This document shows, piece by piece, positions 1 to 38,227 of a stretch of DNA of 38,227 bases (position 1 is the first letter of the stretch; each line of letters begins with the position of its first letter). The stretch comes from Candidatus Zixiibacteriota bacterium. GTDB lineage: Bacteria; Zixibacteria; MSB-5A5; UBA10806; 4484-95. Both the position numbers and the translations under genes were made by a program. Below the pieces are notes generated by a model that did not search any database, had not been told where the DNA came from, and saw nothing but the letters and a program-made list of their open reading frames with translations. The stretch covers positions 1 through 38,227 of the forward strand of contig JAGGSN010000100.1 of the NCBI GenBank assembly GCA_021159005.1, in the 5' to 3' direction.

Positions 1-8
1 TTCCCGGA

Positions 9-30
9 TTCCCCCGCCGCGGCGGGGGAA
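9..30. repeat. Perfect 22-bp GC-rich palindrome
   Basis: The two 11-base arms TTCCCCCGCCG and CGGCGGGGGAA are exact complements with no loop. Similar C-run/G-run hairpins occur at 6068-6094 and 6201-6219, so this looks like one member of a dispersed palindromic family. Confidence 0.75.
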
Positions 31-262
31 TGACGCAAATGGGTAATCATCAAATTAAAATCAATTACTGAAATCTTATCTATAAATATTTAACAAAATA
101 AAAGATGAAGTGCCGATGTTTATCGGAGTCGCCCAACATCACGCTGCTTTATGGGTTATGAAATAAGCAAGTTTCGATTGTTGGGTATTATTTTAAGAAC
201 TCTATAAAAAAGGCCGGACAGCAGTGAAATATTATGATAATTTCACGGAAAAGTGAAAAAGA

Positions 263-296
263 GGGCGTATCCGTCAATGGCGGATGCCCCTACGCG
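263..296. repeat. Dispersed repeat, GGGCGTATCCGYCAATGGCGGA family, copy 1
   Basis: Thirty-four bases running from GGGCGTATCC to CCTACGCG, closely matching 17508-17541. The centre forms an imperfect hairpin (ATCCGTC against GGCGGAT). Fragments of the same motif (GGGCGTATTGCAATACGCC, CCCCTACGCG) appear at 3776-3807 and 11517-11536. Confidence 0.7.
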
Positions 297-323
297 CTGA
301 TATATATCAAAGCTAAAATGTCA

Positions 324-408
324 GGTTTCTCCCTTTGGTCTGAACCCGACCTGCGAATAATTTACTGTGACAAGAGTTGATAAAGTCACAACCTCAAAGG
401 GAGAAACC
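324..408. repeat. Inverted repeat, 14-bp arms, with inner hairpin
   Basis: GGTTTCTCCCTTTG (324-337) is the exact reverse complement of CAAAGGGAGAAACC (395-408). Inside the 57-base loop TGTGAC (366-371) can pair with GTCACA (385-390). The GGAGAAACCCGA core resembles the element at 8997-9035, so this is probably a diverged member of that family. Confidence 0.6.
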
Positions 409-451
409 CGATACCTTAACTATCGAGGCTTGATAGCTGCTTGATGAAATA

Positions 452-3400
452 TTAGTAATTTGCTCCAAACGAGAAATAATAATCCGGTTTATGAGCGATA
501 TTATACAAATCCGTAGCCCAGGCAACATCCCACCTTAGAACAAAAATACCAAGGTTTGCCTGTGCCGCGAAACCGACACCGCTTTTGGGAGTGCCAAATT
601 TGGGGAAGCCTTTAGCTGTATCCCATAAGTAAAAATCATCCATTGTATCAAAAGCGGCGCCAATATCCCAGAACAGCGAGCCTTTAACCTGCGTCAAAAC
701 CATCCCCAAAGGCCAGCGCATTTTAAAATAATCGATAAATGGGTATCTGAGTTCAAGGTTCATTAAAACATATTTTTCACCGGAATATTCAAAATAATTA
801 TAACCCCTTAAAGGAACCACCATCTTGTTTATATAAATATCTTCCACATCATATATATTGTTTGTTGAAACGGAAGGATCAATCCAGTATGACGTGCCGC
901 CAAGATAATATTTGCGGGCGTTTTCGCCAAACGATGCGCCGCCCGCTAACCGGAAAGCAAAATTATACTCATCTGCAAAATGAAAATACTTGCGGTAATC
1001 AACTTCCAGCGAGGTGAAGGAAAATCCCGATGATACGGCTTTTACCGAATGCTCCAAGGAAACTTTGTATCGTTGACCATAGACAGGACCAACTATGCCC
1101 CAAATAACGCCATCGGATACATACGATAAATTTCCCAACAGCAGATTAGAAGTTTTTGAGGGTAGATATGAAGCATCATCAAGATATTCACGATAGATAG
1201 TTATCTGGGAAAGGCTGCAATCAAGACGACTGAAACGTGTAAATGGGTAGCTCATCAAACCCCAGGCTCCGTAAATCCTATCTGAAAAATAGAGCCATCT
1301 ATAATCGTCCCAGTAAATATTTTTATAATGAAATACACCTGCTCCGTAATCTATTCGATTGCCTAAGAATCTATAAGCAATTTGAATATTAGATTGGTCA
1401 ATCGAATTAATCACATCGGTTATTATATAAAAATGATGGTTGCCAAGCATATCGGAGATTGAAATGTATGATTGTCCTCGAAGCCCGTAAAAATTATCAT
1501 AGCTGAATCCGCCGGCTACCATCTCAGGCGAAAACTTAAGGGAATATTTATTTTTCTTAAATGTCCCATCTGCTGCCAGATATTCAAGTGAATCCGCTTT
1601 AATATCCTCTGCATGTAAATCGCTTTCAGATGTATCCTCGCTTGCAATTAAATCTGCGTCATCCTGTGTTTTTTCATAGCCAGCCCTAAAAATATACCTC
1701 GAATAATCTATATTTGGCTGTTCATCCCGAACGACAGCAGTATCCTCGGCAGATGCTAATAAAGGCTCCTTATCCGGGTATAGTCTGCCCGTTTCTCTGA
1801 ATGAGGTTGGGGGAAGTTCATTATCCTCAGAAGCGGGTTTGATATCTTTGATAACTACAATATCATAGCCATAGCCATTAAAAACGCTGACTGCCATTTT
1901 ATCTCCCTCCGGAGACCATGAGGGAGAAAATACGCCGGTTAAAATATCTGTAATCGGAAAATCCTCGTCTTTGGTGAAATCGTGAATATATATATTGGCT
2001 ATGCCATTGCGGTAAGATACATAAGCAAGCATATCGCCATCGGGTGAATAATCAGGTTGAAAGCTCTTGGTGTCATCATTGGTTAAAGATTCGATGTTAT
2101 TAGAATCTAAATCGTAAATAAAAATATTATAATTGCCGTAAACAAATGACGTATCTGATGTATCTATAGAATTATCCACCGGTCGGTCGGAGGCAAAGGC
2201 GATTTTACTGCCATCAGGCGAAAAATCGGCATCCGTCTCATCGTATTTATTATAAGTTAAGCGAACAAATCTATCCGCCTCGATATCATACATATAAAGA
2301 TCAGAAAAACCGTTTTGAATGCCTGTTACAACAATCTTATCATCTTGGGGAGACCAGTCGGGATCTCTTAAGCCTCCGAGATGAGGTTTATATTTCAAGT
2401 ATATATCCTTACTTTCAACATCAAGGAAGAATAAGGCATCCTCACCATGTGATTTGGCAATGAAAACTACCTTTGAACCATCAGGCGACCACGATATCCC
2501 AGAAAAATATGAATGCAGCGATTCCAGATCGCCGGATTTTTCCGCTGCTACGATTTTATCGATAACCTGTCCGTCAATAGCTGAAATCACGAAAATATCA
2601 TTGAAGCGGTCCGAATACCCATCACGAGGGCTGGCTCTATCGGAGGTAATAACCATACGGTCTTTTTTGGGCGACCATTGCGGGTTTGAATTGAATACGG
2701 AACCATCTTCCCGATGATCTGTAAGGGCTTTGCCTATTTCGTCATAAGTGCTTCTCTTCGATAGTTCCGGCCAGTAAACCCGCCGCAGTTCTATCTGCCA
2801 ATCTTTAGAGAGCTTTTCAATTTTAGTTCCGATAGAGGCATTCACCGCTTTTTCAATTGTGAATAGAGCTTTGCCTTTCTTGAAAAGCTCCGGGATTTTT
2901 TGCTCGCCATAAGTATCTGCAATATAGGCTATCAGCGCATGTCCGGCTTTGTAATTTAGCAAACCGTTTAACTGGCTAATTGGCGGCAGATACCCTTCAA
3001 TAACGGCATCCCGCATATACATATCTTCCTCATAGGTCCAACCGAGATGCGAGGAATACTCGGCATATCCCTCCGCCAGCCATAACGGCATCCTAAAAAA
3101 AGCCCGGGATGATAGAATAGACCCTATAGCGTTTTCATACAACAGGTTAAATGTAACCGCGTGAGTTAGCTCATGATGAAGCACATGCCGAAAATTCTCA
3201 TAAGAACCATCAAAAGGAACAACAATTCTGTTTTTAAATATTTCAGTAAAACCGCCAACACCTTCAGGCAAAAGTTCCGATGTTACATTAGTTTGCTGAA
3301 AATCATTAGGTGATGAATAAATAATTACCGGCACGCGGGCAGTTAGCTCATGGTCTAATTCATCTTTTATGATAGCATAAGCGTTTTCAAGCGCTCCGGC

Positions 3401-3571
3401 GGCAAAAGTCGCTATTGAGTCCTGATTTTCATTCATATATATGTCGAAATTATGAGTCTGGATATAACACCAATCATAGTTTTGGTAATGGACTTTATTT
3501 TGTCCGAAATACACCTCTTGCCCCATAGCGGATACGGCTAATATTATAATCAGCAAGATTATCTTCTTCAT
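452..3571 (-). CDS. Outer-membrane fusion: MA-type metallopeptidase, TolB-like propeller and C-terminal beta-barrel
   Basis: A 1039-residue exported protein. The first 17 or so residues form a signal peptide (lysines, a hydrophobic stretch, then SAMGQ). Residues about 40-280 resemble the peptidase MA group: H133-E134-L-T-H137 is the zinc HExxH motif, and E167 in the EGYAEY segment is a good third ligand. Residues about 285-600 contain repeated W-S-P-(D/E)-G-x-K/D-(I/M) blocks, the hallmark of PD40/TolB-type beta-propeller repeats. The last 350 residues alternate polar and aromatic positions and end in Tyr, as expected of a BamA/surface-antigen-like barrel. The enzyme's substrate cannot be read from the sequence. 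It stands alone on the minus strand, downstream of murA with a 334-base repeat-containing gap between them. A GAAGGGA ribosome-binding site precedes the ATG. Confidence 0.85.
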   Translation of the reverse strand: MKKIILLIIILAVSAMGQEVYFGQNKVHYQNYDWCYIQTHNFDIYMNENQDSIATFAAGALENAYAIIKDELDHELTARVPVIIYSSPNDFQQTNVTSELLPEGVGGFTEIFKNRIVVPFDGSYENFRHVLHHELTHAVTFNLLYENAIGSILSSRAFFRMPLWLAEGYAEYSSHLGWTYEEDMYMRDAVIEGYLPPISQLNGLLNYKAGHALIAYIADTYGEQKIPELFKKGKALFTIEKAVNASIGTKIEKLSKDWQIELRRVYWPELSKRSTYDEIGKALTDHREDGSVFNSNPQWSPKKDRMVITSDRASPRDGYSDRFNDIFVISAIDGQVIDKIVAAEKSGDLESLHSYFSGISWSPDGSKVVFIAKSHGEDALFFLDVESKDIYLKYKPHLGGLRDPDWSPQDDKIVVTGIQNGFSDLYMYDIEADRFVRLTYNKYDETDADFSPDGSKIAFASDRPVDNSIDTSDTSFVYGNYNIFIYDLDSNNIESLTNDDTKSFQPDYSPDGDMLAYVSYRNGIANIYIHDFTKDEDFPITDILTGVFSPSWSPEGDKMAVSVFNGYGYDIVVIKDIKPASEDNELPPTSFRETGRLYPDKEPLLASAEDTAVVRDEQPNIDYSRYIFRAGYEKTQDDADLIASEDTSESDLHAEDIKADSLEYLAADGTFKKNKYSLKFSPEMVAGGFSYDNFYGLRGQSYISISDMLGNHHFYIITDVINSIDQSNIQIAYRFLGNRIDYGAGVFHYKNIYWDDYRWLYFSDRIYGAWGLMSYPFTRFSRLDCSLSQITIYREYLDDASYLPSKTSNLLLGNLSYVSDGVIWGIVGPVYGQRYKVSLEHSVKAVSSGFSFTSLEVDYRKYFHFADEYNFAFRLAGGASFGENARKYYLGGTSYWIDPSVSTNNIYDVEDIYINKMVVPLRGYNYFEYSGEKYVLMNLELRYPFIDYFKMRWPLGMVLTQVKGSLFWDIGAAFDTMDDFYLWDTAKGFPKFGTPKSGVGFAAQANLGIFVLRWDVAWATDLYNIAHKPDYYFSFGANY

Positions 3572-3659
3572 GATATTATTTCCCTTCGCTTAGATTTATT
3601 TTGATTTACCGCGTTTTTTAAAGGTGGTAATGTTTAAATACTTTGCATAATTTTTATGT

Positions 3660-3701
3660 TGTGTCAGTTCGTAGTCCGCCTAAGGCGGATGAACTGACAC
3701 A
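3660..3701. repeat. Cruciform-type inverted repeat with nested palindrome
   Basis: The outer arms TGTGTCAGTTC (3660-3670) and GAACTGACACA (3691-3701) are exact complements. Between them lies a second palindrome, TCCGCCTAAGGCGGA (3675-3689). The same inner core with TTA for TAA at its centre recurs at 38196-38210. Confidence 0.8.
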
Positions 3702-3780
3702 TTTTGCTCGACAAGAATATCGGCAGGTTACGTTTCATTACAGCCTGCCTGAACAGATGATAATATGCACCGCGCGTAGG

Positions 3781-3798
3781 GGCGTATTGCAATACGCC
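3781..3798. repeat. Perfect 18-bp palindrome
   Basis: GGCGTATTG is followed directly by its complement CAATACGCC. It belongs with the GGGCGTAT/CCCCTACGCG family seen at 263-296, 11517-11536 and 17508-17541. Confidence 0.75.
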
Positions 3799-3860
3799 TC
3801 TATACGTTGCGTTCATAGAAAAACTTATTGTATTCAAAGGAATTCCAATTAATAATTATT

Positions 3861-3894
3861 TATCAACAAAATGCTAGAATAATAATTCTGCATT
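3861..3894 (-). terminator. Candidate intrinsic terminator of murA
   Basis: Read on the minus strand, about ten bases beyond the murA stop, AATGC-AGAAT pairs with ATTCT-GCATT around a four-base loop with a single bulge, followed by TTTTG. The stem is AT-rich, so termination may be weak. Confidence 0.4.
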
Positions 3895-3905
3895 ACCTTC
3901 TATTT

Positions 3906-5168
3906 TTACGCTTTCAGACGCTGTATATCGGCGCCGAGCTTCTGAAGTTTTGCTTCAATATGCTCGTATCCTCTATCGATATGATAGACCCTAAGTATCT
4001 CAGACTTTCCGGATGCCGCCAGTGCCGCTACCACAAGGCCTGCGCCCGCTCTGATATCAGAGGCCATAACAGAGGCGCCATTAAGGCGGTTTACACCGGT
4101 TATTACAGCCTCCTGCCCGGCTATTTTTATGTCGGCACCGAGACGGATTAACTCCATTACATGGGTAAAACGGTCTGTAAATACTGTTTCAATGATATGC
4201 GATATGCCTTTGGATATACAGCATAAAGACATCATCGAGGCTTGAAGGTCAGTTGGAAAGCCGGGATAGGGGAAAGTGGTTAAGTCGATAGACTCAAGCC
4301 TTCCGCCGCTGGAAACTTTCAAGCCGTTCTTTTGCGGTTTGAATTTCATGCCTGCCTTTTCGAGCTTGGCTATGACAACACTCAGGTAATCATCACAGCG
4401 AGGCTTAATCACGATTTCACCTCCGGTAATGCCGGCGGCGGCTATCATAGTGCCAGCCTCAAGCCGGTCTGGCATTACGCTATATTCAACAGGCTTAAGC
4501 CTTCTAACTCCTTCAATTTCGATTGTATTATTGCCGGCTCCTTTGATTTTCGCGCCGGCTTTATTCAAAAAGTCAGCCAGGTCAATCACCTCCGGGTCGC
4601 AGGCGGCGTTTACAATCGTAGTTTTTCCATCAGCCAAACAGGCGGCCATTATCACGTTTTCAGTGCCGGTGTGGGATGGTTTATCGAAATGAATAGCAGC
4701 GCCTTTAAGCTTTTTGATGGAAACAGTTACATAGCCTTTCCCTTCGGTAATTTTGGCTCCAAGCGCGGCAAAAGCGGTTAGGTGATAGTCAATTGGCCGC
4801 GGTCCCAAAACACAGCCGCCTGGAAGCGATACTTTCGCTTTTTTCAGACGCGCCAGAAGCGGCCCCATTACCATAAATGATGCTCTCATCTTGCGCACAA
4901 GCTCGTAGGGAGCCTCATAACCGCTTAAATTTGAGGCATCCATTATAACAATATGCTCTTTTTTGTCCCACTCTGATTTGACACCAAGATGGTTTAGAAC
5001 GTTTAAAATGGTTTCGATATCAGCGAGATTTGGCACATTTTTTATTGTTGTTTTGCCTTTTTCGACTAATAATCCGGCAATAAGTATAGGCAAGGCCGCA
5101 TTTTTTGAACCGGATATCTCAACAGTTCCCGATAATCTCTTTCCCCCGTGAATTACAAATTTATCCAT
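3906..5168 (-). CDS. murA: UDP-N-acetylglucosamine 1-carboxyvinyltransferase MurA
   Basis: First committed enzyme of peptidoglycan synthesis. It transfers enolpyruvate from PEP to UDP-GlcNAc in the cytoplasm. The 420-residue length is normal for the family. The SGSKNAALP segment carries the conserved lysine (K22) and asparagine. The catalytic-loop cysteine is C119 in PGGCVLGPRPID, so the enzyme should have the fosfomycin-sensitive Cys form rather than the Asp form. RKMRAS (residues 92-97) and the duplicated EPSP-synthase-like inside-out barrel layout also fit. The gene diverges from lpxH. A TATAAT-like -10 lies at 5192-5197 on the minus strand, and an inverted repeat spans both promoters. GGGAG sits upstream of the ATG. 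Murein and lipid A synthesis both draw on UDP-GlcNAc, which makes the pairing with lpxH notable. Confidence 0.97.
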   Translation of the reverse strand: MDKFVIHGGKRLSGTVEISGSKNAALPILIAGLLVEKGKTTIKNVPNLADIETILNVLNHLGVKSEWDKKEHIVIMDASNLSGYEAPYELVRKMRASFMVMGPLLARLKKAKVSLPGGCVLGPRPIDYHLTAFAALGAKITEGKGYVTVSIKKLKGAAIHFDKPSHTGTENVIMAACLADGKTTIVNAACDPEVIDLADFLNKAGAKIKGAGNNTIEIEGVRRLKPVEYSVMPDRLEAGTMIAAAGITGGEIVIKPRCDDYLSVVIAKLEKAGMKFKPQKNGLKVSSGGRLESIDLTTFPYPGFPTDLQASMMSLCCISKGISHIIETVFTDRFTHVMELIRLGADIKIAGQEAVITGVNRLNGASVMASDIRAGAGLVVAALAASGKSEILRVYHIDRGYEHIEAKLQKLGADIQRLKA

Positions 5169-5191
5169 AATTTTCCTGCTCCCGTTATTTT

Positions 5192-5223
5192 ATTATACCT
5201 CCTGAAACTTATTTTAGATTCAA
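5192..5223 (-). promoter_or_regulatory. Candidate murA promoter
   Basis: On the minus strand a perfect TATAAT (5192-5197) is preceded by TTGAAT (5218-5223) at a rather long 20-base spacing. Half of the 10-bp inverted repeat described separately lies in the spacer. Confidence 0.45.
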
Positions 5224-5244
5224 AAAGATTGCCTGTTTCAGGAG
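5199..5244. promoter_or_regulatory. Operator-like inverted repeat between murA and lpxH
   Basis: CTCCTGAAAC (5199-5208) and GTTTCAGGAG (5235-5244) are exact reverse complements separated by 26 bases. Each arm sits in the -35/-10 spacer of one of two divergent promoter candidates. Start-to-start spacing of the arms is 36 bases, between three and four helical turns. A dimeric regulator, or DNA looping, could act on both genes. No known regulator motif is recognised. Confidence 0.5.
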
Positions 5245-5257
5245 AATAAATTATACT
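5229..5257 (+). promoter_or_regulatory. Candidate lpxH promoter
   Basis: TTGCCT (5229-5234), exactly 17 bases, then TATACT (5252-5257). The predicted start of transcription near 5264 lies upstream of the chosen lpxH start codon. The right arm of the inverted repeat occupies the spacer. Confidence 0.55.
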
Positions 5258-5295
5258 GTCGCAGTTTGTAATTGTCAAATAAACTACGGGAGTTT

Positions 5296-6042
5296 ATGAA
5301 TAAAAGCCGCATGAATAATCATAATTTTAAAAATAGCGGGTCTGTTTACTTTATTTCTGATGCTCATCTCTCTATGAAAGACACTGCTAACGAGGAGTTA
5401 TTGGTCGAATTCCTGAATACAATCAGGGAAAAAGCCAGCCATTTATATATACTCGGCGACCTTTTTGATTTCTGGTTCGAGTACAAATATGCTGTGCCGG
5501 CGGCATATTTCAAGATATTATCGTGTTTGCATAATCTATCGCAAAGCGGTGTTAAGGTAATTTATCTTCCCGGCAACCATGATTTCTGGATGGGCGACTA
5601 TTTACAGCGTCAGGTTGGGATTACTCTGGCCGGCGATAGCCTCAATGTCGAACATCAGGGGAAAAAGCTGCATCTTACTCACGGTGATGGTTTGGCTTAT
5701 GACGATAGCGGCTACAGATTCATCAAGAAGGTATTCCGATTTAAGCTTAATATCTGGCTGTATAAACTATTGCCGGTTGATTGGGCCTATAGGCTGGCAT
5801 TAAGGACATCCGGCGCCTCGCGGGAATACACCTCCGTTAAGGGCAAGGATATGCAGGGCTATTATGATTATGTTAAGGTGAAGCTTCAGGCTAATTTTGA
5901 TGCTGTCATTATGGGGCATACTCATCAACCAGAAATAAAGTCAATCAATAATGGATTGTACATAAACAGCGGCGACTGGATTGAGCATTACAGCTATGTT
6001 GTGTTGGAGGGTGGGAAATTTAAATTGGAATATTTCAAATAA
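5296..6042 (+). CDS. lpxH: UDP-2,3-diacylglucosamine diphosphatase, LpxH-type metallophosphoesterase
   Basis: Predicted to cleave UDP-2,3-diacylglucosamine to lipid X and UMP in lipid A synthesis. All calcineurin-like metal motifs are in order: D-A-H in FISDAHLS, GDLFDFW, GNHDFW, THGD and GHTHQPE. The family is best placed by GDLFDFW plus the 248-residue length. GNHD in place of the proteobacterial GNRD is common in related LpxH branches, but it leaves some doubt about the exact substrate. I chose ATG 5296 because GGGAG lies just before it, although the spacing is only three bases. The longer TTG frame from 5272 has no ribosome-binding site. No other lipid A gene is nearby, and the only neighbour sharing the control region is murA. 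Confidence 0.85.
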   Translation: MNKSRMNNHNFKNSGSVYFISDAHLSMKDTANEELLVEFLNTIREKASHLYILGDLFDFWFEYKYAVPAAYFKILSCLHNLSQSGVKVIYLPGNHDFWMGDYLQRQVGITLAGDSLNVEHQGKKLHLTHGDGLAYDDSGYRFIKKVFRFKLNIWLYKLLPVDWAYRLALRTSGASREYTSVKGKDMQGYYDYVKVKLQANFDAVIMGHTHQPEIKSINNGLYINSGDWIEHYSYVVLEGGKFKLEYFK

Positions 6043-6061
6043 CAGGAGAAGATACGATATA

Positions 6062-6230
6062 GGGTGCCCCACTCCCGCCCAAGGCGGGAGTGGGTTACCT
6101 CATGGTCAAGTTATAGTTGGTATTGTGGAAAACGAGATGTTCCGATATCGATTGATAGTTATGAATTGTGAAGTTTGGCAGCTTTTGTGAAAGTATCCCA
6201 CCCCCGCTTGAGGCGGGGGATAGGGCACCC
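6062..6230. repeat. Inverted pair of GC-rich hairpin repeats
   Basis: Left copy: CCCACTCCCGCC (6068-6079) pairs with GGCGGGAGTGGG (6083-6094) around a three-base loop, preceded by GGGTGCCCC. Right copy: CCCCCGC (6201-6207) pairs with GCGGGGG (6213-6219), followed by GGGCACCCG. The reverse complement of the right copy matches the left over roughly 38 bases with several changes, so the two are inverted copies enclosing about 100 AT-rich bases. No transposase frame lies between them. Confidence 0.65.
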
Positions 6231-6302
6231 GGGCAAGCACGCATCCATATTTTTCTATATTCATGCCGAGAAAGCCAAGTAGGTCTGGTTCTACGCCTGA
6301 GG

Positions 6303-6428
6303 AGCTTGTTGAAAAACCTAAATTATAGTCTTTGCAAGCGATTTGAATCAATCCGAATGTATGATATCAAACAAGTTACAGATTGCTGCGTTGCCCGAAG
6401 GCTACTCGCAATGACTTTTTCAACAAGC
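6303..6428. mobile_element. MITE-like non-autonomous element with 13-bp terminal inverted repeats
   Basis: GCTTGTTGAAAAA (6304-6316) is the exact reverse complement of TTTTTCAACAAGC (6416-6428). CCTGAGG occurs immediately outside on both sides (6296-6302 and 6429-6435), as a target-site duplication would. Removing the element and one duplicate rejoins a repeat (GGTTCTACGCCTGAGGCGGGGAG...) that matches 8997-9030, so an uninterrupted relative of the empty site exists in this window. The 126-base element is too short to encode a transposase. The parent transposon family cannot be named from the ends alone. Confidence 0.8.
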
Positions 6429-6435
6429 CCTGAGG

Positions 6436-6546
6436 CGGGGAGAAACCCGACACCTCCACATTGCCTATAAGATTGATGATTATTATTGAGTGTATCTTGA
6501 ATAATAAACGCACTGAAAAGGCAAGTCTCGTCCGCGGCGGTGGATG
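6436..6546. repeat. Dispersed long repeat, copy A
   Basis: From AGAAACCCGAC to GCGGCGGTGGATG this matches 9025-9129 in the same orientation, with about eleven substitutions and one gap by eye. The left part of this copy was split off by the MITE-like insertion at 6303-6428. Confidence 0.8.
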
Positions 6547-6664
6547 TTCTACCTGCCTAAAAAACTTTGGGGAAACTTTAAAGATTAATAAAACTTGATT
6601 TTTGCCATAATAAATTTATTTTATACCAGTTACAATATAACTATTTGGATGAAGCGCAAATTTA

Positions 6665-8697
6665 ATGACAAAGAAAAATAAATTCAAAGACAAGATTCTT
6701 TTAACGATATTTATATATTTTATTTTTATATTAATGTTGCGGCTAATCAGCTCCTTTTTCCCGAAAGAACGGTTATGGGGATTAAATCAAGCGGCTTTTA
6801 CCGATTGGACTATCATCATTTACCCGGTGCTTTTTGTTTTAGGCCTCTACTAATTTATAAAAGCGCGAAAAGAAACAAATTTATTTAGCTTTGCCGAAAA
6901 CGGCAGAGGATATAAGATATTTCCATGGTTAGCTATTGTAATCTCCGGAATCTGTTTTTACCTGCTGTCCGTTGATTCATATTTTTTAGGGGATGGTTAT
7001 TCGATTCTTTCGATAATTCAGGAGCAAAATAGGGGTTTTAAAAAAATTGAAGCCGGTGCATCATTTGTCAGTAGTTTCGTTATATCGCGCTGCTCGGCTC
7101 ATATAATTACGAAAATGCCCTAAAGGCATACCAAAGCGTTTCTATTATATCCGGTACTATTTTCATGATTGCGCTGGTTTACTATGGCAGAAAGATCACC
7201 GACAATTTATTTTCATATTACTCTTTTGTATTATTAAATGTTATTTCGGCTATCACGCTTCTGTTTTTCGGTTATGTTGAAAATTATTCATTGGTAACGG
7301 CGTTTGTATACATATTTCTATTGTCGGGGATATCGGCTCTTAAGAACCAGCGCAAATCGTTCGTACCTTATATAGCATTAATTATCGCCTACTTTCTTCA
7401 TAAAATTGCTATAGTATATTTACCGGCTTTAGTAGTTTATACTTTGTTGACATTTACAAAACATAAGACCAGAAAATATTTACTGGAAAAGTTAAAATAT
7501 CTGACACCCGGTTTAATAATATTATTTATAATCTTTTATGCATTAATAAAGACTGTTGGTCCGTTATTCTGGAAGTTAGTATTCTTATCGCCGGTAAAAG
7601 ACCAATTCACTTTAGATAATTATACATTGTTTTCTCCAAACCATCTATTGGATTTTCTTAACCTGTCAATATTTATAATACCCATATCATTGCTGTTTTT
7701 AATTATTGTTTTAATTGACGGCAAAAGGAAAAAAGAATTATATAAATCAATCGCCGATTGGAAATTTTTAACATCCGCCGCCATTGTCGGCCTTCTGTCC
7801 GCATTTATTTTTGAACCGAAATTATGTATGGGAAGAGACTGGGATTTAATGTCGACAATGTTTATCGGAGCATATGTCGCCGGAATTTATTTATGGATTG
7901 ACAGATATGGCTCAAATAAGCATTATAGTATTATAACGGTTCTTTTGTTAGCTATTAACTTATCGATATTCATTCCTTGGCTGTCGCTGCATAATTCAAA
8001 AAAAGGTCTTGCCGCCTACAGCTTAAATATATCCAAACTTGACGTAAAACACGGCAGATTCGGTCTGTTTTTAGCGATCGCGTTAAGTAAAATCAAGAAT
8101 AATAAAACAGAAACATATATGCTTAAACAGTATGAAAGAATTAATTTCCCCGAAATTAAATATTACAACAAGGGATTGGAGTATTTAAATAAACGTGATT
8201 TCTCGAAAGCGGAAGAATATTTTAATATGGCTATTCGTAATAATCCTCAAGTCCCCGATTTATATTTAAAAAAAGCAAACTGTCAATTTTCAACAGGAAG
8301 ATATAGAGAATCGTTAAATACGCTCAGAATCGCTTTAGCGTTAAATCCAAGTTTTTCCGCTAACCATTATTTGATTGCTTTAAATTATGCTGCTTTAGGA
8401 GACTATGATAAAAGTCTAAAATCTTTGCATAAGAGCATCTATCACGATAAAACCAACCCCGATCCCTATATGTCATTAGGCCATTATTACTATAACACCA
8501 ACAAATTTGATTCATCGCTATATTATTTTACCTGCCTTCCGGATACCGTTTTTCCACCCGAGATATATTATCGGCTTGGATTGACACAGTTAGCAATGAA
8601 TAAAAATCAAGAAGCATTTGCTAATTTCAGCAAATATATAGAAGTGGGCGCTGATTCGGCAATTATCAAAGAGATTAAAGCAAAATATATTAAGTAA
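6665..8697 (+). pseudogene. Broken polytopic membrane protein with C-terminal TPR repeats
   Basis: Starting at ATG 6665, the frame (MTKKNKFKDKILL...) meets TAA at 6851-6853 and then continues in the same frame with sensible membrane-protein sequence (SGICFYLLSVDSYFLGDGYS) to about 7075. There the coding frame shifts by one base and runs on as ALLGSYNYENAL through to TAA at 8697. Joined, this gives roughly 675 residues: about ten or more membrane segments, a MGRDWDLMS motif in a loop, and three to four TPR units in the last 180 residues (GLEYLNKRDFSKAEEYF and similar). The layout recalls large GT-C-type or O-antigen-ligase-like membrane proteins carrying TPRs, but I cannot assign a reaction. 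One stop plus one shift suggests a decaying gene. Two sequencing errors are the alternative. The 3' part alone (510 residues from ATG 7165) could still be translated. Confidence 0.75.
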
Positions 8698-8919
8698 GAG
8701 TTCCCGATACTTTCATCATTAGTATTTCGATAGCATATATGTGCATGTATTGTATACTTTAAAGAAATAAGGCGTCGGATTTGTTTCTTCAAGCTCATCT
8801 TCTACAGTTCAATTTATTAAGCTATTTCCACCGGTGCCTTCATGCGTCGCCAGGAACCCTTTCCTGACGATATGGAAATTCGAGTGATTACAGTGTAATA
8901 ATAAAATGTGTTGGTTATA

Positions 8920-8988
8920 CCTCATGATGGAGTAAAGCGACATCATGAGGGGTTTACATGTAAGTCCGGCGTCAGGATGTGTCCGCAG
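8920..8988. repeat. 69-bp hairpin repeat, copy 1
   Basis: CCTCATGATG (8920-8929) pairs with CATCATGAGG (8941-8950) around an 11-base loop, GAGTAAAGCGA. A conserved tail of 38 bases ends in GTCCGCAG. It matches 11557-11625 with only three differences, two of which change both sides of one base pair (T-A here, G-C there). Confidence 0.85.
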
Positions 8989-8993
8989 CCAAG

Positions 8994-9129
8994 CAGGTCG
9001 GGTTCCGACTCGCCGAAGGCGAGGAGAAACCCGACACCTCCACATTGCTATAAGATTGATGGTGATTATTGAGTATATTTTGAATAATAAACGCGCCGAA
9101 GAGGCAGGTTTTGTCCGCGGCGGCGGATG
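8994..9129. repeat. GTCGGGTT...AACCCGAC hairpin and long repeat, copy B
   Basis: GTCGGGTT (8997-9004) pairs with AACCCGAC (9028-9035). Inside, CTCGCC pairs with GGCGAG around GAA. The following bases to 9129 repeat 6441-6546. A shorter relative of the hairpin is at 11406-11436. The GGGTTCCGACTC stretch mimics a tRNA T-arm, but no tRNA fold surrounds it. Confidence 0.75.
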
Positions 9130-9171
9130 CCTTGCTAACTACAGGCTATTTATTTACATGTTTAACAATCA

Positions 9172-9227
9172 ATTTAATAGCCGACCTTTTAGGGTCGGAG
9201 CGGGCTTAAAAAGCCCGCCTATTAAAT
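9172..9227. repeat. Three-way-junction palindrome
   Basis: The outer stem is ATTTAATAG (9172-9180) with CTATTAAAT (9219-9227). Hairpin one is CCGACC (9181-9186) with GGTCGG (9193-9198). Hairpin two is GCGGGCTT (9200-9207) with AAGCCCGC (9211-9218). Only one base (9199) is left unpaired at the junction. It could be a structured RNA in the importer leader region or a transposable palindrome. Confidence 0.7.
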
Positions 9228-9311
9228 ACTTAGTATTGTTTCGCATCCCTCAGGATAGTCCGCCGCGGTGTATACCCTACTTGCTAATATACAAAACAAG
9301 CGAAATCCATC

Positions 9312-9341
9312 TTGACACAACCAGCATTTTACGCTTAGTAT
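9312..9341 (+). promoter_or_regulatory. Candidate promoter of the ABC importer
   Basis: A perfect TTGACA (9312-9317), 18 bases, then TAGTAT (9336-9341). Transcription would begin at or next to the ATG at 9348. No Shine-Dalgarno sequence precedes that ATG, so the message may be leaderless. Confidence 0.55.
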
Positions 9342-9347
9342 TCAAAC

Positions 9348-10526
9348 ATGAAAAAACTGCTTTTAATTATTAGCGTATTGTTAATATCCTGCGCCGGCAA
9401 GCAGGATACAAACACAATCGAGTTCTGGCAGTTCTGGTCTGACCCCAAAGCCAAACCGGTTATCGAATCGGCTGTAAGCCAGTTTGAGAGCGAAAACCCC
9501 GGCTGGAAAGTCAATATCACCGATTTGACCTGGTCGGATGGTCATCAAAAAATCGTAGTCGCTTTCGGCGCGGGCAATCCGCCCGACCTGCTGGAGCTTG
9601 GCTCGGATTGGATTGCCGAGTTTGCCGCCGGTAATGCCCTGTCGCAAATCTCTTATGACACCTCGAAATATTTCTTAGCCGAGCCGGGAATATTTGAAAA
9701 CAATATTTATGCCAAGCCGTGGTTTTTAGCCTCGCGGATATTCTATTTCAACAAGTCTCTGCTCGATAGCGCCAATGTCGGCCTGCCGGATGACTGGGAC
9801 GAATTGCTTGATGCCTGTAATACAATTGATGCCCTTGGGGATGACATTGCCGGTTTCGGCGCCAACTCTGCCGAGCCGCATCGGCTATACAAAAAGTTTT
9901 TGCCCTTTGTCTGGAGCTGCGGCGGCAGTATTATCAATAACGGCAAAATCAATCTCAATACACCTGAGATTCTAAAGGCGCTTGAGTATTACGGTAAACT
10001 TACAAAATGCGGGCAGGTAGAAACACAACGTCATCTTGAGGATGCTTTCTATGAGGGCAGGATTGGCTTCCTGATTTCAGGCGGCTGGTTGTACAAACGC
10101 CTTAAAACGATTACACCGTCATTTGAGTATCAGCTTGCGCCTATGCTTGGCTGTCATATGGGCGAGGTTGGCTGGTCATTCGCAGGCGGTGAGTATTTAG
10201 TGATGCCGCAAAAATCCGACAAGAAACAGGCGGCTCGAAAGCTGATGAATATAGTTACCCTGTATGAAAACACCAAAGCCCTGTGCGATTCGGTCGGGTT
10301 CGGTTATCCATCACAAAAAGACAATCTCTTGGATGAAACAGCAGAAGAGGCGTCAGTTTTTCATAAGCAATTGATACACTCCAAATCAACGCCTGTTCAT
10401 CCGCGATGGGTATATATCGAGAGCATCATCGAGGAGATGGTAGAGCAGGTTACGCTGGGGCGGATGGCTCCCGATACGGCAATCGAAAATGCTCAGGCAA
10501 AAATCGAGCAGGCTTTAGGAAATTGA
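9348..10526 (+). CDS. ABC transporter substrate-binding lipoprotein, carbohydrate type (family 1)
   Basis: Captures a solute, probably a sugar or oligosaccharide, and delivers it to the two permeases encoded next. The N-terminus MKKLLLIISVLLISC is a lipoprotein signal with C15 as the lipidated residue. The mature part begins with the TIEFWQFWSD strand and has the FGAGNPPDLLELGSDW, PWFLASRIFYFNK and GRIGFLISGGW segments typical of family 1 binding proteins (MalE/UgpB-like). At 392 residues it is normal in length. The gene has a TTGACA promoter at 9312 and no ribosome-binding site, hinting at a leaderless transcript. Its stop overlaps the TTG start of the next gene, so translation is probably coupled. 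The ligand cannot be assigned. Confidence 0.9.
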   Translation: MKKLLLIISVLLISCAGKQDTNTIEFWQFWSDPKAKPVIESAVSQFESENPGWKVNITDLTWSDGHQKIVVAFGAGNPPDLLELGSDWIAEFAAGNALSQISYDTSKYFLAEPGIFENNIYAKPWFLASRIFYFNKSLLDSANVGLPDDWDELLDACNTIDALGDDIAGFGANSAEPHRLYKKFLPFVWSCGGSIINNGKINLNTPEILKALEYYGKLTKCGQVETQRHLEDAFYEGRIGFLISGGWLYKRLKTITPSFEYQLAPMLGCHMGEVGWSFAGGEYLVMPQKSDKKQAARKLMNIVTLYENTKALCDSVGFGYPSQKDNLLDETAEEASVFHKQLIHSKSTPVHPRWVYIESIIEEMVEQVTLGRMAPDTAIENAQAKIEQALGN

Positions 10527-11386
10527 AAAAGCACAATACGCTAATCCTTATATCGCCGTGGCTGTTAACCCTTCTGATTTTTTGGGCGTTTCCCATAGTC
10601 TATTCGCTTGGCTTGTCGTTCACCAACTATTCGATATTCGGTAAAACATCATTTGTAGGGTTTGCCAATTTTATCAAACTGTTTTCCGATTCATCATTTT
10701 TGCAGGCTCTGAAAAACACCTCGTTTTTTGTCTTTGGCACTATCCCATTCACAACCGTTATCGCCTTGATACTGGCTGTGCTGATTGCGGAAAAAGTACC
10801 CGGACATAAGATATTCCAAGCGGGATATTTCATCCCCTCGATAACCTCAATGGTAGTTATCGCCCTGATATTTTCAAGCCTGTATGCTCGGGATGGCTAC
10901 TTACATATATTGGGCCGGTTAGCCGGCATAGACGTGCCTGCCAATGGCTACCTGTTTTCAATCTCAACAGCCCTGCCGGCAATTATGGTAATGGATATCT
11001 GGGTGGCGATAGGCTATTATGTGCTTCTATTCTTAGCCGGCATCAAGAGCATCCCGATTGAGATTAACGAAGCCGCCAAATTGGACGGCGCCGGTTTTTG
11101 GCGGCGGCTGTATTCGGTAACATTGCCTCAGATTACGCCCATATTGTTATTCATCTTAGTGATTAACACTATCAGGTCGTTTCAGGTATTTATCGAGATA
11201 TACGTAATGACCAAAGGCGGGCCATTAGGCTCGACCTCGACTGTGGTATATTTCGTATTCGAGCAGGGCTTGCAGAAATTCAATATGGGATATGCCTCGG
11301 CGGCGGCGTATTTGCTGTTTGTGATTATACTCGGGTTCTCGCTTTTGCAGATGAAACTGCTAGCGCGCCGGGGGTCTGTAAATTGA
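10523..11386 (+). CDS. Sugar ABC transporter permease, MalF/UgpA type
   Basis: Inner-membrane subunit of the importer, 287 residues with about six membrane spans. The cytoplasmic EAA loop that docks on the ATPase is clear: EAAKLDGAGFWRR followed by LPQITP. I place the start at TTG 10523, where ATTGA overlaps the stop of the binding-protein gene and AGGA lies just upstream. The frame stays open back to ATG 10406, but that extension (MGIYREHHRGDGR...) is merely the alternate frame of the lipoprotein gene and has no membrane-protein character. The partner permease follows after 275 bases of repeats. No ATPase gene is present, so a shared MalK/UgpC-like ATPase encoded elsewhere is required. Confidence 0.9.
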   Translation: MKKHNTLILISPWLLTLLIFWAFPIVYSLGLSFTNYSIFGKTSFVGFANFIKLFSDSSFLQALKNTSFFVFGTIPFTTVIALILAVLIAEKVPGHKIFQAGYFIPSITSMVVIALIFSSLYARDGYLHILGRLAGIDVPANGYLFSISTALPAIMVMDIWVAIGYYVLLFLAGIKSIPIEINEAAKLDGAGFWRRLYSVTLPQITPILLFILVINTIRSFQVFIEIYVMTKGGPLGSTSTVVYFVFEQGLQKFNMGYASAAAYLLFVIILGFSLLQMKLLARRGSVN

Positions 11387-11456
11387 GAGTGCAGAAAGAA
11401 AGCAGGTCGGGCTCCGACCGGAGGGAGAAGCCCGACATTCTTAGGTTGACAGATAG

Positions 11457-11480
11457 TTGGCGCACGAGGACGTACGCCAA
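11457..11480. repeat. TTGGCRYACG-AGGA-CGTAYGCCAA hairpin, copy 1
   Basis: Ten-base arms around an AGGA loop with one mismatch. A perfect copy is at 12491-12514, so copies lie between and just after the two permease genes. Confidence 0.7.
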
Positions 11481-11556
11481 CCGCGAAAGCTTTGGTTGAT
11501 GATAAAATTGGGCATATGCAATACGCCCCTACGCGTGATAGCATGTATATGTTATC

Positions 11557-11625
11557 CCTCAGGATGGAGTAAAGCGACATCCTGAGGCGTTTACATGTAA
11601 GTCCGGCGTCAGGATGTGTCCGCAG
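11557..11625. repeat. 69-bp hairpin repeat, copy 2
   Basis: CCTCAGGATG (11557-11566) pairs with CATCCTGAGG (11578-11587) around the same 11-base loop as copy 1 at 8920-8988. The tail through GTCCGCAG is conserved. Only three bases differ between copies. Confidence 0.85.
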
Positions 11626-11661
11626 TAGCGTCCTTCCATCCTGACGCATATAAGGAGTTTT

Positions 11662-12480
11662 TTGAAACAGCCGACATATAAAATATTTCTTTCGATACTT
11701 ATGGGGTTTGTGCTTATCGGCATGCTTTTTCCGCTGTTCTATATGGCGATAGTATCATTCAAAGATGTTTCATTATCAAGCGGGTTAAATATATTATTCG
11801 GCGGAGATTTCACCTATGACAATTACAGTCAAATATTTTCCCGCGGCGGTATCGGCAGATATATGTTCAACAGCATGTTCGTAGCGATGGTAGTAACTGT
11901 CGGCAATATCATTTTCTGCATGATGTCCGGCTATGCGCTGGCGCGGCGAAATTTCCTTGGCAACAAGCTCTTATTCATATCGGCTGCGGCTGTGCTGATG
12001 ATACCCCAGCATGTAGTAATCATACCGGTGTTCATCTTAGTCAGCAAGCTGGGATTTCATGACACTTACTGGGCGTTGATACTCCCCTGGCTGGTGAATC
12101 CGCTGGGGATATTTCTGATGCGGCAATACATCTCGAACCTTCCCGATGACTGCGAGCAGGCGGCGCGAATAGATGGCGCCGGCGAGTTTCGGATACTTTT
12201 TCAAATCGTAATGCCATTATGCAAACCGGCTTTGGCGGTTCTGGCGGTGCAGGTATTCTTGACTAACTGGAACTCGTTTTTATATCCGTTCATACTGACA
12301 TCCTCGCCCAAGCTTTACACTTTGCCGGTTGGTTTAGCCATGATGCAGGGCTTACAGCAGATAAATCTCGGTCAGTTGATGGCGGGTTCGACAATTGCGG
12401 CATTGCCGGTGATTATCGTATTCCTGTTTTTCCAGAGACAGATTACCGAGGGGATAACGGCGGGGGCGGTTAAGGGGTGA
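11662..12480 (+). CDS. Sugar ABC transporter permease, MalG/UgpE type
   Basis: Second inner-membrane subunit of the importer, 272 residues and about six spans. The EAA motif reads EQAARIDGAGEFRI followed by MPLCKPAL, as in MalG-type permeases, which also share the LPDDCEQAARIDGAG context and the GLAMMQGL stretch near the C-terminus. The start is a TTG at 11662, preceded by AAGGAG four bases away. No better start lies nearby. The gene belongs with the lipoprotein and first permease although 275 bases of repeat separate it from the latter, so either the transcript reads through several strong hairpins or expression of this subunit is reduced. Confidence 0.9.
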   Translation: MKQPTYKIFLSILMGFVLIGMLFPLFYMAIVSFKDVSLSSGLNILFGGDFTYDNYSQIFSRGGIGRYMFNSMFVAMVVTVGNIIFCMMSGYALARRNFLGNKLLFISAAAVLMIPQHVVIIPVFILVSKLGFHDTYWALILPWLVNPLGIFLMRQYISNLPDDCEQAARIDGAGEFRILFQIVMPLCKPALAVLAVQVFLTNWNSFLYPFILTSSPKLYTLPVGLAMMQGLQQINLGQLMAGSTIAALPVIIVFLFFQRQITEGITAGAVKG

Positions 12481-12490
12481 TTGCATATAG

Positions 12491-12556
12491 TTGGCATACG
12501 AGGACGTATGCCAATCACGAAATTGCCAATGTGGGCGGCACACGTCCCCGTGTGCC
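12491..12556. repeat. Two hairpins after the importer operon
   Basis: TTGGCATACG (12491-12500) pairs exactly with CGTATGCCAA (12505-12514) around AGGA. GGCACAC (12537-12543) pairs with GTGTGCC (12550-12556). They lie just past the second permease and before a convergent small gene, so they could attenuate transcription from either side, but no T-tract follows. Confidence 0.65.
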
Positions 12557-12568
12557 CCATCGCTAAAG

Positions 12569-12778
12569 TTATTCTTCTTTTTTCATCTTCTTGAGTTGAG
12601 CTGCCAAAGTACTCCAAATAAATATCAAGTGAATACCTGCTCCCGCCGAGAGAATAAGAGAGATTTCATCATAGCATCCTGTGCCTTTCAGCTTTAAGGA
12701 GCATCCGATGATTACTGCTCCCCAAATAATAGCGCTTGCTATTATAAAAATTCCGATTGTTTGTTTTTTCTTATCCAT
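12569..12778 (-). CDS. Small two-helix membrane protein of unknown function
   Basis: A 69-residue protein whose family I do not recognise. It has a positively charged start (MDKKKQ), a first membrane span (IGIFIIASAIIWGAVIIGCSL), a short polar loop with KGTGCYDE, a second span (LILSAGAGIHLIFIW) and a lysine-rich tail (KKMKKEE). Both termini are therefore expected in the cytoplasm. AAAGGAG lies five bases before the ATG, which makes this a believable gene rather than a chance frame. It converges with the importer operon and lies downstream of the AT-rich gene pair on the same strand, separated from it by a terminator-like hairpin. Small size and two helices loosely recall AtpZ/AtpI-like proteins, but no diagnostic motif supports that. 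Confidence 0.65.
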   Translation of the reverse strand: MDKKKQTIGIFIIASAIIWGAVIIGCSLKLKGTGCYDEISLILSAGAGIHLIFIWSTLAAQLKKMKKEE

Positions 12779-12938
12779 TTATTCTCCTTTTAATTGTTTT
12801 ATAAATCGTTCGAGCACTTGGGATATTTTCATGTTGAAAATTATGAGATACATTTTCTATTGTCAAGTTTAAACCGGTTTCCTCAGCAAGCAGGGTATCC
12901 GGCGCGGCGGACGAGACCTGTATATACGGTTCCCCGGC

Positions 12939-12968
12939 AAAAATAGGCAGGAGTCGGGGACTCCTGCC
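12939..12968 (-). terminator. Intrinsic terminator after the R-x4-H gene
   Basis: On the minus strand GGCAGGAGTC pairs with GACTCCTGCC around CCC and is followed by TATTTTTG, about 27 bases past the stop of the 12996-13844 gene. A diverged copy with the same T-tract lies downstream of the amidase gene at 14620-14655. Confidence 0.7.
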
Positions 12969-12995
12969 CTACTTAGCTGTATGAATTAAATAATC

Positions 12996-13844
12996 TTAGT
13001 TACCAATATTATCATATAACAACTTATAGAATTCATTGATCCAATCACATGCTTCATCGAAACTTTGTGATAATGAATCATCTAATATCTCTTGTTTTTG
13101 ACCTATTGTTACTCTTGAAGTTTCATGGTTTATATTTACATTTATATGACCTTTATGAGTCAAATCTGTTCGTCTTGAACAAAATTTACTAAAAAATTCT
13201 GGCATTTGGGGCATATCTAGAGATTCCTCATACATCTTATTGAATTCTTTGTTTTCATATTCTATTCTTTGTGATAATGCATAAGAAAACTCGATGTAGA
13301 GTACTAAATTCTTATATAATTCAATTAAAGGAGTTTTTTCCATTTCAGGAAGATCAATCTGAATTACCGTATTATGGATTTTTATAATATTAGTGTTACT
13401 CTTAAAAATATTATCAGGGATTACCTTAGATGTTGGCACCAATACTTGTGTTGTATTAACCATTGTACTTCCAGATATTGATGTGCCGTTTGGTTCAATA
13501 TATGTTGTTTGATTAAGGTTCCAATCTATACCTGCCGCTGTAACTTCAAAACTAGGGTCTTTATACTGTATTGCATAACAGTTAAGTATGTCTTGTGTAT
13601 TTAATTTTTTAATTTCTTTAAATTTAGAATGTATTGCTCTACATTCTACTTGAATTATTCCCATGGCATCTCTCATTAGTAATAGATAGATTGTGATTGG
13701 AATTCCAAAATTCGTTTCTTTTAACAGATTGCTTTTTTTTGATTTATCATTTTCTAATTTCTTGTATAATTTTATTTGATAAGGTATTCTTTTCTGATCA
13801 TCATAATCGCTAAAAAACTTTCCATAATTTCCATCCATTTGCAT
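12996..13844 (-). CDS. Unknown protein with an R-x4-H motif in a helical C-terminal half (possible HEPN-like)
   Basis: A 282-residue soluble protein with no signal peptide or membrane span. I do not recognise its family. The middle (residues 100-165) looks beta-rich, with Asn/Thr/Ser-rich strands. Residues about 170-275 look helical. Within that part R225-T-D-L-T-H230 matches the spacing of the R-x4-6-H motif of HEPN ribonuclease-type domains, and the following KGHI also resembles such contexts. This is a motif-level resemblance only. The gene is clearly more AT-rich than its neighbours, follows the coiled-coil gene after 44 bases, and ends in a strong terminator hairpin. GAAAGGA upstream of the ATG supports the start. 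A toxin or defence role is conceivable but unproven. Confidence 0.7.
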   Translation of the reverse strand: MQMDGNYGKFFSDYDDQKRIPYQIKLYKKLENDKSKKSNLLKETNFGIPITIYLLLMRDAMGIIQVECRAIHSKFKEIKKLNTQDILNCYAIQYKDPSFEVTAAGIDWNLNQTTYIEPNGTSISGSTMVNTTQVLVPTSKVIPDNIFKSNTNIIKIHNTVIQIDLPEMEKTPLIELYKNLVLYIEFSYALSQRIEYENKEFNKMYEESLDMPQMPEFFSKFCSRRTDLTHKGHINVNINHETSRVTIGQKQEILDDSLSQSFDEACDWINEFYKLLYDNIGN

Positions 13845-13888
13845 ATTAGCATCCTTTCAAGATTATGTGTGTACTGATAACTTGAAAA

Positions 13889-14362
13889 TTAGTATCCTAA
13901 TTCTTCTCTAAATTCATCGCCATATTCTATAAACATCTTTTGGGCATAATCAGTAGCTTCTCTCTTAGCATTGGCAATATCCTTCCGATGATTATTCTTT
14001 AGTGCTATTATTTTACTTTCATAGTTTCTTATCAATTTTTCAATATTATCTTTATGTTCGATACTTAATGATTCAATTTTGCTCTTCATATTATAAATGA
14101 TTATATTTTTATGGCGAACTTCTTTTTTTAACCGCTCATATTCTCTTGAGATATCTACTTCCGGATCGGTTACTAAATCTAAGACTGTGTTTACTTCATT
14201 CAAGGTATTTTTACATAATGCCAATAAGGATTCTGATTGTTTTACTAATTGCTTTCTAGTCTGGTTGTCAATATTCAATTTTTCAATATTTTCCTGAACG
14301 AATGAAATTTCACCATTAAAACGATTAATAATATCCTCTAAATAAGATGCATATCCCATCAT
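13889..14362 (-). CDS. Coiled-coil protein of unknown function
   Basis: A 157-residue protein, mostly charged heptad-like helix. Residues about 10-60 and 75-135 (for example RLKKEVRHKNIIIYNMKSKIESL) should form coiled coils around a short acidic linker, DLVTDPEVDI. There is no signal peptide, membrane span or enzymatic motif. Two ATG codons are adjacent. The second, at 14357-14359, has the better distance from GAGGG, so the first residue may be dispensable. It is the first gene of an AT-rich pair and is followed after 44 bases by the R-x4-H protein, which suggests a functional couple such as a structural or antitoxin-like partner. That role is inference only. Confidence 0.65.
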   Translation of the reverse strand: MMGYASYLEDIINRFNGEISFVQENIEKLNIDNQTRKQLVKQSESLLALCKNTLNEVNTVLDLVTDPEVDISREYERLKKEVRHKNIIIYNMKSKIESLSIEHKDNIEKLIRNYESKIIALKNNHRKDIANAKREATDYAQKMFIEYGDEFREELGY

Positions 14363-14671
14363 ACCCTCGTTGTTAATTGTTTAAATCCTTGTTTGTATTA
14401 TCATATACTATTTACATTGTATCCAATATAAAAATTTCAAACACCGACAAATTAAGTTAAACCTTGAAGTATTAATATTCCCATATTGCGCCTTTTTCTT
14501 TAAGTGCTACGGAATTATAACCAACCACTTGTAATGTATTATATGCATATTGTAATGTCAATTCAATAAGTAGTCAGGTAGTGCAAAATTTTCGGAACCT
14601 ATCTATTCGACTCGATTACAAAAATGGGCAGGTGTCGGAGATCCTTCACCTGTTAGCTATCACTAATATCC
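14363..14671. other. AT-rich intergenic region with duplicated TTGTAATGT
   Basis: No gene is seen in these 309 bases. The left part should hold the promoter of the AT-rich pair. TTGTAATGT occurs at 14529-14537 and again at 14550-14558, 21 bases apart (two helical turns), which could be a tandem protein-binding site. The right end contains the terminator-like hairpin of the amidase gene. Confidence 0.5.
14620..14655 (-). terminator. Terminator-like hairpin after the amidase gene
   Basis: Minus strand: CAGGTG pairs with CACCTG, GGA pairs with TCC inside it, and the stem is followed by CCCATTTTTG. It is a diverged direct copy of 12939-12977 (both read AAAAATRGGCAGG...TAGCT on the plus strand), so the AT-rich pair is bracketed by related elements. 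Confidence 0.5.
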
Positions 14672-16432
14672 CTACTCCCCCAAATAATCGCATATCCCCT
14701 GATAAATCGCCTTGGCGCATTTGCGCTGGAACTTGTCGGTCTTCAACATCGCCTCCTGCTCGGGGATCATCATGAAGGCGCACTCGACCAATACCGCCGG
14801 GCATTCGGTTACGCGGCACAATGCTAAATTGCCGTAATATAAGCCATGGTCGGGAAGCTTGGCGTTTTTGAGAAGATGCTTATGTATCGCCTCTGCCAGC
14901 GGGCGGGCTTGATTGAAATAGTAATAGCAGGATGTGCCGTTATGAGTATACGGGTTGATGCCATCCGGCAGAGCGTTGTTGTGGATGCTTATCAGCAGGT
15001 CGGCATCCCATTTTGAGGCTATATCCACTCGGTCGTAGATTTCCAGGTGCTCATGCCCCATACGGGTCATCAGCACCTCGACGCCTTTTCTCATCAGCAT
15101 CTGCCGCAGTTCATGGGCAATCCACAGATTGGCGTCTTTCTCTTTCAGACCGGTAGGTCCTACCGCGCCGAGGTCATGCGAATGGCCGGGGTCGAGACAA
15201 ATTCTTATATCTTTAAGCGATGGTTTCTTCTTCAGCTTCAGAATAAACTCATCATTTTCGTAGTAGCCTTTGTAACCCCAGTAATGCTTATCATGCCAGC
15301 GTATATGCAGACGGTAAACGCCATTCTGCGGTTGTGTCCACCAGATTGATTTAATATATTTGCCGGTATCGTTAAGCCGTATCCAATCGGTGTCGGTATT
15401 CAAGCCGTAAATATCGACTGTCATCAAATTGCCGTCGGTGTGAATCTCATACGGCAGTTGGTCGCCTATCTTCATGGCAACCCGGACATACTTCGGGAAA
15501 TCATCGGCGACAACAAACGAGACCTCGCCCTTCGGTATCGATGCGCCTTCCTGTTCGAGTACAGCATCAGATTTTTTCACATAGCCGGTTATATTATCTG
15601 CCAGCTTTACCCTGTACCAGTCGGGTAGCTCGCCGGTGCAAAGCATCCGTACACCCTCCGTCTGATTAACCAGTTTGTAGCCCTTACCCGGCGCGGTTCT
15701 TACTATATGCGGCCGGCCCACAAGGCTTATCACGCGCGGCGGGCAATCATCAAGCCTGACAGCGTAATAGTCGGTTGAGTCAGTCTCAAAATCCTGCCAT
15801 AGCGTGACGCCGTTTGAATCGATAACATCCTGTTCATAAAGATAATAAACGCGCGATGAATCATTGATATTCATCATTGGCAGGCAACCAGTATATAACG
15901 CATAACTGCTATCATCAGTCGAGGATTCCATCTCTCCGAAAACGCTGGCAGTCCGCCATGCTTTAGTATCTCTATACATCTGAGTCCAGGTTTCATCATG
16001 CTCAAAGGCGCAGTAAATACGGCCATTAGTTTTCGCCATAAAAGAAAGCTCGAACGCATCATCAGACATAAGCAAAGTTCTGCCCGATGGTTTTATCGTA
16101 GAGCGGTCTATATTGCTGTCGGATGTGTCCGGCAATCTGCCCACCTGAATATTAATGGTGGTTATGCAGACATCGCTGTCAAGGCCGGAAATTATATCAA
16201 AGGCAAATTCGCCTTTCTCAACCGGCAGAAACGCCAAGAAACCACCATTCTTGTAAATATCAATATCGAATCCATTGATGGCAAGGTTGGCTTTCGGGTT
16301 GGTATTACCGAATATGAAAGTGGAATCGACAGCCGCAATCTGCTGGCTATCTTTCGGGTATATTATCTCAAGATGGTTCTGTGATAGAACCGGAATAGTA
16401 AGTATTAATAACCAAAGAAATATTTTATGCAT
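14672..16432 (-). CDS. N-acetylmuramoyl-L-alanine amidase (Amidase_3) with SH3-like region
   Basis: An exported 586-residue enzyme that should cut the amide between N-acetylmuramic acid and L-alanine, releasing stem peptides. The signal peptide is MHKIFLWLLILTIPVLSQ. Residues about 20-235 carry strand-rich domains of unclear identity. About 236-292 look like a bacterial SH3 domain (RTAPGKGYKL...WYRVKLADNITGYV). Residues 405-586 are the amidase, with all zinc and catalytic positions present: H417 in LDPGHS, E431 in LKEKDAN, H484 in SIHNNA and E550 in LVECAF. The gene overlaps the upstream epimerase gene by eight bases, tying it to the peptide-processing cluster, and a terminator-like hairpin lies just downstream. 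Confidence 0.92.
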   Translation of the reverse strand: MHKIFLWLLILTIPVLSQNHLEIIYPKDSQQIAAVDSTFIFGNTNPKANLAINGFDIDIYKNGGFLAFLPVEKGEFAFDIISGLDSDVCITTINIQVGRLPDTSDSNIDRSTIKPSGRTLLMSDDAFELSFMAKTNGRIYCAFEHDETWTQMYRDTKAWRTASVFGEMESSTDDSSYALYTGCLPMMNINDSSRVYYLYEQDVIDSNGVTLWQDFETDSTDYYAVRLDDCPPRVISLVGRPHIVRTAPGKGYKLVNQTEGVRMLCTGELPDWYRVKLADNITGYVKKSDAVLEQEGASIPKGEVSFVVADDFPKYVRVAMKIGDQLPYEIHTDGNLMTVDIYGLNTDTDWIRLNDTGKYIKSIWWTQPQNGVYRLHIRWHDKHYWGYKGYYENDEFILKLKKKPSLKDIRICLDPGHSHDLGAVGPTGLKEKDANLWIAHELRQMLMRKGVEVLMTRMGHEHLEIYDRVDIASKWDADLLISIHNNALPDGINPYTHNGTSCYYYFNQARPLAEAIHKHLLKNAKLPDHGLYYGNLALCRVTECPAVLVECAFMMIPEQEAMLKTDKFQRKCAKAIYQGICDYLGE

Positions 16433-17429
16433 TGTTTTTTTTCACAACTCCGATACCGGGTCTGTCGGGATATTTTAGAAATCCATTCACCGCTTTTGCG
16501 CCGTCATAGGGGTCATCCCCGATAAGCACGTTGCCATCGAGATCGACATAATCGACAAGCGGCGCAAGCATAGCGGCGGCTGAAATCGACACCGATGTTT
16601 CCACCATACAGCCAATCATGACTTGCATCCGCAAAGCTCTGGCAACCGTTATCATCTTAAACGCCTCGCGAATACCGCCTGATTTCTGAAGCTTGATATT
16701 GATGCCATCGACAATATCCTTATACAATGGAATATCCTCGGCGGTCATAACGCCCTCATCGGCGATTATCGGCAAGTCGATTTTCGAACGCAATATCCTT
16801 AGCCCCTCATAATCTTTCCAGTGAAGCGGCTGTTCGACAAATTCGATATTATATTTTTGAAGATGCTTAATTTTCTGTATTGCCTCTTTCAATGTCCAGC
16901 CGGCATTGGCATCAACCCGTATTCTGGCGTCAGTAGCCTCCCGAACGGCGGCTACCATATCGATATCGCCGGGGATGCCGACTTTCACTTTGTAAACCTG
17001 ATAGCCGGGATTGTCCTCCGTTTGTTTTTTCATCTTATCAGGCGTGCTGAGTGAAATTGTATAAGAGGTGGCGATATCATCGCGGGGCGTGATGCCCAAA
17101 AGCTTATACACGGGGATATTCAGTTTTTTGCCGATTGCGTCATGGATGGCTATATCGATGGCGGCTTTGGCGGCGCCGTTGTTAGCCGCAACCAAATTCA
17201 ATCGTTTGCAGATATCCTCGAACTTGAATAAATCATTGCCGATAACAGTTTCAGCTCTTTTGATAAAATCGCAAACTGTTTGAGCTGTTTCGCCGTAGTA
17301 TTTAACCGGCGATGCTTCACCAAGGCCACCGTCGATTTCAACGATAACAACTTCCACCTCATCGGCAGCACCGTGAGTGGTGCGGAAGGTATTGATTGGA
17401 TGGATTCCTATTTTTTTGAATTTAATCAT
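16425..17429 (-). CDS. L-Ala-D/L-Glu epimerase, enolase superfamily
   Basis: Predicted to epimerise L-Ala-D-Glu from peptidoglycan to L-Ala-L-Glu so ordinary peptidases can use it. The enolase-superfamily signature is complete: the catalytic K-x-K pair in YKVKVG, metal ligands D (RVDANAGW), E (FVEQPL) and D (IIADEG), and the second catalytic lysine in NIKLQKSGG. I place the start at the ATG of MIKFKKIG (17427-17429), preceded by GGTGA at good distance. The frame is open 12 codons further, but that extension lacks support. The resulting 334 residues match the family. Co-location with an NlpC/P60 protein and an amidase mirrors the Bacillus ykf group, which strengthens the dipeptide call over other enolase-superfamily reactions. 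Confidence 0.88.
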   Translation of the reverse strand: MIKFKKIGIHPINTFRTTHGAADEVEVVIVEIDGGLGEASPVKYYGETAQTVCDFIKRAETVIGNDLFKFEDICKRLNLVAANNGAAKAAIDIAIHDAIGKKLNIPVYKLLGITPRDDIATSYTISLSTPDKMKKQTEDNPGYQVYKVKVGIPGDIDMVAAVREATDARIRVDANAGWTLKEAIQKIKHLQKYNIEFVEQPLHWKDYEGLRILRSKIDLPIIADEGVMTAEDIPLYKDIVDGINIKLQKSGGIREAFKMITVARALRMQVMIGCMVETSVSISAAAMLAPLVDYVDLDGNVLIGDDPYDGAKAVNGFLKYPDRPGIGVVKKNNA

Positions 17430-17687
17430 ATCATATTCACCAGATTGCGGCTGATGTATGTCCACCGCCCACGAAAGTTCACCTCAGGCGAATACCAACC
17501 ATAAAAAGGGCGTATCCGCCAATGGCGGACGTCCCTACGCGAGTTAATTATAGAAAAAGATTGTTTTCTTGGCAATCCTCCCGGTCTTTGTGTCTGTTCC
17601 CCGCAATGATTGTTTGTTATCAATCTATTTAGAACACTTAATATTTGATAGTTCCTTTATCGACATTAATAAGAAATTTTACATCCA
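17430..17687. other. Intergenic region with repeat insertion in the peptidoglycan cluster
   Basis: These 258 bases separate the C39-like peptidase from the epimerase in an otherwise tightly overlapping gene run. They contain copy 2 of the GGGCGTATCC repeat (17508-17541). I see no gene. A new promoter for the epimerase-amidase pair could lie here. Confidence 0.5.
17508..17541. repeat. Dispersed repeat, GGGCGTATCCGYCAATGGCGGA family, copy 2
   Basis: Matches 263-296 over 34 bases with a few changes. TCCGCC (17515-17520) pairs exactly with GGCGGA (17524-17529) around AAT, making a stronger hairpin than in copy 1. Confidence 0.7.
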
Positions 17688-18803
17688 TTACTCTGGCCAC
17701 AAATGATACGCCACTCCTCCATGACCGATCCAGACAGCAGTAAGTTCATCAATATCGTAAGCGCTAATACCATCAGAAACAGTACGCCCATAAGGGTCGT
17801 TTACCAAAACGCTGCCTTTGCCGTCAAAACCGCGAACGACTATAATATGACCATCGGTTCGAGTATAAGGCGCATTATGAAGCTGGCCGTTTTCAAAACT
17901 GATGCTTATTGCGACAGGTTTGCCGCTATATATCTCAGCTGCGATTTCATTAAACGAGTTGTGTCTGCCTATCCATGAATTTTTTAATCCAAGCAAATAA
18001 GCCGCCTGAATATTATAAAGCCAATTGCCGTATATATCATTATAGCTATCATACGCCAGCTCGGATACCTCAAGGGGGCTATAACCGCGGCTGTGATAGT
18101 TTAATACCATAGCTATGCTTGCCTGACTGCAGGCTTTGCCGGAAATGGAATCGGGCAGAGAATGCTGGGATACAAAAGGCACTGATAGAGCTATTGCTTT
18201 TATATCGTCAGATGGATGGCGGCTGTGAGTGAACTGCCGCAGGTTTGCCTTGGTGTTGGAATAGCAAACGCTGATGCGGTCTAACAATAATAAATCGTTA
18301 TTACTGCCAATACAGGTCAATGAAAACCTATAGTATTTCATCGGCGCATTTAATCTTATTATATCGGTATCGAGTTTGCCTATGCCTTCGATGTTCTCCG
18401 AAGCATTACTATATTTGCAAGCAGAAGACACATCCTTGCCCCATTTCTGATAAGCGAAATCATGCCACGTTATACTATCATCACTAACCGAAATGATAAA
18501 ATATAATCCGCTTGAAAAGGTAATATCACAATTCCACGAAAGCAGTATTTCATTGAAATCGAAATTGGTTTTAACCGGCGGCGATTCGAGGTATCCGGGA
18601 TAATCAAGAGTATCCGGTTGTATTTTGTTTTTGTTATGATTTAACGATAGATTCTCAAACTCGAATCCACCCCAGTCTTTGCCCTGCTCATAACAATCAA
18701 CATTATGAATACTGAAATTTCCGCTGGCATTTTGACGTATAATCACAGCCAATGCCAAACATACGATAAAAGCGGCTGATATGCAAACCGCCTTAGCTTT
18801 CAA
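17688..18803 (-). CDS. Exported C39-like cysteine peptidase
   Basis: A 371-residue protein with a signal or anchor segment (residues 4-22). The middle (about 30-185) resembles a carbohydrate-binding-like beta domain. The C-terminal third is a papain-fold C39_2-type peptidase: VPFVSQ leads to the nucleophile C225 in GKACSQASIAMVL, the histidine H319 in TDGHIIVVRGFD, and D336 in VNDPYG. Such proteins cleave peptides outside the cytoplasm. Here, between an NlpC/P60 enzyme and a muropeptide epimerase, peptidoglycan cross-bridges or stem peptides are a reasonable but unproven substrate. The start is a TTG with AAGGAG five bases upstream, and the gene overlaps the NlpC/P60 gene by 11 bases, so the two are translationally linked. 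Confidence 0.82.
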   Translation of the reverse strand: MKAKAVCISAAFIVCLALAVIIRQNASGNFSIHNVDCYEQGKDWGGFEFENLSLNHNKNKIQPDTLDYPGYLESPPVKTNFDFNEILLSWNCDITFSSGLYFIISVSDDSITWHDFAYQKWGKDVSSACKYSNASENIEGIGKLDTDIIRLNAPMKYYRFSLTCIGSNNDLLLLDRISVCYSNTKANLRQFTHSRHPSDDIKAIALSVPFVSQHSLPDSISGKACSQASIAMVLNYHSRGYSPLEVSELAYDSYNDIYGNWLYNIQAAYLLGLKNSWIGRHNSFNEIAAEIYSGKPVAISISFENGQLHNAPYTRTDGHIIVVRGFDGKGSVLVNDPYGRTVSDGISAYDIDELTAVWIGHGGVAYHLWPE

Positions 18804-19578
18804 TAATTCTCCTTATGGTCTTAAGGTCAACATCCAACTCTTTAAAATAATTGGGCTCGGATGAATCAAGGCTGTTGATATATACTCCGCCCTGCGATAG
18901 GCTCGAATGGATATACTTCCGATCATTTAATGCGATAGAAACATGGTTTTCGGCAAACAATAAATCGCCGGGTTTAATCTTGTCTCTTGAGATTTCCCTG
19001 CCGACATTAATCTGGTCTTTCGTGTCGCGCGGCAAATCGATTCCAAAGAATTTGAAATTAGTCTGCACAAAACCGGAGCAATCAAAACCAAAGAAGCTTT
19101 TGCCGCCCCATAGATAGGGCACACCTATAAACCTTTTTGCGCTGTCGAGAAATACCGACATCATATCGGGAGTAAGTTTTGGTGTTTGGTTAAGCGGTAC
19201 AATATCATCGCTGACAATATAAATATCCCCATAGCGAGCCGATTCGCAGACAGCAAATTCGCCAGCCAGTCTTTTTACTTTAATAGTGGAAGTAAACGGC
19301 AGAATAGCTGCAGTTGGCGCCCTCTGGTCGGCGCCGATATAGGCAACAGCAATTGATGCCGATACAATATTGTCGTCAGCTTCCTGAAGGCTTTCATCAT
19401 AGTAAAAACTATTGCGGATATATCCCTCGTAGCCGTCTTTTAAACGCACTAACGAATATTCTTCGACTTTTTTAATCTCTTCAATTGTTTCATTAAATAA
19501 AGCCTGGCTGATTCTTTCTGAATTAAATTCAGGCTTCGACCATATATCAGCGATGCCAACATTAATTTTATATGACAT
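18793..19578 (-). CDS. NlpC/P60 endopeptidase with SH3-type domains (YkfC-like)
   Basis: Likely a gamma-D-glutamyl-L-diamino-acid endopeptidase that trims murein peptides. It has 261 residues. The first 130 form two SH3-like segments (residues about 5-60 and 75-130). The catalytic NlpC/P60 domain follows, with C167 in FDCSGFVQ, H212 in ENHVSIAL and a third polar residue H224 in KYIHSS. YLWGGKSFFGFDCSG and LPRDTKDQ are standard family blocks. No signal peptide is visible, which fits YkfC-like enzymes that act on imported or recycled peptides. The ATG overlaps the alr stop as TAATG with AAAGGAG inside the end of alr. The domain layout and the epimerase downstream both match the Bacillus ykfB-ykfC pairing. 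Confidence 0.88.
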   Translation of the reverse strand: MSYKINVGIADIWSKPEFNSERISQALFNETIEEIKKVEEYSLVRLKDGYEGYIRNSFYYDESLQEADDNIVSASIAVAYIGADQRAPTAAILPFTSTIKVKRLAGEFAVCESARYGDIYIVSDDIVPLNQTPKLTPDMMSVFLDSAKRFIGVPYLWGGKSFFGFDCSGFVQTNFKFFGIDLPRDTKDQINVGREISRDKIKPGDLLFAENHVSIALNDRKYIHSSLSQGGVYINSLDSSEPNYFKELDVDLKTIRRIIES

Positions 19579-20741
19579 TATTCTCCTTTGTAAATTCTCG
19601 GCAGCCTGATGGTAAAACCAGATATAAGCTCATAAGAGAACGAACCTGCCAACTCGGCTATTTCATTAGCGGTTATTGACTGGTCTTTTGATTTTCCCAA
19701 CAACACAACTTCATCGCCTTCCTTAACGCCCGGAATCTCAGTAACATCAATCATCATGGCATCCATGCAAATCCTGCCGATGATAGGAGCTTTATAGCCA
19801 TTGATGAGAACATAGCCCTTATTGGAAAGAGACCAGGGATAGCCATCGGCGTAGCCTATGCCTATAGTAGCCGCTGTCGTATCTCTTTTTGTAATAAAAC
19901 TGCCGCTATAGCCGACAGGTTTTCCGGCAGGCAATTTCTTTAGGCGAATAATCCTGCTTTTCAGGCTCATAACAGGTTTGATATCGATATCGATATTTTT
20001 CTTGGGATGAATACCATAAAGCAATAGCCCAATCCTGATTAAGTTGAAATTCTGATTGTGATGGAATAAAAAGCCGCTTGAATTTTCAATACTCAGATAA
20101 TGGTCTTTAATGTTTAAGCCGGTTTTTTTGATTGCGTTTGTAAATTCAGCAAACTGCGATTCCGTGAATGTGTTGTCGCCATTGGCCGAGTCGGCAAGGT
20201 TTGTTGTAACGCCAATTATTTCTATTCCGGTCATTTCAGAGGCGGTAGTTATAATATCTTGTATTTCGGCACTATCAACGCCATATCTTCTCATGCCGGT
20301 TTCTATTTTGATAAATACTTTAACTTTCTTCTTCATCGAAACAGCCGCTTTGTTGAGCGCATCAAGATATTCTGTTGAATCGACAACGGCAATCATTCCC
20401 GCATTTACAAGCCTTGATGTTCGCTCTATAATATCAGGATAAAGCACGGCTATCGGGATTTTAATGCCTGCTTTTAGAAGCCTTTCACCCTCTTCGATAA
20501 AAGCGACTCCCAGTAAATCCGCGCCGTATTCCTCAGCCTTAAGCCCGATTTCTATAAGACCATGGCCGTATGCGTTTGCCTTAATTACTGCCATAAAGCT
20601 TGTATCAGCGCTTATTCTGTTTTTTATTTGCTGGAAATTATGCCTTAAAGCGTTCAGGTCGATTTCCAGATATGCCGGACGTATCTTATTTATATCTTCA
20701 ACGGATAATTCTGTTTGGCTGCTGCCAGCTTTTGTTTTCAC
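19578..20741 (-). CDS. alr: Alanine racemase
   Basis: PLP-dependent interconversion of L- and D-alanine, supplying D-Ala for the cell wall. The cofactor lysine is K54 in AVIKANAYGHG, at the expected place after a 20-residue extra N-terminal lead. The catalytic tyrosine is Y297 in IGYADGYP. RIGLLLYG and GRICMDAMMIDVT are further Alr blocks. The 387 residues are typical. The start is GTG, with AAGGA five bases upstream. It heads a run of overlapping genes (alr, NlpC/P60, C39 peptidase) devoted to wall peptides. Upstream lies a 324-base leader region with no gene. One departure is N in GVTTNLAD, where many relatives have H. Position within the cluster hints that the enzyme may serve peptide recycling as well as synthesis. 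Confidence 0.95.
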   Translation of the reverse strand: MKTKAGSSQTELSVEDINKIRPAYLEIDLNALRHNFQQIKNRISADTSFMAVIKANAYGHGLIEIGLKAEEYGADLLGVAFIEEGERLLKAGIKIPIAVLYPDIIERTSRLVNAGMIAVVDSTEYLDALNKAAVSMKKKVKVFIKIETGMRRYGVDSAEIQDIITTASEMTGIEIIGVTTNLADSANGDNTFTESQFAEFTNAIKKTGLNIKDHYLSIENSSGFLFHHNQNFNLIRIGLLLYGIHPKKNIDIDIKPVMSLKSRIIRLKKLPAGKPVGYSGSFITKRDTTAATIGIGYADGYPWSLSNKGYVLINGYKAPIIGRICMDAMMIDVTEIPGVKEGDEVVLLGKSKDQSITANEIAELAGSFSYELISGFTIRLPRIYKGE

Positions 20742-21065
20742 TGTTAATCCTTGTATTTTCCCATCTCCTTAGAATAATTTTGTTTAAAAAATTCAGATTA
20801 AATTTTAATAACAGACTCTCACCCAATCGGCTATTATTGCAAAATTTTCTGATTACCAAACGCCGCTTAGCAACCAGGGGCAACCGGCTTAGGAAGCTAT
20901 TAAATTGTCGGAATTGTCGGAAGCAGCTTCCAACAGCGCAAAATTTAAACTGAATAACCTCCTATTAACACAATATAAGATATATAACCTTTTGTTCCAA
21001 TAATCTATCATTTTTTTTATTTTATCGAAAATCTTCGTGATGTTGTTTGATGAAAAGGCGGCAGG
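20742..21065. other. Long leader region upstream of alr
   Basis: No gene is supported in these 324 bases. On the minus strand GGTTGC occurs twice 11 bases apart and ATTCCGACA/TTCCGACAA occurs in tandem, next to a small GGAAG/CTTCC hairpin. I recognise no known riboswitch or attenuator, and no clear promoter stands out. The AT-rich part nearest alr should hold its promoter. Confidence 0.4.
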
Positions 21066-22706
21066 CTAATAATTGGCCAGCAGATTATCATAGGTTTGAG
21101 GATTGCCTAAAACCATCCCAGCTTTAATTAGCTCAGGATGGGTTTTCAGCCAAACAAGTTCATAGGCTTTCCTTTTGCCCAATCCCTGAGTAATAAATGA
21201 TTCATATAAAATATCTTTTATCTGCGAATGCAAAGTGAGCATCTCCTTATCAGATTTTTTCTCGAGGATTTTTTTAATATCGTCAACATAACCGCTTAAA
21301 TTGTCTTTATTGAGCCAATCTTTGTTTTGGTCAACAAACTGGTCGAATGCGCTGAATTCCGGATTACGGTAAACATATTTTTTTTTCTCAATATAACCGA
21401 TGAATAGACTGACAATATCATCGCTTACTACAAAGTTTTCATCGATGTCAAGTTTCGGGCCATATTCAGCGACAAAATCGGTTACATAGCCCAAGGTATT
21501 GATATCATCCAAGAACGGCGGAGTTTCAAGACGATCAATATATATATCCGGGATAATGCCGCCGCCGCCAAAAACCGGCCGGCCCGATTTAGTATAGAAT
21601 AGTATATTTCTGTCTGAGTTTTCCGGTTTTGCTAAATTGCTTAGGGATGTATCTTTCTGAATGCACCTGTTTGAGGGCGTATAATATTTTGCCGTAGTCA
21701 GTTTAAGCGCCGAGTTATCGTCAAACTGCATTATCTGCTGGACAAGCCCTTTCCCATATGAGGTCGAACCTACAATAAGTCCCCGGTCATGATCCTGAAT
21801 TGCCCCGGCAACAATCTCGGCTGCCGAGGCAGTCTGGTCATCAATTACAATAACCAAGGGTCCTTTATTATAAATACCGCCCTCTCGGACTTTATATGTG
21901 CGCAGGGCAGCCGATCCCCTTCCCCTCGTTTCAACAATTTTGTCATCTTCATTTAAAAAAATTGACGCCAACTCGACAGCCTCATATAACAAGCCGCCAG
22001 GATTATTCTGCAAATCGATTATCAAGCCGCTGATTCCTTTATCCATCAACAATGAAATTAAAGATTCCACTTCCAGCGCTGTTCCCTCAGAAAATCTCGT
22101 TATCTTTATATAACCGTTATTATAGCTGTCAATACACCAGCAGGGAACAGGTTCTATATGGATATTTTCACGTGTAAATTCTATCTCTATATGTTTCGAG
22201 AAAAGAGGCCGCCAGAAATTTATAAACACTCGACTGTCTTTGTCGCCTCTCAATAAATCCCGGCACTCCGAGGCTGACAGACCTACAGCATCAAGGCTGT
22301 CTACTTTAATAATTCTATCGCCAACCCGGACATTCGAAGCAGCTGCTGGGCTTCCCTCAATTACCGAACTTACCCATACCGTATCGGAATGCTCTTCGAG
22401 TTCTATCCCGATGCCGATATATTCACCCTGCGTCTCCTTCATAAGATAATAATAATCCTGATCGGATAAATATCGGCTGTACTTGTCTAAATCTTTCATC
22501 ATGCCTTTGATGCTTGAATTTATCATCTTTTCGGGATCAAGAGGCAAAACATATCTGTCGGAAACGGTAATGGCTATTTTATCAAAAAGACGGATAAAAC
22601 TATAAAGGTCGTCATCGGATGCCCAGGCAAACCCGACTGCTAAACATAGTAAAAAAATAGGCCCGGTTAATATGCCGAGCTTATTTAATGAAGGTTTATT
22701 TATCAT
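21066..22706 (-). CDS. S41 family C-terminal processing peptidase with PDZ domain
   Basis: An exported serine protease of the CtpA/Prc group, 546 residues. A signal peptide or anchor covers residues 8-30. The PDZ domain spans about 95-168 (YIGIGIELEE...GDRIIKVDS). The S41 domain follows, with LQNNPGGLL and the catalytic S294 in QTASAAE and K319 in SYGKG, which form the usual Ser-Lys dyad. The C-terminal 170 residues form a helical extension that is longer than in minimal CtpA proteins. CtpA-type enzymes trim periplasmic or outer-membrane proteins, and some control murein hydrolases. That would fit the peptidoglycan genes downstream, but the link is inference. It lies 35 bases after tmk on the same strand. 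The ribosome-binding site is weak. Confidence 0.92.
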   Translation of the reverse strand: MINKPSLNKLGILTGPIFLLCLAVGFAWASDDDLYSFIRLFDKIAITVSDRYVLPLDPEKMINSSIKGMMKDLDKYSRYLSDQDYYYLMKETQGEYIGIGIELEEHSDTVWVSSVIEGSPAAASNVRVGDRIIKVDSLDAVGLSASECRDLLRGDKDSRVFINFWRPLFSKHIEIEFTRENIHIEPVPCWCIDSYNNGYIKITRFSEGTALEVESLISLLMDKGISGLIIDLQNNPGGLLYEAVELASIFLNEDDKIVETRGRGSAALRTYKVREGGIYNKGPLVIVIDDQTASAAEIVAGAIQDHDRGLIVGSTSYGKGLVQQIMQFDDNSALKLTTAKYYTPSNRCIQKDTSLSNLAKPENSDRNILFYTKSGRPVFGGGGIIPDIYIDRLETPPFLDDINTLGYVTDFVAEYGPKLDIDENFVVSDDIVSLFIGYIEKKKYVYRNPEFSAFDQFVDQNKDWLNKDNLSGYVDDIKKILEKKSDKEMLTLHSQIKDILYESFITQGLGKRKAYELVWLKTHPELIKAGMVLGNPQTYDNLLANY

Positions 22707-22741
22707 CGTTAGTTATTAAGCGGGTATTTTAATCTAAGACG

Positions 22742-23386
22742 CTACGTATTTTCAAATTCACTGATTACAATTTCTTGAATTTTCCGCTTAACAGTATTAA
22801 TATCGTCCTCGCCATTTACGACTTTAAATCTGTGCTTTTTATGTGTTAAAAGGCTGCTATTTCTTGTTGCAATCTGCAAATATCCCTGCCTGACTGTTTC
22901 AAAAAACTCGGTTCCTTCAGACTCTATCCGGTCGGTTTGTTTGCCGGTCAACTTAAGCCGTCTCAATGATTCGGCAACTGAAATATCTACTATAATTGTC
23001 AAATCGGGTTCGAGTCCGCCAGTCGAAAAATTATTTACGAATTCTACATCCTTAATTGGCAGACCTCTGCCATACCCTTGATAGGCAGTGGATGAATCAT
23101 AAAACCGATCACAGATAACTGTTTTGCCCGAATCATGCGCCGGTTTGATAACCTCCTCCACAACCTGCGCTCTCGCAGCATTATACAGTAAAAACTCAGT
23201 TAGCGGAAACATGCCGTCTGAACCTTTATCCAAAAGCAGTTTGCGTATTTTCTCCGATATCTCTGTCCCGCCAGGTTCGCGTAAAAGAAGGGTATTATAC
23301 CCCTTATCTTTTAAAAACTTTCCCAACAGCCGACACTGAGTGCTTTTGCCGGAAAAGTCTATTCCCTCAAAAGTAATAAACATCAT
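22742..23386 (-). CDS. tmk: Thymidylate kinase
   Basis: Phosphorylates dTMP to dTDP with ATP in the cytoplasm, needed for DNA synthesis. It is 214 residues, normal for the family. The P-loop is FEGIDFSGKSTQ (residues 6-17, with F where many homologues have G). The DRFYDSSTAYQGYGRG block binds the nucleotide base and phosphate, and LREPGGTEISEKIR is the DR/PGGT-type conserved segment. The gene begins with two adjacent ATGs overlapping the transporter stop by four bases (ATGA), and GAGAGGA precedes them. It sits between an EamA transporter and the S41 protease on one strand, a packed group with no obvious shared pathway. Confidence 0.96.
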   Translation of the reverse strand: MMFITFEGIDFSGKSTQCRLLGKFLKDKGYNTLLLREPGGTEISEKIRKLLLDKGSDGMFPLTEFLLYNAARAQVVEEVIKPAHDSGKTVICDRFYDSSTAYQGYGRGLPIKDVEFVNNFSTGGLEPDLTIIVDISVAESLRRLKLTGKQTDRIESEGTEFFETVRQGYLQIATRNSSLLTHKKHRFKVVNGEDDINTVKRKIQEIVISEFENT

Positions 23387-24249
23387 TGTCCTCTCTCAGA
23401 AAAAACCAACACCAGTGAAAAAATAATTATCACACCGCCAATTATAGCGCCAATAGTCGGATATTCGCTAAATATAAAAATAGCCCAAATCGAGGCGAGT
23501 ATCGGCTCGCCTACAATTGATAAACCGACTTTATGGGCCTTAACATGCCTTAAAGTATAATTATATAATGTATGCCCAACCAATGTCGGGCCGGCGGCAA
23601 GCAGGAAAAAATACCAATAATTTGATGACTGATATGATGCCCCGAATTCGCCCTTAACCATCACTATTATCCCCAATGTTAATGCTGCCATAGAGTAAGC
23701 TGTAAAGATATACGGCATAGTGCTTAATCTCGGGCGGACAATTCTACCGATAAACAGGTAGCAGCCAGCCATGACCGCTCCGGCTAATGCCAGCATATCG
23801 CCCCATAAATACTCTTTTTCAAGGCTGAAGTCAAATCCTGCGATTAAAATAGTGCCAATTATAGCGAGTATAATGGAAATTATACCTTTAAGCCCTGTCT
23901 TTTCCTTAAGAATTAAACTGGCTAAAATGGCTACATATACCGGTTGTGTTGTAACCAAAACCACCGAGGAGGCTATTGACGTATGATTTAATGATTCTAT
24001 CCAGAAAAAGAAATGCCAGCCGAGAAGCACTCCGGCAAGAGATGTAATCAGCAAAGAATATTTGGTAAACTCTCTGAAATTGCGGCGATAGACAGTCAGG
24101 ACAAATGGCAGAAGCATTACTGCGGCGAAAATCATCCTGTAAAATGCTATAATTGTGGCAGGAGCATCACAGGCTCTTATTAATATTGCTGCCCATGAAA
24201 CAGCGAAAACCGCAGGAATTAATGGCAGCCAGTTATTCTTTAGTTTCAC
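23383..24249 (-). CDS. EamA (DMT superfamily) inner-membrane transporter
   Basis: A 288-residue protein with ten predicted membrane helices arranged as two EamA repeats. The first repeat has AVFAVSWAAILIR and the FFWIESLNHTSIASSVVLVTTQPV block. The second has GHTLYNYTLRHVKAHKVGLSIVGEPILASIWAIFIFSEYPT. Proteins of this family export or import amino acids, nucleosides or other metabolites, and the substrate cannot be inferred from sequence. The start is a GTG two bases after the channel gene's stop, and the end overlaps tmk by four bases. Translation is therefore probably coupled across channel, transporter and kinase. Confidence 0.9.
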   Translation of the reverse strand: MKLKNNWLPLIPAVFAVSWAAILIRACDAPATIIAFYRMIFAAVMLLPFVLTVYRRNFREFTKYSLLITSLAGVLLGWHFFFWIESLNHTSIASSVVLVTTQPVYVAILASLILKEKTGLKGIISIILAIIGTILIAGFDFSLEKEYLWGDMLALAGAVMAGCYLFIGRIVRPRLSTMPYIFTAYSMAALTLGIIVMVKGEFGASYQSSNYWYFFLLAAGPTLVGHTLYNYTLRHVKAHKVGLSIVGEPILASIWAIFIFSEYPTIGAIIGGVIIIFSLVLVFSERGQ

Positions 24250-24251
24250 TT

Positions 24252-25247
24252 TCAGGCACTGCAGAATGATACAAGTTGTTCTAATTGCTCGGAGGTTCCA
24301 ACAAGTATCAGAGTATCGCCCGCCTCGATATAAAAATCGGGCGGCGGATTGTTATACATTTCTACCCCCTTCTTCTTAGCGGCAATAACCGTTATTCCCA
24401 ATTCCGACCTGATACCTGAATCCTTCAGGATAGTACCCTCTAATTTAGAACCGCTTTTAACGGCGATTTCCTCGATTCTCATACCTTCATCAGCGCCGCC
24501 GGAGGCTACTGTCATGAAATCGACAACGGCAGGTTTTATAGCCGCCTGAGCCATACGAACGCCAGCGGCAATATGCGGAGAAATAACTTTGGTGGCGCCG
24601 GCTCTTAATAATTTGTTGTAAACACTATCGTTATCAGCCCGTGATATTATAAATAAATCAGGGTTTAACTGCCGGGCTGATAGAGTTATATAGACCGCAT
24701 CAGCCTCCTCGGCAACAGTATTGATTAAAGCTGTTGCCCTTTCAATTCCCGCAATTTTAAGGTTCTCATCATCAGAGCTGCTGCCTTTAATATAAAAATA
24801 ATTATTTTTTTCTACCAACTCAATCATTTCAGCTGCACGTTCGATTACTACGAACGGAATATTATTCTGAGCCAGCTCGCCGCAAACAGCGCTGCCAACC
24901 CGTCCGAAACCGCATACTATGTAATGACCTTTAAGTTTGCCTATCTTTTTTATCATTTTCCTGCTCCCTAATATCTTTTGAAGGTGCCCATCTAAAATTG
25001 TATTGAATAAAAAACTAACGATAAATCCCCAGGAAGGGAAAACGCCAAATATCACAAAAAATATCGTAAATAGTTTGCCCCAATATGAAAGCGGATGAAC
25101 CTCATGAAAACCGATTGTAGCCATCGTTATGATGGTCATATACAGTGAATCAATTAAATCCCAGCCTTCGATAATCTTAAATCCGATGGTTCCAACAATA
25201 ACTACAGCCGGAAGAAAGAGAAATACTTTCCTTAATTTATTTTCCAT
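24252..25247 (-). CDS. Potassium-channel family protein with RCK (TrkA-N/TrkA-C) domains
   Basis: A two-helix pore channel with cytoplasmic regulator, 331 residues. The membrane helices are about residues 7-25 and 57-82. The pore loop between them reads TMATIGFHEVHP, where classic channels have TVGYGD. Gly-Tyr-Gly is replaced by Gly-Phe-His. The RCK N-domain begins with the Rossmann motif VCGFGRVGSAV (residues 111-121) and continues through IKGSSSDDENL. A TrkA-C domain occupies the last 80 residues (VKSGSKLEGTILKDSG...GDTLILVGT). The layout is MthK/Kch-like, and gating by a nucleotide or Ca2+ is plausible for the family. Ion selectivity is uncertain because of the altered filter. No clear ribosome-binding site precedes the ATG. 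Confidence 0.88.
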   Translation of the reverse strand: MENKLRKVFLFLPAVVIVGTIGFKIIEGWDLIDSLYMTIITMATIGFHEVHPLSYWGKLFTIFFVIFGVFPSWGFIVSFLFNTILDGHLQKILGSRKMIKKIGKLKGHYIVCGFGRVGSAVCGELAQNNIPFVVIERAAEMIELVEKNNYFYIKGSSSDDENLKIAGIERATALINTVAEEADAVYITLSARQLNPDLFIISRADNDSVYNKLLRAGATKVISPHIAAGVRMAQAAIKPAVVDFMTVASGGADEGMRIEEIAVKSGSKLEGTILKDSGIRSELGITVIAAKKKGVEMYNNPPPDFYIEAGDTLILVGTSEQLEQLVSFCSA

Positions 25248-25390
25248 TATATTTTATATCGGTTGTGCTAAGATTATTTTGACAAAATCGGGATTATAAA
25301 TAGACAATATTACATAACTTTGGCGCATTTTCATTGATAGTATCTGCAATCTTTTATAATCAACAAACTCTTTAATATTCTAATATTGTA

Positions 25391-26191
25391 TCACGCTTTT
25401 TTAAATGATGCTATAAGCTTGGAACCGGTTAGTTGATTGACCATATTATTCGTTTCTTTTTGAAGAATCGAATGGAGAACCCCCGGCCGGTCGGTGATAA
25501 TTCCATCAACTCCCATATCTATAAGATAGCTAAAAATATGTTCATTGTTAACAGTCCAGGCAAAAATAGGGATTTGTCTTAGATGAAAGTGTTTAATAAC
25601 AGCCGGAGTTATAATTTCATAATGAAAATGAGCCGAGTCGGCTTCGATTTTATCAAACAACAATGAAACTATAGGCCGCGCCAGCCTGTTGAGAAGAATA
25701 ACTTGTTCCTGTCCGATAATCCAGCCGGCTTTGAATCTATTGTCATAGTTTTTGATTTTTTTTATAATCCAAGGGAAAAATGATGAAATTATTACGCTAT
25801 CGACAAGACCAAACTCGTTTACCAAATCGACTACGTCTTTTTCGTATCCGCCCGCTTTTAGCTCGATATTAATATCCAATCGCCCGCCAAAATGCTCAAG
25901 CGTTTCATCAAGCATAGCTAACCTGTAGCCGTTTCTCTGGCAAGACTCTTGAAGTTTGGTGGAACTGGCATGTGAAACTAATTTGGGGATATTTGTGTCG
26001 GGAGAGCCGGCTGATGGAATGTTAACAGTCCAATCATGAAATAAAACCAGTTTACCATCGATAGTTTTGCGAACATCAAGTTCAATCATATCGGCATTTT
26101 CAGCTAAGGCTCTGTCGAATGACTCTAACGTATTGTCTGGTAAATATTCTGATGCTCCCCGATGAGCAATGTTTAGCACCTGATTTGCCAT
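25391..26191 (-). CDS. Glycerophosphodiester phosphodiesterase
   Basis: Hydrolyses glycerophosphodiesters to glycerol-3-phosphate and an alcohol. It is 266 residues with no signal peptide, so probably cytoplasmic, in the manner of UgpQ. GDPD motifs are all in place: H10-R11-G-A, DNTLESF, E37-L-D39 and H52-D53, with the later ELKAG segment (metal-binding Glu) and FAWTVNN plus DGIITDRPG at the C-terminal end of the TIM barrel. The C-terminal 25 residues (NNMVNQLTG...) extend past the domain. It lies 111 bases downstream of the inositol-phosphate synthase gene on the same strand, so it may act on glycerophosphoinositol or other lipid breakdown products. That is inference from position. Confidence 0.92.
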   Translation of the reverse strand: MANQVLNIAHRGASEYLPDNTLESFDRALAENADMIELDVRKTIDGKLVLFHDWTVNIPSAGSPDTNIPKLVSHASSTKLQESCQRNGYRLAMLDETLEHFGGRLDINIELKAGGYEKDVVDLVNEFGLVDSVIISSFFPWIIKKIKNYDNRFKAGWIIGQEQVILLNRLARPIVSLLFDKIEADSAHFHYEIITPAVIKHFHLRQIPIFAWTVNNEHIFSYLIDMGVDGIITDRPGVLHSILQKETNNMVNQLTGSKLIASFKKA

Positions 26192-26302
26192 AAGAACCCA
26201 AGGCCGGGATATTTATATAGCCCGGCGGCTCCGGTTAATTTATAAAATGAATTATCAGTATAATTTCTCTACAACCTTATACTGGTTAATACCGAGTTTT
26301 TT

Positions 26303-27478
26303 CTATTCTGTCTTGGTTTTCAGTATATCCTTGACTCTGCTTTTACTGTCCGGAATTTCTTTTAATACTTTCACTTTCTTTTCTTTTTCATCAGTATCGG
26401 CAGCAACAGCATATTTGGCTATAAATTCCTCGGTTTTTTCAAGAGCTTTGGCATCGGTGTACTGTTCCGGCGGCGATTTCATAAAGTATGACGCCGGTCC
26501 GTACATTGTGCCGGACAGATTATGGTCAAGCCCCAGCTTGCAGCATCTGACCGCATCAATAACAACGCCGGCGGAATTAGGTGAATCCCAGACCTCAAGC
26601 TTGAGTTCGGCATTTAACGGCACATTGCCAAAAGTTGTTCCCTCAAGGCGGATATGCGCCCATTTGCGGTCGGTCAGCCAGGCGACATAATCAGAGGGGC
26701 CTATATGGACATTATTTTTTCCAATATCATAATCAAGTTGTGAGGTAACAGCGTTGGTTTTTGAAATCTTTTTCGATTCAAGCCGGCTTCTTTCGAGCAT
26801 GTTTAAGAAGTCTGTATTGCCGCCAACATTAAGCTGACTGGTTCTTTCCAAACGAACGCCGCGTTCGCGGAACAGACGGGTCAAAATACGATGAATGATT
26901 GTAGCTCCGACCTGCGATTTAATATCATCGCCAATCATCGGCAAACCGCGTTTTTTAAATCTTTCCTGCCAGTATTGCTCGCGGGCAATAAAAACCGGTA
27001 TACAATTAACAAAACCACAGCCAGCATCAAGTATTTGCTCGACATACCACTTTGTTGCCTCTTCCGAGCCAACAGGTAAATAGCTGACAACTACATCCGT
27101 TCCGGTATCTTTTAATATCTTAACGATGTCGGCGGTTGGTCCGGGTGCTTTTTCAATTATCTCAGACAGATATTTGCCTAAGCCGTCATGGGTCATACCT
27201 CGTTCGACTTTCACGCCGAGATTGGGCACATCGCTGAATTTATAAGTATTATTAGGCTTGGTAAAAATCGCCTCAGACAGGTCTTTGCCAACTTTATTTT
27301 TATCGATATCAATGGCGGCAGAAAACTCAATGTCGGAGATATGATAACCGCCTAAATTAACATGCATTAAACCGGGCACAAATTCATCATCTTTGGCATT
27401 TTTATAGAACTCAACACCCTGAACGAAGGATGAGCAACAATTACCTGCTCCTATTATTCCAACTCTAACTTTTCCCAT
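26303..27478 (-). CDS. ino1: myo-Inositol-1-phosphate synthase
   Basis: Converts glucose-6-phosphate to 1L-myo-inositol-1-phosphate with NAD as internal redox cofactor. It is 391 residues, the compact prokaryotic form. The Rossmann motif is [13 protein letters not shown] (residues 6-18). Family blocks follow: [26 protein letters not shown], the lysine-rich [19 protein letters not shown] and [14 protein letters not shown]. The last 40 residues are a charged tail ([12 protein letters not shown]...). The gene starts 19 bases after the CDP-alcohol phosphotransferase, with GGAG before the ATG, so the two are almost certainly one operon feeding inositol phosphate into phospholipid. Together they indicate that this bacterium makes inositol lipids, or soluble inositol compounds such as compatible solutes. 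Confidence 0.95.
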
Positions 27479-27497
27479 AATTACTCCATTATGTTAA

Positions 27498-28133
27498 TTA
27501 TTCATTATCTAAAGATTCCATTTTTTTCTTTACATGGATAATTCTTTGCAAGACTGTTATATGAGATACAATAGCCACAAACCATAATACAATGATTATC
27601 AGCAAATGTTCCACTCCGAATATAGTTTTAAACAACCACCCTAATAGCCCATCAAAAATTGCCGCACCGGCAACATATGTAATACGTTCGGGTCTTTGCA
27701 TAAAACCGACTTTGCAATCTATTTTTAAGGCGCCGGCTCTGGCGCGCATATAGGACGTTAGAAGCGAACCCGTAAGAGCCAGAACAATAAGCACATAGAT
27801 ATACAGTTGGTCGAAATAAATCGCAATGCCAAGAAAAATTACTATATCGCTATAACGGTCGATAGCTGAATCGAAAAAAGCCCCAAATTTGCTTTTTTGA
27901 TCGTTCCTTCTGGCAATTTGGCCATCAAGCACATCGCAAGTGCCGGCAATAACCAAAAAGATACCCCCGATAAAGAATGAGCCAAGTCTGAAAAAATTAG
28001 CTGCAAATATTGTAAAAAACAAACCAGCCCAGGTAATCGTATTGGGATGGATGCCAGACTTAACAAACCCCTCAATGATAGGTTCTATTACCTTAAAGTA
28101 ACCCTTTACAAATTTATCGCCAATTAAGTTCAT
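27498..28133 (-). CDS. CDP-alcohol phosphatidyltransferase, probable phosphatidylinositol-phosphate synthase
   Basis: An integral membrane enzyme of 211 residues with about six helices. The family signature D-x2-DG-x2-AR-x8-G-x3-D-x3-D is perfect: CDVLDGQIARRN, then KFGAFFDSAIDRYSD. It moves a phosphatidyl group from a CDP-diacylglycerol-type donor to an alcohol. Because the very next gene makes myo-inositol-1-phosphate, that compound is the most likely acceptor, giving phosphatidylinositol phosphate as in actinobacterial PIP synthases. A PgsA- or archaetidyl-type activity cannot be excluded from sequence. A promoter candidate (TTGACT, 17 bases, TATTTT) lies directly upstream, and GGTG precedes the ATG. 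No phosphatase for the PIP product is nearby. Confidence 0.88.
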   Translation of the reverse strand: MNLIGDKFVKGYFKVIEPIIEGFVKSGIHPNTITWAGLFFTIFAANFFRLGSFFIGGIFLVIAGTCDVLDGQIARRNDQKSKFGAFFDSAIDRYSDIVIFLGIAIYFDQLYIYVLIVLALTGSLLTSYMRARAGALKIDCKVGFMQRPERITYVAGAAIFDGLLGWLFKTIFGVEHLLIIIVLWFVAIVSHITVLQRIIHVKKKMESLDNE

Positions 28134-28152
28134 AATTCACCACCAAGTTCGT

Positions 28153-28181
28153 AAAATATTAAGCAATACAATTAAAGTCAA
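28153..28181 (-). promoter_or_regulatory. Promoter of the inositol-lipid operon
   Basis: On the minus strand TTGACT (28176-28181), exactly 17 bases, then TATTTT (28153-28158), with 19 bases from there to the ATG. It is back to back with the promoter at 28232-28260. Confidence 0.6.
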
Positions 28182-28231
28182 GTAAAATTAATCCCTAAAA
28201 ATATTCATGAAAAACTCCCAATCATCAATTA

Positions 28232-28260
28232 TTGACTTGTTATTGCCGTGAAGTTATAAT
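28232..28260 (+). promoter_or_regulatory. Near-consensus promoter of the HMG-CoA-reductase-like gene
   Basis: TTGACT (28232-28237), exactly 17 bases, then a perfect TATAAT (28255-28260). CGGAG follows at 28285-28289, five bases before ATG 28295. It is the best sigma-70-type promoter seen in the window. Confidence 0.7.
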
Positions 28261-28294
28261 TGCTAATGATGATTTAATTAATAACGGAGTCTAA

Positions 28295-29644
28295 ATGAAT
28301 CAAAAAAACAGAATAACTGATGAGGCTGCCTTAATCCTGTATTCAGGAGGAATTCCTCCCTGGAAAGTAGAATCATATTTATCAGAAAAATATAATTTAT
28401 TGCCGCCTGATAATTACTGCCAAGCCGCCATTGCTCGCAGAAAATTCCTTGAACAGAAAACGAGCATGAAATTTAAATATCTGCCTCTGCCGGAAAAGCC
28501 ATATCTGCTTAATTATCACTGCGATAATTGCGATATTAATTACCAGCTTGCCGCCTATGATGAAAACAAGACTTGCTCATTATGTGGTCAATCGCTGACG
28601 CTTTTGGAACCTCAGAAACAGCATCAATTAACGGCAAATTATATCGGCGGAGTTGATGATTACTATTCATTTTGCGGCGCTATAAAAGTTACGGGCGATA
28701 TCGAAAAAGAATTTATAGGGATATTGCAGTATGGTACCGGATTGGGGCCGATTGGCGTAAATAGAGGAGCGTTTTTAATCAACCGTTATGGCGGCGCAAA
28801 GGTTGTGATTACCGAATCAACTCGAGCCTGCCGTAATCTGGGATATATTTTCATAGATGAAATAACGCGTCGAAAGGCAATGAAAACAGTTGAATCTTTT
28901 CTTCCTGCTATTCGCAGTCAGATGAATCAACTGCTAAAGAGATGGGGAGCTGAGGTTTCTTTTGTTGAGATATTGCCGGTAGAGAATATGGGGAAACCGT
29001 ATCTTTTCATAGATTTCACTGCTGATTTCAAACACTTTCGAGGGCATGGCGCCATAAGCAAAGCTGTCGGACTGGCCAAAAAACTGCTCGACGAAAAACT
29101 GAAAGCGGAAAATATTCACTATGATTTAAGCGGTATTACCCAGGGCTATGATGGCGATTTAAAGCCATCACCGAGAAACAAACGCGGCCGTTATAGTATG
29201 GCAAAAACATCTATACCGGCATCAGAAATCGAGAAAATCATCGGTAAGTCGGCGGATAAATTTATTGATTTTATTAACATGGATAGCAAGGGGACCGAAA
29301 AGCTCGGTTGGTTCGGTCATACCGGTATGGGCGGCGAAATTATTGCCGGCATCTACAAAGCCGCTAAAATTAATCCCCATGCGCCGTTGGTTTCCTCAAC
29401 CCAGAAAATATTCTGTTTCAGGGAAAATGACAATATAGTTTACGGGATTGAATTGCCCAATGTTGAAGCGGGAACATTTTCTTCATCGGAGGGAGCGGTA
29501 CCGCCATTAGGCAGGGAGATGATGCAGTTTATGGGAATTAGCAATTCGCGGGAATATGCTGCCTATACAGCCGCCTTTGTGCTTGCGGGTGAGCTGAATC
29601 TCTCAATTGAGATAGTCCGAGAAAACCTGTATCGGTCGGAATAA
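28295..29644 (+). CDS. Divergent HMG-CoA-reductase-like protein with inserted zinc ribbon, probably not a normal reductase
   Basis: 449 residues, alignable by eye with class I HMG-CoA reductases along the whole length. The helical N-domain (IPPWKVESYLS, then ARRKFLEQKT) matches the IRRxFLE region. VNRGAFLINRYGGA (155-168) matches the STNRGCKAI-x3-GGA block. GDLKPSPRN (287-295) matches the DKKPAAxN lysine loop. LPNVEAGT, AVPP and VLAGELNLS (388-437) match the C-terminal blocks. A C4 zinc ribbon (C76, C79, C94, C97) sits between the N-domain and the catalytic core. Lysine K290 is kept. The catalytic Glu aligns with T148, the Asp with N360, the C-terminal His is absent because the protein ends early, and the NADPH-site GDAMGMN is not present. 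A different reaction or a binding role is likely. Strong promoter, CGGAG ribosome-binding site. Divergent from the inositol-lipid operon. Confidence 0.75.
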   Translation: MNQKNRITDEAALILYSGGIPPWKVESYLSEKYNLLPPDNYCQAAIARRKFLEQKTSMKFKYLPLPEKPYLLNYHCDNCDINYQLAAYDENKTCSLCGQSLTLLEPQKQHQLTANYIGGVDDYYSFCGAIKVTGDIEKEFIGILQYGTGLGPIGVNRGAFLINRYGGAKVVITESTRACRNLGYIFIDEITRRKAMKTVESFLPAIRSQMNQLLKRWGAEVSFVEILPVENMGKPYLFIDFTADFKHFRGHGAISKAVGLAKKLLDEKLKAENIHYDLSGITQGYDGDLKPSPRNKRGRYSMAKTSIPASEIEKIIGKSADKFIDFINMDSKGTEKLGWFGHTGMGGEIIAGIYKAAKINPHAPLVSSTQKIFCFRENDNIVYGIELPNVEAGTFSSSEGAVPPLGREMMQFMGISNSREYAAYTAAFVLAGELNLSIEIVRENLYRSE

Positions 29645-29811
29645 CCTGTTTGATAAATTTAAGCTGTTTTTTTAGGAAGTTTTATTACCTTAACTATTGA
29701 CTATTCCTTTAAATACAATAAATTACTTGTTCAATTTGAAGATTGCCGCAGGTGTTTATGCCTGTTTAAATTGAATTTGCAGGCAATTGATTAGTAATAG
29801 GATAATATGAA

Positions 29812-29840
29812 TTGACTGAAAATACAAATAACCTTATGCT
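29812..29840 (+). promoter_or_regulatory. Candidate promoter of the tig-clpP-clpX operon
   Basis: TTGACT (29812-29817), exactly 17 bases, then TATGCT (29835-29840). The AAGGAGGA of tig follows at 29873-29880. The rest of the 239-base gap after the HMG-CoA-reductase-like gene shows nothing distinctive. Confidence 0.55.
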
Positions 29841-29883
29841 GAATAAAACAGTCTGGGTTTGATTTCCTCAAAAAGGAGGATTA

Positions 29884-31134
29884 TTGAAAATTACCGTTAA
29901 AAGCGAACCTAATTGTAAAAAAATTCTCGAAATTGAGGTTCCAAGAGAAGATTTTGAGACTGAATTTCAGAAACAGCTTCTTCAATATCGCTCTGAAGCT
30001 AAAATCCCTGGCTTTCGACCGGGCAAAGCGCCAAAAGAAATAATTGAAAAAAGGTTTTCGGATAATATCAAGGCGGATGCTCTCGAATCTTTATTGCCTA
30101 AGGCATATAATGAGGCTATTGCTCAGGAAAATTTAAACCCTATCAGCCAACCGATAATATCCGAAGTTAAATCCGATGATAGTCAGCCGATTTCATTTAA
30201 GGTTCAAATTGAAATTAAACCGGAAATCAACCTGAAAGAATATACCGGACATTCATTTGAAAGGAAAGTTAGGGAAGTCACTGATACCGATATTGAGGAA
30301 ACGTTAAAACAGCTTCAGGATAGATATGCCGAATTTATTCCGGTCGAACGCAAATGCCACAATGAAGATATGGTAATTGTTGACCTTATAAAAAAACATG
30401 ACAAGCTTGGCAAAGTCGAAAAAGATAAACTGGAAAATGTCGAAATTGATTTAAGCGGCGATTCGGTTTTGAAAGAGTTTAAAGATGGCTTGCTGGGTAT
30501 GGGTATCGGTGAAATGAAAGAGATAGAGGTGAATTACCCTGATGATTATTCCGATAAGCAAATGGCAGGCAATGAAGTGCGGTATATGGCCATAGTTAAG
30601 GAGGTCAAGGAAAAAAAATTGCCGCCGCTTGATGACGAATTTGCTAAAAATTACCTCCAAGTAGATACTGTCGAGGAGCTTAAGAAAACAATTAAAGAAA
30701 GCCTAATCAAAAAAGCCGATGATGATGCTGACATTTCGTTAAAAAGCAGTATTATTAAATATACCGTTGAAAACAATAAGTTTGAAGTACCTGAATCGCT
30801 TGTTGAAAAATATGTAGAATCTGTAACTGAAGATTTTAAGAAAAAGAACAAAGATGTCGATGAATTAGAATTAAGGCAGAGTTGTCGGCCGATGGGTGAG
30901 GATTTCTATCGCTGGCAATTTATATACCTTGAAATTGCCGAGAAAGAGTCAATTAAAGTTACTGAAAGTGATAGAACCGAATGGATAGAACAGTTCGCCA
31001 AGGCATACAACATGTCTGAAAAAGTTGCCCGCGAAACTTTGGGAAGAGCGGGAAAATTTGACGATATCGATGATTCATTACTTGAGAAAAAAGTTCTTGA
31101 TTTTATTAAGGATAACTCAAACATTACTGCATAG
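29884..31134 (+). CDS. tig: Trigger factor
   Basis: Ribosome-bound chaperone with peptidyl-prolyl isomerase activity that meets nascent chains. It is 416 residues, slightly shorter than the E. coli protein. The N-terminal ribosome-binding domain has the signature IPGFRPGKAPKEIIEKRF (residues 42-59). The FKBP-like domain is about 155-240 (MVIVDLI...LGMGIGEMKEIEVNYP). The remainder is the helical arms domain. The start is a TTG three bases after a strong AAGGAGGA at 29873-29880, and no ATG candidate fits as well. It begins the classic tig-clpP-clpX arrangement, with clpP only 22 bases away, so synthesis of the chaperone and the protease is probably joined. Confidence 0.96.
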   Translation: MKITVKSEPNCKKILEIEVPREDFETEFQKQLLQYRSEAKIPGFRPGKAPKEIIEKRFSDNIKADALESLLPKAYNEAIAQENLNPISQPIISEVKSDDSQPISFKVQIEIKPEINLKEYTGHSFERKVREVTDTDIEETLKQLQDRYAEFIPVERKCHNEDMVIVDLIKKHDKLGKVEKDKLENVEIDLSGDSVLKEFKDGLLGMGIGEMKEIEVNYPDDYSDKQMAGNEVRYMAIVKEVKEKKLPPLDDEFAKNYLQVDTVEELKKTIKESLIKKADDDADISLKSSIIKYTVENNKFEVPESLVEKYVESVTEDFKKKNKDVDELELRQSCRPMGEDFYRWQFIYLEIAEKESIKVTESDRTEWIEQFAKAYNMSEKVARETLGRAGKFDDIDDSLLEKKVLDFIKDNSNITA

Positions 31135-31156
31135 CAGAATATAGCAAGGAGAGAGT

Positions 31157-31762
31157 ATGACTGAGCCAAAAATGCAGACTTTAATTCCGATGGTAGTCGA
31201 ACAAACGGGCCGAGGCGAACGCGCCTATGATATTTATTCGCGGTTGTTAAAAGACCGTATCGTATTTGTCGGTACCCCTATTGATGATAATATCGCTAAT
31301 CTTATTGTTGCCCAGTTGTTGTTTCTTGATGCGGAAGATCCGGAGAAAGATATTTTCCTGTATGTTAACACGCCGGGCGGTTCGGTAACTGCCGGCTTAG
31401 CTATTTATGACACTATGCAGTTTATCAAAGCCGATGTTAATACTACCTGCGTTGGGATGGCGGCATCCATGGGAGCTCTTTTGCTATGCGCCGGCGAACA
31501 CGGTAAAAGAGCTGCCTTGAGAAACTCCCGAATTATGATACATCAGCCATGGGGCGGTTTTAAAGGACAAGCATCGGATATTGAAATTCATGCCAAAGAG
31601 ATAGTTGATACTAAAAAACAGCTTAATGAAATCCTTGCCAAACATACTGGACAGGATTTTGAATCTATTGTAAGGGATACCGATAGAGACAACTTTATGT
31701 CTGCTGAAGAGGCCAAGGCTTACGGGCTTGTTGATGAGGTATTTGAACGCAGACCCAAATAA
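31157..31762 (+). CDS. clpP: ATP-dependent Clp protease proteolytic subunit
   Basis: The barrel-shaped serine peptidase that works with ClpX. It is 201 residues. The catalytic triad has the canonical spacing: S104 in [11 protein letters not shown]129 in IMIHQPWGG and D178 in [19 protein letters not shown] (residues 70-80) is the substrate-binding strand block. GAGAG before the ATG, continuing an AAGGAG stretch, supports the start. An N-terminal propeptide-like stretch ([16 protein letters not shown]) precedes the conserved [12 protein letters not shown] segment and is likely trimmed. It lies between tig and clpX with gaps of 22 bases on each side. Confidence 0.98.
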
Positions 31763-31784
31763 ACTAAAGTAGTAGAAGTAATAA

Positions 31785-33038
31785 ATGAATAAAAAAAGTA
31801 ATAGCTCTTCAAAAAAACGACCGCTTAAAGAACGGTGCAGTTTCTGCGGCCGAGCGGTAAATTCCGGTATGGAACTTATCAATGCGCCAAATGCCTCAAT
31901 CTGCTCGGATTGCGTGCATGTTTGTTATGATCTCCTCAATCAAAAAACCTGGACTGGGGAGAGAATCGATGTTCCTACGCCAAAAGAAATTAAAGAGTTC
32001 CTTGATGATTATGTCATCGGTCAGGAAAAAGCCAAGCGAACTTTAGCCGTTGCTGTTTATAATCATTATAAAAGAATGCTGAATCCAAGTTCACCCGAGG
32101 ATGGTATCGAGCTTGAAAAAGCCAATATTCTGCTGGCTGGACCAACCGGAACCGGTAAAACTCTATTAGCGCAGACATTAGCCAAGATGCTTAAAGTGCC
32201 GTTTACTATTGCCGATGCCACTGTATTAACCGAGGCTGGTTATGTTGGCGAGGATGTGGAAAATATATTAGTTAGGCTTCTTCAGTCTGCCAATTATAAT
32301 GTCGAGGCGGCTCAGAGGGGGGTTGTCTATATCGATGAAATCGACAAAATCGCCCGACGCAGCGCCAATCCCTCTATTACACGTGATGTCTCCGGCGAAG
32401 GTGTTCAGCAGGGGCTTTTGAAAATTCTCGAAGGAACTATCGCCGCGGTGCCGCCAAAAGGCGGAAGAAAACACCCCGAACAGGATTTAATTAAAATAGA
32501 TACTAAAAATATTCTTTTTATCTGCGGCGGCGCATTTGATGGTCTTGAAAAAATTATCGCCAGAAGGCTCGGCCGGAAAGTTGTCGGATTTAAGGCGGAA
32601 AATAAAGCTGTCGGCAATAGAATAGGCAAATTGCTAGAGGATATTAAAGACAAAGACCTGCTGGAATATGGATTAATCCCCGAAATAATCGGCCGACTGC
32701 CGGTAGTGTGTTCCCTTAGCGAACTTGATAAAAAAGCGCTTAAGATGATATTAACCAAGCCTAAAAACGCTTTGGTTAAACAATACAAGTATTACTTCAA
32801 GCTCGAGGATATTGAACTGGTTTTTGAGGACGAAGCTTTAGATGCGATAATCGAACAGACGCAAAAACATGACACCGGCGCGCGCGCTCTTCGGTCTATA
32901 GTCGAATCAGCCATGATGGAAGTAATGTACGAGGCGCCATCGTTATTAGATTTGCAAAAATGTATCGTTACTAAGGATTCAATTATTACCGGCAGTAAGC
33001 CCAAGTACGTTTATAAGCAGAAAAAAAAGAGGGCATAG
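31785..33038 (+). CDS. clpX: ATP-dependent Clp protease ATPase subunit ClpX
   Basis: AAA+ unfoldase that feeds substrates to ClpP. It is 417 residues. The N-terminal zinc-binding domain has four cysteines, C18, C21, C40 and C43, spaced C-x2-C-x18-C-x2-C. Walker A is GPTGTGKT (119-126) and Walker B is VYIDEIDKI (181-189). [11 protein letters not shown] (152-162) is the pore-1 loop (GYVG), and IIGRLPVV follows in the sensor/adaptor region. The IGF loop that docks on ClpP is replaced here by the sequence near [12 protein letters not shown], where VGF fits the expected position. The short basic tail (YKQKKKRA) is ordinary. No lon gene follows, unlike in many bacteria. engB comes next. Confidence 0.98.
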
Positions 33039-33079
33039 ATAAGTATTAATTATCTTTAGCCTTACGGAAGCCGTTCCCC

Positions 33080-33682
33080 ATGCAGTTTAAAAACGCTGAT
33101 TACACAGCTTCATATTATAACTTGTCCGATATTCCCAAAACGGGTTATCCTGAGATTGCTTTTGCAGGCCGGTCGAATGTTGGCAAGTCGAGCTTGATTA
33201 ATAAAATCTTAAACCGTAAAAAACTTGCTCAGGTTTCAAAAACCCCCGGTAAGACAAAGGCTTTGAACTATTTTGAAATCGATAGAAAATATTATTTTGT
33301 CGACCTGCCTGGTTTCGGCTATGCTCATGTATCTAAAAAAGAACGCGATTCATGGGGTGAATTAATCGAGGCGTATCTCAGTAAGTCAAATAATCTCAAA
33401 GGGATAGTGCATATAATAGACAGCCGGCGGGGAATAATGGAGATAGATATTTCTTTGGTCAACTTTGTAAATTATCTTTATCGCGAACATCAAATCGACT
33501 TAAAAATGTTGTGGATTCTTTCCAAATCTGATAAATTGAAGAGTAAGGCTAAAAGCGATGTTTATAAAAAAGCCTTGCAGGATTTACAATGCGATCCAGG
33601 CCAATTGATTTTCTTTTCAACAACTAACGGTCAGGGCGTAACGGAAGTGAGAAAATTAATTATGGAGATGTTGATTAAATGA
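33080..33682 (+). CDS. engB: Ribosome-biogenesis GTPase EngB/YsxC
   Basis: GTP-binding protein needed for 50S ribosomal subunit assembly. It is 200 residues. All G motifs are present: G1 GRSNVGKS (30-37), G2 around TPGKTKALNYF, G3 DLPGFGYA (75-82) and G4 SKSDK (148-152, where TKxD is the more common form). The EngB-specific AFAGRSNVGKSSLIN and SKTPGKTK blocks leave little doubt. The gene follows clpX after 41 bases and overlaps purA by four bases (ATGA). The engB position after clpX or lon is conserved in many bacteria, so this belongs to the same transcription unit. Confidence 0.96.
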   Translation: MQFKNADYTASYYNLSDIPKTGYPEIAFAGRSNVGKSSLINKILNRKKLAQVSKTPGKTKALNYFEIDRKYYFVDLPGFGYAHVSKKERDSWGELIEAYLSKSNNLKGIVHIIDSRRGIMEIDISLVNFVNYLYREHQIDLKMLWILSKSDKLKSKAKSDVYKKALQDLQCDPGQLIFFSTTNGQGVTEVRKLIMEMLIK

Positions 33683-34962
33683 AAAAGAGAAACTTAACTA
33701 TCCTCGGATTGCAATGGGGAGATGAGGGTAAGGGAAAAGTTGTTGATTATTTCGCAGCTGGCGTCGATATCGTAGTCCGTTTCGGCGGCGGCGCCAATGC
33801 CGGTCATACTGTAGTGAATGAAAATGACAAATTCATACTTCACCTGCTCCCCTCCGGCATCCTTCACCCTAAAGTAAAATGTTATATGGGCGGCGGTATG
33901 GTTGTAGACTTGCTCGATTTGTTTAAGGAACTTGAAGAAATAAAAGCCAAAGGAATAAAATATGAGAAGAGGCTGTTTATCGACCATACAACCCATCTGG
34001 TTCTTCCGCAGCATAAGGCTATTGAAAAATATATTGAAAGCCTAAATAAATCCTCATCGATAAACACTACTATGAAAGGCATCGGACCAACTTATTCTGA
34101 CAAAGCTAACCGCATCGGCATAATTGCAAGCGATATTATTGAAGAGAAACATTTATTAGATAGGATAGCCAATTTCATTCTAAAAAGAAGTCTGGATTTG
34201 GTTGCAGTTAATGATAAATCGCTTAAAATTCCCCGCAATCTATTAGAGTATCTAAAAAAATATAGCCCGCAAGTAAGGGATATGCTTGTGGATACTCCTT
34301 TTGAACTGAGAAAAGCAATTAAAGAGAATAAACGGATACTTTTTGAGGGTGCCCAGGGTTCCCTTTTGGATATTGATTTAGGCACATATCCATATGTAAC
34401 ATCCTCTAATACGACAATCGGCGGTTTATTCACCGGGACAGGCATGCCGCCCGGAGTGCAGGGAGAAGTTCTGGGTGTGGTTAAGGCTTACACTACGAGA
34501 GTCGGCAATGGTCCATTCCCCACCGAGCTTGATAACGATATCGGTGAAAATCTTCGCGAAAAAGGCGGCGAATACGGAGCTACAACCGGCCGGTCCCGAC
34601 GGACAGGCTGGCTCGATTTGGCGCTTGTTAAGCGAACCGCTTATATGTCGGGAGTTTCCAAACTTATTGTTACCAAGCTTGATGTTTTGGACGGACTTGA
34701 CGAGATTAAAATCTGTATAGGGTATTATTATAATAGCAAGCTCTATGATTTCCCGCCGCTATATAGTTCTTTTATGGAAAAAGTCGAACCTTTGTATCAT
34801 ACAGTCAAAGGCTGGAAAAAACCAACTGCCGGAATTACTGATTTTGATCAGCTTCCCGATGAAGCGAAACATTATATAAATTTCATAGAGAAAAATACCG
34901 AAGTTCCGGTAGGCTATATTTCAACAGGCTCAGACCGAAAAGACTTTATCGAAATCGCTTGA
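33679..34962 (+). CDS. purA: Adenylosuccinate synthetase
   Basis: Joins IMP and aspartate with GTP to form adenylosuccinate, the first step from IMP to AMP. It is 427 residues, normal for the family. The GTP/IMP loop LGLQWGDEGKGK (residues 9-20) carries the catalytic aspartate. GGANAGHTV (residues 37-45) carries the catalytic histidine. Further family blocks are TTMKGIGPTYSDKANRIG, FEGAQGSLLDIDLGTYPYVTSSN, and TTGRSRRTGWLD. The ATG overlaps the engB stop. Its presence at the end of the tig-clp-engB unit couples purine supply to growth genes only by position. No purine regulatory element is recognised. Confidence 0.97.
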   Translation: MKKRNLTILGLQWGDEGKGKVVDYFAAGVDIVVRFGGGANAGHTVVNENDKFILHLLPSGILHPKVKCYMGGGMVVDLLDLFKELEEIKAKGIKYEKRLFIDHTTHLVLPQHKAIEKYIESLNKSSSINTTMKGIGPTYSDKANRIGIIASDIIEEKHLLDRIANFILKRSLDLVAVNDKSLKIPRNLLEYLKKYSPQVRDMLVDTPFELRKAIKENKRILFEGAQGSLLDIDLGTYPYVTSSNTTIGGLFTGTGMPPGVQGEVLGVVKAYTTRVGNGPFPTELDNDIGENLREKGGEYGATTGRSRRTGWLDLALVKRTAYMSGVSKLIVTKLDVLDGLDEIKICIGYYYNSKLYDFPPLYSSFMEKVEPLYHTVKGWKKPTAGITDFDQLPDEAKHYINFIEKNTEVPVGYISTGSDRKDFIEIA

Positions 34963-35041
34963 TAGGGAATGGTGTTTTACTCTAATATTAAGCTAAGATG
35001 TTTGGTATAGGGAATTGTCAATATTTCGCAGGATATGCAAG

Positions 35042-36391
35042 ATGAATAAGTTTTTCGCTTTTAAAGTTTTGCTTCAGGTATTGTGCTTAATATGTTTGCT
35101 GCCAAGTGTTCCGGTTCTCGGACAATTGCCGAACAATCAGCTTAGCCTTCGGGAGGCAGTTGATAAGGCTTTTTCAGTTGATAATAACTTGATGGCCGCC
35201 GGCTCAAATCTCAAGTCATCAAAATATAATATCAAAAAGGCAAAGGCATCATATATGCCGGCGCTTACGTTTGCCGGAAGTTATTATCATATGTCTAATG
35301 TCAGCGAAATCAGTGTAGGTATGCCCGGAACCGGTTTTAATGAGACCATTAAGATGGGTTCAGACACACCGTTCAATGCCAATCTTGGATTAAACTATGA
35401 ACTTTATACGTTTGGACGCCGGCCAGCGAATGTGCAGCTTGCCAAGCTTGAAACAAACAGATCCGAATTGAATTACAGCTTTTCTAAGAAAATCCTTTTT
35501 GATAAAACAGCCAGAGCGTATTTTACTGTTGTTTATGCTAAAGGAAGCATGAACCTTATTCAAGCGGAAAAAGATAGATTTGAACAAATATATCAGCTTG
35601 TAGATAGCCGGTTTAAGCAGGATTTAATATCGGAATTCGATCTTCTGCAAACACAGTTAAGGCTGGAAAAATATAAACTATCACTACTGGAAATTTCAAA
35701 CAACCTGCAAACAGCTAAGCTTAATTTAGCGCGGCTGTTGGGAGTTCCAAAAAGCGATTTGCCCGAACTTGCAGATGATATCGGAGAAAACATTCTTGAA
35801 TTGCCGAAATTTGTCGTTCGAGCTAATCTATTGGCTAATCGCGAGGATTACCTTGAGGCATCTCTGGCAATAAAGATGGGGCAGGCTGCCAAGAAAATCA
35901 GCAAAAGCGCATATTACCCCTCTATAACAGGGTTTGGCGCTTATGATTGGCGCAACGGCTATCAACCGGATGTCGAAAATATTGAGGGCAATTTCTCATT
36001 TGGCGTTAAACTGAATTGGCTCTTATTTCATGGCTTTGCCCGTAGAGCCGAGATTTCAAAACAGGATTATTTAATCAAGTCGTATGGTTATATGGTAGAA
36101 GACTTGAAAACCGTAATACCGAACCAGATCAACAGCCTGCAGTTGATAGTGGAAAACAGCAAATCAAGAATTGAGGTCGGCGCTCAGGCTTTACAGGTTG
36201 CGCAAAAATCGATGGCTATTGCCAGAATGCGATTAGAAATCGGCGATATTACAATGATTGACTTGCTGGAGATAGAGAATAATCTTTCGCAGGCAGAGCT
36301 GAATTTGATAAAGTTAAATTATGGATATGTCATGGCAAAACTTGACTATAAAAAAGCTTGTGGTTATTATCCTGAAATAGAACAGTATTAA
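35042..36391 (+). CDS. TolC-family outer-membrane efflux protein
   Basis: A trimeric outer-membrane channel subunit, 449 residues from the chosen ATG at 35042, which has CAGGA eight bases upstream. The frame is open back to TTG 35015 without a ribosome-binding site. A signal peptide covers about 27 residues, ending near VPVLGQ. Two OEP repeats follow: LSLREAVDKAFSVDNNLMAA begins the first, and the AALAIKMGQ-like EASLAIKMGQAAKKISKSAYYPSITGFGAYDWRNG region the second. Both contain the long coiled-coil helices (SRFKQDLISEFDLLQTQ; ARMRLEIGDITMIDLLEIE). No inner-membrane pump or adaptor gene is adjacent in this window, so the partner complex is unknown. It follows purA after 79 bases, probably with its own promoter. 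Confidence 0.9.
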   Translation: MNKFFAFKVLLQVLCLICLLPSVPVLGQLPNNQLSLREAVDKAFSVDNNLMAAGSNLKSSKYNIKKAKASYMPALTFAGSYYHMSNVSEISVGMPGTGFNETIKMGSDTPFNANLGLNYELYTFGRRPANVQLAKLETNRSELNYSFSKKILFDKTARAYFTVVYAKGSMNLIQAEKDRFEQIYQLVDSRFKQDLISEFDLLQTQLRLEKYKLSLLEISNNLQTAKLNLARLLGVPKSDLPELADDIGENILELPKFVVRANLLANREDYLEASLAIKMGQAAKKISKSAYYPSITGFGAYDWRNGYQPDVENIEGNFSFGVKLNWLLFHGFARRAEISKQDYLIKSYGYMVEDLKTVIPNQINSLQLIVENSKSRIEVGAQALQVAQKSMAIARMRLEIGDITMIDLLEIENNLSQAELNLIKLNYGYVMAKLDYKKACGYYPEIEQY

Positions 36392-36571
36392 ATGATATAT
36401 TTATACGTAATGAAATCGAATCATTTTATCAAGATATGCTGAAATTGCCCGAATAATTTAATGAAAACGCTTGCCTGATTTTAATTTATGGCTTAAATAA
36501 CAGGCAGAATAATATTGCAATTATAATTGTGATTGCAAATAAATAATTTTGATAAAACAACAGGAGGGAGT
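36392..36571. other. Upstream region of the OmpA-family gene
   Basis: AT-rich 180 bases without a gene. It contains an operator-like inverted repeat, TTGCAAT-N10-ATTGCAA, at 36515-36538, about 33 bases before the OmpA start codon. TATAAT (36522-36527) lies within it. Confidence 0.45.
36515..36538. promoter_or_regulatory. Operator-like inverted repeat upstream of the OmpA-family gene
   Basis: TTGCAAT (36515-36521) and ATTGCAA (36532-36538) are exact complements with centres 17 bases apart. TATAAT between them may be a -10 element, in which case a bound protein would block the polymerase. No matching -35 is clear, so the promoter itself is uncertain. Confidence 0.4.
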
Positions 36572-38065
36572 ATGAAAAAATCTGTTGCGGCAACTCTGAT
36601 ATTTATTCTGATTTTAGCCTCGCTGGCAAATGCGGTTGAATGGAAAAGCAGAATGGGAGGTGGGCTTAGAGGACCTTTATTTTCGCCAATGATTAAAGGC
36701 AATAACTATACCGGCGCCAACTCCATGGAACCATTTATGATGGGGCTTGGCACAAACCTTGAAGTGAAATACGGTTTAACAAACAACATCGTGTTGGGAC
36801 TATCGGGCGGCTACTGGTATTCCTATGATGATATTACCGCTGCCGATGACCAATCATTTAAGCTATGCAAAGACGCTAATGCCTCAGCCAAGCTGAAAAT
36901 GATTCCCCTAAGTTTAACAGGGCAATTTTATTTTATACCTGAAAGCAATATACAGCCCTATTTGCTTGGCGGATTTGGTATCGATATGGCGAAGTATGAA
37001 AATCTTGACTCTACCGGCGAATTTTCCTCAACTGACCTTAATGTAAAGGTGGGCGCGGGAATTAATTTTTGGGTAGGCGAGAGCTTTACTTTTGATGTAG
37101 GCGGTCGGTTTTCATACCTGTTGAGCAATATGTCGAACAGTTATACCGGCGCCATACCAACAAGCCTGCAGGGAGTTGCAATGGATGCTGCCGATACTCG
37201 GCCTTTCTTAGCGATTCTCGAACCGGGTATTAACCTAACTTATTATTTCGGCGGCGCGCGCGACACCGATAAGGATGGCATCAAGGATAAATTCGATCAA
37301 TGTCCCGATACGCCGCTTGGGGCTATTGTAGATGAGTTTGGCTGCCCGTTGGATTCGGATGGCGATGGCATATATGACGGCATTGACCATTGCGTGGAAA
37401 CTCCTAAGGGCGCGTTTGTGGATGAAATCGGATGCCCGCTCGATTCCGACCAAGACATTGTGCCCGATGGTATCGATTTGTGCCCGGATACTCCTATTGG
37501 CGTAGCGGTTGATATTTATGGCTGTCCGCTCGATGAGGATAAGGACGGCATCCCAGATTTCAAAGACCAACAGCTTGATACTCCTGCCGGAGCGATAGTC
37601 GATTCACTCGGCATAGCGCTTGATACCGATGGCGATGATGTTCCGGATGGGTTGGATAAATGCCCCGAAACGAGAGAGGGAGTTAGAACCGATGAGTTTG
37701 GCTGTCCGCTTGCCAAACCTATAACCGAAAAAATCATACTTAATATTAAATATGCTTCCGGTTCGGTTGAGCCTGATGGAGGAGCAAAAGCCGTTCTTGA
37801 CGATATTGTCGAACGCTTGCAAATCTACAGCGGTATTAAAATCGAGATTAATGGCTATACCGATGCTCTCGGTTCGGCGAAAAGCAATTTGAAAATATCG
37901 CAAAAACGAGCTGAGGCTATTAGAGATTACCTGATATCCAAAGGAATAGAAGCAGACCGTCTTGAAGCCCGTGGTTATGGCGAGGATGAGAATTTCTTTC
38001 TTGCGCCAAATGATACAGCTGAGGGCAGACATAAAAATCGACGGATTGAAATCGTGCCGAAATAA
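36572..38065 (+). CDS. OmpA-family protein: beta-barrel, thrombospondin type-3 repeats, OmpA C-domain
   Basis: An outer-membrane protein that should tether the membrane to peptidoglycan. It is 497 residues from ATG 36572, which follows AGGAGGGAG. The signal peptide is MKKSVAATLIFILILASLANA. Residues about 22-220 form an eight-strand OmpA-like barrel. Next come five Ca2+-binding type-3 repeats (residues about 225-380) of the form D-x-D-x-DG-x-x-D-x-x-D-x-C-P-x-T-P-x-G-x-x-V-D-x-x-G-C-P-L. The fourth has lost its cysteines (FKDQQLDTP...SLGIALD). The C-terminal OmpA domain has INGYTDALGS, the NLKISQKRAEAIRDYL helix and EGRHKNRRIEI, the peptidoglycan (diaminopimelate) binding surface. A terminator follows 34 bases after the stop. 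Confidence 0.94.
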   Translation: MKKSVAATLIFILILASLANAVEWKSRMGGGLRGPLFSPMIKGNNYTGANSMEPFMMGLGTNLEVKYGLTNNIVLGLSGGYWYSYDDITAADDQSFKLCKDANASAKLKMIPLSLTGQFYFIPESNIQPYLLGGFGIDMAKYENLDSTGEFSSTDLNVKVGAGINFWVGESFTFDVGGRFSYLLSNMSNSYTGAIPTSLQGVAMDAADTRPFLAILEPGINLTYYFGGARDTDKDGIKDKFDQCPDTPLGAIVDEFGCPLDSDGDGIYDGIDHCVETPKGAFVDEIGCPLDSDQDIVPDGIDLCPDTPIGVAVDIYGCPLDEDKDGIPDFKDQQLDTPAGAIVDSLGIALDTDGDDVPDGLDKCPETREGVRTDEFGCPLAKPITEKIILNIKYASGSVEPDGGAKAVLDDIVERLQIYSGIKIEINGYTDALGSAKSNLKISQKRAEAIRDYLISKGIEADRLEARGYGEDENFFLAPNDTAEGRHKNRRIEIVPK

Positions 38066-38098
38066 TTTAGTATCAATTAAAGATACCTGAAAAAATAA

Positions 38099-38142
38099 GG
38101 GCGTATGCAGTTTCATACAACTTGCATCACGCCCTTTATTTT
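38099..38142 (+). terminator. Intrinsic terminator after the OmpA-family gene
   Basis: GGGCGT-ATGCA (38099-38109) pairs with TGCAT-C-ACGCCC (38123-38134), leaving one bulged C, and is followed by TTTATTTTA. The GGGCGTATGC arm also resembles the dispersed GGGCGTAT repeats, so a repeat may have been taken over as a terminator. Confidence 0.65.
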
Positions 38143-38173
38143 ATGAAATATTAATTCGGATTCTACAATTGAA

Positions 38174-38210
38174 ATCACTACTGTCCGGCCTTTTGTCCGC
38201 CTTAGGCGGA
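38174..38210. repeat. Repeat fragments at the right edge
   Basis: CACTACTGTCCGGCCTT is close to the reverse complement of 211-226 at the left edge. TCCGCCTTAGGCGGA (38196-38210) is a palindrome nearly identical to the core of 3675-3689. Confidence 0.6.
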
Positions 38211-38227
38211 TGCTATAGTGATGTCAT

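Follow-up and report, generated by a model that had tools for sequence, protein, structure and literature searches.

Introduction

Few enzymes have been studied as thoroughly as HMG-CoA reductase (HMGR), which is blocked by statins and is a major drug target. To our knowledge, every described use of the HMGR fold is an NAD(P)H-dependent reduction of a thioester, and FcrA is the single recent example in which the substrate has changed. FcrA is a relative of class I HMGR found in haloarchaea and bacteria that reduces fatty acyl-CoA, and its four catalytic residues, its C-terminal helix and its use of NADPH are all preserved (PMC11948995). In this study, we analyzed a gene for an HMGR-like protein in a 38,227-nucleotide stretch of DNA (the window), which is contig C100 of a metagenome-assembled Zixibacterial genome of 3.66 Mb (241 contigs, 97% complete). 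A preliminary description had proposed that the gene stands for a new family that uses the reductase fold for another acyl-CoA reaction or as a regulator or scaffold. We find a homologue of class I HMGR that combines a strictly conserved active-site pocket with replacement or loss of the catalytic residues, and we favor, at a probability of about 0.55, the reading that a class I HMGR-like gene has been turned, in a third deep lineage of this fold, into a non-reductase enzyme that uses the old pocket and may act on a CoA thioester.

Results

The gene encodes a distant homologue of class I HMGR

The open reading frame, at 28295-29644 on the plus strand with its stop codon included, is intact, as the preliminary description had said, and encodes 449 amino acids that are assigned to the HMGR fold by profile and structure matches. 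A promoter-like site, TTGACT-N17-TATAAT, lies at 28232-28260 on the same strand, in the intergenic gap directly upstream and 34 bases before the ATG, which is itself preceded by GGAG. This site had been called the best promoter in the window. It does match 11 of 12 consensus positions and stands just upstream of the gene, but three other sites within the scanned positions 20000-38227 tie with it, and such sites are frequent there by chance (74 found versus 51 expected).

The protein matches PF00368 (HMG-CoA reductase) with 48.5 bits against a gathering threshold of 27 (E 8.4e-13); all six family members match this profile, and all are above the cut-off in genome searches. It also matches TIGR00533 (E 1.5e-15), but with 57.1 bits against an equivalog cut-off of 441.8 it falls below the score of NADPH-dependent class I HMGRs. 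The best solved relative by sequence is the archaeal class I enzyme 6hr7 (E 2.5e-11, or 1.4e-14 with the family profile), and profile-profile comparison (hhalign) gave 99% with an E value of 2.5e-18 over 353 columns. An AlphaFold2 model built with HMGR outgroups in the alignment (pLDDT 81.6) matched HMGRs at the top of a Foldseek search (E 9e-20) with TM-scores of 0.6-0.7; with every HMGR removed from the alignment the pLDDT was 72.4, and HMGRs still came first (E 2.3e-17) with TM-scores of ~0.4-0.46. The top-ranked matches of both predicted models were HMGRs only. Three active-site loops (287-292, 335-343 and 396-400) are predicted with pLDDT values below 50, so the geometry of the new pocket cannot be drawn. 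By its profile matches and its predicted fold, the protein is a distant but unambiguous class I HMGR homologue, as the preliminary description had supposed.

A maximum-likelihood tree recovered the family as monophyletic with 100/100 support; its stem measures 4.33 changes per column, versus 3.83 for the class II stem. Class I sampling in this tree was small, and for that reason the exact sister group is provisional. On the best reading, the family represents a third deep lineage within the HMGR fold.

Catalytic and cofactor residues are replaced

We mapped residues onto human HMGR after checking every letter of its sequence against 1dq8, and three MAFFT modes agreed on the map. Catalytic Glu559 corresponds to Thr148, Lys691 to Leu289 and Asp767 to Asn360. 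His866 has no counterpart because the protein ends (residues 429-449, 29579-29641) where HMGR carries this residue and Asn870/Arg871. Human His752, Asn755 and Lys735 are likewise replaced, by Met345, Glu348 and Asp330, and these three substitutions together with Thr148, Leu289 and Asn360 are identical in all five full-length members. The preliminary description had placed the Glu and Asp replacements, the early termination and the loss of the GDAMGMN motif correctly. It had also taken Lys290 for the one surviving catalytic residue; that role is ruled out, as Lys290 aligns with the substrate-site residue Lys692. Catalytic Lys691 aligns with Leu289, and therefore no catalytic residue remains.

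The changes fall in segments that can be followed along the plus strand. The N-terminal helical region (residues 21-56, 28355-28462), IPPWKVE...ARRKFLE, matches the class I N-domain and carries Trp23 at the place of human Tyr479. The equivalent of the Glu559 loop, QYGTGLGPIGVNRG (residues 145-158, 28727-28768), has Thr148 for Glu559 and keeps Arg157 (Arg568). In the cis-loop, ITQGYDGDLKPSPRNKRGRY (residues 281-300, 29135-29194), Leu289 stands for Lys691 between two retained residues, Asp288 (Asp690) and Lys290 (Lys692). A remodelled pocket wall follows at residues 330-366 (29282-29392), with Asp330 for Lys735, Met345 for His752, Glu348 for Asn755, Lys358 for Gly765, Asn360 for Asp767 and His362 for Ala769. 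Arg180 (Arg590) and Leu436 (Leu853) are also kept.

The changes extend to the NADPH site. The equivalent of GDAMGMN (residues 246-256, 29030-29062) reads (F/Y)RGHG, with the RGHG at 249-252 invariant; the equivalent of the second cofactor motif GTVGGGT, ELPNVEAGTFSSSEGAVPPLGRE (residues 386-408, 29450-29518), has its glycines replaced; and Asn870/Arg871 are absent, in five of five full-length members. Gly656 is the only NADPH contact kept family-wide. At the CoA-contact positions Arg568 alone is kept, and no counterpart of Ser565, Arg571 or Lys722 remains. The invariant Trp23 takes the place of human Tyr479, the residue stacked on the CoA adenine (PMC7503714). Of seven CoA-site positions tested, two are compatible with CoA binding.

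An insert at about residues 69-110 (28499-28624) follows the N-terminal helices and precedes the catalytic core of the large domain. Its two CxxC pairs, Cys76/Cys79 and Cys94/Cys97, are present in the window protein and three Zixibacterial relatives, and the insert may bind zinc in these four members, although its matches to Pfam zinc ribbons are weak and below the cut-off. The C4 zinc ribbon described before the core is accordingly found in the Zixibacterial proteins, but Cys79 is Asn or Asp in the two distant members, L012 and L013, which retain three of the four cysteines, so a C4 ribbon does not define the family.

The old pocket is conserved beyond background

Invariant columns number 137 of 449 across the five full-length members, and they are concentrated in the old active site: 10 of 11 HMG-binding or catalytic positions are invariant, versus 116 of 360 other aligned columns (32%; Fisher p 1.2e-4). 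In the Glu559 loop 11 of 14 columns do not vary, and in the cis-loop, which includes Lys290, the figure is 18 of 20; Thr148 and Asn360, whose conservation the preliminary description had wished to see surveyed, are invariant throughout. Of the 41 columns that are invariant in the class I set, the family retains 11 and has switched and fixed another 17, and it varies at the other 13. New charged residues have become fixed at Asp286, Arg294, Lys296, Glu335, Lys336, Glu348, Lys355, Lys358, His362, Glu386, Glu391 and Glu399, and at Arg249 and His251 in the motif that replaces GDAMGMN. The old pocket is invariant beyond background and its cis-loop carries new fixed charged residues, which argues for retooling rather than decay. 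Such a pattern would be expected of an enzyme that has acquired a new active site, although a tight ligand-binding site would fit it too. Since the catalytic residues are swapped or lost while the old pocket is the most strictly conserved part of the protein, a different job is probable. Selection on the gene, previously argued in part from its promoter, is borne out by the relatives instead (dN 0.26-0.52, dS saturated).

Distribution of the family and genomic context

The family is known from six members, five of them full length. Orthologues with 63-73% identity occur in three further genomes of the phylum (G011, G020 and, split over two contigs, G033), which with the source genome makes 4 of 132 phylum genomes; none were found among these 132 in the closer relatives within the window's own family or order. 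Two distant members, at 51% and 48% identity, each come from a genome that is the sole sampled member of its phylum, and repeated sampling across the domain returned the same two each time. Intact frames thus occur in three phyla at 48-73% identity. No relatives were found in plasmid, phage and viral-contig collections, and a global scan of genome contigs returned three Zixibacterial loci only, because the peptide patterns used were lineage-specific. This scattered distribution points to horizontal transfer or repeated loss. We found no description of such a family in the open-access literature.

The source genome separately encodes a canonical class II HMGR-mevalonate kinase fusion (L006, G000:C12:26369-27484; 335 bits in the family score), and the HMGR-like protein is therefore a second, different protein. 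The fusion adjoins a type 2 isopentenyl-diphosphate isomerase (both were named from sequence inspection), and the genome also has the DXR of the MEP route. The fusion is present in all eight Zixibacterial genomes tested, four with and four without the HMGR-like gene. Two genomes, G132 (59% complete) and G232 (89% complete), have the HMGR-like gene and no other HMGR, and G232 has DXR of the non-mevalonate route. The C-terminal domain of HMG-CoA synthase (PF08540) was not detected in any of the four Zixibacterial genomes, though this model also fails on some archaea in which the enzyme is expected.

No neighbor gene recurs across the six loci compared, and the neighbors indicate no pathway. In the window the neighbors are inositol-phosphate synthase, a CDP-alcohol transferase and trigger factor/ClpP/ClpX (ClpP and ClpX from sequence inspection), and at the other loci they include ketol-acid reductoisomerase, an M23 peptidase, a histidine kinase, an alanine racemase-like protein and an Omp85 protein or ABC transporter. 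A putative CDP-alcohol transferase beside L012 that would match the window neighbor was dropped, as it had no Pfam match. A DUF1844 gene (L023, 10564-10944) lies directly downstream of the G132 copy and was not found beside other members. Elsewhere in the window, positions 25391-28133, divergent from the HMGR-like gene, hold inositol-phosphate synthase beside CDP-alcohol phosphatidyltransferase together with a glycerophosphodiester phosphodiesterase, and these genes likely serve inositol phospholipid synthesis. A minus-strand run at 14672-20741 (Amidase_3, an enolase-superfamily epimerase-like protein, a C39-like peptidase, NlpC/P60 and alanine racemase) is peptidoglycan related and suggestive of murein peptide recycling.

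Discussion

The loss of the catalytic and NADPH residues, the fixation of their replacements and the presence of a canonical HMGR elsewhere in the genome support a new family of the HMGR fold with another function, much as the preliminary description had anticipated. In the mechanism that we propose, an ancient class I HMGR-like gene would have given rise to an enzyme that has given up the NADPH-dependent reduction of HMG-CoA. The protein probably still forms an HMGR-type dimer, with the pocket located where the large domain of one subunit meets the small domain of its partner. In place of the former hydride-transfer set (Glu, Lys, Asp, His and the NADPH motifs) there would be a fixed polar set made up of Asp286, Asp288, Lys290, Arg294, Glu335/Lys336, Glu348, Lys358, Asn360 and His362, to which the partner subunit would add Arg249 and His251. 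Such a pocket could hold a small anionic substrate through Arg180, Asp288 and Lys290 and act on it by non-redox acid-base chemistry. A CoA thioester is one candidate, with its adenine on Trp23 and a phosphate on Arg157. Another acyl-CoA reaction, as first suggested, is accordingly possible, with two compatible CoA-site positions in its favor and the loss of Ser565, Arg571 and Lys722 against it. The more specific version of this reading, a third deep branch of the superfamily, distinct from both class I/FcrA and class II, with a dimer-interface pocket, a non-redox reaction new to the fold and the partner-subunit RGHG in place of the NADPH site, we hold more tentatively, at a little under an even chance.

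Other explanations deserve consideration. The old pocket could bind a metabolite such as an acyl-CoA or a sugar phosphate without catalysis, with the zinc ribbon passing the signal to a protein partner or a nucleic acid. Such a sensor or scaffold would account for the disappearance of all four catalytic residues and the cofactor motifs, for an insert conserved in the four Zixibacterial members and for a solitary gene that has a promoter-like site to itself and lacks conserved enzyme neighbors; high conservation could also mark a non-catalytic site for a ligand or partner. We nevertheless consider it unlikely, and the earlier suggestion of a regulator or scaffold less likely than an enzyme, because conservation is highest in the old active-site pocket. 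Its loops, with their many fixed charges, go beyond what a simple sensor usually needs; the ribbon lacks one cysteine in L012 and L013, and no DNA-binding domain was recognized by Pfam. Somewhat more doubtful still is a role like that of FcrA, as an acyl-CoA reductase with a different catalytic set and a different hold on the nicotinamide cofactor. FcrA demonstrates that class I relatives can move to fatty acyl-CoA reduction (PMC11948995), and Trp23, Arg157, Arg180, Asp288 and Lys290 preserve parts of the CoA and substrate sites, but FcrA made this move with its four catalytic residues and C-terminal catalytic helix in place (PMC11948995), whereas here these are missing, along with both NADPH motifs and Asn870/Arg871.

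A non-redox enzyme on the old pocket also has to be weighed against two further explanations. A regulatory pseudoenzyme subunit that assembles with the class II HMGR-mevalonate kinase of the same genome would fit the presence of that fusion in the four Zixibacterial genomes that have the gene. We regard it as very improbable, given that the four genomes tested without the gene have the fusion as well, that G132 and the more complete, DXR-containing G232 carry the gene with no other HMGR, and that the homology is to class I rather than class II. Lost catalytic residues and a shortened C terminus might equally be read as a decaying paralogue or an annotation artefact, but intact frames in three phyla, a dN of 0.26-0.52 beside saturated dS and 137 invariant columns leave this with next to no credibility, and the conservation pattern rules out a decaying pseudogene.

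If our preferred reading of a retooled, non-reductase enzyme is true, the HMGR fold can support other chemistry after the catalytic and nearly all cofactor residues have been lost and new ones fixed in the pocket. The family would also serve as a warning that Pfam or InterPro matches of such genes are not grounds for a mevalonate-pathway annotation.

Comparison with known systems places the family apart from each of them. It shares with class I HMGR (6hr7, 1dq8) the overall fold, the N-domain IPxxK(V/L)E...RR, an N-x-(I/V)G element, the RG after the Glu559 loop, the equivalents of Arg590, Asp690 and Lys692, and GE-x-x-L near the C terminus. Unlike class I HMGR, it is without Glu559, Lys691, Asp767 and His866, has Lys735, His752 and Asn755 changed and GDAMGMN and GTVGGG replaced, has no C-terminal catalytic helix, and carries a zinc-ribbon-like insert of ~40 residues. 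The class II HMGR domain of L006, fused to mevalonate kinase, belongs to the same superfamily and the same genome, but it is canonical and lies far away in the tree, across two stems of ~4 changes per column each. An HMGR-like protein of Sinorhizobium (L046) resembles the family in being an HMGR relative outside mevalonate genes, and in a short KGRY stretch that is free of the three-residue insert, but it keeps the aligned catalytic Glu, Lys, Asp and His. Its gene (457-1698, on a plasmid, annotated as HMG-CoA reductase) lies between genes for an acyl-CoA carboxylase beta subunit and a biotin carboxylase, a context that suggests a substrate other than HMG-CoA. FcrA is similar in being related to class I HMGR, in serving a different function and in having an additional N-terminal region, and it too is found without the mevalonate pathway in some genomes. 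It differs in its insert and in having the Glu/Lys/Asp/His set and the C-terminal helix, of which our family keeps neither a single catalytic residue nor the helix. Judged by its sequences, the family described here goes further than FcrA, in that the hydride-transfer apparatus itself is gone.
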